Source: Streptomyces sp. AM 4-1-1
Lineage (GTDB): Bacteria; Actinomycetota; Actinomycetes; Streptomycetales; Streptomycetaceae
Assembly (NCBI RefSeq): GCF_029167625.1
Contig: NZ_CP119145.1
Location: forward strand, 2,294,001 to 2,358,000
Reading direction: 5' to 3'
DNA length: 64,000 bases
Shown here: positions 1-64,000 of the stretch, in pieces
How the letters are laid out: each line of letters begins with the position of its first letter
Numbering within the stretch: the stretch's first letter is position 1
The notes under the pieces: generated by a model
What the model was told of the DNA's origin: nothing
Seen by the model: only the letters and a program-made list of their open reading frames with translations
The model's database searches: none
Program-made: the position numbers and the translations under genes

Positions 1-1185
1 GATGGCCGTGCCCGCCGCGACGACCGTCGCGCCCGCGATGATCAGCCACAGGCTGTGGCTGGTGAAGTAACGCACCACGTATCCGGCCGCGATGATCCCC
101 GCGGCCAGGGCCAGGGAGACCTTCGGGCCGTACGAGGCGGAGATCCGCGCCGAGACCGGCGAGAGCGCCACCATGGCCACCCCGCCCGGCAGCAGGCACA
201 GCCCGCTGACGACGAGGGAGGCGCCGAGCCCGTAACCCGTCGCCTTCGGCTCCTGCACCATCTGCGCGGTGACCAGGGAGTTCGCGTAGAAGGCGAACCC
301 GATCAGCAACGCGGCGATGTTCGTCAGCAGGACGGCGGGGCGGGCCGAGATGCGCAGATCGACCATGGGTGACGTGACGCGGAGTTCGTACACGCCCCAG
401 AGCAGCGCCACGACGAGGGCGGCGACGAGCAGGCCGACGGTACGGGGCGAGGTCCAGCCCCAGTCACCGCCCTGGGTGACCGGGAGCAGCAGACAGAGCA
501 GCGCCGCCGCGAGCCCGAGCGCGCCGATCGCGTCGAACCGGCCGCGCGAGCGCAGCGGCGATTCCGGTACGCAGCACAGCACCAGCACGATGTCGAGGAC
601 ACCGATCACGCCCGACACCCAGAACATGGTGTGCCAGTCGAAGTGCTCCACGACCAGGGCGGCGACCGGCAGGCCGACAGCGGCGCCGATGCCGAGCGTC
701 GAACTCATCAGGGCCACGGCGGACAGCACGCGCTCGGGCGGGAGTTCGTCGCGCAGGATGCTGATGCCCAGCGGTACGACGGCGATGGCCGCGCCCTGGA
801 GTGCGCGGCCGGTGATCAGTACGCCGATGTGGGAGCTGACCGCGCACAGTACCGAGCCCACGACCAGCACGCCGAGGGACGCGACGAGCACCCGTCGCTT
901 GCCGTACATGTCACCGACCCGGCCGAGCACGGGGGTGAAGACGGCGCCCGTGAGGAGGGTGACGGTGACCAGCCAGCTGGCGGCGGTCGGGGTGGAGCCG
1001 GTGAGGGCGGGGATGTGCGGGAGCAGCGGGACGACGATCGTCTGCATGACGGCGACGACGACCCCGCAGAAGGCGAGCACGCCCACCGCGTAACGGGGGT
1101 GCGCCGGGTGGACGACCGGCTCGGGGGCGGCGGCGGGATCGGCGGGGAGGGCGGGTTCGGCCGGGCCTGGTATGTCTGCGGGCAT
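1..1185 (-). CDS. MFS drug-efflux-type transporter (3' end beyond window)
   Basis: Reading from ATG at 1185 the frame stays open to base 1, giving 395 codons without a stop; the C terminus lies outside the window. After a ~30-residue Pro/Ala-rich tail come regularly spaced hydrophobic helices. The loop GRVGDMYGKRR after TM2 is the MFS motif A region, and the TM4-5 part (GRALQGAAIAVVPLGISILRD) fits drug:H+ antiporters of the DHA type. A GGAG stands 5-8 bases before the ATG. Substrate cannot be told. A 12- or 14-helix antiporter is equally possible because the end is missing. Confidence 0.85.
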   Translation of the reverse strand, partial: MPADIPGPAEPALPADPAAAPEPVVHPAHPRYAVGVLAFCGVVVAVMQTIVVPLLPHIPALTGSTPTAASWLVTVTLLTGAVFTPVLGRVGDMYGKRRVLVASLGVLVVGSVLCAVSSHIGVLITGRALQGAAIAVVPLGISILRDELPPERVLSAVALMSSTLGIGAAVGLPVAALVVEHFDWHTMFWVSGVIGVLDIVLVLCCVPESPLRSRGRFDAIGALGLAAALLCLLLPVTQGGDWGWTSPRTVGLLVAALVVALLWGVYELRVTSPMVDLRISARPAVLLTNIAALLIGFAFYANSLVTAQMVQEPKATGYGLGASLVVSGLCLLPGGVAMVALSPVSARISASYGPKVSLALAAGIIAAGYVVRYFTSHSLWLIIAGATVVAAGTAI

Positions 1186-1572
1186 GGTTCTCCGTACGGT
1201 GCTCGACGGCTGGGCGGACGGCGGACGCGGAGGTGCGGCAACGGAAGCGGGTGGGGGCGGACGGCGGGTGGGGGCGGACGGCGGGTGGGGGCAGGGCCGG
1301 GGCTGGGCAGGACGGAGCTGGATCGGGGGCCGGGACCTGCGATCGTGCGGAAGCAGATGCAGGCGGGTGCAGGCGGGTGGAGGGCAGCGGACACGGGGGT
1401 GCACATGTGTTCACCGTCAGGGTAAACGCTTGTGCACCCCTTCGGTGTCCGACTGGGGTGGGCGGGGGAAGGGGGGCCGATGCGCCGCGTTAGCCTCGAA
1501 GGCGCAGAGCCCCGACAGCGGGACTCGGCAACGGGCCCGACAGCGGGACCGGACGACGAGAAGGTGGCGGCA

Positions 1573-1884
1573 GTGGCAACGATGGCGAACGTTCCGGCGG
1601 CGGCGGTGGCGGCGACCGGACTGGTTGGTGGTTACGGGGTCGCCCGGTGGACCGGGAAGCGCCCGTTGGGCGGGGTCGCGCTCGCGGCGGCGGGCACCGC
1701 GGCCGCGTACCAGTGGCAGCGACAGGCCGGACCCCGCGCGGCCGTCGGGCTGACCGTCGCCTATGTCGCCGCGTTCGCCGGATCGCACCCGCTGGCCAAG
1801 AAGGTCGGCGCCTGGCCGGCCGTCTTCGCGGTGGCGGGCGGCGTGGCAGCCGCGTCCTGGGCGGTCACCCGCCGCGCCGCCTGA
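1573..1884 (+). CDS. Small hydrophobic membrane protein
   Basis: About 103 residues, rich in Ala, Gly and Val, with three or four short hydrophobic segments and basic ends (C terminus TRRAA). No family recognised. The frame is open further upstream, to 1432, but that part is Arg/Pro-rich and unlike a protein start. GTG at 1573 follows an AGGTGG, and an ATG three codons later (1582) is an alternative. It is divergent from the MFS gene. A membrane role is inferred from composition only. Confidence 0.6.
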   Translation: MATMANVPAAAVAATGLVGGYGVARWTGKRPLGGVALAAAGTAAAYQWQRQAGPRAAVGLTVAYVAAFAGSHPLAKKVGAWPAVFAVAGGVAAASWAVTRRAA

Positions 1885-2235
1885 ACACGGGCCGGGGGCC
1901 GGGGCCGGGGCCCGGGGTCAGGGGTCAGGGGTCAGGGGTAGTCGTCCGCGTCACCGCGTGGCGGCCGAGCCGGGCCGGTGACCGTACGGAGTCCGGGCCG
2001 AACGGAGTCCATGGAGCGCACGGAGTCCGGAAGCCGAACGGAATCCGGAGACCGGGCGGAGTCCGGCGGCCGAGCGGAACCCGGGCCGGGCGGAACCCGG
2101 AGGCCGGGCGGTACGGGAGTGGTACGCCCCCGGGGAGGAGTGCGAACCCCGGGGGCCGGGCGGTACGGAAGAGCCGGTGGCCGAGCGCTACGAACCCCAC
2201 GGGCGAGCGGTACGGGCCCCGGGGAGCCGGGGCCG
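1885..2235. repeat. GC-rich intergenic repeat stretch
   Basis: No gene seen. Three exact copies of GGGGTCA plus a partial fourth lie at 1914-1940. Many degenerate copies of a CGGAGTCCGG / CGGAACCCGG-type decamer then run from about 1983 to 2200. It lies between the 3' ends of two convergent genes. Confidence 0.7.
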
Positions 2236-3669
2236 TTACCCGCCCAGCGCCCGCGACACCGTGTAGATCACCAGCCCGGCCAGCGCGCCCACCACCGTGC
2301 CGTTGATCCGGATGAACTGGAGATCGCGGCCGATGTGCGCCTCGATCTTCTTCGACGTGTGCTCGGCGTCCCAGCCCGCGACCGTGTCGCTGATCAGCGA
2401 GGTGATCTCGGCGCGGTACGTCGTGACGACGTACACCGCCGCGTCCTCCAGCCAGCCCTCCAGCTTCGCCCGCAGCCGCTCGTCCTTCGCCAGCCGCGTA
2501 CCCAGCGACATCAGCGACGCGCGTGCCCGCAGTCGCAGTTCGCTCTGCTCGTCCTCGGCAGCCGCGATGACCATCGCGCGCACGGACGACCAGGCCGACG
2601 CGATGACGTCCTGGACCTCGCCGCGCCCCAGGATCTCCGACTTCAGCCGTTCCACCCTGGCCCGGGTGTCCGAGTCGGTCTGGAGGTCGGCCGCGAAGTC
2701 CCGCAGGAAGGTGTCGATCGCACCGCGCGCCGGATGGCCCGGCATGTCGCGCATCTCCGTAATGAAGCGCAGCAGTTCCTTGTAGACGCGGTCGCCGATC
2801 CGCTTGTCTACGAAGCGCGGTGTCCAGCCGGGGGCACCGCCCTGCACCGCGTCCATCACGGAGTCGCCGTGCTCCACCAGCCAGTCGTGGGCACGTACGC
2901 ACACCAGGTCCACGACCTTGCGGTGACCGCCGTCCTCGACGACCTTCTCCAGCATCTTCCCCACGCCGGGCCCGACCTCCACCGAGCCCGCCCGCCGGGT
3001 GATCGCCTCCCCGACCACGGCCTGGACGTCCGCGTCCCGCAGCACGGTGAGCGCACCGCGCAGGGCGGTCGCCAGCTCAGCGGTGACCCGGTCCGCGTGG
3101 GCCGGCTCCGCCAGCCACGAGCCCAGCCTGGCCCCGATACCGAGCGCGTGAATCCTGTCCCGGACGACGTCCCCGGAGAGGAAGTTCTCCCCCACGAACG
3201 AGCCGAGCGAAGCACCCAGCTGGTCCTTCTTGGTGGGGATGATGGCTGTGTGCGGGATGGGCAGCCCGAGCGGGCGCCGGAAGAGCGCCGTGACGGCGAA
3301 CCAGTCGGCCAGCGCGCCCACCATGCCCGCCTCGGCCGCCGCCGCGACATAGCCCGGCCAGCCACCCACGCCCGAGTTCTTCGCCCAGGTGGCAAGGGTG
3401 TACACGACCGCGACGAACAGGAGGAGACCGGTGGCGGTGATCTTCATCCGCCGCACGCCACGGCGCTTCTCCTCGTCGGCCTCGGTGAACGCGAAGGAGG
3501 CGAGCGGGGACTCCCGGGGCTTCGCCGGTTTCCCGAACGCGTCCGGTCTCCCCGACGCCCCCGGTTCCCCCGGTCCGTCGGGATTCCTCGGCGCCCCTGA
3601 TCCGCCCGGCGTCCCTGGTCCGTCCGGTCTCCCCGGCTCCTCCGGTTTCCCGGCTCCGTTCCGTGCCAT
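2236..3669 (-). CDS. DUF445 family membrane protein
   Basis: 477 residues. The body from about residue 75 matches the DUF445 (YjiN-like) pattern: an N-terminal membrane helix (ITATGLLLFVAVVYTLAT), a region around ADWFAVTALFRRPLGLPIPH typical of the family, a long helical middle, and a C-terminal membrane helix (VVGALAGLVIYTVSRALGG). The function of the family is not established. Start ATG 3669 is chosen because GGAG lies 9 bases upstream; the frame continues to 3720. Residues ~5-60 are an unusual Gly-Pro-rich collagen-like tail (GPGTPGGSGAPRNPDGPGE) encoded by degenerate short repeats. Confidence 0.85.
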   Translation of the reverse strand: MARNGAGKPEEPGRPDGPGTPGGSGAPRNPDGPGEPGASGRPDAFGKPAKPRESPLASFAFTEADEEKRRGVRRMKITATGLLLFVAVVYTLATWAKNSGVGGWPGYVAAAAEAGMVGALADWFAVTALFRRPLGLPIPHTAIIPTKKDQLGASLGSFVGENFLSGDVVRDRIHALGIGARLGSWLAEPAHADRVTAELATALRGALTVLRDADVQAVVGEAITRRAGSVEVGPGVGKMLEKVVEDGGHRKVVDLVCVRAHDWLVEHGDSVMDAVQGGAPGWTPRFVDKRIGDRVYKELLRFITEMRDMPGHPARGAIDTFLRDFAADLQTDSDTRARVERLKSEILGRGEVQDVIASAWSSVRAMVIAAAEDEQSELRLRARASLMSLGTRLAKDERLRAKLEGWLEDAAVYVVTTYRAEITSLISDTVAGWDAEHTSKKIEAHIGRDLQFIRINGTVVGALAGLVIYTVSRALGG

Positions 3670-3784
3670 TCGTATCCGCTCCGCCCGTCTGCGTACACAT
3701 CGCCCCGCGACCGTACGCATTGTCCCTGCCCGATCTACTCCCGGGCAGCGCGTCGAGTTCCCGCGCTCCGTCGCGTCATGCGCC

Positions 3785-3853
3785 CGGGGCCGATCACACG
3801 GACGGTCCGGGGCCGATCACACGGACGGTCCGGGGCCGATCACACGGACGGTC
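3785..3853. repeat. 23-bp tandem repeat, three copies
   Basis: Three exact tandem copies of a 23-bp unit starting CGGGGCCGATCACACGG (3785-3807, 3808-3830, 3831-3853), between the DUF445 gene start and the end of the DUF1707 gene. Each copy contains CCGATCACACGG. The unit could be a repeated binding site upstream of the DUF445 gene or simple slippage. Confidence 0.9.
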
Positions 3854-3896
3854 CGGCGCGGGCGACGCCGTCACGGCCGGGGGGGTCGGCCGGGCC

Positions 3897-4676
3897 CTAA
3901 CGGTCCGTATTGGAGCCCGGCTCCGTACCGGAATCCGACTTCCCCAGCTCTCCCCGTGCCCGTTCCCGTTCCCGTTCCCGCAGCTCCCGCTGTTCCCGCT
4001 CCTCCTGCTGGTCCCTCTCCCGCTCCCGCAGCTCCCGCAGCCGTCGCTTCTCGGCCTTCGACTGCTTGCGCTCGACCCCGACCCCGCCCATCAGCGCGAA
4101 TCCGGTGATCCGCACCCTCGGCGCGTCCGGGGCCGGATCGCCCTCGCCCGACGCGGAGTCACCGAATCCGCCCATCAGGCCGAAACCGCTGACCTCGACG
4201 TTCAGCTGGGGCGGCACCGTCACATGGATGCCACCCATGATCGTGACGCACCGGACGACGATCTCGCGGTCCTCGAACCGGGCGTCCCGGAGGTCGATCT
4301 CCCCGCCGCCCCACATCGCGAACGCGGTGAACTTCCTGGCCACCGTCCACTTGCCCTTGCGGCCGAACCCGCCCCAGAACGCCACGGCACCCGTCGAGGT
4401 GGCGGGCCCGCCGATCCGGTCCGCCCAGCCCGTACCCGTACCGGTCGACGCGGGCGAGGAACCGCCACTCAGCGTCACCGGAGCGGCGCCCGGAGCCGGA
4501 AGGTCACGCACCAGTGGTACCAACTCCCCGTGCGTACGCGCCTTGTAGGCGGCATCGAGGCGCTGCTCGAACTCCTCCATCTCCAGCCGTCCTTCGGCCA
4601 CCGCCTCGCGCAGCGTCTCGGCGATCCGTTCGCGTTCGGCGTCGGAGGCACGCATGTCCGGAAGTTCGTTCGTCAT
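3897..4676 (-). CDS. DUF1707 (SHOCT-like) domain protein
   Basis: 259 residues. Residues ~7-60 form a DUF1707 domain (MRASDAERERIAETLREA, then EFEQRLDAAYKARTHGEL), common at the N terminus of actinobacterial membrane or regulatory proteins. The middle (AVAFWGGFGRKGKWTVARK and repeated FGLMGGFG / FALMGGVG) resembles the LiaF/cell-wall-active antibiotic response C-terminal domain. The last ~50 residues are a highly charged Arg/Glu coiled coil. No membrane helix is seen, so it is probably cytosolic. Role unproven; such proteins often modulate envelope stress responses. Confidence 0.8.
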   Translation of the reverse strand: MTNELPDMRASDAERERIAETLREAVAEGRLEMEEFEQRLDAAYKARTHGELVPLVRDLPAPGAAPVTLSGGSSPASTGTGTGWADRIGGPATSTGAVAFWGGFGRKGKWTVARKFTAFAMWGGGEIDLRDARFEDREIVVRCVTIMGGIHVTVPPQLNVEVSGFGLMGGFGDSASGEGDPAPDAPRVRITGFALMGGVGVERKQSKAEKRRLRELRERERDQQEEREQRELRERERERARGELGKSDSGTEPGSNTDR

Positions 4677-4752
4677 GCGGTGAAGCCTATTGAAAGCCGA
4701 CGCCCCGTCCTATCTCCCGCCCACCGGAGGCCGACCGACAGCCCGAGGCCGA

Positions 4753-5442
4753 TCACAACCCGGCGCCGGAGGCCGACTCGTACATCCTCGCGATCACGGC
4801 CTCGATGTCCGGCTCCCGGACCGACAGATCGACCAGCGGATAGTCCGCCGCGATCCGTGCCACCAGCGGCGCCGCCGAATCCGCAGCCGGGAAGGCCAGC
4901 CACTGCCTGGGTCCCTCCACCTTCACCGTACGGACCGAGGGCGCCGACTCCAGGCGGATCGGCGGGAGTTCGCGTTCCAGGTCGACCACCAGGGTGCGTT
5001 CGCTCTCGCCCAATTCGTGCAGCCCGGCCAGCGCGCCGTCGTACATCAGACGCCCGTGATCGATGACCATCACCCGCTTGCAGAGCTGCTCGATGTCGGT
5101 CAGATCGTGCGTGGTGAGCAGCACGGTCGTCGAGTGTTCCGCGTTCAGGTCCCGCAGGAACTCACGCACCTTGGCCTTGGAGATCACATCGAGTCCGATG
5201 GTCGGCTCGTCGAGGTACAGCACCTCGGGATCGTGCAGCAGCGCCGCCGCGATGTCACCGCGCATCCGCTGGCCGAGCGAGAGTTGGCGTACGGGCACGT
5301 CCAACAGCTCGCTCAGGTCGAGGAGTTCGACACACCGGTCAAGGTTCTCCCGGAACCGGCGGTCCGGCACCCGGTACATCCGGTGCACCAGTCGGTACGA
5401 ATCGCGCAGCGGCAGGTCCCACCACAGAGTCGTCCGTTGTCC
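4753..5442 (-). pseudogene. 3' half of ABC-2 transporter ATPase, split by element
   Basis: Encodes the C-terminal ~228 residues of an ABC ATPase: signature LSLGQRMRGDIAAALL, Walker B and D-loop VLYLDEPTIGLD, and H-loop LTTHDLTD. It begins at the Q-loop (GQRTTLWWDLP). The matching 5' half with the Walker A is at 23767-24080. An upstream TTG at 5457 inside the element keeps the frame open but has no ribosome site, so this half is probably silent. Rejoining the halves gives a normal ~333-residue ATPase. Confidence 0.92.
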
Positions 5443-5452
5443 GCAGCAGTAT
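5432..5452. other. attL of the integrative element
   Basis: The host ATPase frame ends at 5441-5442 (CC) and element sequence GCAGCAGTA begins. Combined with attR this reconstructs attP as a near-palindrome, TAGTGCTGC-CC-GCAGCAGTA, with a non-palindromic CC centre, as expected for a large serine recombinase. The host arm is CGTCCGTTGT. Confidence 0.85.
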
Positions 5453-5487
5453 TGCAAAGGATGTGATCAATGTTACAATAAGTAACA
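5452..5487 (+). promoter_or_regulatory. Integrase promoter with overlapping palindromic operator
   Basis: TTGCAA (5452-5457), 16-bp spacer, TACAAT (5474-5479). The palindrome TGTTAC-AATAA-GTAACA (5471-5487) covers the -10 and start region. The -35 lies inside the attP arm, so integrase binding could also affect its own transcription. Confidence 0.7.
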
Positions 5488-5499
5488 GGAGATCACGCA

Positions 5500-7077
5500 G
5501 TGCAATCACAACCGAACATCATTGAGCGCGTCCAACGGGGCGACTTGACCGGCCTTCACATCGCCGGATTGGTTCGGCTCTCCTTCGAAACCCACCCTGA
5601 CCGTGAAACGTCCGGTCCTCCGATGACCGGTGGGGACATCAACAACCGCGACGAACAAGAGGCGTTCTGTCGCAGGTACGTCGAGTCGCGCGGCGGAACG
5701 TACGTCGGCACCTATGACGAGCCCGACACCTCGGCGTGGAAGAAGAAGCGCATCAAGCAGGAGGACGGGAGCTACATCTACCGCGTCATCCGTCCCGTAT
5801 TTGAAGGGATGCTCAGTGACCTCAAGAAGGGGTCTACTGAGTCGGCGCACTTCACCCCGGCCGATGGGTTCGACAAGACCACGGCTGTTGACGGCTCGGT
5901 CGTCTACGACATCGACCGCCTCACCCGCGACCACCGTCACCTTGAAGACGCGATCGAGGTAGTGCAGTACTACCACCGTCCCATCCTCGACATCCGAGGT
6001 TCGCTCGACCTACTGACCGACAACGGTCGGTCTGCGGCGCGCTACGTCTTGAACGCCCGCGCCAGCTCCTCAACCGACACGTCGCGCCGGTTGAGGGATA
6101 GCCATCTTTCACGCGCCATGCGGGGCATCCCCGTAGGCGGCAACCGCGCGTTCGGATGGGCGGAAGACAAGCGCACCATCGTTCCGCGCGAAGCTTGGCA
6201 GATCCGAGCAGCGGCAAGGTTGCTGCTGGCCGGCGTGAAGGCGACCACCATCATCCGGAAGTGGAACAAAGCTGGAAAGCTCACCACTAAGGGCAACCCG
6301 TGGCGTCGTAGGACGTTCGTCCTCATGATGACGTCACCCCGCCTGGTCGGGTATCGGGTCTATGGCCCGATGGATCAGCCGCACCACACGCGCTACCTCA
6401 CCGACGACCAAGGAAACCCGGTCAAGGGTCAGTACGAGGCCATCTTGGACGAGCACACCTGGCACTCCGTCGTCGCCATTCTCGCTGGCCCCGATCGTCC
6501 CGAAGGTCACGCCAACCTCGGCAAGTTGGTGTACATGCTCAGCCGCATCATGCGGTGTGGAAACTGCGGTATCAAAATCTCAGGGGGTTCCAAGGGTGGA
6601 GGAAAATTCGACTACGCCTGTAGGGCCAATGACGGTGGGTGCGGGAAGTCAAGCGGGGCGGGGCTCGCCATTGATGCCATCGTCACAAAGCTCATCCTCG
6701 CTCGCTTGGAGGAGCAGCACGTAGAGGTCAAGTCCCAACCGTGGCCCAAGACCGAAGAGCTCGCCACACTCAACGTCAAAAAGGCGAACTTGTTGGCGCA
6801 GTTCAAAGAAAACCCGGACATGGGTTCTCACATTTGGCCGGAGGTACGGAAGAAGGAAGCGGCTATTGCTGTACTCGTCAAGGAGCGAGCAGCCTACGCC
6901 AAGAAGAACGCAAAGCCGAAGTCGTCCAACATGGTCGAGATGTGGCCTGATCTAGAAGTCGAACAAAAGAACGCCATCGCGGCAGAAATGTTCGAAACAA
7001 TCATCCTGCATCCTGCCAGCAAGGGAAGCAATAGGTTTAACCCTGAGCGTCTACAGGTGGTGTGGCGCCAAGAATAG
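5500..7077 (+). CDS. int: Large serine integrase (site-specific recombinase)
   Basis: 525 residues. The N-terminal resolvase domain has the catalytic Ser at ~28 in GLVRLSFETHPD and the conserved DRLTR arginines at ~138-142. A recombinase domain follows (AMRGIPVGGNRAFGW, ~209-223), then a zinc ribbon with MRCGNC (~350) and YACRANDGGCGK (~371-382), then a charged coiled-coil C terminus. This order is typical of phiC31-type integrases, though the protein is a little short. Start GTG 5500 has AGGAG 8 bases upstream. It should join attP to the ATPase-gene attB. The directionality factor for excision is not evident. Confidence 0.95.
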   Translation: MQSQPNIIERVQRGDLTGLHIAGLVRLSFETHPDRETSGPPMTGGDINNRDEQEAFCRRYVESRGGTYVGTYDEPDTSAWKKKRIKQEDGSYIYRVIRPVFEGMLSDLKKGSTESAHFTPADGFDKTTAVDGSVVYDIDRLTRDHRHLEDAIEVVQYYHRPILDIRGSLDLLTDNGRSAARYVLNARASSSTDTSRRLRDSHLSRAMRGIPVGGNRAFGWAEDKRTIVPREAWQIRAAARLLLAGVKATTIIRKWNKAGKLTTKGNPWRRRTFVLMMTSPRLVGYRVYGPMDQPHHTRYLTDDQGNPVKGQYEAILDEHTWHSVVAILAGPDRPEGHANLGKLVYMLSRIMRCGNCGIKISGGSKGGGKFDYACRANDGGCGKSSGAGLAIDAIVTKLILARLEEQHVEVKSQPWPKTEELATLNVKKANLLAQFKENPDMGSHIWPEVRKKEAAIAVLVKERAAYAKKNAKPKSSNMVEMWPDLEVEQKNAIAAEMFETIILHPASKGSNRFNPERLQVVWRQE

Positions 7078-7382
7078 CGGCAATACGTTCAAGTTGAGTG
7101 GGTCGAAGTTCAGGGGCATTTCGCAACTGAGCTTCGACCCATTTTTGTTCCGCAACCTCGGATGCCGAGTGCGGTTTCGCTTTTGCCGCCGCCTTGAGTT
7201 GTCGTACTTCCATAAATCGTTTCTCCGCTTACATTTCCCATTGTACTCCATCATCTATTCTCTGCGTTCGTTTCGGTGTTGTAGTTCGGACAAACTCTAT
7301 GGAATCATTCTTATGGGTAATGCATAATAAGTGTAGGGCCAAAAACAATCAGGCCCGGACCTACCCAACCAGTGGAGCAGAA
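7078..7382. other. Intergenic stretch without a convincing gene
   Basis: AT-rich interval after the integrase gene. Short open frames on both strands lack ribosome sites. A CATAAT at 7323-7328 could be a -10 for the 108-residue gene, but no good -35 is present. Confidence 0.5.
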
Positions 7383-7709
7383 ATGGCAATCGTGAGCCAG
7401 AAGGTCTCTGACCTTTCCGGTAAGCAGGGCGACGACAAGCAGTTTGCTTCGGTCGTCGTTCGGCAACACCCGGACATCGACCAGCCGAAGGCGCTGGACG
7501 TGCTCGTGCCGGAACTCAAGCAGTTCAACGACATCAGCGCGGACCTGGTGATCCTGGAGGTCACCATGCCCAACGGCGCCAAGCAGGACGTGTACGTACC
7601 CCTGGAGGAGTTCAACAAGGCTGCGCCCAACATGGGCGAAGTTCTCAAGAACGCTCGGGGCACGCGCGGTCGCGTTCCTGGTACTCGTGTCGGCAACGGC
7701 AACGGGTAG
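7383..7709 (+). CDS. Hypothetical 108-residue protein
   Basis: Begins MAIVSQKVSDLSGKQGDDKQ with GGAG 8 bases upstream; the frame is open from 7194 but the earlier part lacks a ribosome site and looks non-coding. The mid part (DISADLVILEVTMPNG) alternates like beta strands. The tail is Arg/Gly-rich (ARGTRGRVPGTRVGNGNG), suggesting nucleic-acid contact. A strong terminator follows directly. It may be an accessory factor of the integrase unit, including a candidate directionality factor, but this is positional inference only. Confidence 0.65.
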   Translation: MAIVSQKVSDLSGKQGDDKQFASVVVRQHPDIDQPKALDVLVPELKQFNDISADLVILEVTMPNGAKQDVYVPLEEFNKAAPNMGEVLKNARGTRGRVPGTRVGNGNG

Positions 7710-7755
7710 CCCCTAACTCCGCCTCCCGCCACCGCTCCCGGCGGTTGAGGCGGAA

Positions 7756-7800
7756 ATCCCGCTCCGATGACTTGAAGGTCGTCGGAGCGGGATCTTTCAT
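7756..7800 (+). terminator. Intrinsic terminator
   Basis: 16-bp stem (7756-7771 with 7778-7793, one G-T pair), 6-base loop, followed by CTTTCATTTCC. Ends the 108-residue gene transcript. Confidence 0.85.
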
Positions 7801-7821
7801 TTCCACCTAAAAACAACAGCA

Positions 7822-7850
7822 TTGCACCAAAGTCCATTAATTGTTATAAA
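7822..7850 (+). promoter_or_regulatory. Promoter giving probably leaderless Nudix mRNA
   Basis: TTGCAC (7822-7827), 17-bp spacer, TATAAA (7845-7850). The ATG of the Nudix gene is at 7858, 7 bases after the -10, exactly where transcription should begin; no Shine-Dalgarno is present. Confidence 0.7.
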
Positions 7851-7857
7851 TAAGTAC

Positions 7858-8397
7858 ATGGAAAAATGGAAAAGAAGCGAGCCGACGACAGTGCACAAAG
7901 TCGGATGGCGAGAAGTAGTCACTAAGACCTACTTGATGCCAAACGGCCAAAGAGCCGCCTTCGATACCTTCGGGCCGGAGGGACAACAGTTCGTTGCCGT
8001 GATCGGGCTGACACTCTCGAAAAAGGTGATCATAGCTCGACAGTTCCGCGTAGGCCCCGAAAAAGTCATGGACGAACTTCCCGGCGGATTCGTCGATGAA
8101 GGGGAGGGGCTAGAAATAGCCGCCCGTAGAGAGTTCCAAGAAGAGACAGGCTACGCGGCAGGCGCAATGACATACCTCGGTGGCTACAACAAAGACACCT
8201 ACATGAACGGCATATGGCATGTCTACCTCGCCACTGACTGCACATCTAACGGTGAGCAAGAGCTTGAGGACGAGGAGCACATAGAGATCGTTCTCATCAC
8301 CATTAAGGAGCTGATCTCTAACGCCAAGTCAAATAACATGACGGACGCCATAGCCGTCCTGAAGGCGTACGACCATCTTCAAGAACTCGACCAGTAA
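7858..8397 (+). CDS. Nudix hydrolase (ADP-ribose pyrophosphatase-like)
   Basis: 179 residues with a complete Nudix box (GX5EX7REUXEEXGU) at about 77-99: GFVDEGE then REFQEETGY, so the metal-binding glutamates are intact. An upstream LPGG turn and the overall length resemble ADP-ribose/NUDT5-type hydrolases, which split nucleoside diphosphate derivatives, though substrate cannot be read from sequence. ATG 7858 is preferred over an in-frame codon at 7822 because the promoter runs through that segment. Its own promoter and terminator make it a stand-alone unit. It may be a cargo or defence gene of the element. Confidence 0.88.
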   Translation: MEKWKRSEPTTVHKVGWREVVTKTYLMPNGQRAAFDTFGPEGQQFVAVIGLTLSKKVIIARQFRVGPEKVMDELPGGFVDEGEGLEIAARREFQEETGYAAGAMTYLGGYNKDTYMNGIWHVYLATDCTSNGEQELEDEEHIEIVLITIKELISNAKSNNMTDAIAVLKAYDHLQELDQ

Positions 8398-8417
8398 TCT
8401 TCTCACCACCCATCCAT

Positions 8418-8441
8418 GCGGCTCACAAGAGCCGCTTTTTC
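8418..8441 (+). terminator. Intrinsic terminator after Nudix gene
   Basis: Stem GCGGCT / AGCCGC with a 6-base loop, followed by TTTTT (8436-8440). Confidence 0.85.
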
Positions 8442-8842
8442 TATCAGTGCCAAGGCGCAGAGCGCGCGTCCATAGCAAGCAAGCGCCCATGACTATATCG
8501 ATACCGCAGTCACCCTTAAAACAACCACACCCAGTCGACGCCGGCGGGCGGGTGCAAAAGCGGAGCTACCAAGCCGATCTCGCGAAACGCTTATCAGGTC
8601 ATAACCTACTGCTCTCGGCAAGAGGGTTGCAAACTGGCAAGTATGTGACATAGCTAGCACACTATAATTCGGCAGCTTCGCCATGGTGGACTCGGCCTGT
8701 CAACGCGGTAAAGATCATTCCATAGGCTCAAACACTCTGGACATCGGCTGTAGCCCGTGGTCTAGCTACTTCCTACCCCTGTGTACTGGTTATGAGGGTC
8801 GCAAAACATAGATTGTGCGACACAAAATCGATTCTGAGTGCT
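8442..8842. other. 400-bp interval between convergent genes
   Basis: Holds no convincing gene. A perfect TATAAT hexamer lies at 8663-8668 without a clear -35, and the sequence around 8650-8662 is rich in GCTAGC-type palindromes. A short frame at 8447-8653 has no ribosome site or recognisable content. Confidence 0.45.
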
Positions 8843-9775
8843 CTACCGCTCCAGCTCCACGTCGAAGAACTTCATCACCGACGTGGCAAGCATGAGGCCA
8901 TAAATGGCATTGATCCGCGAGTACTGCGTACGCGAGACCCCGTGCGCGCTGGCATGCCTGGCGAACATGCGCGGAACTGGGTCGCCTTTGTCCGTCCAGT
9001 ACTCCGCGTACGCGTACCAGACAGGCGCAAAGGTCAAGGCCACGCGCACGTCATGGTCGTTGAGATCGAACTTGGCCTTGCTCTTCTTGTTGGACGTCAG
9101 CTTGACCCTGTCGCTCTTCTCGAAGTGAGAGTGCATCAGGCTGTCGAGCAAGTTGGCAGCCAGGGCCTGGGCGGGGTTAGTGTGCCCCGCTCTCAGGGCA
9201 GCGACGCAGTCGAGGGCGAAGTCTCGCACTTCCAGTAGATTTGGGTGGTCTACGCTCTTGGCGGCGGTCTCGCAGTCGTTGACGATCCCTCGCCACCGAC
9301 GTCCGATGATGCGGCGTCGCTCTACAGCGTCCTGCGCGTCTAGGAGAGCGCGCACCACCTTCGGCCCCGGCACCCACATGAGAGGGATGCCCTCTTCGAG
9401 AAGCAGTTCTTTTAGCTCCTTGAGGCGCGGCTCAGCGTCGCGCAAGTTCTCCGGATAAATCCGATCCTTCAGCGAACCGATCGATATGAAGAGGTTTCGC
9501 CACTGCTGTTGCAGGTGTTCGCTAGCGAACACCTCTCGGATTGGGGTGATTACACGAGAGAACTCCACGATCGACGGCGTCATCGCCTGCACGAAGCGAT
9601 GTGTGGGCATGACAATTTCTGTCAGCCGCTTCATCAGCTCAGCATTCTGCGCCCAGATGAGGTTGGTCATCGGCGGCATCACGTTGATCAAGCCAGAGAG
9701 ATAAGTTTCCTCCGGCTCAAGGCCCTCGTCGGGCTCGTTTGGCTCCTGGGTCACGGCACCATAGTTCCATGGCAT
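8843..9775 (-). CDS. HEPN-like domain protein, candidate RNase/defence gene
   Basis: 310 residues. No complete family match is recalled, but the C terminus (FARHASAHGVSRTQYSRINA, ~272-291) carries an R-X4-H motif followed by a helix. That resembles HEPN proteins (RNxxxH ribonuclease motif, as in RHAVLHG-type abortive-infection proteins). The N-terminal half is helical and charged. It starts 20 bases after parB on the same strand, so it is probably the third gene of the parA-parB operon; the start region has only a weak CTGG. Alternatives are a structural helical protein or a segregation accessory. Confidence 0.55.
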   Translation of the reverse strand: MPWNYGAVTQEPNEPDEGLEPEETYLSGLINVMPPMTNLIWAQNAELMKRLTEIVMPTHRFVQAMTPSIVEFSRVITPIREVFASEHLQQQWRNLFISIGSLKDRIYPENLRDAEPRLKELKELLLEEGIPLMWVPGPKVVRALLDAQDAVERRRIIGRRWRGIVNDCETAAKSVDHPNLLEVRDFALDCVAALRAGHTNPAQALAANLLDSLMHSHFEKSDRVKLTSNKKSKAKFDLNDHDVRVALTFAPVWYAYAEYWTDKGDPVPRMFARHASAHGVSRTQYSRINAIYGLMLATSVMKFFDVELER

Positions 9776-9794
9776 CCAGGCTATGGACTAGTGG

Positions 9795-10190
9795 TTACTC
9801 CCGTTTGTACTGCTTGCCGTAGTGCTTCACGACGTACTCTTCGAGCGCGTCCTCGATGATCTTCCACGGTCGACGCCCCTCGATGTACGCGACGTCCCGG
9901 ACGATCTGCGTGTGTCGCGTCGGGTACATGGCGAGTCCTCGACTGATGGGCTGTTCGTCGGTGTCGACTGGCGTCAGGTAGATCGGTCGCTCCGAGGCAG
10001 GCTCCTGGTCGCTCACTGCGGGGCGAACTGGCTCAGCGGGTTCTACCCGCTGCGGCACGGCGGGTGGTTCCGCTGGACTCGCCGTCGAGGCCGGCGCGGA
10101 TTTGGGTGCCTCGGGATCGACCTGCGGGATGGCAACACGAGGTGCCGTCGTCTTCCGCTCTGTCATCTGCTTCTTGAAATCTCTAGCCAT
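9795..10190 (-). CDS. parB: ParB-like ribbon-helix-helix partition protein
   Basis: 131 residues. The first ~80 residues are Pro/Ala/Glu-rich and disordered. The C-terminal ~45 (RHTQIVRDVAYIEGRRPW, IIEDALEEYVVKHY) fit a ribbon-helix-helix fold: one strand then two helices. Small RHH partners commonly act as centromere-binding proteins with a ParA ATPase. Its ATG overlaps the last 8 bases of parA (ATGGCTAG), and GGAG lies inside the parA end, so translation is coupled. Confidence 0.75.
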   Translation of the reverse strand: MARDFKKQMTERKTTAPRVAIPQVDPEAPKSAPASTASPAEPPAVPQRVEPAEPVRPAVSDQEPASERPIYLTPVDTDEQPISRGLAMYPTRHTQIVRDVAYIEGRRPWKIIEDALEEYVVKHYGKQYKRE

Positions 10191-10959
10191 TAGTCAGTAT
10201 CTCCGCGACCCGCTTATACCCTTGCGCGGCGTGACTCTGCGGGTCATAGATCACTACCGGCTGGTTCAGTTGCTCGGCTTCATCCACTGCGGTGGATTCC
10301 ACGATGAGCTGAGGGATCACGAGGTCTTTGTACGCCTCCCCTATCCCGTCGAAGACAGCCGAGGACGCGAGCGTGCGCTTAAAGCGCGTGACCAAGATGC
10401 CCCGGAGCCGTAGCGAAGGGTTGTAGCTCCCCACTGCTCGCTCATACGCCTCGATGGTGCGAGCCAAGCCGTCTTGGCTGTACGCACTCGCTGCGGCTGG
10501 GATCACCAGCTCGTCAGCCGCCGCCAGGGCGTTGATAGTCATGTAGTTCAACGACGGTGGGGTGTCGAGGATGATGAAGTCGTAGTCATCTTCCAGCTCT
10601 GCGAGCAGTCCCTTAAGCGCCGCGATCGGATCAGGTGCCGTCGGATCAGTCCGTTGCAGCGCCATACCCGTTTCAGTACGCGACAAGTCCGGGTGCCCGG
10701 CTATCAGATGAAGGCCGTCAACCAGCGTCTTCACCACAGCCGAGGGCGTCTCGATCTCAGGACTCACGAACAAGTTGTTCAGCGTGACGGGTAGATCGGC
10801 GGGATCAATCCCCAGTCCTTTTGTGGCGTTGGCCTGTTCGTCCAAGTCCACCAACAGGGTTCGATGACCAGCAAGCGCCATCGCAGCAGCGATGTTCTTA
10901 GCGGTTGTCGTCTTCCCTACGCCACCTTTATGGATGGCTATTGCGATTTTCTTTGCCAT
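10183..10959 (-). CDS. parA: ParA family partition ATPase
   Basis: 258 residues. A deviant Walker A (HKGGVGKTTTAKN) near residue 10, a switch I segment (LLVDLDEQANATKGLG, ~35-50) and Walker B (DFIILDTPPSLNY, ~127) identify a type Ia-like or small ParA/Soj ATPase without an N-terminal HTH. It should form nucleoid-bound gradients that move the element's centromere complex, implying a replicating or extrachromosomal phase. ATG 10959 has GGAG 12 bases upstream, a long spacing. Confidence 0.93.
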   Translation of the reverse strand: MAKKIAIAIHKGGVGKTTTAKNIAAAMALAGHRTLLVDLDEQANATKGLGIDPADLPVTLNNLFVSPEIETPSAVVKTLVDGLHLIAGHPDLSRTETGMALQRTDPTAPDPIAALKGLLAELEDDYDFIILDTPPSLNYMTINALAAADELVIPAAASAYSQDGLARTIEAYERAVGSYNPSLRLRGILVTRFKRTLASSAVFDGIGEAYKDLVIPQLIVESTAVDEAEQLNQPVVIYDPQSHAAQGYKRVAEILTNG

Positions 10960-11028
10960 TATTCATTTGTTCTCCACTTTCAAGATAACACGAGCACTCA
11001 TCCCCTCACAATAGCTATCACCCTTTCC

Positions 11029-11119
11029 CGCGCGCATTCTCTAGTGAGCTATAGAACTCTATAGTTCTATAGCTCACTCTTTCTATAACGCGTGAGCTAT
11101 TGAATTAACGCGCGCATTC
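11029..11119. repeat. Palindrome/direct-repeat cluster upstream of parA (candidate centromere)
   Basis: A 36-bp palindrome (11043-11078, two 16-bp arms around CTAT) contains AGTGAGCTATAGAACT. A further half-copy, GTGAGCTAT, lies at 11092-11100. An 11-bp direct repeat, CGCGCGCATTC, occurs at 11029-11039 and 11109-11119, 80 bp apart. The cluster sits between divergent parA and the 69-residue gene, the usual place for a parS/parC site that doubles as operator. An origin of replication is the alternative. Confidence 0.7.
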
Positions 11120-11154
11120 AATTACAATAGAAAGCGTAAGAGAAAGCATGAAAG

Positions 11155-11364
11155 ATGAAGCACAGTCACACGATCACTCACGACATGATTGGGACGCACG
11201 CCAGAGCCTTCGTAACAGGGGTGCTCGGCCTCGATCCAAAGCAGCACCAGCTAACCAGTCAGCCGACATGGATACGGCTCGCTGAACGGCTCTTAGGAGC
11301 TCCCAGACAAGCCGAGCCGGCCAGCACGCTAGGTCGGCGTTATCAAACCAAAGCAGAACGATAG
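11155..11364 (+). CDS. Small hypothetical protein upstream of RHH gene
   Basis: 69 residues, His-rich N terminus, WIRLAERLLG amphipathic helix, no recognised domain. Its stop codon is 9 bases before the next start and overlaps that gene's ribosome-site region, suggesting a two-gene operon. A competing overlapping frame from ATG 11149 (45 codons) is possible; neither has a strong ribosome site. Moderate confidence only. Confidence 0.4.
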   Translation: MKHSHTITHDMIGTHARAFVTGVLGLDPKQHQLTSQPTWIRLAERLLGAPRQAEPASTLGRRYQTKAER

Positions 11365-11373
11365 GAGGACGGC

Positions 11374-11586
11374 GTGAACCAACCGACACTACTCAAAGAC
11401 CACATGCCTACAAGTAGGGAAGTGGAGAAAACCGTAAAACCACTTGTGGTTAAGTACACAACGCATCTCCCCGCCGACATGGTGAAGCAAATCAAGCTTC
11501 GGGCTGTGGAACGGGAAGTGAAGGACTACCAGCTCGTAACGCAAGCCGTACGAGAGTTCCTGAGTAGGCAGGAGCTTGCCGCTTGA
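11374..11586 (+). CDS. Ribbon-helix-helix DNA-binding protein
   Basis: 70 residues. The pattern KPLVVKYTTHLP (strand) then DMVKQIKLRAVEREVKDYQL and VTQAVREFL (helices) is CopG/Arc-like. Start GTG 11374 follows AGGAGG at 11363-11368. Divergent from parA across the palindrome cluster, it is a good candidate for a regulator or centromere-binding factor acting there, or for an integrase directionality factor. Confidence 0.7.
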   Translation: MNQPTLLKDHMPTSREVEKTVKPLVVKYTTHLPADMVKQIKLRAVEREVKDYQLVTQAVREFLSRQELAA

Positions 11587-11619
11587 TCTTCTCGGGAGGA
11601 AGTGCATAATGGGTAATAT

Positions 11620-11862
11620 ATGAGCGAAGATCAATTTACCAAAATTTTCAACCACATGCAAAGCGAGTTCGGCAAAGTACATGCGCGCTTAGACGACATG
11701 GCCACCAAGCAGCAGTTTGAATACCTCATCGAAATGGTGGACGGAATCGCCAAAGTGGTCGAGGACGACCAAACAGAAAGAGCAGCCCTTACCCAACAGG
11801 TCGGCCGCGTTGAAGACGACGTGCGAGCACTCCAGAAGCATCTAGGTCTCGCGCAGTCATAA
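11620..11862 (+). CDS. Small coiled-coil protein
   Basis: 80 residues with heptad-like hydrophobics (KIFNHMQSEFGKVHARLDDM; VGRVEDDVRALQKHLG), resembling short DUF-type coiled-coil proteins of plasmids. A candidate promoter TTGATC-N16-CATAAT (11583-11588, 11605-11610) puts transcription start at or next to the ATG. Upstream, AGGAGG precedes a 4-codon frame (ATG 11609) that overlaps the gene start as ATGA, an alternative route of translation. Confidence 0.65.
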   Translation: MSEDQFTKIFNHMQSEFGKVHARLDDMATKQQFEYLIEMVDGIAKVVEDDQTERAALTQQVGRVEDDVRALQKHLGLAQS

Positions 11863-11877
11863 AGCCGCAAATCCGTC

Positions 11878-11902
11878 AGCCATTTTCTAGGGTGGCTTTT
11901 GT
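11878..11902 (+). terminator. Probable intrinsic terminator
   Basis: Short stem AGCCA / TGGCT (11878-11882, 11893-11897) followed by TTTGTTTTG, after the coiled-coil gene. Confidence 0.55.
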
Positions 11903-12040
11903 TTTGTTTGCAAATTCAAGTAATTCCAATTATACTTATGGCAAGCTAGCGTCTAGCATTCAGTGCCAAAGAATTTATGCGCTAGCCTATCGGTTTTGGG
12001 GGTATTTTTCTATCCGTTCTTATTTCGCGCAAAAATAGAC

Positions 12041-12128
12041 TTGCATGTTTTGTTGCAATTGTTTACTATTGAATTAGCACTGAAGTTAGACGCATTCGGA
12101 GCCCTCGAAAGAGGGCTCTTGTCTTTTC
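12041..12128 (+). ncRNA. Candidate ~50-nt small RNA with own promoter and terminator
   Basis: Promoter TTGCAT (12041-12046), 17-bp spacer, TACTAT (12064-12069); predicted start ~12076. A perfect terminator hairpin GAGCCCTC-GAAA-GAGGGCTC (12099-12118) with TTGTCTTTTC follows at once. A complete tiny transcription unit with no room for a normal gene; it may be a regulatory RNA or a premature-termination leader for the downstream gene. Confidence 0.55.
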
Positions 12129-12182
12129 TAAGAACCCTTGCCACCACACAGGTACGCCGAGCCGTTCAAACCAACAGTTAGT

Positions 12183-12226
12183 ACCCCCGTAATGGGGACG
12201 GTTTTGTGTTGCCCAAAATCGGGGGT
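12183..12226 (+). promoter_or_regulatory. Leader hairpin before 174-residue gene
   Basis: ACCCCCG (12183-12189) pairs with CGGGGGT (12220-12226), and inside it GTTTTG pairs with CAAAAT. The structure ends directly before the GAGGAG ribosome site and could modulate initiation. Confidence 0.45.
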
Positions 12227-12239
12227 GAGGAGAAACAGC

Positions 12240-12764
12240 ATGGCTGAAAGCATCAAAGCAACATTAACGCGCCGAGAGTTCTATAGAAATAAGGCAAGCG
12301 AAAGCGCCTCCGTTACTTCTATAGAAGGACAGGAGATTCCACAGGAAGTAGACGACCTGATCGACAACAAGATGTACCGCAACAAGTTCAAGTCGCTCAT
12401 TCGCAAGGGACACTTGCAAGACTTGATCGACCTGGCAGAAGTTGCCAAGGATAAGGACACGCCGAGCCGTTGGTTCGCCAAGTCCACCAGGACGACCCCT
12501 GTACCAGGGAGCGAGGGCAAGCCAACCCACTGGGAGCGCTCGTTGAAGTTCCTGGCCAAGCTGCGCAAGGTACGTCGTGTCGTGCAGCAGATCGGCGGCC
12601 GTCTCAAGGTGCCAGCGAACAGCGTGAACGCTGTCTTCAAGGCTGCGTGGAAACACCAGGACGCCGCCGTACGTCTGTCAGTCGAGGCGGCCGAGAGAGG
12701 GAAGACCGACTCGTTCAAGTACTTCTGCCGGATCGCGTTGAATCCCAAGACCACCGCTGCATAG
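12240..12764 (+). CDS. Hypothetical basic protein, 174 residues
   Basis: Starts at ATG 12240 after GAGGAG (12227-12232); the frame is open from 12138 but earlier codons lack a ribosome site. Strongly basic and helical (NKMYRNKFKSLIRKGHLQDL; FLAKLRKVRRVVQQIGGRLK), with no motif recognised. Such basic proteins in actinobacterial mobile elements may be replication or relaxosome accessories, but no homologue is recalled. It follows the tiny RNA unit and a structured leader. Confidence 0.75.
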   Translation: MAESIKATLTRREFYRNKASESASVTSIEGQEIPQEVDDLIDNKMYRNKFKSLIRKGHLQDLIDLAEVAKDKDTPSRWFAKSTRTTPVPGSEGKPTHWERSLKFLAKLRKVRRVVQQIGGRLKVPANSVNAVFKAAWKHQDAAVRLSVEAAERGKTDSFKYFCRIALNPKTTAA

Positions 12765-13227
12765 CGCTGAGACCTCATGAGAGCGCGTGTGCGCGCGTCC
12801 AGCGTTGAAGACAGGTTCAGTCCCGTCTGACCCGCGCGCCCACCTTACAGAGCCTCTGAGACCGTCGTTCGCGCAGAAGACGGCCGAGTCCACCGACAGC
12901 CCCTCGTCGCGTAGATCGCGACCACCCAGGCCGCGCCGGCCACGGCCCTAGGTTGGGGTTGTTCAACGCGTACCGCGGTCCCCCTGATACGTCTCGTTCT
13001 ACCGAGACTTCCTAGTGCTGATGATGGTTGCGTTCTTGCCGCAGTCGGCGCAGGCGGATGAACGCGACAGTCCCTCCGCCGCCTGGCGGCAAGTGAGCAC
13101 CCGCGACTATCAGGCCCCGCAGGTCGCGGTAGAACGAGCCCACTCAGGCGACGCCGGCGGGAGCCTCCAGGTCGCCTCCACTCAGGGATGTGCCTGGCGG
13201 GGGTGGTCACGAGCGGTCGGCAGACTG
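12765..13227. other. GC-rich patch without clear gene
   Basis: Base composition returns to host-like values. No frame has convincing start, ribosome site and content. Minus-strand frames around 13010-13140 give short Arg-rich or CADCGKNATI-type pieces, possibly decayed coding DNA. A 12-bp inverted repeat CTCGTTCTACCG lies at 12993-13004 and 13127-13138. Confidence 0.45.
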
Positions 13228-13749
13228 TTATTCCTTGCTTGGTGAACGCCATGCGCTCGATGTCTCGTGGCCGAACAACTGCTTGTAGACCTCTCCCTCA
13301 TGTTCCTGATTCAGGAGAAGGATTGAACGCGTCTGCAAGGTGGACTTCATGGCAGTACTGAGCATTAACGAATCTCGGTAGATCGTAAGGATCGCTTCGT
13401 TGGAGTCGTCGCGCGCAATCCTGTTGATCGAGACCTTGTGGCAACTAGCGCAGACGTGAATGAGCATCAGCTCACCTTGTTTGCCGTAACCCTCGTTCTT
13501 GAAAGTGAGACCAATCGGTTCCATACCTGCATGACAGGTCGCCTGGCGGTCACCCTTCGATTGGTCGACGTGCTTCGACCATAGGCAGTGATCGCAGTGG
13601 TTCCGGTTTGCCGTGCCTATGAACGGATTGATGACAACCCAGCGCTTGCAGTGAGAGCAACGGAATCCGCCAGCTCTATCCTCTTGTCGCCTTTGCAGCG
13701 ACTTGTTTTCTTCATTTCCGTAGCGTTTATCATGGTGATGGTGTTTCAC
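13228..13749 (-). CDS. RNHCP-domain zinc protein
   Basis: 173 residues. Cys/His pairs FRCSHC, RNHCDHCLWSKHVD, ATCHAGMEPIGL and VCASCHKVSINR match the RNHCP family, here with RNHCD in place of RNHCP. The spacing suggests two zinc sites. Family function is not established as far as recalled. The first ~28 residues are His/Lys-rich and the last ~65 form an extension beyond the usual ~90-100-residue domain. Start GTG 13749 has AAGGA 8 bases upstream (13758-13762). The gene lies behind a terminator/antiterminator leader with its own peptide, so expression probably depends on translation state. Confidence 0.85.
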   Translation of the reverse strand: MKHHHHDKRYGNEENKSLQRRQEDRAGGFRCSHCKRWVVINPFIGTANRNHCDHCLWSKHVDQSKGDRQATCHAGMEPIGLTFKNEGYGKQGELMLIHVCASCHKVSINRIARDDSNEAILTIYRDSLMLSTAMKSTLQTRSILLLNQEHEGEVYKQLFGHETSSAWRSPSKE

Positions 13750-13765
13750 AAAATAGATCCTTAAT

Positions 13766-13855
13766 CACAAAAACCAGCCGCTTGGCTGGTCGCTGGATAG
13801 CTAGATGCTATTTTGAAAAGATGTGAAGTAAAGTGACGTTAGAGGACCAGCCAAG
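13766..13855 (-). promoter_or_regulatory. Attenuator: mutually exclusive antiterminator and terminator
   Basis: In transcript order: segment 1 CTTGGCTGGTC (13855-13845, inside the leader peptide's last codons), segment 2 GACCAGCCAAG (13791-13781), segment 3 GGCTGGT (13779-13773) followed by TTTTTG. Segments 1 and 2 pair perfectly over 11 bp. Segments 2 and 3 pair as ACCAGCC-AAGC-GGCTGGT, forming an intrinsic terminator. The two structures cannot coexist. A ribosome finishing the leader would cover segment 1 and favour termination. Confidence 0.75.
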
Positions 13856-13913
13856 AATACCCTTCTTCAAGGGCGACTGACACAATGATCATTTGTCGTC
13901 GATTACTTACCAT
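13839..13913 (-). CDS. Leader peptide of the RNHCP attenuator (24 residues)
   Basis: ATG 13913 to TAA 13839. It has a basic N-terminal part (SNRRQ), then a hydrophobic stretch (MIIVSVA), and ends SWLVL; the codons TCT TGG CTG GTC include attenuator segment 1. The predicted transcription start is 0-3 bases from the ATG, so translation is leaderless or nearly so. A second in-frame ATG at codon 8 would give 17 residues. Role inferred: ribosome position on this peptide selects between terminator and antiterminator. Confidence 0.65.
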   Translation of the reverse strand: MVSNRRQMIIVSVALEEGYSWLVL

Positions 13914-13921
13914 ACGTAGCT

Positions 13922-13950
13922 ATTATCTCAAAATATCGCGCATTCGTCAA
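13922..13950 (-). promoter_or_regulatory. Promoter of RNHCP leader
   Basis: On the minus strand TTGACG (13950-13945), 17-bp spacer, GATAAT (13927-13922). One of the closest consensus matches in the window. Confidence 0.8.
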
Positions 13951-14032
13951 TGGGGGAAATCACTTTGGGAAAGCACCAACCTTGACGTAGTTGGCGTGAG
14001 AGCTTATAGCTCAACGATCACGACCCGCGCGA

Positions 14033-14692
14033 CTACTCTTCGAGCGAACTATCCTTCAGGTCGGCGCTGACGACAGTAGTTCCTTTCACCAGTGACCCGC
14101 AGACAATGCCGCCGCTGGTGACTTTAGCTGACTCGTAGATCCTGGCGTACTCCTTGACGATTGCCGTACCGGAGATCTGTGCCCGTTCGAACACCGCAGC
14201 GTTTCCCGAAACCGTGGCTTGGCCAAGGACTTCAGCTCTGCCGTAGATCCAAGACTTTCCAGAAACTTTCGCGTTCCCGTGAATCTCTGCGTAGTTCCAG
14301 GCCCTTGCGGCTCCGAAGACCTCTGCACAGCCCCACACTATGGCGTGGTCATATACGGCGGCGTCCTCATAAACGAGGGCGTTTCCGTGCACCTGAGCGT
14401 GTCCATAGACGATCGCGCTGTCGTACACCTTTGCGTCTTCTGACACGACGGCGAAACCCTCGACCACGGCTCGATCGGTGACGATCGCTCGGTCTTTGAC
14501 CACCGCGTTGTCGCTGACGTAAGCACCACCAGTCACTTGAGCCGTTCCAAGCACCTTGGCCCGTCCGCTGACGCGAGCACCAGTAGTAACGCGTGCTTCG
14601 TCTGCGACGAAAGCTGTTTCGGCCACCCATCCGCCTCCGTTGCGATGACGGCGATAGCGAATACCGCTGATGTCACGCATCTCATTTTCCAC
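14033..14692 (-). CDS. Hexapeptide-repeat left-handed beta-helix protein
   Basis: From ~residue 30 nearly the whole 219-residue protein is a six-residue periodic array (e.g. ARVSGRAKVLGTAQVTGGAY, AIVYGHAQVHGNALVYEDAA), the signature of a left-handed beta helix with roughly ten coils. Similar repeat proteins include acyltransferase-like folds, polymer-forming cytoskeletal proteins and some phage proteins; no catalytic His motif is seen. Start GTG 14692 is chosen because AAGG lies ~10 bases upstream. The frame stays open to 15010, and GTG 14857, 11 bases after the upstream stop, is an alternative start that would add 55 residues. Confidence 0.75.
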   Translation of the reverse strand: MENEMRDISGIRYRRHRNGGGWVAETAFVADEARVTTGARVSGRAKVLGTAQVTGGAYVSDNAVVKDRAIVTDRAVVEGFAVVSEDAKVYDSAIVYGHAQVHGNALVYEDAAVYDHAIVWGCAEVFGAARAWNYAEIHGNAKVSGKSWIYGRAEVLGQATVSGNAAVFERAQISGTAIVKEYARIYESAKVTSGGIVCGSLVKGTTVVSADLKDSSLEE

Positions 14693-14715
14693 GTTTTCGC
14701 CTTTCAGGTCGGATA

Positions 14716-14743
14716 TTCTGCGGCGCAAGATTGCGCCGCAGAA
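14716..14743. repeat. 28-bp perfect palindrome upstream of beta-helix gene
   Basis: TTCTGCGGCGCAA-GA-TTGCGCCGCAGAA, two perfect 13-bp arms, 24 bp before the chosen GTG. There is no T-run on either side, so it is a less likely terminator; it could be an operator or a translational hairpin. Confidence 0.8.
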
Positions 14744-14868
14744 GACCGACTTCAAAAACGAAAATGGGGCGGTACTGAGGTGACGGCTCAGAGCGGCGAG
14801 ATCTGTCAGCTTGAAGCGGGCCTTCACCCTCGCGCCGGCCCTGCTGTCTTGGAGCACACGATCTAGAG

Positions 14869-15054
14869 CTAGGTGGTTGCTATCAAATATGCGCTGATGG
14901 TCGTCGCAATCATAGCCGCTAGGACGAAGTCGCTTTGAGTCTGGCGACTCTTCGCGCGGACTCGGCGCACTTGCACGCGTCTGCGGAGTGCTGGTTCCCG
15001 AGGTCCCCACGCAAGCATTTCGATCAGGGGTTGTTTACGTTCTCGGCGAGCCAC
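14869..15054 (-). CDS. Small tail-anchored membrane protein
   Basis: 61 residues: very basic N-terminal two thirds (MARRERKQ; ALRRRVQVRRVRAKSRQTQ) and one C-terminal membrane helix (FVLAAMIATTISAYLIATT). GTG 15054 has AAGGA ~9 bases upstream and a strong promoter ~60 bp before it. Probably first gene of an operon with the beta-helix gene. No family recognised. Confidence 0.6.
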   Translation of the reverse strand: MARRERKQPLIEMLAWGPREPALRRRVQVRRVRAKSRQTQSDFVLAAMIATTISAYLIATT

Positions 15055-15115
15055 GGTTCGTTTTCCTTGGAGAAGCCATTACTAGCGCTTGTCCGATATG
15101 TTTCGTATCTATTCT

Positions 15116-15162
15116 ATTATAAACCTTCCACCTCTGTTGATCAACAACTTCTACCTCTGTTG
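15116..15162 (-). promoter_or_regulatory. Promoter with direct-repeat/palindrome operator
   Basis: Minus strand TTGATC (15144-15139), 17-bp spacer, TATAAT (15121-15116). A 12-bp palindrome TGTTGATCAACA (15135-15146) covers the -35. Two copies of CAACAGAGGT (15139-15130 and 15162-15153 on the minus strand) are 23 bp apart, on one face of the helix. Confidence 0.7.
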
Positions 15163-15185
15163 GCGATGTAGAAAAAACATCACCA

Positions 15186-15866
15186 TCAAAGCTGTATGAG
15201 CTGAGGTATTAATTCGGCAAACAGGAACACTCGCACCATCTCCTGTTGTTCTGCCGGTAGCCCACGGATGATACGTCCAATCTCCGCCTTACGAGCTTCG
15301 TGTCTGACGACGAAAACAACGAAAGGGAAGTCGTTGGCCTCGCTGGACTCAGCCGCTCGCCAATATCCTTGGATTTTTTCTCGGATGCGTATGGGCGCCT
15401 CGGTGCTCAGGTCGATCTCAAGAAAGTACGCCCCGCTGCGTTGTTGCTGCGGGAAGTCGACTGCCACGAACAAGTCGGCGCGAACTGAGGGAGGGACTGG
15501 GAGTTCTATCTCCCAGCGCGTGAGGTTGAGAACGCCCGCTTTCTCTGCCCGTCGAAGTTCGAGGTAGGTGTCAGCAATCATCAGGGCATGATTGTTGACG
15601 TTGGGCGACAAGCGCCCCTCGACGCCAAGTAGTGTCCGGCCGTACCGGCCAAGTTGATACGTATAAGCCCCTGAGCCGCCTTGTAGCCCTGTTGCGCGCC
15701 TTCCAACCCGTGACAGGTAGCGAAGACGCGTCAAACGTCCTAGAACCACGTCAGGGACGCTATGTGATCTATCGAAGAAGACCAGCTCTTTCAAATGCGT
15801 TGACGATAGTTGGGTGAAAGTGTGAACAAGTGACAGGATGGTGAGGTCTCGGGTAGTAAGTTCCAT
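15186..15866 (-). CDS. Replication-relaxation (Replic_Relax) family protein
   Basis: 226 residues. The N terminus (LTTRDLTILSLVHTFTQLSS, then VLGRLTRLRYLSRVGRR) is a winged-helix-like segment typical of Replic_Relax proteins. The C-terminal half (FLEIDLSTEAPIRIREKIQG, FPFVVFVVRHEARKAEI) resembles the nuclease-like fold of that family. These are encoded next to VirD4/TraD-type ATPases in Gram-positive mobile elements and are thought to act in DNA processing for transfer or replication. Start ATG 15866 (MELTTRD) is preferred because GGAG lies 8 bases upstream; ATG 15890 lacks one. Confidence 0.82.
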   Translation of the reverse strand: MELTTRDLTILSLVHTFTQLSSTHLKELVFFDRSHSVPDVVLGRLTRLRYLSRVGRRATGLQGGSGAYTYQLGRYGRTLLGVEGRLSPNVNNHALMIADTYLELRRAEKAGVLNLTRWEIELPVPPSVRADLFVAVDFPQQQRSGAYFLEIDLSTEAPIRIREKIQGYWRAAESSEANDFPFVVFVVRHEARKAEIGRIIRGLPAEQQEMVRVFLFAELIPQLIQL

Positions 15867-15906
15867 TATGTGTGCTCCGTGGATAGTCATGCGCTGATAG
15901 GTGGGG

Positions 15907-15990
15907 GCGTACCCCCTGGTCAGGGGGTACGCAGGTACAGGGATGCACCTAGGGCTGACCTGGGCTGATCCTGGGGGGCATCCCTGTACC
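15907..15990. repeat. Nested inverted repeats, candidate oriT
   Basis: GCGTACCCCCTG-GT-CAGGGGGTACGC (15907-15932, perfect 12-bp arms) is followed by GGTACAGGGATGC (15934-15946) pairing with GCATCCCTGTACC (15978-15990). This fills the gap between the coupling ATPase and replication-relaxation genes, a common oriT position; an mRNA processing or translational-control structure is the alternative. Confidence 0.6.
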
Positions 15991-15998
15991 GGGAACGA

Positions 15999-18305
15999 CT
16001 ACGGATGCCAGCTCCCGCCGCCGAAACGGCGTTTGATAGAACGCTTGGCTTTCACCTTCGCGCCGCGTCGTTGCGCGATCTCTCGTTCAACGTCGGCGAT
16101 CGGCCGCCCGTAGCTCTTCCGTGAGAGTTGTCGCACCCTTTCGGCAATGCCAGTGGTATCAACCGGCGGCAAGGTCAGTGCCGTTGCGGGAGGACTCACG
16201 CCCGCGCTGGTAGCCAGCCGCATAATGACCTCGAACCGACCTTGGTTCATGAAGTCTTCATCTGTGACGTTACGGCCAAACTGGCGGGCGAAGTGCTTTG
16301 CATCGTCCGCCGAGGTCTGAAAGACCACTGTTGACCGGGCGTTGGTCTGCGTGGCTTCCTGCAACTCCTTCGAGAGCTGCCCGATGTGCTGGTGAGCAAC
16401 GGTCATCGCCAGGCCAAGGCTGCGGGCCTGAGCGAACATGTCGGCCGGTGCAATCGGGAGGTTCAAGAAGTCTTGAAACTCGTCGAGGTACAGCATCGTC
16501 GGGTTTCTAGGGTTGGCCGCTCCACCCTGTACGGCGCTCCACACGTAGTTCAGGATGAGGCTGCCGAGAAGTCCGGCTGTCTCCTTTCCCTCCGTAGCGC
16601 GGCCGAGATTGACAAGCAGGATCTTTTTCCCTCGGATCACCTCGTGCATGTCGATGGTGCTTTGGCTCTGGCCGATGATGTTCCGCAACGACCGCCGAGA
16701 CGTGAGCTGCCACGTTCTGTCGGTGAGCGGCTTGAAGTAATTCTCTCGCTGCTGTCGTGACAGGCGTTGGATGTCCTGCCACCAACCCGCCAGCTCCTCA
16801 AGGTGTGAGACGCCAGCAATCAGATTGTTCGCGAACTCCTCTTGGTCTACTCTCGGAACGCTGAGAGCCCCGATGTCCGCGAATGTCATGGGGCGCTCGG
16901 CGTTCGTGCTCATCAAGAGGGTCAGGATCAGGTGGTAGAACCCCTGTCTTACGCGCACTCCCCGGGCATCCTGTGGGTACAGGTGGTCGAAGAGTCGTTG
17001 AATCTCCGAGGCCACGGCGTAGGGGTTACCTTGTAGCAGGTTGAAGCCGACCGGATAGGCCGTGTCAGTCACGTCCAGGAGCACGACGTCTTGAAGCCGG
17101 TGTTCTGGTACCCGTGCGAGTGCTTCGTTGAACAGGTCGCCCTTACTCTCGATCAGGACAACCCCGCGGCCGGCTCGCATGTCCTGAGCAATCAAGTTGT
17201 TCAGAAGAACCGTCTTACCTGACCCTGTCGGGCCGACGACTTGAAGGTGTTGCGCAGACTCCACCGGGGTTAAGGCGAGAGGTCGTTCGCCTCCTGGGAA
17301 GTTGGACTCTCCGATGATCCGGCCCTTCAACGCGATCACAGCCGATGCCGGAAGGTGCCGCGTCCTTGAGCGGGGGAGCCGTGAAAGGTGTGGTGCCCCG
17401 ATAGGCCAAGCCACCAAGCTCCCCAGTTCGCTCGCTGAGAGCTGCGCCGGGTAGACCATTAGCGAGCTTGCCTCGGCGACTCGCTTGATGGCCCCACTTT
17501 CCAACCCGATCCGCTTACGGAACCCGTTGTGAGCCGTCCTGATACTCGCAAGCGTGGCCTTGATCGGAGCGATCAGACTTGCCGCGTGCTGCTTGTTGAA
17601 GCCCTTCGCCGCGATGCGAAGAACTCCCACGAAGTTCGGCTCACTCAGCTTGGTTCGGCGGTCGGTAATTTCGTCATGTCCAGCGTTCTGTGAACCTGAC
17701 AGGATCTGTCCGACCATGCTGAAGTGGTTGCTGTGCTGTTCGCGCCCGAGGGCGGGAGGAGCCTGACGTACAGCAGGCGCCACCACCCATTGATAGAGCA
17801 GTTCTTCACCCCTGCCGAGGCTGTCCATCGCTGTGAGAACACTTGTGGAGATGGTCTCGGCGTTCTGGATGTCGAGGGTGCGGTCTGGGTGCGTGTGGCC
17901 AAGCTCCACTGCGGCCATCCACTGGTGAGCTGGTTCATCCGTCTCCGGCGTTGCCGTCATCCCAGGCACAAGTGAGCGCAGTTGGGGAACGATAAACCGC
18001 TCTTGGTGACGCGGTACTCGTATCCAATGGCTGATCTCCCGATCGTTCGCGCGCACCTCGAAGACCACGGAGGGAAGGCCCATCAGTCGACGGGGGCCAC
18101 TGTGGAGGGTGCCACTTATCCGTTTGATCCACTCAGTTACCTGAGCGGCGGTCAGGTCAGCCGGAAAAGTGAGCCGATAGGTCACTCGTTCATCGGTCTG
18201 TGCTGCCATGCCCTTGAGTCCCATCAAAAAGGCGCTGTATAAGAGCGCCAGGCCAACTGACGTGATGATGGAAGTGATGAGACTCATTCCCATCCATTTT
18301 CTCAC
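15999..18305 (-). CDS. VirD4/TraD-like conjugative coupling ATPase
   Basis: 768 residues. An N-terminal membrane segment (MSLITSIITSVGLALLYSAF) leads to a ~300-residue extension, then the ATPase core with Walker A GPTGSGKTVLL (~358), Walker B MLYLDEFQDFL (~603), and a TraD/HerA-type C-terminal part (ARSLGLAMTVAHQHIGQLSK, ARSTVVFQTSADDAKHFARQ). It should couple processed DNA to the cell-cell channel. This differs from the FtsK-like TraB of classical Streptomyces plasmids. Start GTG 18305 is uncertain; ATG 18293 or 18287 are in frame and nearer a purine run. Confidence 0.88.
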   Translation of the reverse strand: MRKWMGMSLITSIITSVGLALLYSAFLMGLKGMAAQTDERVTYRLTFPADLTAAQVTEWIKRISGTLHSGPRRLMGLPSVVFEVRANDREISHWIRVPRHQERFIVPQLRSLVPGMTATPETDEPAHQWMAAVELGHTHPDRTLDIQNAETISTSVLTAMDSLGRGEELLYQWVVAPAVRQAPPALGREQHSNHFSMVGQILSGSQNAGHDEITDRRTKLSEPNFVGVLRIAAKGFNKQHAASLIAPIKATLASIRTAHNGFRKRIGLESGAIKRVAEASSLMVYPAQLSASELGSLVAWPIGAPHLSRLPRSRTRHLPASAVIALKGRIIGESNFPGGERPLALTPVESAQHLQVVGPTGSGKTVLLNNLIAQDMRAGRGVVLIESKGDLFNEALARVPEHRLQDVVLLDVTDTAYPVGFNLLQGNPYAVASEIQRLFDHLYPQDARGVRVRQGFYHLILTLLMSTNAERPMTFADIGALSVPRVDQEEFANNLIAGVSHLEELAGWWQDIQRLSRQQRENYFKPLTDRTWQLTSRRSLRNIIGQSQSTIDMHEVIRGKKILLVNLGRATEGKETAGLLGSLILNYVWSAVQGGAANPRNPTMLYLDEFQDFLNLPIAPADMFAQARSLGLAMTVAHQHIGQLSKELQEATQTNARSTVVFQTSADDAKHFARQFGRNVTDEDFMNQGRFEVIMRLATSAGVSPPATALTLPPVDTTGIAERVRQLSRKSYGRPIADVEREIAQRRGAKVKAKRSIKRRFGGGSWHP

Positions 18306-18336
18306 ATCAGCGTGTGTATGAGGTGTGTAACTTTTA

Positions 18337-18495
18337 CTACCACCGCGTCATGCGGTAATAGACGAATCCCAGCACCATCACGATGGCGAGCATTCCGATC
18401 ATGTAGGGAATGAACGGCTCAACCACCCACCACAGCACGCGGATCGTCAGCGCGGCGAGCAGCAGGGTCAGGAGGTAGCTCCGGGCTTTTTTCAT
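18337..18495 (-). CDS. Small two-helix membrane protein
   Basis: 52 residues with two hydrophobic segments (LLTLLLAALTIRVLWWVV; YMIGMLAIVMVLGFVYY). Start ATG 18495 (MKKARSYL) follows a GAGAG; a longer frame to 18567 begins with TTG and no site. It lies 31 bases before the coupling ATPase gene in the transfer operon, so it may be part of, or regulate, the transfer channel. Confidence 0.65.
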   Translation of the reverse strand: MKKARSYLLTLLLAALTIRVLWWVVEPFIPYMIGMLAIVMVLGFVYYRMTRW

Positions 18496-18685
18496 GGGGT
18501 GGTCTCTCTGTTGGGTACCGCCGACCTGAGGGTCGGGGCCGGCGTGAGGTTGGTCGGCGCGGTTCAACGACGAGGCCCCCGCCCCTCAGGTCGCGGTGAG
18601 TAGGTGTGGCACTGGCCAGCGAGTGGCTGCCTTCACTTACGGGCGACGTGCGGGGCGGGGGCTGTTGTCAGATCCAGGGCGTTGG

Positions 18686-18925
18686 CTACGAACGCCGCTT
18701 GCCGCGTTCCTCCTTGGCGAGTTCGTTGAGGACTTCGCGGAAGAGGTCTGTGTCGCTGGAGCGGTTGCGGACGATGGTCTCTATCTCGCGTTTGCGCTGT
18801 ACACGCTTGGGTCGTTCACTCGACGTGTCGAGTCGAGAAAGCGCCCAGAGCACCAACACGATCAGGATGAAGGCGACTACCCCACCTCCGGCTGCTTGGC
18901 CGCCCTCGCTTGCTGCGTGGAACAT
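18686..18925 (-). CDS. Single-helix membrane protein of transfer operon
   Basis: 79 residues: short Gly/Ala N terminus outside, membrane helix (GVVAFILIVLVLWALSRL), then a basic cytosolic tail (RPKRVQRKREIETIVRNR) ending in an acidic-basic helix. AAGGGG lies 12 bases before the ATG. No family recognised; the gene order suggests a channel accessory similar in position to Spd proteins. Confidence 0.65.
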   Translation of the reverse strand: MFHAASEGGQAAGGGVVAFILIVLVLWALSRLDTSSERPKRVQRKREIETIVRNRSSDTDLFREVLNELAKEERGKRRS

Positions 18926-18940
18926 GAAGAACGATTCCCC

Positions 18941-19153
18941 TTACTCAGCTCGATGGTTCTTAGCGACGTCGCGCATCTGCCGCATCGTTTCGTGCTTGCG
19001 CTGCCGCATGTTCACGTACAGCTCGGTGGCGCTGCGTTCCATCTTCTTGCGCTGTTCGTTGCGTTGGGTCGTCCGCTCCCAAATCGCGGCGATGCCGAGC
19101 AATACACCGCTGAGAGCCAAGCCGCTCAGAAAGAGCAGGATTTCGACCGTCAT
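18941..19153 (-). CDS. Single-helix membrane protein with coiled-coil tail
   Basis: 70 residues: N-terminal membrane helix (ILLFLSGLALSGVLLGIAAI) followed by a Arg/Glu-rich coiled coil (ERTTQRNEQRKKMERSA). The ATG overlaps the stop of the preceding gene by one base (TGATG), so the two are translationally coupled. Confidence 0.7.
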   Translation of the reverse strand: MTVEILLFLSGLALSGVLLGIAAIWERTTQRNEQRKKMERSATELYVNMRQRKHETMRQMRDVAKNHRAE

Positions 19154-19494
19154 CAGATTCCCAGTCCGTTGCCGAAGGAACGGATGTCGCGCCCAGTTTG
19201 ACGCGCGTACTCCTGCACGATCTTGTGCAGCTCCGCGCCGATGTACGGGTCACCAGCCGCCAGTTGCTGGGCCAGCCCCACCACGTCGGTGATGTCGTGC
19301 ATGGCGTTCTCGGTCAAGCGGGTGCGCAGTGCAGCGGTGAACTCCTGCTTCTGCGCCTCGTACAGCAGGTTCGTCCGGTCACGGTCGGCGCGAGCCTGGA
19401 GCGCTCGCTGCTCCTTGGACGGCCGGGCCAGCCAGCCGCCGCGTCCGCGTCCCTCCTGTTGTCCGCCTCCACCAAGCATCAGTTCGCTACCCAT
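19153..19494 (-). CDS. Hypothetical helical protein, first gene of transfer operon
   Basis: 113 residues: Gly/Arg-rich N terminus (GGGGQQEGRGRGGWLARP) then amphipathic helices (RDRTNLLYEAQKQEFTAALR). No family recognised. It heads a six-gene minus-strand run reaching the replication-relaxation gene. The 18-bp inverted repeat 80-125 bp upstream is a likely control site. Confidence 0.65.
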   Translation of the reverse strand: MGSELMLGGGGQQEGRGRGGWLARPSKEQRALQARADRDRTNLLYEAQKQEFTAALRTRLTENAMHDITDVVGLAQQLAAGDPYIGAELHKIVQEYARQTGRDIRSFGNGLGI

Positions 19495-19573
19495 GGTGTT
19501 GCCTCCATCTCGCTGTCGTCGCTGGATCGTTTGATCCCTGCATCAACAGTTCGCCGGCGGGAGGGGTCTGGTC

Positions 19574-19618
19574 ACTGCAACGGCACTGCAACGACCCAGC
19601 TTGCAGTGCCGTTGCAGT
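19574..19618. promoter_or_regulatory. 18-bp inverted repeat built from direct repeats, between divergent operons
   Basis: ACTGCAACGGCACTGCAA (19574-19591) is repeated inverted at 19601-19618, 9 bp apart. Each arm itself contains ACTGCAA twice, so four half-sites occur in 45 bp. It separates the transfer operon from the bitopic membrane-protein gene and probably binds a regulator of both; an origin iteron set is the alternative. Confidence 0.75.
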
Positions 19619-19672
19619 AGTGCTGTCGGTGCATACTGCGACTCAGGAACGACGGCCGCGGAGGGGTGGAAC

Positions 19673-20902
19673 GTGGGCTTCTACGAGCTGGCGGTGACTG
19701 CCATCGGTGAACTGCGCAAGCGGCAGGGGCTGACGCCTGACGCGCTTGCCAAGCAACCCTTGCTGTTGCAGCTCCTCGACACCGATGACGAGTACGAAGG
19801 TGTCGAGCGCTTAGCTGCTCTCGCCCACCGCCTTGGCGACGACCAGGACGCCAAGATGCTGCGAGCGTCGCTCGCCATCGACGTGGATCGATTGAAGAAC
19901 ACGACCGCCAGGCGCAGCGCCGCAAGGGTGGACGGAACGTTTTACGGCAGCGAGCGCAGCATCTTTGACGCTGAAAAACGAGCCATTGACCGCCTGGTGA
20001 AGCTGCTACTTAAGGAAGCTGAGCAGACCGATGCCCTTGACCAAGAGGCCGCCGCCGAGGAGGAAGCCGAAACCCTGGAAGACAAAACACCTTCCCCGCA
20101 GCCTGTAGAGCGTGGATTACGCAGACGGCACCGGCTTGCTCTGCTTGCTATTGCGGTCGTGAGCGCGTCGCTGGTCGTGATTCAAGCGTGGCCAGATAAG
20201 TCAGACAAGGCCGCTGACCAAAAGGGATCGTCTGCCGCATCCCCTGTCGCAATCCCCGAATCAGATCTCGACCACACTTCGAGGTGGGGGCCAGTGCGGA
20301 AGATGTACTCGGTCAAGAGTCCGGCGCCGTACGCCGCATTTAACTCCCTCAAAGACGCCTACGGCTTTGGCGACGAGCGGGGATTTTTACTGTGCCATGA
20401 CAAGAGAGAAAAGCAGGTAGATCAGCGACGATGGAGTAACCGCATCGCAGCCGAAGACGGCCACTACTACGACTGCTCGGCCTGGTTTTCTAACTCCGTG
20501 GCACCAAACCTGGACAAGGGTAACCCAGCCGCCCAGCTCCACGATGCACGCATGGAAATTCTCGTCCCAGAGAACCTACCCGTTTACAACCCGGGCTTGG
20601 TGGCACAGTTCACAGCGGATAACGCGCCGGACGTATGGGCCTCCTGTAACTTCTTGGCCGAGAAGCCACTAACCATCTATTACCTACCGGGGTCGACCTT
20701 CCTCACTACTCGGGACACCAAGAAAGCACATGGCGGCAAGGGACTGCGCATGGCTGACGGTGCGGCCCACTCTTCTCCGGGTGGTATCGCTGAAGCTGGC
20801 GGTGCCTTAATCGGCGAGAACAAACAAGATGGAATCGTGAGACAGGCGAGCGGGTGGGTACAGTTTACGATCCTCATTGAGTTTTCCAACAAATTCGGTT
20901 AG
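19673..20902 (+). CDS. Bitopic membrane protein, unknown function
   Basis: 409 residues. A cytosolic helical domain (~1-130, MGFYELAVTAIGELRKRQGL onward), an acidic linker (EAAAEEEAETLEDK), one membrane helix at ~160-180 (LALLAIAVVSASLVVIQAW) and a ~220-residue outer domain with several Cys and aromatic residues (FLLCHDKREK, YYDCSAWFS, VWASCNFL). No family recognised. Start GTG 19673 follows GGAGGGG by 7 bases; the frame is open earlier but runs through the inverted repeat. It may be a surface or exclusion protein of the element, inferred from topology and its place opposite the transfer operon. Confidence 0.75.
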   Translation: MGFYELAVTAIGELRKRQGLTPDALAKQPLLLQLLDTDDEYEGVERLAALAHRLGDDQDAKMLRASLAIDVDRLKNTTARRSAARVDGTFYGSERSIFDAEKRAIDRLVKLLLKEAEQTDALDQEAAAEEEAETLEDKTPSPQPVERGLRRRHRLALLAIAVVSASLVVIQAWPDKSDKAADQKGSSAASPVAIPESDLDHTSRWGPVRKMYSVKSPAPYAAFNSLKDAYGFGDERGFLLCHDKREKQVDQRRWSNRIAAEDGHYYDCSAWFSNSVAPNLDKGNPAAQLHDARMEILVPENLPVYNPGLVAQFTADNAPDVWASCNFLAEKPLTIYYLPGSTFLTTRDTKKAHGGKGLRMADGAAHSSPGGIAEAGGALIGENKQDGIVRQASGWVQFTILIEFSNKFG

Positions 20903-20930
20903 GGCACCTTTGGGTTGAAGCCGCTTATTC

Positions 20931-20958
20931 TTGCATTAATTTTCAATTCCTTCATAAT
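20931..20958 (+). promoter_or_regulatory. Promoter of 65-residue gene
   Basis: TTGCAT (20931-20936), 16-bp spacer, CATAAT (20953-20958). The predicted leader contains a small CCTCG / CGAGG hairpin before an AAGGGG ribosome site. Confidence 0.65.
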
Positions 20959-21003
20959 ACGCCTCGGCTAGATGCCGCGAGGATCTATGAAGGGGACTAC
21001 CTG

Positions 21004-21201
21004 ATGTTCCGCAGGCAACGCAACCGCAAAACCCAGGTCGAAGAATCCACAAACGCCATCGTTCTTGACGACGACCTCATGGACGATCTGACTACGGACC
21101 TACGCGCCATCGCAGCCCGCTACCGCCAGAACGGCCAACCTGGCCACGCCAGCGTGGTTGATCGAATCGTCAACGAGATCGATCCCACCACCAACAACTG
21201 A
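21004..21201 (+). CDS. Small hypothetical protein
   Basis: 65 residues: basic N terminus (MFRRQRNRKTQ), acidic middle (LDDDLMDDLTTDLRAIAARY), helical end. AAGGGG 9 bases before the ATG, own promoter and a strong terminator make it a monocistronic unit. No family recognised. Confidence 0.7.
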   Translation: MFRRQRNRKTQVEESTNAIVLDDDLMDDLTTDLRAIAARYRQNGQPGHASVVDRIVNEIDPTTNN

Positions 21202-21240
21202 CGCAACCCAACCGCGCCAGTCATCACAACCCCGCACCGC

Positions 21241-21289
21241 AACGAAGAACACCCCGTGTCCGTTGTGGACGCGGGGTGTTCTTCGTTTT
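21241..21289. terminator. Strong bidirectional terminator
   Basis: 21-bp stem (21241-21261 with 21267-21287, one G-T pair), 5-base loop, TTTT after it on the plus strand. Lies between convergent genes. Confidence 0.88.
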
Positions 21290-21310
21290 GTGGTGCGGGC
21301 CAGAAATCAC

Positions 21311-21883
21311 CTAAAGGCTTTCCCGCAAGCCGACCAGGACGCGTTCGATCAGAGCTGTTTCAACGAGCTCGACCAACGCATCGTCGAGGAGGGGAAACGT
21401 TCCAGGCACCCGTGTTGGAAGTAGCGGGGAAGACGATGCCGGACATGCCGACGTGGAAAGCCCCAACTCAGCCCAAACGATCTTGCCGCCCGCCGGCGAG
21501 CGATAGGTGCCCCACCTTCTACTCGACATCTCCACGAGCAGAAGACCGCGCCCACCCTCCGCATTCTCCGAAGCGTCTTGTTTTTCGGGGACTCCATCGC
21601 TCCCGTCCCATACCTCGACGTACAGTCGGGTGCCTGCGAGGCGCAGTTGCACGCCGATGACATGGTGAGCCCTTATGTCTTCCCATCCATGCGCCACACC
21701 GGCGAGACCTGTTTCCTTCACGGCGTTGGTCACCAACTCAGAGACCACTAGTTCCGCACTTTCGGTCTGGTCGGTAAGCTGCCAGTTCTTCAACGTCTGG
21801 CGGATGAACGCCCGCGATAACCCGACTGCCGTCGGCAACGCAACGAGTTGAATGTGCGAGAGGTGCACTGTGGTCGGGGCCAT
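21311..21883 (-). CDS. RsbW-like ATP-binding protein (HATPase)
   Basis: 190 residues. The N box ELVVSELVTNAVKE (~45) and G box SENAEGGRGLLLVEMSSRRW (~105-124) place it with the anti-sigma-factor-type kinases abundant in Streptomyces. The C-terminal ~45 residues are an extra hydrophobic-helical tail. Start ATG 21883 overlaps the previous gene's stop (TGATG). Its usual partners are XRE/DUF397 proteins, present just across the divergent promoter. Confidence 0.85.
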   Translation of the reverse strand: MAPTTVHLSHIQLVALPTAVGLSRAFIRQTLKNWQLTDQTESAELVVSELVTNAVKETGLAGVAHGWEDIRAHHVIGVQLRLAGTRLYVEVWDGSDGVPEKQDASENAEGGRGLLLVEMSSRRWGTYRSPAGGKIVWAELGLSTSACPASSSPLLPTRVPGTFPLLDDALVELVETALIERVLVGLRESL

Positions 21884-22203
21884 CACGATTTCGCCACCTC
21901 ATGTACTTCGACTGTTGGGAATGCGCAGCGCACAACGTACTCGTACAGGTGGTCTTGCAAAATCCGGGAGTCACCGAAGTGTGCGATGGACGGCACCAAC
22001 ACCGCCTTGTCGCCGGTCATCTGAAGTTCTTGGACTAATTCGAGCAAAACCGCAATACTGCCTTCGTCTGTCTCCTGGTAGATGACGGATAGATCGCACC
22101 CCTCTGCCTGCGCCCAGCGGAACATTTGGAGCTCGTTTTCCATGATCTGCTCATCAGGCATGGAGTCGTACGCCCGCATGTACCCCAATATGGTCTGCTT
22201 CAT
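21883..22203 (-). CDS. Resolvase-fold protein lacking the catalytic serine
   Basis: 106 residues. Starts MKQTILGYMRAYDSMPDEQI and continues with a pattern like the serine-recombinase N-terminal domain (GY-R, helix, LLELVQELQMTGDKAVLVPS), but where the nucleophile and RVS motif belong there is MRAYDS, and no C-terminal HTH follows. Probably a non-catalytic regulatory derivative. ATG 22203 follows AGGAGG; the longer frame to 22371 has no site. Confidence 0.7.
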   Translation of the reverse strand: MKQTILGYMRAYDSMPDEQIMENELQMFRWAQAEGCDLSVIYQETDEGSIAVLLELVQELQMTGDKAVLVPSIAHFGDSRILQDHLYEYVVRCAFPTVEVHEVAKS

Positions 22204-22446
22204 TTCGCCTCCTGTGACGGGGCGTCGACGCCTGCCGCTCAAGCCACGGACGCACCCTGAATGACGAAGCGTGAACACCGCTGTTCGCCACGTCACAGAG
22301 TGAAGCACTGCGGAACTCGTCGTGCAAGACTTCGTTTGTGGGCAAGCTAATCGAGTTATTCGAACCCACATTCAGCATTGCGAAGCGAGCCATTGGCTGC
22401 TTTCATTCCGAGCGTGCAACATCCCCGATCTGCAAGAGGTGAGCCC

Positions 22447-23331
22447 ATGACAGAACCGTCAATTGGATCAACGGTGCCGCGTCGACAGCTCGGCCGTCAC
22501 CTGCGTGAGCTGCGGAATCGCTCGCGCCTGACAGTCAGAGCGGCGGCCCGTGAGCTTGAGTGGTCGGAAGCGAAGCTCTGGCGTATCGAGACGGGCCAGG
22601 TGTCGCTACGTAGCCACGACGTGGAAACTATGTGCAAGGTGTACGGAGCGCCGGTAGACCTGGCTGACGCCCTCAAGGGGTTGGCCAAGGAGACCAAGGC
22701 TCGCGGGTGGTGGCACGCCTACGGCGACGTCATCCCCAGGGACTTCGACATCTTCATCGGGTTGGAAGGTGCTGCGGCGAGCTTGCATCAGTACATCAAC
22801 GACCTTGTGCCCGGACTCGTCCAGACGGAGGACTATGCACGTGCGTTGATACAGGAGGACAACCCCGACGTAGAGCGCGACGAGATCGAACGGCGAGTGC
22901 ATGTCCGGCTGGCCCGGCAGGAGTTGCTGACCAGGGTGACCAACCCACCTACCTTGGAGCTGGCCATCAGCGAGGCCGTACTGCGTCAGCCGGTCGGTGG
23001 GCCCGAGGTAATGGGGCGGCAACTCAACCGCCTGGCTGAGACGATGGAGCTACCCAACGTGTCGCTACGGGTTGTTCCGTTCACGGCAGGCTTACACCAC
23101 GGACTCATGTCCGGCCCGTTCACGATGCTTCGCTTCCCTCTGAACGCTGACGGATCACCGACAGAGCCGCCCACCGTCTACATGGACGGCTTCGTCGGAG
23201 ACTTGTACCTCGACAAGCCGCATGAGGTCGAGCGGTACGACCAGGCGTTCACATCGATCTGGAGCGCTGCTCTGGATGGCAAGGACACCCTGAGTATCCT
23301 TCGACAAGCAGCAAAGGAGTTTTCGCAGTGA
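22447..23331 (+). CDS. XRE-family regulator with DUF5753 domain
   Basis: 294 residues. HTH near 15-70 (LGRHLRELRNRSRLTVRAAA, EWSEAKLWRIETGQ) and a DUF5753 effector domain (PGLVQTEDYARALIQ, then LRVVPFTAGLHHGLMSGPF). This architecture is the BldB/WhiJ-type pairing with DUF397 proteins in Streptomyces development and regulation. ATG 22447 follows GAGGTG by 6 bases. Translationally coupled to the DUF397 gene. Confidence 0.92.
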   Translation: MTEPSIGSTVPRRQLGRHLRELRNRSRLTVRAAARELEWSEAKLWRIETGQVSLRSHDVETMCKVYGAPVDLADALKGLAKETKARGWWHAYGDVIPRDFDIFIGLEGAAASLHQYINDLVPGLVQTEDYARALIQEDNPDVERDEIERRVHVRLARQELLTRVTNPPTLELAISEAVLRQPVGGPEVMGRQLNRLAETMELPNVSLRVVPFTAGLHHGLMSGPFTMLRFPLNADGSPTEPPTVYMDGFVGDLYLDKPHEVERYDQAFTSIWSAALDGKDTLSILRQAAKEFSQ

Positions 23332-23540
23332 TGAGTTCGGAACTGACGGGCGTGGTGTGGCGCAAGTCCAGCCGCTCCCAGAACAACGGCCAGTGCGTCG
23401 AGGTCGCCTTCCTCGACGATGGCCACGTTGCCATGCGCGACAGCAAGGACAAGGGCAACGGCCCCGCTCTCCTCTTCACGGCAGGTGAGTGGGACGCCTT
23501 CGCAACTGGCATGAGTGACGGCGAGTTCCAGCGGTCGTAG
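23331..23540 (+). CDS. DUF397 protein
   Basis: 69 residues: VVWRKSSRSQNNGQCVEVAF and VAMRDSKDKGNGPALLFT are diagnostic of DUF397. The ATG overlaps the XRE stop (TGATG) and AAAGGAG lies 10 bases upstream. DUF397 proteins act as small partners of the neighbouring XRE regulator, comparable to a toxin-antitoxin-like pair. Confidence 0.92.
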   Translation: MSSELTGVVWRKSSRSQNNGQCVEVAFLDDGHVAMRDSKDKGNGPALLFTAGEWDAFATGMSDGEFQRS

Positions 23541-23564
23541 CTCGCCAGCTTGATCGTCAGCATC

Positions 23565-23605
23565 AAGAGCGCCCGACCAGGACGATAGGTCGGGCGCTCT
23601 TCGCT
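23565..23605 (+). terminator. Intrinsic terminator near the right end of the element
   Basis: 14-bp perfect stem AAGAGCGCCCGACC / GGTCGGGCGCTCTT (23565-23578, 23588-23601). Confidence 0.85.
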
Positions 23606-23756
23606 GTCCTCCTTGCAGGGTAGATGAGGCTTGCCTTAGCTGGCCCTAGCCGCGAGACCACGGCCCATAGGAGACCCGTTCCGCGCCGGTCGGGCCAAGC
23701 CTGCCGACAGGGGCCTACCGGCCGATACACTGGACTTGTCCAGCGCATCGTTTGGG

Positions 23757-23778
23757 GTAGTGCTGCCCGAACACCACG
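23757..23778. other. attR of the integrative element
   Basis: Element arm GTAGTGCTGC meets the crossover CC at 23767-23768 and then host arm GAACACCACG. The host frame on the minus strand reads VVFG up to this point; the Gly codon spans the crossover (GGG here, GGA when reconstructed with attL). Confidence 0.85.
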
Positions 23779-24080
23779 CCGATTCGATGCGCCAGCCGCG
23801 TACGCTCCCGGGACGGGTCGATGCCCGCGACCCGCAGCCGACCGCCGCTCGGGGTGAGGATGCCGGTCAGCATCTTGATCGTCGTGGACTTGCCCGCGCC
23901 GTTCGGCCCGATGTAGCCGACCATCTCGCCGCGCGGTACCCGGAAGCTGATCCCGTCCACCGCGCGCACCTCGCGCCGCTCACTGCGCATGAAGCCGGTC
24001 CTGCGGCGCACGTCGAAGACCTTCTCCACACCGTCCAGCACGATGAAGTCCGCGTCGGACTCCGGTCCCGTACCCGTCAT
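23767..24080 (-). pseudogene. 5' half of ABC-2 transporter ATPase, split by element
   Basis: Encodes residues 1-105: start MTGTGPES, Walker A YIGPNGAGKSTTIKML (~57-71), stopping at GVVFG immediately before the Q-loop. Translation would run 15 codons into the element (to 23715) and stop, giving a protein without signature or Walker B. It lies downstream of its two permease genes in the same operon, so the transporter is presumably inactive while the element is integrated. Confidence 0.92.
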
Positions 24081-24175
24081 GTCTCCTCCTCGCCCGTGTT
24101 CGTCCGTCTGTCCGTCCGTCTGTCCGTCCGACCGGACGCGGCCCGCTCAGTCACCTCGTACGACCGACCCGCCGT

Positions 24176-25024
24176 TCAGCTTCCCGTGCTGCGGTACGCG
24201 CGCAGGCCCGCCCGCCACGCCGTCCCCGCGATCAGCCAGCACACGCCCGCCACCACCGGCGACAGGAACGCCACCCACTCCGGCAGCCCCAACGGGTCCT
24301 GCCTGCCCAGCACGTAGAGCGCGGGCAGCCAGTTGACGAAGGCCAGCGGCACCATGAACGTCACCCCGCGCACCAGGTCCTTGCCGAAGATCGACGGCGG
24401 GTACTGGAGCAGTGTGTTCCCTCCGTACGTGAAGGAGTTCTGCACCTCGGACGCGTCCTGCGCGAAGAACTGGAACGCGGCGCCGGCCACGAACACCGCC
24501 GCGAAGATCGCCGCCCCGCTCAGCAGCATCAGCGGAATCATCAGGACCTTGAGCGGCGTCCAGCCGACGTCCAGCGTCGCCAGTGCGTAGCCGAGCACCA
24601 GCAGCCCCTGGCTGATCCGTCCCAGCCGACGCAGCGCGAACCGGTCCGCCGCCACCTGCGCGATCACCGGCACCGGGCGCACCAGCAGGGTGTCGAGCGT
24701 GCCGTCGCGCACCCGCCGCCCCAGCCGGTCCATCGACCCCATCAGCAGATCGGCCAGCCCGAACGCCGTGCCCGACGCCCCGTACAGCAGCGCGATCTCG
24801 GGCAGCGAGTAGCCGCCCAACGCGTCGACGTGCGAGAACATCAGCAGGATCGTGACGAAGTCGAAGCCGGTCGCGACGAAGTTGCCGAGCGTCGACATCA
24901 CGAACGAGGCGCGGTACGTCATCGTCGAGCGCAGCCACATCGCCACGATCAGCCCGTACGCCCTGACCCCCTCGACGAGCCGCGACCGGTCACCGAACGC
25001 GATCTCCGTACCGTCGTCAGCCAC
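24176..25024 (-). CDS. ABC-2 family permease
   Basis: 282 residues with six predicted membrane segments (e.g. FVMSTLGNFVATGFDFVTIL; IPLMLLSGAAIFAAVFVAGA), of the DUF990/ABC-2 permease type that occurs as a pair with one ATPase. Overlaps the upstream permease by 8 bases (GTGGCTGA), indicating coupling. Its cognate ATPase 95 bases downstream is interrupted by the element. Confidence 0.85.
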   Translation of the reverse strand: MADDGTEIAFGDRSRLVEGVRAYGLIVAMWLRSTMTYRASFVMSTLGNFVATGFDFVTILLMFSHVDALGGYSLPEIALLYGASGTAFGLADLLMGSMDRLGRRVRDGTLDTLLVRPVPVIAQVAADRFALRRLGRISQGLLVLGYALATLDVGWTPLKVLMIPLMLLSGAAIFAAVFVAGAAFQFFAQDASEVQNSFTYGGNTLLQYPPSIFGKDLVRGVTFMVPLAFVNWLPALYVLGRQDPLGLPEWVAFLSPVVAGVCWLIAGTAWRAGLRAYRSTGS

Positions 25025-25817
25025 CCTGCACCACCACCCTCCGGGTCGCCACCGACTGCAACGCCCGCCCGGCCGCCAGCAGCACCAGTGCCCAGCCGGC
25101 CTGGAACGCGTACGCCTCCACCAGCCCCCACCCGGTGCGCTTGCCGAGGAAGACGTCGGCGGGCACCTGGAGCAGCGACGACCAGGGCAACGCCCGCGCC
25201 ACCTCGCCGAGCGCTCCGGGGAACACCGTCAGCGGCAGCAGCATCCCGGAGAAGAACAACCCGGCCAGGAACGCGACCTGCGCCGCCCCCACCCCGTCCA
25301 TCAGCCAGAACGCCGAGAGCGCCACCAGATAGCGCACCGCGAAACTGACCACCACGCCGAGCGCCACCGAGACCAGGAAGGCGAGCCAGGTCCACGGCGA
25401 GCCGGGCAACGCCAGATCGAACGCCAGCGAGCCGATCAGCATCGGCACGATGCCGCGCCCCAGCAGGTGGAACGCCGCCCGTCCCAGGTCCCCGGCCAGC
25501 CACCAGAGCTGGAGGTCGACGGGCCGGTACAGGTCGATGGCGACATCGCCGGTACGGATGCGCTCCATCAGCTCGTCCTCGAAGCCGCCGCCCATCATGG
25601 CGCAGGTCATCAGGAGCGCCTGTCCGAGCCAGACGTAACTGAGCGCCTGCGGCAGGTCGTACCCGCCGAGCTGGGGGCGTTCGTGCCAGAGCGCCGTGTA
25701 GGTGTACGCCATGATGAAACCGAAGACGGTGTTGGTGAACACCCCCGCCGCCGTGGCGATCCGGTAGGTGGCGTACCGCCGGAACCAGCCCGCCGCGACG
25801 ACCACGTACAACCGCAC
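25017..25817 (-). CDS. ABC-2 family permease
   Basis: 266 residues, six hydrophobic segments (TAAGVFTNTVFGFIMAYTY; FLVSVALGVVVSFAVRYLVA), paralogous to the next gene, with the family motif RTGDVAIDLYRPVDLQLWWL near residue 85. First gene of the permease-permease-ATPase operon. Start GTG 25817; the octamer repeat array stands 37 bases upstream. Confidence 0.85.
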   Translation of the reverse strand: MRLYVVVAAGWFRRYATYRIATAAGVFTNTVFGFIMAYTYTALWHERPQLGGYDLPQALSYVWLGQALLMTCAMMGGGFEDELMERIRTGDVAIDLYRPVDLQLWWLAGDLGRAAFHLLGRGIVPMLIGSLAFDLALPGSPWTWLAFLVSVALGVVVSFAVRYLVALSAFWLMDGVGAAQVAFLAGLFFSGMLLPLTVFPGALGEVARALPWSSLLQVPADVFLGKRTGWGLVEAYAFQAGWALVLLAAGRALQSVATRRVVVQGG

Positions 25818-25853
25818 TCCGTAACCCCCGATCCCCGGCTTCCGGGCTTCTCC

Positions 25854-25909
25854 GACTTCCGGACTTCCGGACTTCCGGACTTCCGGACTTCCGGACTTCC
25901 GGACTTCCG
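25854..25909. repeat. Octamer tandem array GACTTCCG x7
   Basis: Seven perfect copies of GACTTCCG, with degenerate copies continuing to about 25931, in the 5' region of the permease operon. The unit is not a multiple of three and the array is non-coding. Confidence 0.95.
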
Positions 25910-25957
25910 GGCTTCCCGACTTCCGGACTTCGGCCCTCCTGAGCCAAACGCGTGATG

Positions 25958-25993
25958 CTAGTCCGGCCGGGGCAGCCGTCGCGATCGGTTTTC
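25958..25993. repeat. Left copy of diverged ~36-bp direct repeat
   Basis: CTAGTCCGGCCGGGGCAGCC... ending CGCGATCGGTTTTC closely resembles 31256-31290 in the same orientation (about 80 percent by eye). The pair brackets 5.3 kb of accessory genes. Confidence 0.65.
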
Positions 25994-25994
25994 C

Positions 25995-26035
25995 TGAGCG
26001 CCGCGGTCGGCCCGGTCGGCCGACCGCGGCGCTCA
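25995..26035. terminator. Strong hairpin terminator after GAPDH gene
   Basis: 16-bp arms TGAGCGCCGCGGTCGG / CCGACCGCGGCGCTCA (25995-26010, 26020-26035). No long T-run, as usual in this GC-rich genome. Confidence 0.75.
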
Positions 26036-26088
26036 GCGGGGGGTGCCGGGCAAAACGGCCTCGGCGGGCGGGCCGCCCCGGTCTCCGG

Positions 26089-27087
26089 TCAGCCGGCGGC
26101 GAGGAGCTGGAGGGTGTCGATCACACGGTTCGAGAAACCCCACTCGTTGTCGTACCAGGCGACCACCTTGACGTGGCGGCCGTCGACGCGGGTGAGGGCC
26201 GAATCGAAGATCGCCGAGACCGGATTGCCCGTGATGTCGGACGACACGAGCGGGTCGTCCGAGTACTCGAGTACGCCCGCGAGCGCCCCCTGCGCCGCGG
26301 CGCGGTACGCCGCCAGCACGTCCTCGCGCGTCACGTCGCGAGCGACGGTCGTATTGAGTTCGACGATCGATCCCACCGGAACCGGTACGCGGATCGAGTC
26401 GCCCGACAGCTTGCCGTCGAGGTTCGGCAGCACGAGGCCGATCGCCTTGGCGGCGCCTGTCGTGGTCGGCACGATGTTGACGGCGGCGGCGCGGGCGCGG
26501 CGGGCGTCGCGGTGCGGACCGTCCTGCAGGTTCTGCTCCTGCGTGTAGGCGTGCACCGTCGTCATGAAGCCGTGCTCGATGCCGGCGAGACCGTCGAGCA
26601 CCGCGGCCAGCGGCGCGAGCGCGTTGGTCGTGCACGAGGCGTTCGAGACGATCGTGTGGGCGGCCGGGTCGTACGCCTCGGTGTTGACCCCGAACGCGAG
26701 GGTGACATCGGCGCCGTCCGCCGGTGCGCTGATGAGCACCCTTCTCGCGCCCGCGTCGATGTGGGCGCGGGCGGCCGTGGCCGACGTGAAGCGGCCGGTC
26801 GCCTCAAGCACGATGTCGACGCCGAGCCGGTCCCACGGCAGCCGCGCCGGTTCGCGCTCGGCGAGCACGGTGATGCGACGGCCGTCGACGACGAGGGCGT
26901 CCCCGTCGACAGTCACCGGGCGGCCGAGCCGGCCCGCCGTCGTGTCGTAGGCGAGCAGCCGCGCGAGGGTGGCGGGTTCCGTGAGGTCGTTGACGGCGAC
27001 GACCTCCAGGTCGCTGTCGCGTTCGAGCAGCGCGCGCAGCACATTGCGTCCGATGCGGCCGAATCCGTTGATGGCGATGCGAGTCAT
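26089..27087 (-). CDS. gap: Glyceraldehyde-3-phosphate dehydrogenase, type I
   Basis: 332 residues. NAD-binding start MTRIAINGFGRIGRN, catalytic Cys ~150 in SNASCTTNALAP, catalytic His region GFMTTVHAYTQEQNLQDGPH, and C-terminal VKVVAWYDNEWGFSNRV. Length is normal. It converts glyceraldehyde-3-phosphate to 1,3-bisphosphoglycerate; here it sits alone, away from pgk/tpi, so it is a second or specialised copy, perhaps induced by oxidants. ATG 27087 has GAAGGGA ~9 bases upstream; the frame to 27159 has no site. The GlxA-type regulator upstream on the same strand is a likely controller. Confidence 0.96.
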   Translation of the reverse strand: MTRIAINGFGRIGRNVLRALLERDSDLEVVAVNDLTEPATLARLLAYDTTAGRLGRPVTVDGDALVVDGRRITVLAEREPARLPWDRLGVDIVLEATGRFTSATAARAHIDAGARRVLISAPADGADVTLAFGVNTEAYDPAAHTIVSNASCTTNALAPLAAVLDGLAGIEHGFMTTVHAYTQEQNLQDGPHRDARRARAAAVNIVPTTTGAAKAIGLVLPNLDGKLSGDSIRVPVPVGSIVELNTTVARDVTREDVLAAYRAAAQGALAGVLEYSDDPLVSSDITGNPVSAIFDSALTRVDGRHVKVVAWYDNEWGFSNRVIDTLQLLAAG

Positions 27088-27194
27088 GAGTGGTGTCCCT
27101 TCGGGTTCGCCATCAGGTTCTCCCGCGGCGTCCGCCGGTGACAGCGGCGTGATCGCCACGGTCCGAAAGGATCACGCCACGGGGTGGTGACGGG

Positions 27195-28151
27195 CTACTG
27201 CCCCTGGGCGAAGGTGCGCCGGTACTCGCTCGGCGTGGTGTCGAGGATGCGCTGGAAGTGCAGCCGCAGATTCGCGCCGGTGCCGAGACCGACGTCGGCG
27301 GCGATCCGCTCGATGCCCCGCTGCGAACGCTCCAGCAGCTCACGGGCCACGTCGACGCGGGCTCGCATGACCCACTGCATCGGTGTGTACCCCGTGTCCT
27401 CGACGAAGCGCCGCGAGAACGTGCGCGGCGACACCGCCGCGTGCCGGGCGAGCACTTCGAGGGTGAGGGGCTCGCCGAGCCGGTGCAGCGCCCACTCCCG
27501 GGTGGCGGCGAACCGCTCGCCGAGCGGTTCGGGCACACTGCGCGGCACGTACTGCGCCTGGCCGCCGCTGCGGTAGGGGGCCGCCACCAGGCGCCGCGCC
27601 GCGTGGTTCGACGCGGACACCCCCACATCGCCGCGCAGAATGTGCAGGCACAGGTCGATGCCCGAGGCGGCGCCGGCCGACGTCAGCACGCTGCCCTCGT
27701 CGACGAACAGGACGTTCGCGTCGACCCGCACGAGTGGACGCTTCGCCGCGAGTGCCCGCGTGTAGTGCCAGTGCGTGGTGGCGCGCCTGCCGTCGAGCAG
27801 GCCCGTGGCGGCGAGCGCGAAGGCGCCCGTGGAGATGGCGGCGAGCCGCGCGCCCCGGTCGTGGGCGGCGATCAGCGCCTCGACGACGGCCGGCGGCGGG
27901 TCGTCACGGTCCGGGTGCCGGTAGCCGGGGACGAAGACGATGTCGGCCCACGCGAGTGCTTCGATGCCGTGGGCCACGTAGTACGACAGGCCGTCGCCAC
28001 CCGCCACGGGACCGGGCGCCGCACCGCACACCCGCACCTCGTACGGCATACTCGCGCGGGTCGTGAACACCTGCGCGGGAATACCGACGTCGAGGGGCTT
28101 CGCGCCTTCGAGCACGAGGACGGCGACGCGGTACGGGGGTGAGGCCGACAC
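27195..28151 (-). CDS. GlxA-type transcriptional regulator (DJ-1/PfpI + AraC HTH)
   Basis: 318 residues. The N-terminal DJ-1/PfpI-like domain (RVAVLVLEGAKPLDVGIPAQ; later AISTGAFALAATGLLDGR, where the usual nucleophile Cys is replaced by Ser-Thr-Gly) is followed by an AraC double HTH (~215-315: LARHAAVSPRTFSRRFVEDT, IAADVGLGTGANLRLHF). Members commonly activate neighbouring genes, here the gap gene 108 bp downstream. Confidence 0.92.
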   Translation of the reverse strand: MSASPPYRVAVLVLEGAKPLDVGIPAQVFTTRASMPYEVRVCGAAPGPVAGGDGLSYYVAHGIEALAWADIVFVPGYRHPDRDDPPPAVVEALIAAHDRGARLAAISTGAFALAATGLLDGRRATTHWHYTRALAAKRPLVRVDANVLFVDEGSVLTSAGAASGIDLCLHILRGDVGVSASNHAARRLVAAPYRSGGQAQYVPRSVPEPLGERFAATREWALHRLGEPLTLEVLARHAAVSPRTFSRRFVEDTGYTPMQWVMRARVDVARELLERSQRGIERIAADVGLGTGANLRLHFQRILDTTPSEYRRTFAQGQ

Positions 28152-28337
28152 GGGGACGAGGGTACGTGGGTACCTGGGTGCGGGGGTACGTCAACCCCGT
28201 TCAGGGAGCCGCGCGGGCCCGCCGTGAACCGTGTCGATGTCGATTGCGGGCGCGGGCACCGCCGCTCGGAGGCGAGCAGGCGGACCCGGCGATGGTGGCG
28301 CCGTTCCGGGCCGACGGCACGGCGCTGCTCGCGCCGG

Positions 28338-28697
28338 TCACTTCCGCTCCGACGCGGCCAGCCGTAGCTCAAGCTGGTCGACCCGGTGGCGTAGCAGCGC
28401 GACCTGGGCTTCCAGGCTGACCTCCCGTTCCGCCCTGCGTCGAATGCGCGGTGACGCGGCGGCGCGCTCGATCACGGCGTCCAGCTGAACCAGGCGCTGC
28501 GGCCCGTTCGGGCCGTCCGCCAGCCGGGACCGGATCTCGCCGTTGCGGTACCAGGACCGCAGGGCCGAGCGGGAAACGCCGGTCTCGGCTTCCGCCTTGG
28601 CCAGCGTGACCCAGGGCGTCTCGTCCAGCCGCTCGAACAGCTCCAGCTCGTTCTGCCAGCGTGTGAGCCGGTCCTCCCAGTCCGACGGTGTCTCCAT
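28338..28697 (-). CDS. HTH protein with coiled-coil tail
   Basis: 119 residues. A MerR-like or XRE-like HTH at ~30-55 (VTLAKAEAETGVSRSALRSW) and a C-terminal helix VSLEAQVALLRHRVDQLELR suitable for dimerisation. ATG 28697 follows GGAGGG by 5 bases. Divergent from the ClpN-domain gene across a perfect palindrome, so probably autoregulatory. Confidence 0.8.
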   Translation of the reverse strand: METPSDWEDRLTRWQNELELFERLDETPWVTLAKAEAETGVSRSALRSWYRNGEIRSRLADGPNGPQRLVQLDAVIERAAASPRIRRRAEREVSLEAQVALLRHRVDQLELRLAASERK

Positions 28698-28720
28698 CAG
28701 ACCCTCCCTTCGACACAGTG

Positions 28721-28750
28721 ACCCTGTCAATAACAGTGTATTGACAGGGT
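28721..28750. promoter_or_regulatory. Shared palindromic operator of divergent HTH and ClpN genes
   Basis: ACCCTGTCAATA-ACAGTG-TATTGACAGGGT, perfect 12-bp arms. Each arm contains a TTGACA, one per strand, so it overlaps promoter elements in both directions. Confidence 0.8.
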
Positions 28751-28765
28751 GTGGACCATGGAACC

Positions 28766-29737
28766 ATGAGTTTTGAGAGGTTCACGGTCGAAGCCCGCAA
28801 GGTGGTCGTCACGGCTCAGGAGGAGGCGAGGCTGCTCAAGCACAACCACATCGGCACGGAGCACATCCTGTTGGGGCTGCTCGACGCACAGGGCGGCACG
28901 GCGGCGAAGGTTCTGCACCAGCTCGGATACGACAAGCAGACGGCGCAGGCCGACATCGCCGCGGTGGTCAAGCCGGGCTCGCAGGAGCTCAAGGGCCATA
29001 TCCCGTTCACGCCGGGCGCCAAGCGGACACTGGAGCTCGCCCTGCGCGAGGCGATGCAGTTGCACCACACCTCCATCGGGACGGAGCACATTCTGCTCGC
29101 CCTGGCCGCAGAGGGGGAGGGCGTCGGCGCGAAGGTGCTTGCCGGGCGAATCCATCCGATCAGCAGAATCCGGGCCGCGGTGCTGGCATCGGCGGACGGA
29201 CCGCGGGACGTCACGGCCGGCCCATGGCCGGCCGGCACACCCGCCACCGAGGACACCGTGTCCGTCGCGAGCGCGCTGGCCGGTGGCGCACCGGTCGGCA
29301 GCCATCACCTGCTGGAGGCGATGCTGCGGGCGGAGAACAGCATGGCGTCCAAGGTGCTGCGCGAACTGGGGGTCGATCCGGACGCGGTCGCCGCCAAGAT
29401 CGACGAACTGAATCCGGAGACGACCACGGACGCGAACCCGGAGGAGGCCGCGGCGCGCACGATGGAGATCCGGCTGGTCGACGACGAGGTACACGTCATC
29501 CTGCGGGACCCGGCAACGCTCACGATCGCCAAGGAGGTCACCGAACTGACCGGCGGCCCGCTCCAGGGCGTCGGGCCGGTCGCCGGCATGTTCGTCCCGC
29601 TCTGGCGGTCGACCAACCAGCTGCTGCTGAAGATCCAGCACGTGCTGCGACCGGACCCCGACGAAGAGGACAGATCCACCGCGAGCACCACGGACAAGGC
29701 CGTACGCGCGGTCCTCATGCCCCGGTTCCGCCGATGA
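28766..29737 (+). CDS. Clp N-terminal-domain protein (no ATPase domain)
   Basis: 323 residues. Two Clp_N repeats near 5-75 and 80-150, each with the IGTEHILL motif, and a third weaker copy around SHHLLEAM (~178). No Walker motifs, so it is not a ClpC unfoldase; stand-alone ClpN proteins may act as adaptors or bind modified substrates. ATG 28766 has no ribosome site; GTG 28751 (five codons earlier) is next to the operator and would suit a leaderless mRNA. Confidence 0.85.
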   Translation: MSFERFTVEARKVVVTAQEEARLLKHNHIGTEHILLGLLDAQGGTAAKVLHQLGYDKQTAQADIAAVVKPGSQELKGHIPFTPGAKRTLELALREAMQLHHTSIGTEHILLALAAEGEGVGAKVLAGRIHPISRIRAAVLASADGPRDVTAGPWPAGTPATEDTVSVASALAGGAPVGSHHLLEAMLRAENSMASKVLRELGVDPDAVAAKIDELNPETTTDANPEEAAARTMEIRLVDDEVHVILRDPATLTIAKEVTELTGGPLQGVGPVAGMFVPLWRSTNQLLLKIQHVLRPDPDEEDRSTASTTDKAVRAVLMPRFRR

Positions 29738-29771
29738 ACCGACTGATCAGCACGGTGAACCGGAGGTTGCC

Positions 29772-30887
29772 ATGACCATCACCATCGTCGGAGCCGGCCT
29801 GGGCGGCCTGGCCCTCGCCCGTGTGCTGCACGTGAACGGCATCGAAGCCGTCGTGTACGAACGGGAACCGTCGCGCGGCGCGCGCGGTCAGGGCGGCATG
29901 CTCGATCTGCACGCCGGGACCGGTCAGCGGGCGTTGCGCGAGGCCGGCCTGATCGACCGGTTCCACAAGATCGCCCGTGGTGAAGGCCAGGACCTGCGGC
30001 TTCTCGAACCGGACGGCACCCTGCTGTTGCGGGAGGACACACCCGACGACGCCCCGCTCGAACGACCCGAGGTCGACCGTGCCGAGCTGCGCGATCTGCT
30101 GCTGGACTCCCTCCCCGAACATGCGGTGCGCTGGGGGCACGCGGTCGAGTCCGCCGGTAACGGCCTGCTGTCCTTCGCCGACGGCAGCAGTGCGACGTAC
30201 GACCTGCTGATCGGCGCCGACGGCGCGGGCTCACGGGTCCGCGCGCTGCTCACCGACGCCCGTCCGGCGCACACCGGACACAACGTCATCGAACTCGGCA
30301 TTCCCGACATCGACCGTACTCACCCCGACCTCGCGGCGATGGTCGGGCGCGGCAACTACTGGGTGCTCGGCAACGGGCAGTCCCTGTCGGCGCAGCGGAA
30401 CGGCGACGGCCGCGTACGCGTCTACCTCAGCTTCTACAACACCGCCGAGGACTGGTTCGCGACCAGTGAGATCCCGTTCGGCGACCCAGCCGCCGCCCGG
30501 ACGCGGCTGATCGACCTGTTCACCGGCTGGGACTCACGGTTCACCGCGCTGATCGCGGCCTGCGACGACACGGTACTGCCGCGGTCGATCAGCACTCTCC
30601 CGGTCGGCCTGACCTGGCCGTCGGCGCCGGACGTCACGCTGCTCGGCGATGCCGCGCACCTGATGCCGCCGGTGGGGCAGGGCGCCAACATGGCGCTGCT
30701 CGACGGCGCCCTGCTCGGCCTCGCGCTGGCCGCGCACCCGGACGACCGTCCCGCCGCCGTCAAGGAATACGAACGCGAGATGTTCGAACGCACCAGCGCC
30801 GCCGGCCGCCAGTCAGCGCACATCCAGGAAGTCCTGGCGTCGCCGGACGCCGGCCGGAGAATGCTCGCATTCTTCCAACCCGGCTGA
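29772..30887 (+). CDS. TetX-like FAD-dependent monooxygenase
   Basis: 371 residues. FAD-binding GAGLGGLALARVL (~8), the DG motif LLIGADGAGSRVR (~152), and GDAAHLMPPVGQGANMALLD (~292-311). Group A flavoprotein hydroxylases of this length and spacing include TetX-type tetracycline-modifying enzymes, but substrate is unknown. It begins 34 bases after the ClpN gene and may share its transcript and operator. Confidence 0.9.
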   Translation: MTITIVGAGLGGLALARVLHVNGIEAVVYEREPSRGARGQGGMLDLHAGTGQRALREAGLIDRFHKIARGEGQDLRLLEPDGTLLLREDTPDDAPLERPEVDRAELRDLLLDSLPEHAVRWGHAVESAGNGLLSFADGSSATYDLLIGADGAGSRVRALLTDARPAHTGHNVIELGIPDIDRTHPDLAAMVGRGNYWVLGNGQSLSAQRNGDGRVRVYLSFYNTAEDWFATSEIPFGDPAAARTRLIDLFTGWDSRFTALIAACDDTVLPRSISTLPVGLTWPSAPDVTLLGDAAHLMPPVGQGANMALLDGALLGLALAAHPDDRPAAVKEYEREMFERTSAAGRQSAHIQEVLASPDAGRRMLAFFQPG

Positions 30888-30901
30888 ACGCAACCGCTAC
30901 G

Positions 30902-31174
30902 ACGAGACCCCCGGCCGAGCATGCAGCCGCCGTTCGGCAATTCGACGACCCCGAGCGGTTCGACATCGACCGGACGCCCAACCCGCACCTTTCCTTCGGC
31001 GCCGGTCCCCACTTCTGCCCCGCCTCGCTGATCTCCCGCGTCCATGCCGCGGAAGCGCTCACCGCCCTCCTGGAACGTCTGCCGACGCTGCGCCTGGCCC
31101 TACCAGCGGACCAGCTCGTCCGGCGCACCGGCAACATCAAGCGCGTACCCGAACGACTCCACGTCCTGTGGTGA
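30902..31174 (+). pseudogene. Cytochrome P450 C-terminal remnant
   Basis: One frame reads FDDPERFDIDRTPNPHLSFG then AGPHFCPASLISRVHA, i.e. the heme-Cys loop FGxGxHxC and the following helix of a P450, and ends at a stop at 31172-31174. Only about 90 residues remain of ~400 and no start or ribosome site is present. Confidence 0.85.
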
Positions 31175-31255
31175 GACCACCAGAAACTGCGGCCGCGGAG
31201 TGATCACGATCTGCGGCCGGGGTGCCGGTGCGGGAGCTTGCCGGAGTACGGGGTA

Positions 31256-31290
31256 CTAGTCCGCTGGGGCGACCGCTGCGATCGGCTTTC
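31256..31290. repeat. Right copy of diverged ~36-bp direct repeat
   Basis: CTAGTCCGCTGGGGCGACCG... ending TGCGATCGGCTTTC, matching 25958-25993 with one gap and several substitutions. It lies 80 bp before the PBP gene. Confidence 0.65.
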
Positions 31291-31367
31291 GGTGGAGGTA
31301 TCAGGAGTTATCCATAAGAAAAGTGCACTATAGGAGGACTGACCACTGCCGAGGAGTCCGCACGCAC

Positions 31368-34055
31368 ATGACCGACGACGCGCCACAGCAGCCGCCCGGC
31401 GAAGGCCGAGCGGGACGCGAGGGCAGCCACGAGGACGGTGCGGAACAGCCGGCGGGCCCTTCCGGCCACAAGGCCGAACAGCCCGACGAGGCCGACGCCG
31501 CAGGAGCCGCCGACGAGCCCGGCAAGACCGGTAACGCGGAGGCCGCCGACGAGGCCGACGCCACCGACGTAGCCGGACCGGAAGGGCCCGGCCCCGAAGC
31601 GGCCGGCCCCGAAGCGCCCAGGTCCGACGCGGCCGGAGCAACCGGCGTGGCCCCCCTCAGCGCCTCCGCCGTCAACCGCGACAGCGGGATCGCCGACAGC
31701 AACGGCAACGGCGACAGCAGCGCCGACAGCCCCAACAGCCCCAGCGGCAACGGCAGCAGCAGCGACAAGCCGAAGGGCCGCCAGAAGCGGCCCAAGCGCA
31801 CCGGATGGCGCCGGGCCCTCCCCACCTGGCGCATGGTCCTGGGCGGTGTTCTCCTCCTCGCGCTGCTGCTCGTCGGCGGTTTCATCGCCGGATACAAGAT
31901 GGTCGACATCCCGGCAGCCAACGCCGCCGCCGAGGCCGAGTCCAACGTCTACCTGTACGAGGACGGCAGCGTCATCGCCCGCGACGGCGAGATCAACCGG
32001 GAGAAGGTCCGGCTCTCCCAGGTCCCCGCCCACGTCCGACACGCCGTGCTGGCCGCCGAGGACCGGGACTACTACTCCGAGAGCGCCGTCGACGTGAAGG
32101 CCATGCTCCGGGCCGGCTGGAAGACCCTCACCGGCAAGGGCAAACAGGGCGGCTCGACCATCACCCAGCAGTACGTGAAGAACTACTACCTCGGCCAGGA
32201 GCAGACCCTCGCCCGCAAGAGCAAGGAGTTCTTCATCGCGATCAAGCTCGACCGCGAGGAGAGCAAGGACGACATCCTTGAGGGCTACCTCAACACCAGC
32301 TACTTCGGCCGCAACGCCTACGGCATCCAGGCCGCCTCACAGGCGTACTACGGCAAGGACGTCGGCAAGCTCACCACCGCCGAGGGCGCGTACCTCGCCT
32401 CCCTGCTGAGCTCCCCCAGCGCCAACGACGTCGTCGCCAACCCCGGGAACAAGCCGGAGGCGGTCTCCCGCTGGAACTACGTGGTCGACGGCATGGTCAA
32501 GAAGGGCTGGCTCAAGGAACGCGAACGCACCGCCATGACCTTCCCGCAGCCCGGCAAGGTCAAGCCCGCCACCGCCCTGTCCGGCCAGCGCGGCTACCTC
32601 GTCCAGGCCATCCGGGACTACCTCACCCAGTACGGCGGGATCGACGAGAAGACCCTCGCCACCGGCGGCCACCGCATCACCACCACCCTGGACAAGAAGA
32701 AGCAGAACGCCCTCGTCAAGGCGGTCGACGACAACGTCATGTCCAAGACCGACGAGGACCGCAAGGCCGACCGCAACGTCCGCGTCGGCGGCGCCTCCAT
32801 CGACCCCCGGACGGGCGCGGTCGTCGCCATGTACGGCGGCAAGGACTACACCCAGCAGTACGTGAACAACGCCACCCGCCGCGACTACCAGGTCGGCTCC
32901 ACCTTCAAACCGTTCGTCCTCACCTCCGCCATCGACAACGGGTCCAGCCGCGGCGGCCACCGGATCACCCCCAACACCGTCTACGACGGCACCAACAAAC
33001 GCATGGTCCAGGGCCCCGGCGGACCCACCGGATACTCCCCGGAGAACGAGGACAACCGCTCGTACGGACCCATCACCATCCGTACCGCCACCGACAAGTC
33101 CGTCAACGCCGTCTACGCGCAGCTCGCCCAGGACGTCGGCCCCGGCAAGGTCAAGCAGACCGCCATCGACCTGGGCATCCCGAAGAACACCCCCGACCTG
33201 ACGGCGTCACCGTCCATCGCGCTCGGCCCGGCCACGGCCAGCGTCCTCGACATGACCCAGGCGTACGCCACCCTCGCCAACCACGGCAAGCACGGCACGT
33301 ACAAGCTCGTCGAGAAGGTCACCAAGAACGACGAGAACGTCCCGCTCGCCGCGCGGGCCGGAGCCAAGCAGACCGTCAGCCGCCAGTCCGCCGACACCAC
33401 CACCTCCGTCCTGCGCAGCGTCGTCGACGGCGGCACCGGGACCGCGGCCCGCGCCGCCGGCCGCCCCGCGGCGGGCAAGACCGGCACCGCCGAGGAGGAC
33501 AAGGCCGCCTGGTTCGCCGGATACACCCCCGACCTCGCGACCGTCATCGCCGTGATGGGCCAGGACCCCGACACCGGGGTGCAGAAGCCCCTGTACAACG
33601 CGCTCGGCCTGCCCCGCATCAACGGCGGCGGAGCCCCCGCCGAGACCTGGGCCCAGTACACCGAGGCAGCCCTGCGCGGCACCGCCGTACAGAACTTCCA
33701 CCTCGACCTGGAACCGGGCGCCGACGAATCCTCCGCCCCCACCGACGAGGCGAGCACCCCGGGCGACACGGACACCCCGCCCGCGTCCCGGAACCCGTCC
33801 GACACCCCGTCCCGCGACCCGGACAGCAGCACCCCGCCCGGCACGCCCACGACCGGCGGCACCACCACCCCGCCCGGTGACGCCGACGGCGGCACCGGCA
33901 CGGACGGCGGTGACGACGGCGGCGCGGACACCGGGGGCGACACGGACGGCGGTACGAGCACGGGAGGGGACGACGGCAACAACGGCAACGGGAACGGCGG
34001 GGGCGACGGCGGAGGGAGCGAAGGCGGCTTCACCGGAGGCGCGGGCCCCTTCTGA
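31368..34055 (+). CDS. Bifunctional class A penicillin-binding protein
   Basis: 895 residues. A ~150-residue acidic, low-complexity cytosolic region precedes a membrane helix (MVLGGVLLLALLLVGGFIAG, ~155-175). A GT51 glycosyltransferase domain (AAEDRDYYSESAVD; QGGSTITQQYVKNYYLG) follows, then a transpeptidase with SxxK in QVGSTFKPF (~508), SVN (~577) and KTG (~703). The last ~110 residues are Gly/Asp/Thr-rich. It polymerises and cross-links peptidoglycan. GAGGAG lies 11 bases before ATG 31368. Confidence 0.95.
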   Translation: MTDDAPQQPPGEGRAGREGSHEDGAEQPAGPSGHKAEQPDEADAAGAADEPGKTGNAEAADEADATDVAGPEGPGPEAAGPEAPRSDAAGATGVAPLSASAVNRDSGIADSNGNGDSSADSPNSPSGNGSSSDKPKGRQKRPKRTGWRRALPTWRMVLGGVLLLALLLVGGFIAGYKMVDIPAANAAAEAESNVYLYEDGSVIARDGEINREKVRLSQVPAHVRHAVLAAEDRDYYSESAVDVKAMLRAGWKTLTGKGKQGGSTITQQYVKNYYLGQEQTLARKSKEFFIAIKLDREESKDDILEGYLNTSYFGRNAYGIQAASQAYYGKDVGKLTTAEGAYLASLLSSPSANDVVANPGNKPEAVSRWNYVVDGMVKKGWLKERERTAMTFPQPGKVKPATALSGQRGYLVQAIRDYLTQYGGIDEKTLATGGHRITTTLDKKKQNALVKAVDDNVMSKTDEDRKADRNVRVGGASIDPRTGAVVAMYGGKDYTQQYVNNATRRDYQVGSTFKPFVLTSAIDNGSSRGGHRITPNTVYDGTNKRMVQGPGGPTGYSPENEDNRSYGPITIRTATDKSVNAVYAQLAQDVGPGKVKQTAIDLGIPKNTPDLTASPSIALGPATASVLDMTQAYATLANHGKHGTYKLVEKVTKNDENVPLAARAGAKQTVSRQSADTTTSVLRSVVDGGTGTAARAAGRPAAGKTGTAEEDKAAWFAGYTPDLATVIAVMGQDPDTGVQKPLYNALGLPRINGGGAPAETWAQYTEAALRGTAVQNFHLDLEPGADESSAPTDEASTPGDTDTPPASRNPSDTPSRDPDSSTPPGTPTTGGTTTPPGDADGGTGTDGGDDGGADTGGDTDGGTSTGGDDGNNGNGNGGGDGGGSEGGFTGGAGPF

Positions 34056-34102
34056 ACGGACGCCCGACCGACGGGCCTCCCCCGAAGCGACGCACCACCC
34101 GC

Positions 34103-34423
34103 TCAGTGACCGGACGTCGCCTTCAGCCCCACCACGGCCACCAGCAGCAGACACACGAAGAAGATCCGGGCCGCGGTCACCGGCTCGTGCAGCACCACCA
34201 TGCCGAGGATCGCCGCACCGGCCGCGCCGATGCCGACCCACACCCCGTACGCGGTACCGATCGGCAACGTCTTCGCCGCGTGCGACAGCAGCACCATGCT
34301 CGCCACGATCCCGAGACCGGTGAACACACTCGGCCACAGCCGGGTGAACCCCTCGGTGTACTTCATCCCGATCGACCAGGCCACTTCCAGCAGACCCGCG
34401 ATCAACAGCAGAACCCACGCCAC
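34103..34423 (-). CDS. sugE: SMR family guanidinium exporter (SugE/Gdx-type)
   Basis: 106 residues, four membrane helices. VAWSIGMKYTEGFTRLWPS and VWVGIGAAGAAILGMVV are Gdx/SugE-type rather than EmrE-type. GTG 34423 follows GGAGG by 7 bases. The probable guanidine-III riboswitch 74 bases upstream supports export of guanidinium with proton antiport rather than general drug efflux. Confidence 0.92.
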   Translation of the reverse strand: MAWVLLLIAGLLEVAWSIGMKYTEGFTRLWPSVFTGLGIVASMVLLSHAAKTLPIGTAYGVWVGIGAAGAAILGMVVLHEPVTAARIFFVCLLLVAVVGLKATSGH

Positions 34424-34496
34424 GACAGCACCTCCGACAGCACGGGGCGAACGCGCGCCGCCGAAACACGGACGCGGAACGCCGACAACAGGAAGT

Positions 34497-34539
34497 GCGT
34501 CGTCTTTGCGAAGCCCGGTACGGCGCGTCTCGTCGGGGT
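34497..34539 (-). promoter_or_regulatory. Probable guanidine-III riboswitch
   Basis: On the minus strand CCCCGACGAG, then GCGCCGTACC, then AAAGACGACGC align by eye with the class III guanidine riboswitch core (CCGGACGAGG, GCGCCGUACC, AAGACGGCGC, recalled from the T. fusca RNA). The pseudoknot GCGCCGU:ACGACGC has one mismatch. It precedes a sugE gene, the classical context. Confidence 0.75.
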
Positions 34540-34705
34540 AGCCCCAACCTAGCAAAGAACAGAGGAAAGACCTGGTGAACAAGGTCACCAGGCCACACAC
34601 CGCACCCGCACCCCGCCGACCCGACCACCGACGCGAGGCCCCCACCGACGTGAAGCCCCCCGCTGTCGCGAGGCCCCTCGTATCGCGAGGCCGCAGACCG
34701 CCCGG

Positions 34706-35044
34706 CTACAGATACAGCCCCGTCGAGTCCTCCGAGCCCTCGAACCGGTCCGCCGCCACCGCGTGCAGATCCCGCTCCCGCATCAGTACGTACGCCACGC
34801 CCCGCACCTCGACCTCGGCACGGTCCTCAGGGTCGTACAGCACCCGGTCCCCCACCTCCACCGTCCGGACGTTCTGCCCGACCGCCACCACCTCGGCCCA
34901 GGCAAGGCGCCGACCGACCGCGGCCGTCGCCGGAATCAGGATGCCGCCGCCCGAACGCCGCTCGCCCTCGGGCGAATCGGACCGGACCAGCACGCGGTCG
35001 TGCAGCATCCGAATGGGCAGCTTGTCGTGGGTGTTGTCGCTCAC
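34706..35044 (-). CDS. GroES-family chaperonin-like protein
   Basis: 112 residues. IRMLHDRVLVRSD, GGGILIPATA, VVAVGQNVRTVEVGDRVLYD and a final YVLMRERDLHAV trace the Cpn10 fold. The mobile loop is altered relative to canonical GroES and no groEL is adjacent, so this is the divergent second GroES of Streptomyces rather than the heat-shock one. GTG 35044 has no clear ribosome site. Confidence 0.85.
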   Translation of the reverse strand: MSDNTHDKLPIRMLHDRVLVRSDSPEGERRSGGGILIPATAAVGRRLAWAEVVAVGQNVRTVEVGDRVLYDPEDRAEVEVRGVAYVLMRERDLHAVAADRFEGSEDSTGLYL

Positions 35045-35114
35045 GCCCCGAAACCTACCTGCCCACCGACCCCGTACACCCGTCCGGGGTACAGCGGCGC
35101 CGCACCCGCCGCGA

Positions 35115-35435
35115 TCAGTGCTTGCGCCGGCGCGCCGACACGACGAGCAGCCCCACCACACCCACCGCGAGCAACGCCACCGGAACGATCCGCTCCGGAC
35201 GAGGCGAGCCGTCCTCCGCCACGAACTGCGCCTTCACGTCCGACACCGTCCGGTTCACCGCGACGTAAGCCCGCCCGGCCGTCCGGTCCACGCGCTCCGC
35301 CACCTTGGCCTTCGCGTCCCCGATGATCGTCTTCGGGTGCACCCGCACCCCGATCTCGTCGAGCGTCACCGCAAGCCGCTCACGCCTGCTGACGATGTCC
35401 GCCTCGATCTGCGCAGGGGTCCTCGTATCCGACAC
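35115..35435 (-). CDS. DUF3618 protein
   Basis: 106 residues. RTPAQIEADIVSRRERLAVT is the DUF3618 signature, followed by an amphipathic stretch and one C-terminal membrane helix (VPVALLAVGVVGLLVVSARR). GTG 35435 follows GGAGG by 7 bases. Function unknown. Confidence 0.88.
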   Translation of the reverse strand: MSDTRTPAQIEADIVSRRERLAVTLDEIGVRVHPKTIIGDAKAKVAERVDRTAGRAYVAVNRTVSDVKAQFVAEDGSPRPERIVPVALLAVGVVGLLVVSARRRKH

Positions 35436-35593
35436 TGCGCCGCCTCCGTGGTCGTGGGTCCGGTAAACCTTCATCGACAGTCTGTCAGCTCCACCCGCCA
35501 CGTACCCGTCGGCACCCCCATTACGCTCGGCGGTGCACCACCCCGTCAGCCCTGCCACACACCCGACCCACCCCGCCACACCCGAGGAGAACC

Positions 35594-36061
35594 ATGAGCG
35601 AGCGACTTCAGCCCGGCGACACCGCCCCCGCATTCACCCTCCCCGACGCCGACGGCAAGGACGTCTCACTCGCCGACCACAAGGGCCGCAAGGTCATCGT
35701 CTACTTCTACCCGGCCGCCCTCACCCCCGGCTGCACCAAGCAGGCCTGCGACTTCACCGACAACCTGGAGGTGCTGGCCGGCGCCGGATACGACGTCATC
35801 GGGGTGTCCCCCGACAAGCCGGAGAAGCTGGCGAAGTTCCGCGAGCAGGAAAACCTCAAGGTCACCCTCGTCGGCGACCCCTCCAAGGAGACCCTGGAGG
35901 CGTACGGCGCCTTCGGCGAGAAGAAGCTCTACGGCAAAACGGTGACGGGCGTCATCCGCTCGACCGTCGTCGTCGACGAGGAGGGCAAGGTCGAGCGCGC
36001 CTTCTACAACGTCAAGGCCACCGGACACGTAGCGAAGATCATCAAGGACCTCGGCATCTGA
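35594..36061 (+). CDS. bcp: Thioredoxin-dependent thiol peroxidase (BCP/PrxQ)
   Basis: 155 residues. The peroxidatic region YFYPAALTPGCTKQACDF contains Cys ~45 and a resolving Cys five residues on, as in atypical 2-Cys BCP. It reduces H2O2 and organic peroxides. GAGGAG precedes ATG 35594. Confidence 0.94.
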   Translation: MSERLQPGDTAPAFTLPDADGKDVSLADHKGRKVIVYFYPAALTPGCTKQACDFTDNLEVLAGAGYDVIGVSPDKPEKLAKFREQENLKVTLVGDPSKETLEAYGAFGEKKLYGKTVTGVIRSTVVVDEEGKVERAFYNVKATGHVAKIIKDLGI

Positions 36062-36240
36062 GAACCGGTGCCCGACGGCAGGCCCCCGACGCACCGCCAA
36101 AGCCTTACTTTTCAGCCACGTCTGCCCCTGATGGCTGAATACATGTGACAGACATCCCAATCCCTCGGCAGTTCGGTTTGCAACCGCCATGACCGCGCAG
36201 AAGCCTCTCCTGGACAACCACCGAGGAAAGGACCCCGGCC

Positions 36241-37737
36241 ATGGCGGCCTCCGACCCCCACCAGGCGGCCGACCCGGATGCGGTCAAAAGACACCCCGCA
36301 CTCTTCCGCGCCATCAAACAGCGGAAGAACCCGAGGCTGCGCCGCTCGGACATCACGGTCGCGGACGACCAGGCGGTCAAACGCGCCGTGAAGGCGGCCT
36401 CGCTCGGCAACGCCATGGAGTGGTTCGACTTCGGGATCTACTCCTATCTGGCGGCCACTCTCGGCCATGTCTTCTTTCCCTCGGGAAGCGACACCACCCA
36501 GCTGCTGTCGTCGTTCGCCACCTTCGCCGTCGCCTTCCTCGTACGCCCCCTCGGCGGCATGTTCTTCGGCCCCATGGGCGACAAGATCGGCCGCAAGAAG
36601 GTCCTCGCCCTCACAATGATCATGATGGCGATCGGCACCTTCGCGATCGGGATCATCCCGTCCCACGACGCCATCGGCATCTGGGCACCGGCACTGCTGA
36701 TCTTCTTCCGACTGGTCCAGGGCTTCTCCACGGGCGGCGAGTACGGCGGCGCGTCCACCTTCATCGCCGAGTACGCCCCCGACAAGCGACGCGGCTTCTT
36801 CGGCAGCTTCCTGGAGTTCGGCACCCTCGCCGGCTACGTCGGCGCCGCGGGCCTGGTCACCGCACTGACCGCGGCCCTCAGCACCGGCCAGATGGAATCC
36901 TGGGGCTGGCGCGTCCCGTTCCTCGTCGCGGGCCCCCTCGGCCTGGTCGGCCTCTACCTGCGACTGCGCCTGGACGAGACCCCCGCCTTCCAGAAGCTGG
37001 AGGGCGGCACCGTGCACGCCACCGACGCCGCGGACGCCGTCGAGACCACCGCCAAGGGCGACCTCGCGAAGATCTTCCGCGATTACTGGCCGCTGCTGAT
37101 CCTCTGCATCTGCCTGGTCGGCGCGTACAACATCACCGACTACATGCTGCTGTCGTACATGCCGACGTACCTCTCGGACGAACTCGGCTACAGCGAGACC
37201 CACGGCCTGCTCATCCTGCTCGCCGTCATGGTCTTCCTGATGCTGATCATCAACCAGGTCGGCAAGCTCTCCGACCGCTTCGGCCGCAAACCCCTGCTGA
37301 TGACGGGCATGCTCGGCTTCTTCTTCCTCTCCCTCCCCGCGTTCCTGCTGATCCGCGCGGGCGGCATCCCGGCGATCACCATCGGCATGCTGATGCTGGG
37401 CCTCTCGCTGGTCTGCATGCTGGGCACGATGTCCGCGGCGCTCCCGGCCCTCTTCCCCACCCAGGTCCGGTACGGCTCCCTCTCGATCGGCTACAACTTC
37501 GCGACCTCGATCTTCGGCGGCACCACCCCACTGGTGATCACGGCCCTGATCAGCTGGAGCGGCACGAACCTGATGCCCGCGTACTACGCCATGGCGGCGT
37601 CCCTGGTCGGCATCATCTCGGTGGCCTGCATGAAGGAGACCGCCAACAAGCCCCTGGACGGCTCCCCGCCCTCGGTGGCGACCCCGGAGGAGGCCACGGA
37701 AATCCTCCAGGCCCAGTCACCGGACCCGAAGTTCTGA
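36241..37737 (+). CDS. MFS metabolite/osmolyte:H+ symporter (ProP-like)
   Basis: 498 residues, twelve membrane helices. The first helix GNAMEWFDFGIYSYLAATLG and loop GPMGDKIGRKKVLALT are characteristic of the metabolite:H+ symporter (ProP, ShiA, KgtP) group. The N-terminal ~55 residues are basic and cytosolic. The substrate may be proline/betaine or a dicarboxylate. AAAGGA lies 10 bases before ATG 36241. Confidence 0.9.
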   Translation: MAASDPHQAADPDAVKRHPALFRAIKQRKNPRLRRSDITVADDQAVKRAVKAASLGNAMEWFDFGIYSYLAATLGHVFFPSGSDTTQLLSSFATFAVAFLVRPLGGMFFGPMGDKIGRKKVLALTMIMMAIGTFAIGIIPSHDAIGIWAPALLIFFRLVQGFSTGGEYGGASTFIAEYAPDKRRGFFGSFLEFGTLAGYVGAAGLVTALTAALSTGQMESWGWRVPFLVAGPLGLVGLYLRLRLDETPAFQKLEGGTVHATDAADAVETTAKGDLAKIFRDYWPLLILCICLVGAYNITDYMLLSYMPTYLSDELGYSETHGLLILLAVMVFLMLIINQVGKLSDRFGRKPLLMTGMLGFFFLSLPAFLLIRAGGIPAITIGMLMLGLSLVCMLGTMSAALPALFPTQVRYGSLSIGYNFATSIFGGTTPLVITALISWSGTNLMPAYYAMAASLVGIISVACMKETANKPLDGSPPSVATPEEATEILQAQSPDPKF

Positions 37738-37839
37738 CGAAGCCCCGCCGGAACGAACGCGCCGCCGGAGCGTGGGCGATTGGTCGGCGGCATGCCCGTT
37801 CAACTGCCGCCCGGCTCCCGGTACCATGGCATGCGGCCC

Positions 37840-37923
37840 GCGGCGGTGGTGCAATGGCGACACAGCAGACTTAGGATCTGTGGCCCGTGAAACGGCTTGA
37901 GGGTTCGAATCCCTTCCGCCGCA
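37840..37923 (+). tRNA. tRNA-Leu (anticodon UAG)
   Basis: 84 nt. Acceptor stem GCGGCGG / CCGCCGC, anticodon stem CAGA-CTTAGGA-TCTG giving anticodon TAG, long variable arm (class II), T arm AGGGTTCGAATCCCT. Reads CUA leucine codons, rare in this genome. Confidence 0.95.
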
Positions 37924-37980
37924 CCGGAACGGCCTGCGTATCGAAGGTTCGATGCGCAGGCCGTTTCTGTGTTTCCGGAC

Positions 37981-38583
37981 TCAGCCGAGCAGTTCGGCCA
38001 CCACCGGTACCAGCTCGCGGAACGCCTTGCCGCGGTGGCTGATCGCGTTCTTCTCGGCCGGGGTCAGTTCCGCGCAGGTGCGGGTCTCGCCGTCCGGCTG
38101 GAGGATCGGGTCGTAGCCGAAGCCGTGCGTGCCCGACGGGGTGTGGCGGAGGGTGCCCCGGAGGCGGCCCTCGACGACGCGTTCGGTGCCGTCCGGGAGC
38201 GCGAGGGCGGCGGCGCAGGTGAAGTGGGCCGCGCGGTGTTCGTCGGCGATGTCGGAGAGCTGGGCCAGGAGCAGCTTCAGGTTGGCCGCGTCGTCGCCGT
38301 GGGTGCCGGACCAGCGGGCCGAGAAGATGCCCGGGGCGCCGCCCAGGACGTCGACGCAGAGGCCGGAGTCGTCGGCGATCGCGGGGTGGCCGGTGGCGCG
38401 GGCCAGGGCGTGGGCCTTGAGGAGGGCGTTCTCGGCGAAGGTGACGCCGGTTTCCTTGACGTCGGGGATGTCCGGGTACGCGTCCGCGCCGACGAGTTCG
38501 TGGCCGAGGCCGGCGTCGGCGAGGATCGCGTGGAGTTCGGTGATTTTCCCGGCGTTGCGGGTGGCGAGGATCAGGCGGGTCAT
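37981..38583 (-). CDS. rdgB: Non-canonical purine NTP pyrophosphatase (RdgB/HAM1)
   Basis: 200 residues. MTRLILATRNAGKITELHAI, AIADDSGLCVDVLGGAPGIF and SGTHGFGYDPIL are the family's conserved blocks. Hydrolyses dITP/XTP. ATG 38583 is preferred to GTG 38589. Next to rph, the usual order in actinobacteria. Confidence 0.96.
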   Translation of the reverse strand: MTRLILATRNAGKITELHAILADAGLGHELVGADAYPDIPDVKETGVTFAENALLKAHALARATGHPAIADDSGLCVDVLGGAPGIFSARWSGTHGDDAANLKLLLAQLSDIADEHRAAHFTCAAALALPDGTERVVEGRLRGTLRHTPSGTHGFGYDPILQPDGETRTCAELTPAEKNAISHRGKAFRELVPVVAELLG

Positions 38584-38706
38584 GCCCACCAGTATCGGGG
38601 GCCGGTCCGGTGTGCCCGTGCGTGGCCGGGCGCACGGGGTGGGCCGTGCGCCCGGTGCGCGCTTGTGGGGTCGGCGCGGTGCGGTGTCCGGGGGGGGTGG
38701 GGCCGG

Positions 38707-39432
<726 letters not shown>

Positions 39433-39653
39433 GGCGTCGACCCTATCGGGTGGGCCGTGCGCCTTGTCCCGGTGTGGGCGGGGGACGTGGGTGGTGGGGG
39501 TGGGGGCGTGGGTGGCTTCCACGGGGGCCGCGTTCCGCACATGCCGCGGGTCCCGTCCGGGCGTTGCCGCGGGCCCCCGTCCGATCCGGACGTGCCGCAG
39601 GCCCCGTCCGGGTGGGGGCGGGGCCTGTGGGGGTGGACCTCAGTGGGTCACCG

Positions 39654-39887
39654 TCACATCATGTCTTCGATGTCGGCGGCGATCGGGTCGGCGTCGGTGC
39701 CGATGACGACCTGGATCGCGGTGCCCATCTTGACGACGCCGTGGGCACCGGCGGCCTTGAGCGCGGCTTCGTCGACCTTGGCGGGGTCGCGGACCTCGGT
39801 ACGCAGGCGGGTGATGCAGCCCTCGACCTCTTCGATGTTCTCGATACCGCCGAGGCCGGCGACGATCTTCTCAGCCTTGCTGGCCAT
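39654..39887 (-). CDS. nagF: PTS EIIB, N-acetylglucosamine-specific
   Basis: 77 residues. The phosphorylatable Cys lies in EEVEGCITRLRTEVRD (~26), and VVKMGTAIQVVIGTDADPIA is EIIB-typical. In Streptomyces, EIIB is a separate protein working with NagE2/NagE1 EIIC permeases. Divergent from nagE1, with a DasR-type box between them. Confidence 0.92.
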   Translation of the reverse strand: MASKAEKIVAGLGGIENIEEVEGCITRLRTEVRDPAKVDEAALKAAGAHGVVKMGTAIQVVIGTDADPIAADIEDMM

Positions 39888-40050
39888 GTCGTTCTCCCTG
39901 TTTTTTTACGTGTCCTGTCGGCCCACCACGGGTCCGTTTCGTCACGGTAACGCACGGTTGGCCCAACTTCACGGGCGAGCTACCGGGTCATCACCAATGA
40001 TGACGATCACCGGCGCCCTGCCTTTCGGGCGGGCTCCGCACCGTACCGCA

Positions 40051-40066
40051 ACTGGTCTACACCAGT
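40051..40066. promoter_or_regulatory. DasR-responsive element (dre) at nagE1/nagF
   Basis: ACTGGTCTACACCAGT, near-perfect dre palindrome, 45 bp before nagE1 and in the divergent nagF promoter region. DasR (GntR family) represses GlcNAc uptake genes until glucosamine-6-phosphate accumulates. Confidence 0.88.
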
Positions 40067-40110
40067 CTTCAACGACTGTCAGACCTGGCTTGTTCCAGGA
40101 GGACGCCGAT

Positions 40111-41424
40111 ATGAGTTCCAGCAGTGACACCGTGTCCCACAACAAGACGTGGTGGAACGGCCTGTTCCAGGGTCTCCAGAAGATGGGGCGCAGTCTCCAG
40201 CTCCCCATCGCGGTGTTGCCCGCCGCGGGTATTCTCAACCGGCTCGGCCAGCCCGACGTCTTCGGTGACGACGGACTGGGCTGGACGAACGTCGCGAAGG
40301 TCTTCGCGTCCGCGGGCGGGGCGCTGCTCGACTCGGGGCTGGGGCTGCCCCTGCTGTTCTGTGTCGGTGTCGCGATCGGCATGGCCAAGAAGGCGGACGG
40401 TTCGACGGCGCTGGCGGCCGTGACCGGGTTCCTCGTCTACTACGCGGTGCTGCACGCCTTCCCGGTGGACTGCGCGGGGGGTGCGAAGTTCGTCCCCGGT
40501 GGCACCTGGTCCGGTACGTGTGTCACTCCGGACGCGGAGGTGACGGCTGCCGAGTACCAGAACCCTGGGGTGTTCGGCGGCATCGTGATGGGTCTGATGT
40601 CGGCGTGGTTCTGGCGGCGGTTCCACCGCGTCAAGCTCGTCGACTGGCTGGGCTTCTTCAACGGCCGCCGGCTCGTCCCGATCATCATGGCGTTCGTCGG
40701 TCTGCTCTTCGCGGCCCTGTGCGCCTGGGTGTGGCAGCCGATCGGTGACGGTCTGACGGACTTCTCGAAGTGGCTGGTGGACCTGAACTGGCTGGGCTCG
40801 GGCATCTTCGGTGTCGCCAACCGCGCGTTGCTGGTCATCGGGCTGCACCAGTTCCTGAACACCTTCGTCTGGTTCCAGTTCGGTGACTTCACGAAGCCGG
40901 ACGGCACGGTCGTGCACGGTGACATCAACCGGTTCCTGGCGGGCGACCCGACGGCCGGGCAGTTCACCACGGGGTTCTTCCCGATCATGATGTTCGCTCT
41001 GCCGGCCGCGGCGCTGGCTATCTACCACTGTGCCAAGCCGCATCGGCGCAAGGCGGTCGGCGGCATGATGCTCTCGGTCGGTCTGACGTCGTTCGTCACC
41101 GGGATCACCGAACCGATCGAGTACTCGTTCGTCTTCATCGCGCCTCTGCTGTTCGCGATCCACGCGGTCCTCACCGGTGTCTCGATGGCGGTCACCTGGG
41201 CGCTCGGCGTGAAGGACGGTTTCAGCTTCTCGGCGGGTCTGATCGACTACGTCATCAACTGGGGGCTGGCGACCAAACCGTGGATGATCATTCCGATCGG
41301 GCTGGCCTTCGCGGTCGTCTACTACGTGATCTTCCGGTTCGCGATCACCAAGTTCAACCTCCAGACACCCGGGCGTGAGCCCGAGGAGGTCGAGGAGGAG
41401 GTGGAGGGCGAGATCACGAAGTAG
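40111..41424 (+). CDS. nagE1: PTS EIIC, N-acetylglucosamine (NagE1-type)
   Basis: 437 residues, ten or so membrane helices. SLQLPIAVLPAAGILNRLGQ, LPLLFCVGVAIGMAKKADGS and TSFVTGITEPIEYSFVFIAP are conserved EIIC(Glc/GlcNAc) blocks. ATG 40111 follows AGGAGG by 9 bases. A ~35-residue loop with two Cys after helix 4 (DCAGGAKFVPGGTWSGTCV) is absent from NagE2. Confidence 0.93.
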   Translation: MSSSSDTVSHNKTWWNGLFQGLQKMGRSLQLPIAVLPAAGILNRLGQPDVFGDDGLGWTNVAKVFASAGGALLDSGLGLPLLFCVGVAIGMAKKADGSTALAAVTGFLVYYAVLHAFPVDCAGGAKFVPGGTWSGTCVTPDAEVTAAEYQNPGVFGGIVMGLMSAWFWRRFHRVKLVDWLGFFNGRRLVPIIMAFVGLLFAALCAWVWQPIGDGLTDFSKWLVDLNWLGSGIFGVANRALLVIGLHQFLNTFVWFQFGDFTKPDGTVVHGDINRFLAGDPTAGQFTTGFFPIMMFALPAAALAIYHCAKPHRRKAVGGMMLSVGLTSFVTGITEPIEYSFVFIAPLLFAIHAVLTGVSMAVTWALGVKDGFSFSAGLIDYVINWGLATKPWMIIPIGLAFAVVYYVIFRFAITKFNLQTPGREPEEVEEEVEGEITK

Positions 41425-41582
41425 CGCCCGCCAGGGCTTCGGCCCCGTACCGCACAAGGCCCCCGGACCTCCTGGTCCGGGGGTTTTCGTCGTGCCCTCG
41501 GCAGGTGACCGAGGGTGCCGGATGAACTACTGCGAAGTTGTCGGAAATTGCAGGTTCCTTATCTAACCCTCACCGTGCTAAA

Positions 41583-41615
41583 ACTGGTCTACACCACTCA
41601 GTGGTCCAGACCACG
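41583..41615 (+). promoter_or_regulatory. Two DasR-responsive elements before nagE2
   Basis: ACTGGTCTACACCACT (41583-41598) and AGTGGTCCAGACCACG (41600-41615), separated by one base. Confidence 0.88.
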
Positions 41616-41700
41616 CGACCGGATCGAGTCGCGTTCTTGAGTCGCCGCCTCCCCCGAAAAATCCTGTCCCCGGCGGCGCCTTGCCTACTGGAGGAAGTTG

Positions 41701-42951
41701 ATGAGTACGGCCACCGCTTCGGCGGCCCCCGCGAAGAAGCGGGGCTCCGGCCTGTTCCAGGGCCTGCAGAAGGTCGGGCGCAGCTTGCAGCTCCCGATCG
41801 CCGTGCTGCCCGCCGCCGGCATTCTGCTCCGTCTCGGCCAGGACGATGTCTTCGGCAAGGACGGCCTCGGCTGGGGCAAGGTCGCCACAGTCTTCGCCAC
41901 CGCGGGTGACGCGGTCTTCTCCAACCTGCCGCTGCTCTTCTGCATCGGCGTCGCCATCGGGTTCGCGAAGAAGTCCGACGGTTCCACCGCGTTGGCCGCT
42001 CTGGTCGGCTTCCTCGTGTACCAGAACGTGCTCAAGGCGTTCCCGGTGACCGAGGCGAAGATCCAGCCCGGGGCCGACATAGCCGCGACGTACAACGACC
42101 CGAAGGTCTTCGGCGGCATCATCATGGGCCTGATCTCCGCTGTCGTGTGGCAGCGGTTCCACCGCACGAAGCTGGTGGACTGGCTGGGCTTCTTCAACGG
42201 CCGTCGTCTCGTGCCGATCCTCATGGCCTTCATCGGTACGGCGATGGGTGTCGTCTTCGGTCTCATCTGGGAGCCGATCGGCAACGTCATCACCGACTTC
42301 GGTGAGTGGATGACGGGTCTCGGCGCCGTCGGTGCCGGAATCTTCGGCCTGGTCAACCGCGCCCTGCTGCCCGTCGGCATGCACCAGTTCGTGAACACGG
42401 TCGCCTGGCAGGAGATCGGCAGCTTCAAGGACCCGGCCGGCGCGGTGTGGCACGGTGACCTGAACCGGTTCTTCCACGGTGACCCGACCGCCGGTCAGTT
42501 CATGTCGGGCTTCTTCCCCATCATGATGTTCGCCCTCCCGGCGGCCGCGCTCGCCATCGCGCACGCCGCCCGCCCGGAGCGTCGCAAGGCCGTCCTCGGC
42601 ATGATGGTGTCGCTGGCCCTGACCTCGTTCGTCACGGGTATCACCGAGCCCATCGAGTTCGCGTTCATGTTCATCGCTCCGGTGCTGTACGCGATCCACG
42701 CGGTCCTCACGGCGCTCTCGATGGCGCTGACCTGGGCGCTCGGTGTGCACCACGGCTTCACGTTCTCGGCCGGTGCGATCGACTACTTCCTGAACTGGAA
42801 CCTCGCGACGAAGCCCTGGATGATCATCCCGATCGGTCTGGTCTTCGCGGTGATCTACTACGTGGTCTTCCGCTTCGCGATCACCAAGTTCAACCTTCAG
42901 ACCCCGGGCCGTGAGCCCGAGGAGGAGGTCGAGGACCTGACGAAGGCGTAG
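41701..42951 (+). CDS. nagE2: PTS EIIC, N-acetylglucosamine (NagE2-type)
   Basis: 416 residues, about 65 percent like NagE1 by eye over the core. Same blocks (GRSLQLPIAVLPAAGILLRL, LPLLFCIGVAIGFAKKSDGS, ITEPIEFAFMFIAPVLYA). Start ATG 41701 has GGAGG 5-9 bases upstream. In S. coelicolor NagE2 is the functional GlcNAc permease and a key sensor input to DasR. Confidence 0.94.
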   Translation: MSTATASAAPAKKRGSGLFQGLQKVGRSLQLPIAVLPAAGILLRLGQDDVFGKDGLGWGKVATVFATAGDAVFSNLPLLFCIGVAIGFAKKSDGSTALAALVGFLVYQNVLKAFPVTEAKIQPGADIAATYNDPKVFGGIIMGLISAVVWQRFHRTKLVDWLGFFNGRRLVPILMAFIGTAMGVVFGLIWEPIGNVITDFGEWMTGLGAVGAGIFGLVNRALLPVGMHQFVNTVAWQEIGSFKDPAGAVWHGDLNRFFHGDPTAGQFMSGFFPIMMFALPAAALAIAHAARPERRKAVLGMMVSLALTSFVTGITEPIEFAFMFIAPVLYAIHAVLTALSMALTWALGVHHGFTFSAGAIDYFLNWNLATKPWMIIPIGLVFAVIYYVVFRFAITKFNLQTPGREPEEEVEDLTKA

Positions 42952-42967
42952 TCCTTCCGTCCCTCGG

Positions 42968-43032
42968 ACACCGCACACACCAAGGACCCCACCGTTCACG
43001 GCGAACGGTGGGGTCCTTGGTGTGTGCGGTGT
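42968..43032. terminator. 65-nt near-perfect hairpin terminator
   Basis: ~30-bp stem (42968-42997 with 43003-43032) around a 5-base loop, containing CCAAGGACCCCACCGTTC and its complement. Ends nagE2 and probably also the convergent MBL gene. Confidence 0.9.
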
Positions 43033-43121
43033 TCCCCCGGCGTACATGGCAGTGTGCGCGGCGGGGTGTCGGGCGGGAGGCGGCTGTGACGGCTGTGGCG
43101 GGAAGTGTGCGGTGGGGGCGC

Positions 43122-43874
43122 TCAGATCTCGTAGACCGCGCCCGGCACGGCCAGTTCCGCCGGTCCGTCGAAGACCTCGCGGGCGTCGGCCAGATTGCGT
43201 TGGGCGTCGGTCCACGGCGGGATGTGGGTGAGGACGAGCCGCCCCACCCCGGCGCGCGCCGCGTACTCCCCGGCCTCCCGGCCGTTGAGGTGGAGGTCCG
43301 GGATGTCCTCCTTGCCGTGGATGAACGATGCTTCGCAGAGGAACACGTCCGCGCCCTCGGCGAGCTCGTCCAGCGTTTCGCAGATCCCGGTGTCGCCGGA
43401 GTAGGCGAGGGTGCGGCCGTCGTGCTCGATCCTGATGCCGAAGGTCTCGACAGGGTGGCAGACCTTCTCCGTACGGACCGAGAAGGGGCCGATGTCGAAC
43501 GAGCCCGGCTTGAGCGTGTGGAAGTCGAAGACCTCGCCCATCGCGCCGTCGGACGGGGTGTCGGCGTGTGCCGTGGTCAGCCGTTGTTCCGTGCCGTCCG
43601 GGCCGTAGACCGGGATCGAGGCGGGGCGTCCGCCGTCGTGCCGGTAGTAGCGGACGACGAAGTACGCGCACATGTCGATGCAGTGATCGGCGTGCAGATG
43701 GCTGAGGAAGATGGCGTCGAGGTCGTACAGACCCACATGGCGCTGCAGCTCGCCGAGGGCACCGTTGCCCATGTCGAGGAGCAGCCGGAAGCCGTCGGCC
43801 TCTACGAGGTAGCTCGAGCATGCCGAACCCGCGGACGGGAACGAGCCGGAGCAGCCGACGACGGTGAGCTTCAT
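43122..43874 (-). CDS. Metallo-beta-lactamase-fold hydrolase (RNase Z-like)
   Basis: 250 residues. Metal motif SHLHADHCIDMCAYF (~58-72), LAYSGDTGICETL (~155) and VLTHIPPW (~222) define the MBL fold of the RNase Z/phosphodiesterase branch; the N terminus GCSGSFPSAGSACSSYLVE is typical. Cyclic-nucleotide or phosphodiester substrates are possible. Confidence 0.9.
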   Translation of the reverse strand: MKLTVVGCSGSFPSAGSACSSYLVEADGFRLLLDMGNGALGELQRHVGLYDLDAIFLSHLHADHCIDMCAYFVVRYYRHDGGRPASIPVYGPDGTEQRLTTAHADTPSDGAMGEVFDFHTLKPGSFDIGPFSVRTEKVCHPVETFGIRIEHDGRTLAYSGDTGICETLDELAEGADVFLCEASFIHGKEDIPDLHLNGREAGEYAARAGVGRLVLTHIPPWTDAQRNLADAREVFDGPAELAVPGAVYEI

Positions 43875-44070
43875 GGAGCGTGAACCTCCGAGGCGCGGGA
43901 ACGGGGAGGGTTCGTGCGGTTTGTTGAGCGTAAGGCGCCGGGGACCGGGCCGCTCCTCCGTGGCCTGCCGTTGTGGGCGAACTCACCTGCCCTGTCACCG
44001 GTTCGACGGAAGGGGTGCGGGGCGGGGGCGCGGGGCGGGGCCGGGCGGGGGTGGCGGTACCGTCGGGCGC

Positions 44071-44586
44071 ATGGACAGCTCCTGGTGGCCCGCGGTCGTC
44101 GTCGTCGTGTTGCTCGCGTTCGTGGCGGCCGTGGTGGACGGACGTGGCCGGCTCGGCCGTCGTGGGCGGCGGTCCGGAGATCGTCCGGGGCGGCGGCCGG
44201 GGAGCCGGTCGGTCCGTCGTCCGGAGGGCAGGACCAGGCCGCCGGCCGGGCCGTCCGGGCCGTCGACCGAGCCGGGCCGGGGGCCGCGGCCGGCTGAGGT
44301 GTGGTGGGCCGAGGTGCCGTACGAGGACGGGCCGGGGTCGAAGGACCGGCCGTGTCTGGTGTTGTCGGTACGGGGTGACACGGCGCTCGTCGCCAAGATC
44401 ACCAGCAAGCGTCACGAGGGGCGGCCGGGTGTGATCGCGCTGCCGCCGGGGACGGTGGCCGATCCGGCGGGACGGGCGAGCTATCTGGAGACGGACGAGC
44501 TGCGGGACGTGCCGGTGCGGGGGTTCCGGCGGCGGGTGGGGCCGGTGGACCCGGGGGTGTGGAAGCAGGTCCGGAAGCTCGGGTAG
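44071..44586 (+). CDS. Membrane-anchored PemK/MazF-like protein
   Basis: 171 residues. An N-terminal membrane helix (WWPAVVVVVLLAFVAAVV), an Arg/Pro/Gly-rich linker (~25-75), then a PemK-like fold: RPAEVWWAEVPYEDGPGSKD, RPCLVLSVRGDTALVAKITS. The initial EVWWAEVPY block and RPCLVL strand match MazF/PemK growth-inhibitor proteins. No antitoxin gene is next to it, so a toxin role is doubtful; it may be a domesticated relative. Confidence 0.75.
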   Translation: MDSSWWPAVVVVVLLAFVAAVVDGRGRLGRRGRRSGDRPGRRPGSRSVRRPEGRTRPPAGPSGPSTEPGRGPRPAEVWWAEVPYEDGPGSKDRPCLVLSVRGDTALVAKITSKRHEGRPGVIALPPGTVADPAGRASYLETDELRDVPVRGFRRRVGPVDPGVWKQVRKLG

Positions 44587-45213
44587 CGCGGGCGGTCCGG
44601 GGCGGACGGCCGGTCCGGGGCGGGCGGGCGCGGCGCTGGTCCGGGCCGGTGAACGCGGGCAGGCGGTACGCCGGGACGGTCCGGGCCGGGTAGTGCGCGC
44701 GGGCGGGCACGACAGCGGGCGGGCATGACACGTGGGGCGCGGGACGGGCGCGAAGCCGGGCCGGGGCAGGCGGGCGCGGCGCCGGCCTGCGCCCGGCGTT
44801 CCGCGCCGAACAGTGCGCAGGGCCGGGCGGAGCACAGCGCGAGGTGCGTCCGGGACGGTTCGTGCCGGACGGTGCGTGGGGGCGGGTGGTACGCGACCCG
44901 GAGTGCGCGGGGCGGGCGGGGCGGGCGGGGCGAGCCGCGCCCGACGGTGCACGCATGCGGGTGTTACGCGACGCGAGGTGCGCGGGACGGGCGTGATGCC
45001 GAGCCGCGCCCGACGGTGCACGCATGCGGGTGTTACGCGACGCGAGGTGCGCGGGAGTTCCGCGCGGGACGGTGCGTGGGCCGGCCGCCTCGCGCGGGCG
45101 CCGTAACGGTGAAGCGCCGGGCAGGCGGTGTTCCCGTCCTGCCCGGCGCTCGGATGTACGTTCCGGTCGGATGTACGTTCCGGTCGGATGTCCGTTCCGG
45201 TGTCGCCCGTCGG
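44587..45213. repeat. Repeat-rich intergenic region
   Basis: No gene supported. A perfect 56-bp direct repeat occurs at 44932-44987 and 45001-45056 (contains CGCATGCGGGTGTTACGCGA), and related shorter copies of TACGCGAC / GTGCGCGG lie around 44889-44915. A 17-bp unit GATGTACGTTCCGGTCG is repeated at 45153, 45170 and (diverged) 45187. Confidence 0.85.
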
Positions 45214-46444
<1,231 letters not shown>

Positions 46445-46542
46445 GGCGTGGGCTCCTGTCGGAAGCGGAGAGGTGGCGTGGGGCGCGCGGCTCTGCCCCC
46501 GCGCAGGGGTCGATGCGTGAATGGCGCCCTCGGGTGCGGTCG

Positions 46543-46674
46543 TCAGACCGTACGGCCGGGGGGCAGGCTCGGATGGTCCGTACACATCGCGCTGGAGAGC
46601 CTGCACAGGTCGACGTGCAGCCTCGCGACGAGCAGCGTGCCCGGCGTCCTGTCGCTCACGTCATGGGGAACCAT
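46543..46674 (-). CDS. Putative cysteine-sensing leader peptide of cysO-cysM
   Basis: 43 residues beginning MVPHDVSDRTPG and containing RLHVDLCRLSSAMC with two Cys, the pattern of the short 'putative leader peptide' ORFs found before sulfur and cysteine genes in Streptomyces. ATG 46674 lies 6 bases after a TACGAT -10, so it is near-leaderless. The region after it can form a CGGTC / GACCG hairpin. Probably an attenuation device responding to charged tRNA-Cys. Confidence 0.75.
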   Translation of the reverse strand: MVPHDVSDRTPGTLLVARLHVDLCRLSSAMCTDHPSLPPGRTV

Positions 46675-46873
46675 GCGCTCATCGTATCGATTCCCGGCCG
46701 TGAATCCGGAAGGGCGTCTCACCTGATGGATGATCGGTGTTCGCCTGGTGGACGCGTGACCGGTCGGGGCGGTGTCGGCGGGGCGGGGGTGTCATGGCCG
46801 TACGAGGTCTGCCGGACCGGGTACGCCGCCCCGACCTGGGCCGGGGCGGCGTACGCCTTCGCGGGGGCGGGGG

Positions 46874-47305
46874 TCAGTCGGTCGCGTACGCCTCGACGAC
46901 CTTGACGTCCTCCTCGGTGATCTCACCGTCCACGATGCGGTACGAGCGGAACTGGAAGGGGCCCGCGCCGTCGCTGTCGGCGGTGGAGACCAGGACGTAG
47001 TGGGCGCCGGGCTCGTTGGCGTACGTCACGTCGGTGCGCGAGGGGTATGCCTCGGTCGCGGTGTGCGAGTGGTAGATGATCACCGGTTCCTCGTCCCGGT
47101 CGTCCAGCTCGCGGTAGAGCTTGAGCAGGTCCGCCGAGTCGAACTCGTAGAACGTGGGCGACCGGGCGGCGTTCAGCATGGGGACGAACCGCTCGGGCCG
47201 GTCACTCCCGGCCGGTCCGGCGACCACGCCGCACGCCTCGTCGGGGTGGTCGGCGCGGGAGTGCGCGACTATCTGGTCGAACAGCGCCTGGGTGATGGTC
47301 AGCAT
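46874..47305 (-). CDS. mec: Mec+ metallopeptidase (JAMM/M67)
   Basis: 143 residues. JAMM motif: DEACGVV early, then IIYHSHTATEAYPSRTDVTYA (HxH...S..D). Cleaves the CysO-cysteine adduct to release cysteine. Located 44 bases after the permease gene on the same strand. Confidence 0.92.
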   Translation of the reverse strand: MLTITQALFDQIVAHSRADHPDEACGVVAGPAGSDRPERFVPMLNAARSPTFYEFDSADLLKLYRELDDRDEEPVIIYHSHTATEAYPSRTDVTYANEPGAHYVLVSTADSDGAGPFQFRSYRIVDGEITEEDVKVVEAYATD

Positions 47306-47349
47306 GGCGCCAGGATAAGCAGACCGCGCCGGGCCGGGGCCGGACCGGT

Positions 47350-48780
47350 TCAGCGCCGGGCGAAGGAGGCGTTCTCGGGGTCGCGGGCCCGCAGCACCAG
47401 ATACGCGACGGCGAGCAGCAGCGCCCACAGCGGGGCGCAGTAGAGCGAGATCCTGGCGTCCTCGTCGATGGCCATCATCACGATGACCATGCCGATGAAG
47501 GCGAGGGCGAAGACGCTGGTGTACGGGGCTCCGGGGGCGCGGAACGAGGACTGGGGCAGTTCGCCCCGGTCGGCCTTGGCGCGGTAGCGGAGCTGGCAGA
47601 TCAGGATCATGATCCAGGCCCACATGCCGGAGATGGTGGCGAAGGAGACGACGTAGGTGAAGGCGTCCCCGGGCCACTGGTAGTTGATCCAGACGCCGAC
47701 GAGCATGAGGGCGGCGGAGACGGTGGTGCCGACGAGCGGGGTGCCGCTCCGGGTGAGCCGGGTGAAGACCTTCGGGCCCTGGCCGTTGAGTGCGAGGTCG
47801 CGCAGCATCCGGCCGGTGGAGTACATGCCGGAGTTGCAGGAGGAGAGGGCCGCGGTCAGGACGACGAAGTTGACGATCGCGGCGCCGAGTCCGAGGCCCA
47901 TCTTCTCGAAGGCGGCGACGAACGGGGAGACGCCGGGCCTGAACTCGGTCCACGGCACGACGGAGAGGATCATGATCAGGGCGCCGACGTAGAAGACGGC
48001 GATGCGCCACGGCACGGTGTTGATGGCCTTGGGCAGGACGGTCTGGGGGTCCTTGGACTCGCCGGCCGTGACGCCGACCAGCTCGACGGCGAGGAAGGCG
48101 AACATCACGATCTGGAGGGTCATCAGGGTGCCGCCGATGCCCTTGGGGAAGAAGCCGCCGTCGGACCAGAGGTGGGTGACGGACGCGGTGTCGCCCGCGT
48201 CCGAGAAGCCGATGGTGAGGATTCCGGCGCAGATGAGGATCATGCCGACGATGGCGGTCACCTTGACCATCGAGAACCAGAATTCGAGTTCGCCGAAGAG
48301 TTTGACGGAGATCAGGTTCACGCCGTAGAGGATGACCGTGAAGATGAGCGCGGAGACCCATTGTGGAATGGTGAACCAGTACGTCATGTACTGGGCGGCG
48401 GCCGTCACCTCGGTGATTCCGGTGACGACCCAGAACAGCCAGTACGTCCAGCCGGTGACGAATCCGGCGAACGGGCCGATGAATTCGCGGGCGTACTCCG
48501 AGAAGGAGCCGGACACGGGTCGGTACATGAGCAGTTCGCCGAGTGCGCGCATGATGAAGAAGATGACCAGGCCCGCTATGGCGTAGGCGAGGATGAGGCT
48601 GGGACCGGCCTTGGCGATGGCCTTGCCGGCGCCGAGGAAGAGGCCGGTGCCGATGGCTCCGCCGATGGCGATCATCTGGATCTGGCGGGAGCCCAGGCCG
48701 CGCTGGTAACCCTCACCCGCTGGGGCGGCCTCCGCCCCTTCCTGTCCCGCGTTTCCCTGGTCGAGCTGCGCCGATGTCAT
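47350..48780 (-). CDS. APC-family amino acid permease
   Basis: 476 residues, twelve membrane helices. The first helix contains IAIGGAIGTGLFLGAGKAI and the GABA/aromatic/Asn permease signature AGPSLILAYAIAGLVIFFIM. Substrate unknown. ATG 48780 has AGAAAGG ~7 bases upstream. Confidence 0.93.
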   Translation of the reverse strand: MTSAQLDQGNAGQEGAEAAPAGEGYQRGLGSRQIQMIAIGGAIGTGLFLGAGKAIAKAGPSLILAYAIAGLVIFFIMRALGELLMYRPVSGSFSEYAREFIGPFAGFVTGWTYWLFWVVTGITEVTAAAQYMTYWFTIPQWVSALIFTVILYGVNLISVKLFGELEFWFSMVKVTAIVGMILICAGILTIGFSDAGDTASVTHLWSDGGFFPKGIGGTLMTLQIVMFAFLAVELVGVTAGESKDPQTVLPKAINTVPWRIAVFYVGALIMILSVVPWTEFRPGVSPFVAAFEKMGLGLGAAIVNFVVLTAALSSCNSGMYSTGRMLRDLALNGQGPKVFTRLTRSGTPLVGTTVSAALMLVGVWINYQWPGDAFTYVVSFATISGMWAWIMILICQLRYRAKADRGELPQSSFRAPGAPYTSVFALAFIGMVIVMMAIDEDARISLYCAPLWALLLAVAYLVLRARDPENASFARR

Positions 48781-49194
48781 GGTGGTGCGCCTTTCTCCAT
48801 GCTGATCCGCGCCTGCTGAGGCTACGGATCAGGTCCTGATCCCCCCGGATACGGATGGAGTCACGACCGGCGGTGGCCGGTTTCAGCGCCCCCGGGGACA
48901 GGGGTGGCGTCCCCGGTGGTCGTGCACATCTATCACGGCGCTGCGGGCGTTCCGCGTGGCATTGTGTGGCGCACACCACAGGTAAAAGCGGACAAGGGGT
49001 TTCGAGCCGCTGCAAAAAAGGCCGTTCGAGTAATGCGATCGTTATTCGGATTTGAGCGTCCGCTGAGATTGGGGTACCAGCATCCACCGGGTCCGGCCGT
49101 CCCGCAATCAGGGGCGGGACGTGCGGGACACGTACGGAACGGCGGGTTCAGGACGCCGGGCGGTTTCCGCCGCCCCGGGCGTCCGGGCATCGGC
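48781..49194. other. Intergenic region before permease gene
   Basis: No gene seen on either strand. Contains a palindrome GGATCAGG-T-CCTGATCC (48826-48842) in the permease promoter region and an AT-richer stretch (48955-49070) that may hold promoter elements. Confidence 0.5.
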
Positions 49195-49779
49195 TTACGG
49201 CATCAGGGTTTCGACCAGCGTCTCCTGGAGCGCGCCGAGCCAGAGGTAGGCCATCACCATCGGCTTGCGCGGGTCGCTGTCGGGCAGCCGGTAGAGCGAG
49301 CCGTCCTCGCCCTCCTCCTCCTCGGACACTTCGAGGCGGGTGCCGATGGTCAGCCGGAGGTCGTTGAGGGTCCCCAGCCAGCCACGGGACTGGTCGGCGG
49401 TGAGGGCGAGGACCGCGCCGCCGTCCCCGGCGGGCGAGAGGGCGTCGAGGCTCTGTACGACGGTGAGGGCGTCCTCGCGCTTGCGGGTGCGCAGGTCGTT
49501 CTCGGTGAAGCGGCGGAACTCGGCGGACGCGGCGCGCAGTTCCCTGTCCTCGTCGCCGTACGCCTCGGGGAAGAGGCGGGCCAGGGCGGGGTCGGCGGGC
49601 GGTTCGCTGGGGCCCTCGGTGAAGAGCGCGGCGAGCGGGTCCTCGCCCTCGGTGGGCTCCTCGCCGGGACCGATCAGTTCCAGCAACTGGACGGCGAGGG
49701 AGCGCAGGATCGCGATCTCCACCTCGTCGAGCGCGACGGCCGCGCCGCCGTCGGGGGTGGCCTCGAAGTGGCCGGCCAT
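49195..49779 (-). CDS. DUF2017 protein (AosR-like)
   Basis: 194 residues. DEVEIAILRSLAVQLLELI and the C-terminal YLWLGALQETLVETLMP match DUF2017. The M. tuberculosis member AosR is a redox-responsive regulator linked to the mec-cysO-cysM pathway, and those genes lie just downstream here. Start ATG 49779; upstream is clpS on the same strand. Confidence 0.88.
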   Translation of the reverse strand: MAGHFEATPDGGAAVALDEVEIAILRSLAVQLLELIGPGEEPTEGEDPLAALFTEGPSEPPADPALARLFPEAYGDEDRELRAASAEFRRFTENDLRTRKREDALTVVQSLDALSPAGDGGAVLALTADQSRGWLGTLNDLRLTIGTRLEVSEEEEGEDGSLYRLPDSDPRKPMVMAYLWLGALQETLVETLMP

Positions 49780-49835
49780 GGGTTCTCCGATGATGGGTCG
49801 GGCGTGGAGCCGGGGACGTACGGCAGCGGGACGGG

Positions 49836-50150
49836 TCAGTCGCGGTCCTGGGTGAGGGTGGCCCAGAGCCCGTACCCGTGCATGGCCTGCACGTCGCGTT
49901 CCATTTCCTCGCGGCTGCCGCTGGAGACGACGGCGCGGCCCTTCTGGTGGACGTCGAGCATCAGCTTGTGGGCCTTGTCCTTGGAGTAGCCGAAGTAGGT
50001 CCGGAAGACGTACGTCACATAACTCATGAGGTTGACCGGGTCGTTGTGGACCAGCGTCACCCAGGGGACGTCGGGCTCGGGGGCGACGAAGGTGTCCTCG
50101 GCCGATGCGGGGCTTTCGATCTCTGCGGGGGCGACACTCACCTGCCCCAT
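49836..50150 (-). CDS. clpS: ClpS N-end-rule adaptor
   Basis: 104 residues. [20 protein letters not shown] and [20 protein letters not shown] are the ClpS core. Delivers N-degron substrates to ClpC/ClpA-ClpP. First gene of the clpS-DUF2017 pair. Confidence 0.94.
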
Positions 50151-50228
50151 GCTGCCACCCGGGAGGGGTCATCGCACAAACGGCGGCAGATCTCGTCACT
50201 CTGACGAGATAGGGGTAGCATCCCTGAC

Positions 50229-51557
50229 ATGAACTCTGCGGACCTTGGGCGGCGGGTCGGCGTTCCGTCGACCGCGCTCTTCACCGACCAGTACGAACTC
50301 ACGATGGTGCAGGCGGCTCTGAAGGCGGGCACCGCGGACCGGCACTCGGTCTTCGAGGCGTTCACCCGCCGGCTGCCCGAGGGACGGCGCTACGGCGTGG
50401 TCGCGGGCACCGGGCGGGTGCTGGACGCGGTGGAGAACTTCCACTTCGACGACGAGATGCTGCGCTTCCTGCGCGACCAGCGCGTCGTGGACGGGCCGAC
50501 CCTCGAATGGCTGGCGGACTACCGCTTCAGCGGCGACATCTGGGGCTATCCGGAGGGCGAGGTGTACTTCCCCGGCTCGCCGGTCCTGCGGGTCGAGGGC
50601 TCCTTCGCGGAGTGCGTACTGCTGGAGACGGTGATCCTGTCGATCCTCAACCACGACTCGGCGATCGCCGCGGCGGCGTCCCGGATGTCGGCCGCCGCGG
50701 GCGGGCGCTCGCTGATCGAGATGGGCGCCCGGCGCACCCACGAGCTGTCGGCGGTGGCGTCGGCGCGCGCCGCGTACGTCGGCGGCTTCGACACCACGTC
50801 CGACCTGGCCGCGGGCTTCCGCTACGGCATCCCGACCGTCGGCACGAACGCGCACGCCTTCACGCTGCTGCACGACAGCGAGCGGGACGCGTTCCGGGCG
50901 CAGGTCGATTCGCTGGGCAGCGGCACGACGCTGCTGGTGGACACGTACGACGTGGCCGAGGCGGTCCGTACGGCGGTCGAGATCGCCGGGACGGACCTGG
51001 GCGCGGTACGGATCGACTCGGGCGATCTGCTGCTGGTCGCGCACCGGGTGCGCCAGCAGCTGGACGAGCTGGGGGCGACCCGCACCAGGATCGTGGTGAC
51101 GTCGGACCTGGACGAGTACGCCATCGCCTCACTGGCGGCGGCCCCCGTCGACGCGTACGGGGTGGGGACACAGTTGGTGACGGGCAGCGGGCACCCCACC
51201 TGTTCGATGGTCTACAAGCTGGTGGCCCGTGCCGCCTCCGGCGATCCCGGCGAGCCGTTGCGGCCGGTCGCGAAGAAGTCGATGGGCGCGAAGTCGTCCA
51301 GGGGCGGACGCAAGTGGGCCGCGCGCAGGCTGGACGAGCACGGGGTCGCCGAGGCGGAGGTGATCGGCACCGGCCGGGTCCCGGACGGGCCGGCCTGCCG
51401 GCAGCTGCTGGTCGAGCTGGTCAAGGAGGGCGCGGTGGTGGCCCGCGAGCCGCTGGAGGCGGCCAGGGAACGGCACATCACGGCCCGCGCCGGGCTGCCC
51501 CTGTCGGCGACGCAGCTGTCGCGTGGCGAGGCGGTGATCCCGACGGAGTACGTATGA
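50229..51557 (+). CDS. pncB: Nicotinate phosphoribosyltransferase
   Basis: 442 residues. FTDQYELTMVQAALKAG at the N terminus, SLIEMGARRTHE (~160) and VRIDSGDLLLVAHRVR (~261) are conserved PncB blocks including the phosphorylated-His environment. First step of NAD salvage from nicotinate. pncA follows. Confidence 0.94.
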   Translation: MNSADLGRRVGVPSTALFTDQYELTMVQAALKAGTADRHSVFEAFTRRLPEGRRYGVVAGTGRVLDAVENFHFDDEMLRFLRDQRVVDGPTLEWLADYRFSGDIWGYPEGEVYFPGSPVLRVEGSFAECVLLETVILSILNHDSAIAAAASRMSAAAGGRSLIEMGARRTHELSAVASARAAYVGGFDTTSDLAAGFRYGIPTVGTNAHAFTLLHDSERDAFRAQVDSLGSGTTLLVDTYDVAEAVRTAVEIAGTDLGAVRIDSGDLLLVAHRVRQQLDELGATRTRIVVTSDLDEYAIASLAAAPVDAYGVGTQLVTGSGHPTCSMVYKLVARAASGDPGEPLRPVAKKSMGAKSSRGGRKWAARRLDEHGVAEAEVIGTGRVPDGPACRQLLVELVKEGAVVAREPLEAARERHITARAGLPLSATQLSRGEAVIPTEYV

Positions 51558-51946
51558 GCCGGCGCCCCGCGGCCCCGGCCGGGTCCGCCCCGGAACGGAC
51601 GCGGCCCACGGTCCCGTTCACGTCCGCCCCGGAACGGACGCGCATGAATCCCGGGAGCCCGGGAAGGTGACGATCGGCATCAGGCGATGTCCGCGAAACC
51701 CCCGCCCGCCGTCCCGCCCGCCCCACGGGCCCCGGCGGGACCGCGTGGACAGGGACCCGCGTGGACACGCCAGGCGGCCCGACCCCCTCCCCCGGGGCGG
51801 CCGGAGTGCTTACGCTCGTCCCCGGCCGCACACCCCGACCCACGACCCGCACGCCCCCGCCGTCCGCCACGCCCCGCGGTCCGCACGCACACAGGACCCG
51901 TGCGCCCCGCCATCCCGCTCGTCCCCTCCACCGAAGGACAACCGCC
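51558..51946. other. Intergenic region between pncB and pncA
   Basis: Very C-rich with no convincing gene; open frames are composition artefacts. Two copies of GTCCGCCCCGGAACGGACGCG lie near 51584 and 51621, a short direct repeat. Confidence 0.5.
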
Positions 51947-52531
51947 ATGCACCGCGCCCTGATCGTCGTGGATGTTCAGAACGACTTCTGCGAGGGCGGC
52001 AGCCTCGCGGTCGCGGGCGGCGCCGATGTCGCCGCCGCCATCACCGATCTGATCGGTGAGGCCCAGGCGGGTTACCGCCATGTGGTGGCCACCCGTGACC
52101 ACCACATCGACCCGGGCGACCACTTCTCGACGCGGCCGGACTTCGAGCACTCCTGGCCGGTGCACTGCGTGGCCGGTACGGAGGGAGTGGGCTTCCACCC
52201 GAACTTCGCTCCGGCGGTCGCGTCGGGCGCCATCGAGTCGGTCTTCGACAAGGGGGCGTACGCCGCCGCGTACAGCGGTTTCGAGGGCACCGACGAGAAC
52301 GGCGCGGGGCTGGCCGAATGGCTGCGCGACCACGACGTCACCGAGGTCGACGTGGTGGGCATCGCGACCGACCACTGTGTACGGGCGACGGCGCTGGACG
52401 CGGCCCGGGAGGGGTTCACGACGCGTGTGCTGCTCGGTCTGACGGCCGGCGTGGCCGAAGCCACCACCGAGCGGGCGCTGAAGGAACTGCGCGAGGCCGG
52501 CGTGGAGCTGTCGGGCACTCCCGTCGTCTGA
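51947..52531 (+). CDS. pncA: Nicotinamidase/isochorismatase family
   Basis: 194 residues. Catalytic Asp in LIVVDVQNDFCEGG (~9), metal site DHHIDPGDHFS (~50-58), and Cys in VVGIATDHCVRATALDA (~142). Converts nicotinamide to nicotinate, feeding PncB. Confidence 0.93.
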   Translation: MHRALIVVDVQNDFCEGGSLAVAGGADVAAAITDLIGEAQAGYRHVVATRDHHIDPGDHFSTRPDFEHSWPVHCVAGTEGVGFHPNFAPAVASGAIESVFDKGAYAAAYSGFEGTDENGAGLAEWLRDHDVTEVDVVGIATDHCVRATALDAAREGFTTRVLLGLTAGVAEATTERALKELREAGVELSGTPVV

Positions 52532-52604
52532 CACGGGAGGAAACCTGGGCAAGGCCGGAATCAGGGCTCATAGGCAGGGCCATGAGCGGACCCGGGGCCA
52601 GTCG

Positions 52605-53063
52605 TCAGAGGCGGGTCACCGGCAGTCCGGGGCCCGGCAGGGCGCGCATCGGGTGCCAGAGTTCCTGGGCGCACCCGGGTCTCGCCCGCCAGAGGACGCC
52701 GTCCGGATGGTGCAGCACGGCGGTGATCTCGTCCGGCGTCGGCGGTTCGGCGTTGCCCCGGAGGTAGACGGACCGCAGCCCCAGATTGCGCAGCCGGGTC
52801 AGCGCGCGGGACCGGTTGACCGCGTGCACCAGGACGCGTACGGAGCCATCGGTGGCCATGACGCCGGCCCGGCCCTCCCAGCCGAACCGGCCCTCCCAGT
52901 CGGCCTGACCCTGCCGGGCCGTCCGGCCCTCCCCCGTCGCCCGGACCGCGCCGTCGGCCGTTCCCCGGGCCGCTCGGCCCGGCGCCGTGCCGGTCGGGCC
53001 GGGCAGGGTGAGTGCCACCACCACGCTGCCGCTCGGCAGTGTGCAGAATCCTCCACCAGCCAT
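52605..53063 (-). CDS. Hypothetical protein
   Basis: 152 residues. The central third is Arg/Gly/Ala-rich low complexity; the C-terminal ~80 (VRVLVHAVNRSRALTRLRNL, EPPTPDEITAVLHHPDGVLW) look genuinely coding and ordered. No family recognised. ATG 53063 is preceded by GGAG at 4-7 bases. Confidence 0.7.
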   Translation of the reverse strand: MAGGGFCTLPSGSVVVALTLPGPTGTAPGRAARGTADGAVRATGEGRTARQGQADWEGRFGWEGRAGVMATDGSVRVLVHAVNRSRALTRLRNLGLRSVYLRGNAEPPTPDEITAVLHHPDGVLWRARPGCAQELWHPMRALPGPGLPVTRL

Positions 53064-53184
53064 GCTCCGCGCTCCCGTAAGACATCGTGTCAATAAGATG
53101 TGGACAGGACGCACCTAAACACGATCGGCCGCCGCCCACCAGTGGGCGACGGCCGATCATGGCCTGACCTGCGCTGTCAGTTGA

Positions 53185-55584
53185 TCACCAGCGCGAGGGG
53201 GTGACCAGCAGGGTCATCGACGAGCCGTTGAGCGGCTCGCTGAGGATGCTGATCCGGGTGTTGGTGTCAGGAACCTTCACGCTTCCGGTCGGGTTCTCGG
53301 CGTACCAGTAGGTACCCCGGTGGTCGTCGAAGTACGGGACTCCGAGCTGCGACTTGATCTTCACCGCGACATCGGCGTTGTGCAGCGTGAAGCTGTCGGT
53401 CGGCCACCAGCTGAACGGAGCGTCGAACGGCTGGATCTTGTTCCTGATGACCGTGCCGTCCTTCCACTTCAACGGCTTGGCGTGCGCGTCGACCGGAAGG
53501 ATCAGGCCCTTGCCCGGGTGGGCGGAGACGTTGTTGTCCTTCTGCGAGGTGTCCCACAGCCAGACGAGCAGACCGTTCTGGTACGGGTAGTGCTCGACCC
53601 ACTTGGGCCGCGTGGTCGAGAAGCCGAAGTTGTACGGACCGGTCTTGAGCTGCTGGTCGTACGAGACGTACTGACGGTTCTCGGCCAGGTAGTACTGCGG
53701 GTAGTTCTTGGTGAAGGACTCGCCCACCCGCGTGAAGCCCTTGGCGGTCCAGCCGTTGTCGTCGCCCTCGGCGTTGTCCGAGAACAGCGTGGCGCCGTCG
53801 GCGGTGACCGAGATGGTGTCGGCCGCGAAGCCCACCCCGCCCGCGCCGCCGTCGGTGGCGTAGCGGAAGCGGATGTCGATCTTCTTGCCCGCGTAGGCGT
53901 TCAGCGGGAAGGAGAGCTTCTGGTAGGCGCCGGAGACGTCCGTCAGGGCCGGCTTGTCACTGGCGTCGCGCGGGAGCGCCTTGCCGTTGGCCGTGCCGTC
54001 GAGCGTGGTCCAGCTGGTGCCGCCGTTCTCCGACACCTCGGTGTAGAGGAAGTCGTAGTCCTTCTCGATGTCCCACCAGCCGGCGAGGTCCAGGGAGGCC
54101 GTGGACTTGCCGGTCAGGTCGACCGAGCGGGTCAGCGTGTTGGAGAGGTTGTCGCCCGCGCCGCTCCACCACTGCTTCGAGCCCTCGGCGGGCTTGGTGA
54201 CAGCGGTGCTGACGGCCTTCTCGGGCAGCTCGACGACGAGCGCCTGCTTGTCCTTGGTGTTGTACTCCGAGACGCCCAGCTTGTGCGTGGACGTCTTCGC
54301 GGCCTTGGCCGTGCCGTAGTTGAGCCAGCCGAGCTGGAGCTTGTCCCAGGCGGTCATGTCGCCGGGCGTGTCACCGATCTGGCCCTGGCCGGTGCCGAGC
54401 CAGGAACCCGCGGACATCAGCGACCAGAAACCGACCGAGTTCTCGGCGGTGTTCGTGGTGTCGTAGAGGTCGGGCAGACCCAGGTCGTGGGCGTACTCGT
54501 GGGCGAAGACGCCCAGGCCGCCGTTCTCGGGCTGCGCGGTGTAGTCACCGACCCAGATGCCGGTGTCGCCGATCTGCACACCACCGGCCTTGTTGTCGGC
54601 CGGACCGGTCGCCCCGGCGTTGGTGCCGTACGCGTACCAGCGGTGCGCCCAGATCGCGTTGGTGCCCTCGACGCCGCCGCCGGCGGACTCGTCCTCACCC
54701 GCGTGGACGATCTGGAAGTGGTCGATGTAGCCGTCCGGCTCGTTGAAGTCGCCGTCGTTGTCGTAGTCGTTGCGGTCCCACTGGTCGTACTGCGCCAGGT
54801 CCGCCTTGATCTGCGCGTCCGTCCGGCCCTTGGCCTTCTGGTCCGCGGCCCAGGCGTTCACTCCGTCGGCGACCATGTCCCACGCGTTGGCGCAGTTGGA
54901 CGATCCGCAGTAGTTGGAGCCGTAGCGGGCCTCGTTGTACGGGACCTTGACCCAGTCGGAGACCTCACCGTCGACCGAGTAGCGTCCGGAGGACGTCTTC
55001 TCGTAGTAGGTCTTCAGGGAGTCCTTGCCGCTGCCCTGGCCGAAGTACAGGTCCTGGAAGTGCTTCTGGTTGTAGTCCTTCTGCCAGGCGGTGCTGTTGT
55101 CCTTCTTCGGGTCGGGCTTGGCGATCCCGTTGTGCAGCGGGCCGGGCGTGCCGCCGTACTTCTTGACGGGCGGCTTCGGGCCGTCGCCGTCGGGGTCGTA
55201 CATGGTGGTGTTGTCGACCTTGTCACCGAACTCCACCAGGACGGTGAAGATCTTGTCGGTCTTCTCGCGGCCCAGCTCGACGTACTTCTTGTCGGCGAGC
55301 TTGACGACCTTGGAGCCGCCGCGCGTCGTCACCTGCTTCTCGCCGGATATGACCTGCTCCAGGGCGGCCTGGCGCTGGGCGTCCTGCTGCTTGCTGTAGG
55401 GGCCGTCCAGGTTGTGGGCGCCCCCCTTGGCCGAGCCCGGGTCATGGGCGTCGGCGATGGAGGTTCCGGCTTCCGGTGCCTTGCCATCCGCCTGTGCGGT
55501 GGCGAAAGCTGACCCTGTGGCAGCTGTGGCGGCCATGACCGCCACAACCGCCGTGGCGCGAAGCGCCCGTCTCTTGATGGTCAC
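53185..55584 (-). CDS. Secreted M6 metalloprotease (immune inhibitor A-like)
   Basis: 799 residues. Signal peptide (MTIKRRALRATAVVAVMAAT, Ala-rich), propeptide, and zinc motif VFAHEYAHDLGLPDLYD (~357-373, HExxHxxGxxD). A C-terminal jelly-roll-like region (LDLAGWWDIEKDYDFLYTEV) is followed by the InhA-type end. Extracellular proteolysis in development or nutrient release. GTG 55584 has GGAGG 10 bases upstream. Confidence 0.94.
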   Translation of the reverse strand: MTIKRRALRATAVVAVMAATAATGSAFATAQADGKAPEAGTSIADAHDPGSAKGGAHNLDGPYSKQQDAQRQAALEQVISGEKQVTTRGGSKVVKLADKKYVELGREKTDKIFTVLVEFGDKVDNTTMYDPDGDGPKPPVKKYGGTPGPLHNGIAKPDPKKDNSTAWQKDYNQKHFQDLYFGQGSGKDSLKTYYEKTSSGRYSVDGEVSDWVKVPYNEARYGSNYCGSSNCANAWDMVADGVNAWAADQKAKGRTDAQIKADLAQYDQWDRNDYDNDGDFNEPDGYIDHFQIVHAGEDESAGGGVEGTNAIWAHRWYAYGTNAGATGPADNKAGGVQIGDTGIWVGDYTAQPENGGLGVFAHEYAHDLGLPDLYDTTNTAENSVGFWSLMSAGSWLGTGQGQIGDTPGDMTAWDKLQLGWLNYGTAKAAKTSTHKLGVSEYNTKDKQALVVELPEKAVSTAVTKPAEGSKQWWSGAGDNLSNTLTRSVDLTGKSTASLDLAGWWDIEKDYDFLYTEVSENGGTSWTTLDGTANGKALPRDASDKPALTDVSGAYQKLSFPLNAYAGKKIDIRFRYATDGGAGGVGFAADTISVTADGATLFSDNAEGDDNGWTAKGFTRVGESFTKNYPQYYLAENRQYVSYDQQLKTGPYNFGFSTTRPKWVEHYPYQNGLLVWLWDTSQKDNNVSAHPGKGLILPVDAHAKPLKWKDGTVIRNKIQPFDAPFSWWPTDSFTLHNADVAVKIKSQLGVPYFDDHRGTYWYAENPTGSVKVPDTNTRISILSEPLNGSSMTLLVTPSRW

Positions 55585-55648
55585 TTGATGCAGTCCTCCC
55601 CGGCGCCCGCGTCAGCGGCCGAGGGTGGAGGGGCCGCGCGCGGTTACG

Positions 55649-55717
55649 CGTCACAAGTGACGACATTTGATCGGAGTTGGAAGAGAAAAGACAGATCTTG
55701 ACTTGGACACACCAAGT
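55649..55717. promoter_or_regulatory. Palindromes in M6 protease upstream region
   Basis: CGTCAC-AA-GTGACG (55649-55662) and ACTTGG-ACACA-CCAAGT (55701-55717). Both lie within 135 bp of the protease start and may be operators; the rest of 55585-55986 shows no gene. Confidence 0.5.
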
Positions 55718-55986
55718 GCACTATGCGGGGGCGAGTCTCCGGTATGCGAACGCCCTCAAGTGTCCGCATACAGGACAACCGGCGCACGCGAACAACGGTT
55801 CGGAATTTTCCGTGACCCAGTGCGCCCCCCGTGCACCGGTACGGAGGGTTAGGTCACGCTTACCACCCGTCCCGGTCGGGCATCTCCGTCGTAGAGTCGA
55901 TTGACAGTACGACCGCGTTGCACGACCGCGGCGAGACACCGCGGTGAGAGACCGACCCACCCGACGTCCCGAGGACGGAAATCGCC

Positions 55987-56328
55987 ATGCCGCGTCCGAC
56001 TGCCGCACAGTTCTTCTACGGTTCGGTCACCGTCGTCGCCTCGACCCTCGCGATGCTGCTGCTGTCCCGCACGTCCTCAGGTGCCGGGGTGGCCGTCATC
56101 TGCGTGGCGGCCCTCGCCCTCGGACTGCTCGTGGCCATGACCGTGCCCCTGCCAGGCCGGGCGAGGACGGCGCGGGCGGGCACCACGGCCCGTACGGCCC
56201 GTACCACCGCGGCGACCACCGCCACCGCCGACGCCGCCCCGGGCCGGACCCCCGGCGCACGCGCCGAGGTGCGGACCGGCGCACGGACTCCGGCCGACCG
56301 GATCGGGCACCACTCGCTGCGGCGCTGA
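55987..56328 (+). CDS. Small membrane protein with Ala/Thr/Arg-rich tail
   Basis: 113 residues: two hydrophobic segments (FFYGSVTVVASTLAMLLLS; AVICVAALALGLLVAMTV) and a ~60-residue disordered basic tail. GAGGACGGA precedes ATG 55987. No family recognised. Confidence 0.65.
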   Translation: MPRPTAAQFFYGSVTVVASTLAMLLLSRTSSGAGVAVICVAALALGLLVAMTVPLPGRARTARAGTTARTARTTAATTATADAAPGRTPGARAEVRTGARTPADRIGHHSLRR

Positions 56329-56395
56329 GAGCCCACCGCCGACACCCGCGCCGCCGAGGTCACCTGGCGCCACCGGGCCACCGGAGCGCCCCGGT

Positions 56396-57070
56396 TCAGC
56401 GGGCCTGCACCACCACCGTCTTCGCGGCCTTGTCCTGGAGACCCTGCCGGTACGGCTTGTCGGTGAACATCAGCACGATGTTGATGAGCCACCACAGACA
56501 CGGACAGCACAACAGCGCGGGCAGCCACAGCACCACGGCCCGGACGAAGGACGTCCGCGTCTCCGGCACCCTGCCGTCGCTGAGCATCGCGACCCGCAGC
56601 TTCATCAGCCGCTTGCCGATGGTCCGCCCGTCCTTGTGGGTGAGATACGTGTCGTACGCGACGTAGATCGCGAGGCCGATCAGCGACCAGATCAGCTGAT
56701 GGCCGTTGTACGTCTGGTTGAAGGCCCCGGAGACGCTGTTGTCGTTGTTGTCCGACGACATGTCGATCGCGCCGCCGAAGATCAGCGAGATCAGATACAG
56801 CGGGATCGAGATGATCAGGAAGTCGACCAGCCGCGCCACGATCCGCCTGCCCGGTTCGGCGAGCGGCGGCATCCCCGCCAGCGGGTCCACTCCCCCGTAC
56901 GGGCCCCCGCCGTAGGAACCGGGGCCGTACGGCGGTGGCGGAGGCGGGGGTGGCGGCGTCGCGCCGCCGAACGGGGACCCGGCCGGCGGCGACGGTGGTT
57001 CCTGCGGCCTCTTGCGGAACGGATCATCGTCCTCGGGCGGCTGGCCGGACGCCGGCTGATCGTTGCTCAT
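56396..57070 (-). CDS. RDD family membrane protein
   Basis: 224 residues. A Pro-rich N-terminal ~75 residues (run of nine Pro near 36-44) and an RDD domain: RIVARLVDFLIISIPLYLIS (Arg..Asp), later HKDGRTIGKRLMKLRVAML, three to four membrane helices. Role unknown; some RDD proteins are Na+/H+ antiporters. Confidence 0.88.
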   Translation of the reverse strand: MSNDQPASGQPPEDDDPFRKRPQEPPSPPAGSPFGGATPPPPPPPPPYGPGSYGGGPYGGVDPLAGMPPLAEPGRRIVARLVDFLIISIPLYLISLIFGGAIDMSSDNNDNSVSGAFNQTYNGHQLIWSLIGLAIYVAYDTYLTHKDGRTIGKRLMKLRVAMLSDGRVPETRTSFVRAVVLWLPALLCCPCLWWLINIVLMFTDKPYRQGLQDKAAKTVVVQAR

Positions 57071-57243
57071 GGGGGCAGTGCATCCCGGCCGACCGGCCCC
57101 CGCAAGGGCTCAGGTGCGTTCGGGGGACGGCCGGCGTCCGACTGCCCTCGTCCGACGTCCGCACACCCGACGCCCCCTCACCCTGCCACCCCCCGAAGGC
57201 TCTCGGCGCGCCGTCACCCGACGGCCACTCACCCGACGGGGCG

Positions 57244-59313
57244 TCACTCCCCCGTGCCACGGCCCGCGACGAAGGTGTGCGCCACCTTGTCGTGCCAGCA
57301 CTGGCGCCACGGCCGGTCGATGAGGCACCACAGCGCGTCGAACACCCCGATCCCCGCCACCCCCAGCACGCCCTGGAACAGCCAGCGGCGCAGCGCGGCC
57401 CCGAAGGCGGGCGACTCGTGGGACTCGATGTCCCGTACGTCGAGACCGCAGAGCTTCTTGCCGAGCGTGCGCCCCCACCTGGCGGTCGGAACGGCTTCCA
57501 GCACGACCCCGAACACCAGGAACGCGGCGACGACTCCGCCGAACAGCCCGGCCGTGGTCGAGTCCACCAGCCAGACGGTGACCGTCTCGCCGGACAACCG
57601 GGCCGCTTCGATCTTCTCGTCGACGTGGTCCATCGCCCGGGTGGCGAGCGGGAATCCGGCCGCCCCGGTGAGCGCTGCCAGCACGACCGCGTCGACGGCC
57701 CGGGCCGCGAACCGCCTGCCGAGCCCGGCGGGACGCGCCGACGCCTGGGCACGGGCGGCCTGGAGGAACGGGTCCTCGACCGGGGGCTTCCACGGGACGA
57801 CGGGCTGATCGGACCGGCCGGACCGATCGGACCGCGGAGCCGGATGCGGCCGCGGGTGCGCCGGGGACTGGACCTGCGGTGACTGCTGGACCTGCGGTGA
57901 CTGTTGGGCCTGCGGTTGCTGCTGGACCTGCGGTGACTGCTGGACCTGCGGTGACTGCTGGGCCTGCGGTTGCTGCTGGGCCTGGTCGGGTCGGGCGAGC
58001 TGGTGGACCTGCTGCGCCCAGGGCGTGGCAGAGGCCGGGCCCGTACCGGCGCGCGGCTGCGGGGGCCGGCGGAGCGCGGGCCGGGAGTCGGCGGAATCGG
58101 CGGAGGCGGGGAGTTGCGGGGTGGTGGGCGCGATGGAGGCGGGCGGCTGCGAGACGGTCGGACCGGCCTGGGCGGGCGTGGTCCGCATCGGCGGCATCGC
58201 GGCGTCGGCGGGCGCGGGACCCGTGCCGGCGCCCTGGCCGCCCCCGGGACGCCCCTGCCGGTCGGCCCGCAGCGTGACCGTGCCGTCGGACACCCGGTTG
58301 CTACCGTCCCGCATCCCGGGGAACGCGTCGCGTCGCGGGCCGTGCGCATCCTGCGGACCCGGCAGGGCCTGCGGGGAGGGCGGGGAGGGCAGGGCCTGCG
58401 GGGCGGGCCGGCCCGGGAGCGCCTGCGGGCCGTGCGTGCCCGGGAGGACCGCGCCCGGGAGGGCCTGAGGCCCTTGCGGGCTCTGCTGTCCCTGGGGGCC
58501 TTGCGGAGCCGCCGGGATGGCGGGGGTCGCGGGGGTGACAGGGGTTCCCGGAGCGGCCGGAGCAGGGGTACGGGGATCGGCGGGCACACCGGTGGCCGGT
58601 GCGCGCACGAAGGGCGCGCGGCGGTCGGCCGGTCCGGTGTCGGCGGGCGCGCGGACGACGGGCGCGCGGTCAGCCGAAAAGCCGTCCGCGGGCGCGCGGT
58701 CGGCCGGTGCTCGACCGACCGGACCACCGTCCACGGCCGCCCGGCCGTCCGGTGCGCGATCGGAGTGCGCCGCACCGGACGGTGTCCGGTCGACAGGCGC
58801 CGCACCGGACGGTGTGCGCGCGTCCGGGACCGGGGCGGAACCCCCTTGCCCGGACGGCCCGTTGCCGCCCCAGGAGACGCGGCGGTCCTGGTCCGCGCCG
58901 AAGCCCGCCTGCCGGGAGGTGTCCGCCTGCCAGGAGGGCGCCGGTTCCGGGCGTGCTCCGGTGACCGGCTCCTCGTCGAGGAAGACCGGACCCGTCTCGT
59001 CCACCGGGCCCGGAGCCTGGCCCGGTGCCGGACGGGAATCGTGGAGCGGTCGGCGCGGTTCCCGAGGCGGCCCCTGACGCTGTTCACGGCGTGCCTCGTC
59101 GCCGATCTCCGCCGCCCGGCCGGGCGGTCGGGGCGCGGAGGGGCCCGGCCCGGTCGTGGACGGCGGGTCAGGCTGGGGCGGGGCGGGCCGGCTCGTGCCG
59201 GGCACCCACGCGGCGCCGTTCCAGTAGCGGACGTATCCGGGGATGGACGGGTCGGGGTAGTACCCCTCGCGGGGGCTTTCGTCACCGGGTGCCGGGGTTG
59301 GGGCGCTCATCAC
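57244..59313 (-). CDS. RDD family protein with long disordered region and DUF2510
   Basis: 689 residues. An N-terminal DUF2510 motif (GYYPDPSIPGYVRYWNGAAW, ~18-37) is followed by ~470 residues of Pro/Ala/Gly/Gln low complexity, with a Gln-rich array of short Q-Q-S-P-Q-V units near 445-480, then an RDD domain (GLGRRFAARAVDAVVLAALT, ~545 on; TLGKKLCGLDVRDIES). The DUF2510-disorder-RDD layout is common in actinobacteria. Paralogue of the preceding gene. Confidence 0.88.
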   Translation of the reverse strand: MMSAPTPAPGDESPREGYYPDPSIPGYVRYWNGAAWVPGTSRPAPPQPDPPSTTGPGPSAPRPPGRAAEIGDEARREQRQGPPREPRRPLHDSRPAPGQAPGPVDETGPVFLDEEPVTGARPEPAPSWQADTSRQAGFGADQDRRVSWGGNGPSGQGGSAPVPDARTPSGAAPVDRTPSGAAHSDRAPDGRAAVDGGPVGRAPADRAPADGFSADRAPVVRAPADTGPADRRAPFVRAPATGVPADPRTPAPAAPGTPVTPATPAIPAAPQGPQGQQSPQGPQALPGAVLPGTHGPQALPGRPAPQALPSPPSPQALPGPQDAHGPRRDAFPGMRDGSNRVSDGTVTLRADRQGRPGGGQGAGTGPAPADAAMPPMRTTPAQAGPTVSQPPASIAPTTPQLPASADSADSRPALRRPPQPRAGTGPASATPWAQQVHQLARPDQAQQQPQAQQSPQVQQSPQVQQQPQAQQSPQVQQSPQVQSPAHPRPHPAPRSDRSGRSDQPVVPWKPPVEDPFLQAARAQASARPAGLGRRFAARAVDAVVLAALTGAAGFPLATRAMDHVDEKIEAARLSGETVTVWLVDSTTAGLFGGVVAAFLVFGVVLEAVPTARWGRTLGKKLCGLDVRDIESHESPAFGAALRRWLFQGVLGVAGIGVFDALWCLIDRPWRQCWHDKVAHTFVAGRGTGE

Positions 59314-59522
59314 CGTGGTCCCGTATCTCTTCGAGGCCTCAATTCAAGGGTCCACATCTATCAGACGGCCGGCCACCCCCGGGCCCGTCCGCCCCTTCGG
59401 GCCGTCTTTCGGCCGCCGAGAAATTTCTTCCGTAAGTCGCGTAATAGGTGAGGGCGTGGGCTCTCTCCCTCTGTGCGGCCGGTCGTGGGACCGGCTCACG
59501 GACAACGGAAGGACGCGCACTC

Positions 59523-59999
59523 ATGCACACCGTCGTGGAACGTGAACTCGAACTGAGACTCGTGCTGTCGCCGGAACTCAGCATCCCGGTCCCCGCCCGG
59601 CTGACGTACCGCACGGCCGATCCGTACGCCGTGCACGCCACCTTCCACATCGGTTCGGAGTGTCCGGTGGAGTGGACCTTCGCCCGTGAACTGCTGGTGG
59701 AGGGCGTGTTCCGGCCGTGCGGGCACGGGGACGTGAGGGTCTGGCCGACCAAGGTCGGACAGCGTGGCGTCCTCTGTTTCGCGCTGACCTCCCCCGAGGG
59801 GGAGGCGCTGCTGGAGGCCCCGTCGGCGGCGGTGGCCGCGTGGGTGGAGCGGACGCTGCGGGTGGTGCCGCCCGGCACCGAGGGCGAACTGCTCGGCATC
59901 GACGACGGTCTCGCCCAACTCCTCGCCCCGCTCCCGGCGGACGATCCGTGGCTGAGCGACCCGTGGCCCTCGGAGGAGTCCGAGGACGGCGACGCGTGA
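59523..59999 (+). CDS. ssgG: SsgA-like sporulation protein (SsgG-type)
   Basis: 158 residues. YRTADPYAVHATFHIGSECP and VEWTFARELLVEG are SALP hallmarks. SsgG governs septum placement; this assignment rests on the neighbourhood resemblance to SCO2925 as recalled. ATG 59523 has GGAAGGA ~10 bases upstream. Confidence 0.85.
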   Translation: MHTVVERELELRLVLSPELSIPVPARLTYRTADPYAVHATFHIGSECPVEWTFARELLVEGVFRPCGHGDVRVWPTKVGQRGVLCFALTSPEGEALLEAPSAAVAAWVERTLRVVPPGTEGELLGIDDGLAQLLAPLPADDPWLSDPWPSEESEDGDA

Positions 60000-60111
60000 C
60001 GCCATCCGTCCTCCTCCTCAGCGCCGCACGCGCACGCGCCGCACGCATCCGTCGGCAGGCGCTGCGGCGCGTCCCCCGACGGGCTCCGCCCGGTGGGGGA
60101 CGGAAGACGGG

Positions 60112-61479
60112 TCAGACGACCTTGCCCGGGTTGAGCAGCCCGAGCGGGTCGAAGGCCCGCTTGATGCTCCGGTGCAACTCGACGCCCACCTCGCCGAGTT
60201 CGCGTGCGAGCCAGTCCTTCTTCAGTACGCCGACGCCGTGTTCGCCGGTGATGGTGCCGCCCAGCTCCAGGCCGAGCGCCATGATCTCGTCGAAGGAGTC
60301 CCGGGCCCGCCGTGTCTCGTCGGCGTCGGCGGGGTCGAAGCAGACGACGGGGTGGGTGTTGCCGTCGCCGGCGTGGGCGCAGACGCCGATCGTGAGGTCG
60401 TACCTCCGGGCGACGGCCGCCGTCCCTTCGAGCATCGCGCCGAGCTTCGAGCGGGGCACGCAGACGTCGTCGACCATGGTGGCGGGCTTGATGGTCTCCA
60501 GGGCGGTGAGGGCCGTCCGCCGGGCCCGGAGCAGCAGCTCGGACTCGGCGGTGTCCTCGGCCGGGACCACTTCGGTGGCCCCGGCCTCGGTGCAGAGCGC
60601 GCCGACGGCGGCCAGGTCGGCCGCCGGGTCGGGGGTGTCGAAGGCGGCGAGCAGCAGTGCCTCGGTGGAATCGGGCAGGCCCATGGACATCGTCGCGTTG
60701 ACGGCCCGGACGCTCGTACGGTCCATCAGTTCGAGGAGTGACGGAGTGTGTCCGCGCTCCATGATCCGGCAGACCGCGTCGCACGCGGCGGCCACGGAGG
60801 GGAACTCCGCGGCGAGCGCCAGTTGGCGCGGCGGTCGGGGCCTCAGGGCGAGTACGGCCCGGACGATGACGCCGAGGCTGCCCTCGGAGCCGACGAACAG
60901 CCGGGTGAGGTCGTATCCGGCGACGCCCTTCGCGGTGCGGCGGCCGGTGGTGAGGAGCCGGCCGTCGGCGAGGACGACGTCCAGTCCGAGTACGTATTCG
61001 GCGGTCACTCCGTACTTCACGCAGCACAGGCCGCCGGACGCGGTGCCGATGTTGCCGCCGATGGTGCACGTCTCCCAGCTGGAGGGGTCCGGCGGGTAGC
61101 AGAGGCCGTGCTCGTTCGCCGCGCGGGAGAGCGCGGCGTTGACGACGCCCGGTTCGACGACGGCGATCCGGTCGACGGGGCTGATCTCCAGGATGCGGTC
61201 CATCCTGACCAGGGACAGCACGACGCAGCCGTCGGAGGCGTTGGCCGCGCCCGAGAGTCCGGTGCGGGCGCCCTGGGGGACGACCGGGACGCGCAGCGCG
61301 GTCGCGGTGCGCATGACGTGCTGGACCTCCTCGACCGTGCGGGGCAGGACCACGACGGCGGGGGCGCCCGCCTCGCAGAAGCTCGCCATGTCGTGCGCGT
61401 AGGAGGCGGTGATGTCCGGGTCGGTGATCAGGGCATCGGCAGGCAGGCCCGCGCACAGTCGTTCGAGGAGATCGTCCAC
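60112..61479 (-). CDS. FAD-linked oxidase, GlcD/D-lactate dehydrogenase-like
   Basis: 455 residues. PCMH-type FAD domain (VVPQGARTGLSGAANASDGC, ~70; SWETCTIGGNIGTASGGLCC, ~135) and C-terminal block GDGNTHPVVCFD and GTITGEHGVGVLKKDWL. Oxidises a 2-hydroxy acid such as glycolate or D-lactate; no GlcE/GlcF partners are adjacent. Confidence 0.92.
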   Translation of the reverse strand: MDDLLERLCAGLPADALITDPDITASYAHDMASFCEAGAPAVVVLPRTVEEVQHVMRTATALRVPVVPQGARTGLSGAANASDGCVVLSLVRMDRILEISPVDRIAVVEPGVVNAALSRAANEHGLCYPPDPSSWETCTIGGNIGTASGGLCCVKYGVTAEYVLGLDVVLADGRLLTTGRRTAKGVAGYDLTRLFVGSEGSLGVIVRAVLALRPRPPRQLALAAEFPSVAAACDAVCRIMERGHTPSLLELMDRTSVRAVNATMSMGLPDSTEALLLAAFDTPDPAADLAAVGALCTEAGATEVVPAEDTAESELLLRARRTALTALETIKPATMVDDVCVPRSKLGAMLEGTAAVARRYDLTIGVCAHAGDGNTHPVVCFDPADADETRRARDSFDEIMALGLELGGTITGEHGVGVLKKDWLARELGEVGVELHRSIKRAFDPLGLLNPGKVV

Positions 61480-61765
61480 GGTCCAAGACTGGCATCCGGG
61501 GCCAGGGGTGTGAACCCGTCAGCGGCAGCCTTCACCCAGTGCGGTGTGTTCTTATGACGGACGCAGAGTCATCGGTAGGGATGTCATGCCTCGGCAGCCC
61601 CAGGAGTCCCGCGAGCCGCGCCCGACGCGGTGCGGGGCGGCGCTCGGAGCCATGGCCGGCCCCGGCCCCGTGCCGACCGGCGGCGGACGCCGTGGTCGCC
61701 GTACCGGACGGCGGTGGTCCCGCGCCGCCACCCGCGCTCGTACCCGCGCCCGCCCGCCGCATCCG

Positions 61766-63019
<1,254 letters not shown>

Positions 63020-63033
63020 TCAGGAGGAGACCC

Positions 63034-63507
63034 ATGGCGATCGATCATCTGGACGGCCGGCTCATCGTGCTTCTGGCGCGTGAACCCAGGATCGGCGTCC
63101 TGGAGGCATCGCGCCGCCTGGGCGTGGCACGCGGGACCGTGCAGGCACGGCTCGACCGTCTTCAGTCGAATGGAGTCATCCGCGGATTCGGCCCCGCCGT
63201 CGATCCCGCCGCGCTCGGCTACCCCGTCACCGCGTTCGCGACGCTGGAGATCAAACAAGGCCAAGGGGCCGATGTGCGCGAGCACTTGGACGGCGTACCC
63301 GAGGTGCTGGAGCTGCACACCACCACCGGTCACGGCGACATGCTGTGCCGGCTGGTGGCCCGGTCCAACGCCGATCTTCAACGGGTGATCGACCTGGTTG
63401 TCGGTTTTGATGGCATTGTCCGGGCCTCCACGGCGATCGTCATGGAGAACCCTGTTCCGCTGCGCGTCATCCCGCTCGTGGAACAGGCCGCCGAGGACAC
63501 CGACTGA
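63034..63507 (+). CDS. Lrp/AsnC family regulator
   Basis: 157 residues. N-terminal HTH (LDGRLIVLLAREPRIGVLEA, LGVARGTVQARLDRLQSNG) and a RAM/AsnC effector domain (YPVTAFATLEIKQGQGADVR). Divergent from hppD, which it probably controls in response to tyrosine or a derivative. ATG 63034 follows AGGAGGAG. Confidence 0.92.
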   Translation: MAIDHLDGRLIVLLAREPRIGVLEASRRLGVARGTVQARLDRLQSNGVIRGFGPAVDPAALGYPVTAFATLEIKQGQGADVREHLDGVPEVLELHTTTGHGDMLCRLVARSNADLQRVIDLVVGFDGIVRASTAIVMENPVPLRVIPLVEQAAEDTD

Positions 63508-63714
63508 TCCGGTCGGGCGCGGTCCGTTCCGGCGATCCGGGCCGCGCCCGACCGGATCGCCGGACACCTGACCTGTCCGTCCGGACCACCCGTCCGGGCG
63601 GACACCCGGACCGGCCGGACGGCGGACCGGACCGGCCGACACCCGACCGGACCGGCCGACACCGGTCCGGTCGTTCGACCGACGGCTTGTCCATGGCACG
63701 CGAGGGGACGGCGA
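63508..63714. repeat. CGGACCGGCC-rich intergenic repeats
   Basis: Degenerate copies of GACCGGACCGGCCGACACC around 63600-63665; no gene seen. Confidence 0.7.
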
Positions 63715-64000
63715 GTGAGCTTCTGGGACTATCTGGCCAACCGGCACCAACAGCTGCTCACCGACGCGCTCCAGCACGTCAGCGCCGTCTTCCAGTGCAT
63801 GGTGATCGCGACCGTGCTGGGGGTCGCGATCGGCGTGTTCACGTACCGCAGCGGCTGGGCCGGCTCCCTGGCCATCACCTCCACGGCGGCGGTCCTCACC
63901 GTTCCCTCGCTCGCCGCGATCGGACTCCTGATCCCGCTGGTCGGGCTCGGTGTCGCGCCCACCGTGATCACCCTGACGCTCTACGGGCTGCTGCCCATCG
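63715..64000 (+). CDS. ABC permease, osmoprotectant (OpuB/ProW) type, 5' part
   Basis: 95 codons to the window edge. WDYLANRHQQLLTDALQHVS at the N terminus and TVPSLAAIGLLIPLVGLGVA are typical of OpuBB/OpuCB-type inner-membrane permeases. GTG 63715 has GAGGGGA ~7 bases upstream. Confidence 0.88.
   Translation, partial: MSFWDYLANRHQQLLTDALQHVSAVFQCMVIATVLGVAIGVFTYRSGWAGSLAITSTAAVLTVPSLAAIGLLIPLVGLGVAPTVITLTLYGLLPI

Follow-up and report, generated by a model that had tools for sequence, protein, structure and literature searches.

A likely ribosome-mediated transcription attenuator ahead of an RNHCP gene in a Streptomyces mobile element and in Saccharibacteria

A survey of premature terminators (excerpts of PMC2965389) forms the background to the leader described here. 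At bmrB-bmrCD of Bacillus subtilis, transcription readthrough occurs under ribosome-targeting antibiotics, according to excerpts of the original report (PMC4191407). In Streptomyces coelicolor, lincosamide, streptogramin A and pleuromutilin antibiotics inhibit translation of the tiaA and are5sc upstream ORFs (uORFs) at its start, as stated in excerpts of PMC12421871. In mycobacteria, leaderless Cys-rich small ORFs have been proposed as cysteine attenuators (excerpts of PMC4633059), which were the subject of a 2020 study as reported in excerpts of PMC9031893. Here we describe a real and conserved leader ahead of an RNHCP gene, most likely a ribosome-mediated transcription attenuator.

Leader and mobile element in the window

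The locus lies in a 64,000-nucleotide stretch of Streptomyces DNA (the window), which is part of a 7.17-Mb contig, the genome totalling 7.47 Mb, and all leader features described below are on the minus strand. The RNHCP gene (13228..13749, GTG start at 13749) encodes a protein of 173 aa, belonging to a subfamily found in Saccharimonadales. The protein scores 90.2 bits against the Pfam PF12647 profile, whose curated cut-off is 24, and its conserved Cys/His motifs suggest a zinc protein.

The preliminary description had placed a consensus promoter and, at the predicted transcript start, a 24-codon leader ORF upstream of RNHCP, and both are present. The promoter TTGACG-17-GATAAT, with TG ahead of the -10 box, lies at 13922..13950 and scores 10/12 against the consensus. 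Scanning a 1-kb stretch for promoters returned one, where shuffled sequences gave 0.6 on average; by itself, the window promoter is thus unremarkable. The leader ORF (MVSNRRQMIIVSVALEEGYSWLVL, 13839..13913) begins with an ATG 8 nt after the -10 box, and this spacing predicts that it is leaderless, the transcript start being itself predicted.

Hairpin H1 (CCCTT-GAAG-AAGGG, 13860..13873, 5 Watson-Crick pairs) is located within the leader ORF, and the last codons of the ORF contain segment 1 (CTTGGCTGGTC, 13845..13855), the 5' arm of the antiterminator. The stop codon (UAA) begins 3 nt beyond the GGTC end of segment 1. Hairpin H2 (ATAGC-ATCTA-GCTAT, 13797..13811) stands between segments 1 and 2, and immediately 5' of segment 2 is the invariant CTATCCAG (13793..13800), which is identical in all four leaders compared below and whose CCAG is accounted for by neither helix. 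Segment 2 (GACCAGCCAAG, 13781..13791) is common to antiterminator and terminator. Its perfect 11-bp pairing with segment 1, as described earlier, is borne out by 11 Watson-Crick pairs (13855-13845 with 13791-13781). Segment 3 (GGCTGGTT, followed by T5, 13769..13779) forms the 3' half of the intrinsic terminator. The terminator had been described with a 7-bp helix and T5; the T5 stands, but the helix (13791-13772) has 8 pairs, one of them G-U. The Shine-Dalgarno AAGGA (13758..13762) and the RNHCP start follow, in agreement with the same description.

Such an arrangement seldom occurs in shuffled sequence. Any terminator appears in 35 of 3000 dinucleotide shuffles of the leader, and an overlapping antiterminator of at least 7 bp in 2 of the 3000 (7 and 9 bp). 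The 11 bp of the real leader is reached by 0 of the 3000, the best being 9 bp. Meanwhile, the minimum free energy fold of the leader lies 3.4 standard deviations below the shuffles, of which 2 in 200 fold as well.

The leader and RNHCP are carried by an integrative element of about 18 kb, approximately 5447..23764, delimited by a GC drop, Pfam matches and a split host gene. The GC content is 55-62% at about 5.45-23.76 kb, against about 66-76% outside. A serine recombinase gene (5500-7077) stands at the opening of the element, and Pfam further identifies a ParA-like gene (10183-10959), a Replic_Relax gene (15186-15890) and a T4SS coupling-type ATPase gene (15999-18305). The element splits a host ABC-transporter ATPase gene into a front part (23715-24080) and a rear part (4753-5457), with the break near GVVFGQ / RTTLWW. 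A repeat search gave no clear att pair, and the ends of the element are approximate. As a separate observation, plasmid relatives of the coupling-type ATPase are distant, with about 31-33% identity among the top matches.

Elsewhere in the window, we notice a Guanidine-III riboswitch (44.7 bits, 34494-34558, minus strand) shortly upstream of an ORF for a small membrane protein (LLLIAGLLEVAWSIGMKYTEGF..., about 34103-34430, minus strand). By eye this ORF is of the small multidrug-resistance type, and we take it to be probably a guanidinium exporter.

RNHCP relatives and conservation of the leader

The window RNHCP has 472 protein matches, of which the best 120, its own included, were listed. The other matches listed share 52-64% identity with the query across 77-98% of its length, apart from one fragment (73% over 65%), and the organism names among them are four Candidatus Saccharimonadales MAGs and one Streptomyces caniscabiei. 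A search of 394 Actinomycetes-class genomes gave 262 bits for the window protein itself and 97 bits for the runner-up; RNHCP proteins are widespread, with 69 of these genomes, the window's own included, having a match at E 1e-10. Nine of 392 Saccharibacterial-class (Saccharimonadia) genomes contain a match, six of them weak (50-61 bits) and three strong (206-256 bits). The three strong loci are referred to as L035, L038 and L088; the L088 genome (G650) belongs to the same class, and to the same family as the L038 genome. The RNHCP proteins of the window, L035, L038 and L088 are 51-58% identical.

In a 38-protein tree, in which 13 of 35 inner branches are open and several rows are long, support of 95/85 places the window RNHCP beside P0002 and P0003 (a Saccharimonadales MAG); P0017 (S. 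caniscabiei) belongs to a different group. This fits an entry of the RNHCP gene from a Saccharibacteria-like source, perhaps twice. Plasmids and phages gave distant RNHCP matches only, and the A1 patterns found no RNHCP in viral contigs.

Several other RNHCP loci deserve mention in their own right. The window's genome has a second, weak match (28 bits; G000:C1:4257230-4257379, L002) without this leader. Tandem pairs of RNHCP genes, spaced by a few hundred bases, occur in many Streptomyces (392 same-genus genomes searched; e.g. G048:C25:56818-57514 and G036:C1:593217-593912), and their relationship to the window protein is more distant. In the G650 genome, a 111-aa ORF (L145 10723-11058, plus strand) lies 81 nt 3' of RNHCP on the same strand, where cotranscription is possible. 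In the G470 genome, an ORF resembling an aminoglycoside phosphotransferase by eye (L144 15756-16868, plus strand) lies about 5 kb from RNHCP. Literature searches by the name RNHCP and by PF12647 returned no paper about these proteins, the name matches being unrelated chemistry.

A search of homologous RNHCP loci had been proposed as a check of the preliminary description. It revealed the pairing, the spacing and the upstream ORF to be conserved in three Saccharibacterial relatives: among the 392 Saccharibacterial-class genomes, the same leader with matching spacing occurs at 3 of 3 strong loci. Leader ORFs of 28 (L088), 30 (L038) and 32 codons (L035) stand at the corresponding place, and the order of ORF, H1, segment 1, H2, CTATCCAG, segment 2 and segment 3 is common to the three. 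Next come a T run of at least five, a stretch resembling a Shine-Dalgarno sequence, and the start of RNHCP. The leader ATG lies 156-165 nt from the RNHCP start in all four leaders. Eleven contiguous standard antiterminator pairs are present in the window, L088 and L035, and nine in L038, which has lost two of the eleven at the far end. A terminator scan found the terminators of the window, L038 and L088; that of L035 was missed by the scan, its helix and T run being present by sequence. In L088, positions 1369-1384 (plus strand), consisting of H1 and then TATCTTT, were also flagged as terminator-like.

A covariance model (R1) was built from the four leaders, on which it scores 97-127 bits. Over the 392 Saccharibacterial-class genomes, R1 gives hits in 41 at E 0.1, all below 29 bits except the three known loci; over 87 RNHCP loci it matches just the four, and it finds no second copy in the whole Streptomyces genome. 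Eight of the weak loci (L098-L105) were read and rejected: they looked like normal terminators, T-rich sequence or coding sequence, and their neighbours were unrelated. Among the 82 distinct RNHCP genes delimitable by script, a set from which genes with an unplaceable start were dropped, six are preceded by a terminator at a distance of up to 250 nt. Upstream of 4 of the 82, namely those of the window, L035, L038 and L088, the terminator is overlapped by an antiterminator of at least 8 bp. The leader had no match in plasmids and phages. Two short leader patterns matched 15 and 7 viral contigs, which were discarded with a best R1 score of 15 bits, and a third matched no viral contig. The gene appears to have moved together with its leader.

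Superimposed on this common order, the four leaders diverge unevenly. Identity is 25-46% (13/52 to 19/41) across the gapped linkers, against 24/36 to 30/34 in the 3' block of segments 2 and 3 and 16/29 to 27/30 in the block from H1 to segment 1. Both partners are replaced in two of the eleven antiterminator pairs (U-A to C-G, U-A to A-U), and these two pairs lie outside the terminator. In the antiterminator alignment, 98% of cells pair, falling to 18-49% when it is slid by 1-3 columns; the covariation is equalled by 38 of 500 column shuffles, and we regard it as supportive, not decisive. On the alignment of the four leaders, the terminator shows one-sided changes only and H2 shows no two-sided change. 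Four H2 pairs are invariant in 4 of 4, and the fifth is C-G in the window, T-A in L035 and L038, and unformed in L088. H1 retains 5 Watson-Crick pairs in all four through three arm versions (CCCTT/AAGGG, CCCCT/AGGGG, AGCCC/GGGCT; aligned by hand), and might serve as an early pause or weak terminator.

The proposed switch and its alternatives

On the basis of these features, whose presence, conservation and mutually exclusive pairing the sequence shows, we propose that transcription would start at the leader ATG or a few nucleotides from it, judging by the distance to the -10 box. Normal translation past about codon 17 would cover segment 1, whereupon segment 2 would pair with segment 3 and transcription would end ahead of RNHCP. 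A ribosome stalled in the first ~16 codons, or failing to start, would leave segment 1 free to pair with segment 2 once the latter is made (11 bp), and RNHCP would be transcribed. The signal would be impaired translation, as under ribosome-targeting drugs, and not shortage of a single amino acid, and RNHCP would act as a translation-stress response protein. Leader translation, readthrough and signal are what we infer. The whole reading, in which a ribosome-mediated transcription attenuator responding to impaired translation drives RNHCP and the module was carried between Saccharibacteria and Streptomyces mobile DNA, is built on four leader sequences, and we give it a probability of about 0.72.

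In a co-transcriptional model with RNA only up to segment 3 and no ribosome, P(1:2) is 0.97-1.00 in the four leaders. With the ribosomal A-site at codons 2-15 it is 0.93-1.00, and it drops between codons 16 and 20 in all four; in the window it is 0.00 from codon 17 onward, as far as the stop. In the window and L088 the 1:2 helix does not re-form before the stop codon is reached. In L035 and L038, whose stop is more distant from segment 1, a ribosome at the final few codons would uncover segment 1 again and the helix comes back; the stop lies 23 nt past segment 1 in these two leaders, 11 nt in L088 and 3 nt in the window. Beyond the earlier reading, the model also gives the antiterminator in the absence of any leader translation.

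The full-length equilibrium differs in part. In the ribosome-free RNA, the terminator is preferred by the window leader, L038 and L088 (P 0.97-1.00), and L035 alone stays antiterminated. The window antiterminator then needs a stall at codons 2-7, codon 8 giving equal odds; L038 shows a mixture, and L088 is terminated in almost all cases, early stalls rarely favouring the antiterminator. The claim that an early stall yields the antiterminator and normal translation the terminator thus holds for four of four leaders in the co-transcriptional model, but the equilibrium agrees with it only partly, so the switch must be kinetic and needs kinetic trapping. In such a switch, the 1:2 helix can form first and is stronger than 2:3 (-15.5 to -19.8 against -10.4 to -13.1 kcal/mol in the four leaders).

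The alternative that fares best, although we consider it unlikely, is that a ligand or protein (a riboswitch, or RNHCP on its own leader) sets the choice between 1:2 and 2:3, the open frame being incidental. Conservation of CTATCCAG and of the H1-to-segment-1 block beyond the needs of pairing speaks for such binding. The frame by itself is weak evidence of translation: open frames this long are not rare, and its openness has a chance probability of 0.14-0.36 in each leader, with a product of 0.0019 for four leaders that are not independent. Moreover, the window has one nucleotide fewer than the other three between H1 and segment 1, a difference that changes the reading of its final codons and brings UAA to 3 nt beyond segment 1; the C-terminus of its peptide is out of frame relative to L035, L038 and L088. 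On the other hand, a candidate -10 hexamer ends just before the ATG in all four leaders, by 8 nt in the window, 10 nt in L035, 8 nt in L038 and 7 nt in L088. The candidate promoters of L035 (11/12) and L038 (9/12) were found by scan, and that of L088 (TTGGCT-17-TACTAT, 8/12) was read by eye and is weak, below the scan threshold. The distance from ATG to the CCC of H1 varies by three only and preserves the frame (40, 43, 40 and 43 nt across the four leaders; L038 by eye), and segment 1 lies inside the ORF in 4 of 4. In addition, no Rfam covariance model matches 13740-13960 up to E 10. Translation of the leader ORF, for which its place near the predicted start, the position of segment 1 and the ATG-to-H1 distance speak, is only moderately supported.

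Less probable still is a classical amino-acid attenuator, in which starvation for one amino acid would stall the leader ribosome and open RNHCP. The segment logic is that of trp-type attenuators, and consecutive Thr codons near codons 8-10, three in L038 and two in L035, stand where a stall would free segment 1, which leaves amino-acid sensing conceivable in these two. However, the Thr run is not common to the four, L088 having one Thr at this position and the window Met-Ile-Ile. The window leader has Arg-Arg and Ile-Ile at most. No codon run is common to all four leaders, so single-amino-acid sensing looks unlikely, and in the three stretches examined none of the genes after RNHCP is biosynthetic. 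The Thr runs, together with the KTK end of the L038 peptide, raise this alternative slightly and lower the translation-stress reading. Least credible is a leaky terminator that acts constitutively, came along with the gene and is alike in the four through common descent, with no part in regulation, for which the joint movement of gene and leader and the small number of examples (four) would speak, since the 3' and H1-to-segment-1 blocks remain alike between proteins of 51-58% and linkers of 25-46% identity, and the antiterminator carries compensatory changes.

Comparison with known attenuators

For the translation-stress reading, translation stress or antibiotics fit best as the signal by analogy with bmrCD, tiaA/are5sc and mef/msrD. 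An attenuator of the translation-inhibitor-response type would offer a testable hint of when one RNHCP subfamily is needed, and hints that RNHCP answers ribosome stress. It also provides a sequence-tagged regulatory unit common to Patescibacteria and a Streptomyces mobile element. Cultivated members of the Saccharibacteria grow on actinobacterial hosts, according to excerpts of PMC10633639. We tentatively speculate that this RNHCP subfamily protects, rescues or modifies stressed ribosomes, that the dedicated leaderless attenuator is a new RNA family, and that the sensor-plus-effector unit was exchanged between Saccharibacteria and mobile elements of Streptomyces, perhaps as a defence against antibiotics from the host community; this wider picture is possible but doubtful. 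A literature search on attenuators in Saccharibacteria or Patescibacteria had none among the matches listed.

By architecture, the leader is close to bmrB-bmrCD, which according to excerpts of PMC4191407 likewise combines a leader ORF, an intrinsic terminator and a predicted alternative antiterminator, but has a multidrug ABC transporter as its target and its terminator inside the leader ORF. In excerpts of PMC12421871, tiaA and are5sc, from the same genus as the window, have a short uORF with a terminator and antiterminator. They differ in their ABCF targets and in very short uORFs (MLV, MVGDDDISG) with ribosome binding sites, whereas the RNHCP leader ORFs have 24-32 codons and are apparently leaderless. 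Ribosome-mediated transcription attenuation also acts at msrDL-msrD and mefAL, there ahead of a resistance operon; as described in excerpts of PMC10314930, the stalled ribosome obstructs the terminator directly, and mefAL carries a +x+ macrolide motif. By eye, an Arg/Lys-X-Arg/Lys motif is absent from the leader peptides of the window, L035 and L088, and L038 has KTK as its last three residues only, past segment 1.

The mycobacterial attenuators likewise place a small ORF, leaderless there and predicted to be so here, before the regulated gene in actinobacteria (excerpts of PMC4633059 and PMC9031893). In these excerpts they respond to cysteine via Cys codons, whereas the leader peptides of RNHCP are without Cys in 4 of 4; the target gene is also another one, and the relatives of the RNHCP leader are found in Saccharibacteria. 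Ribosome-mediated transcription attenuation is thus the known part, and RNHCP as its target and the cross-phylum spread are the new parts. What surprises us is this target, together with an apparently leaderless arrangement in a lineage of the Patescibacteria and the occurrence of the complete unit on mobile DNA of a Streptomyces.
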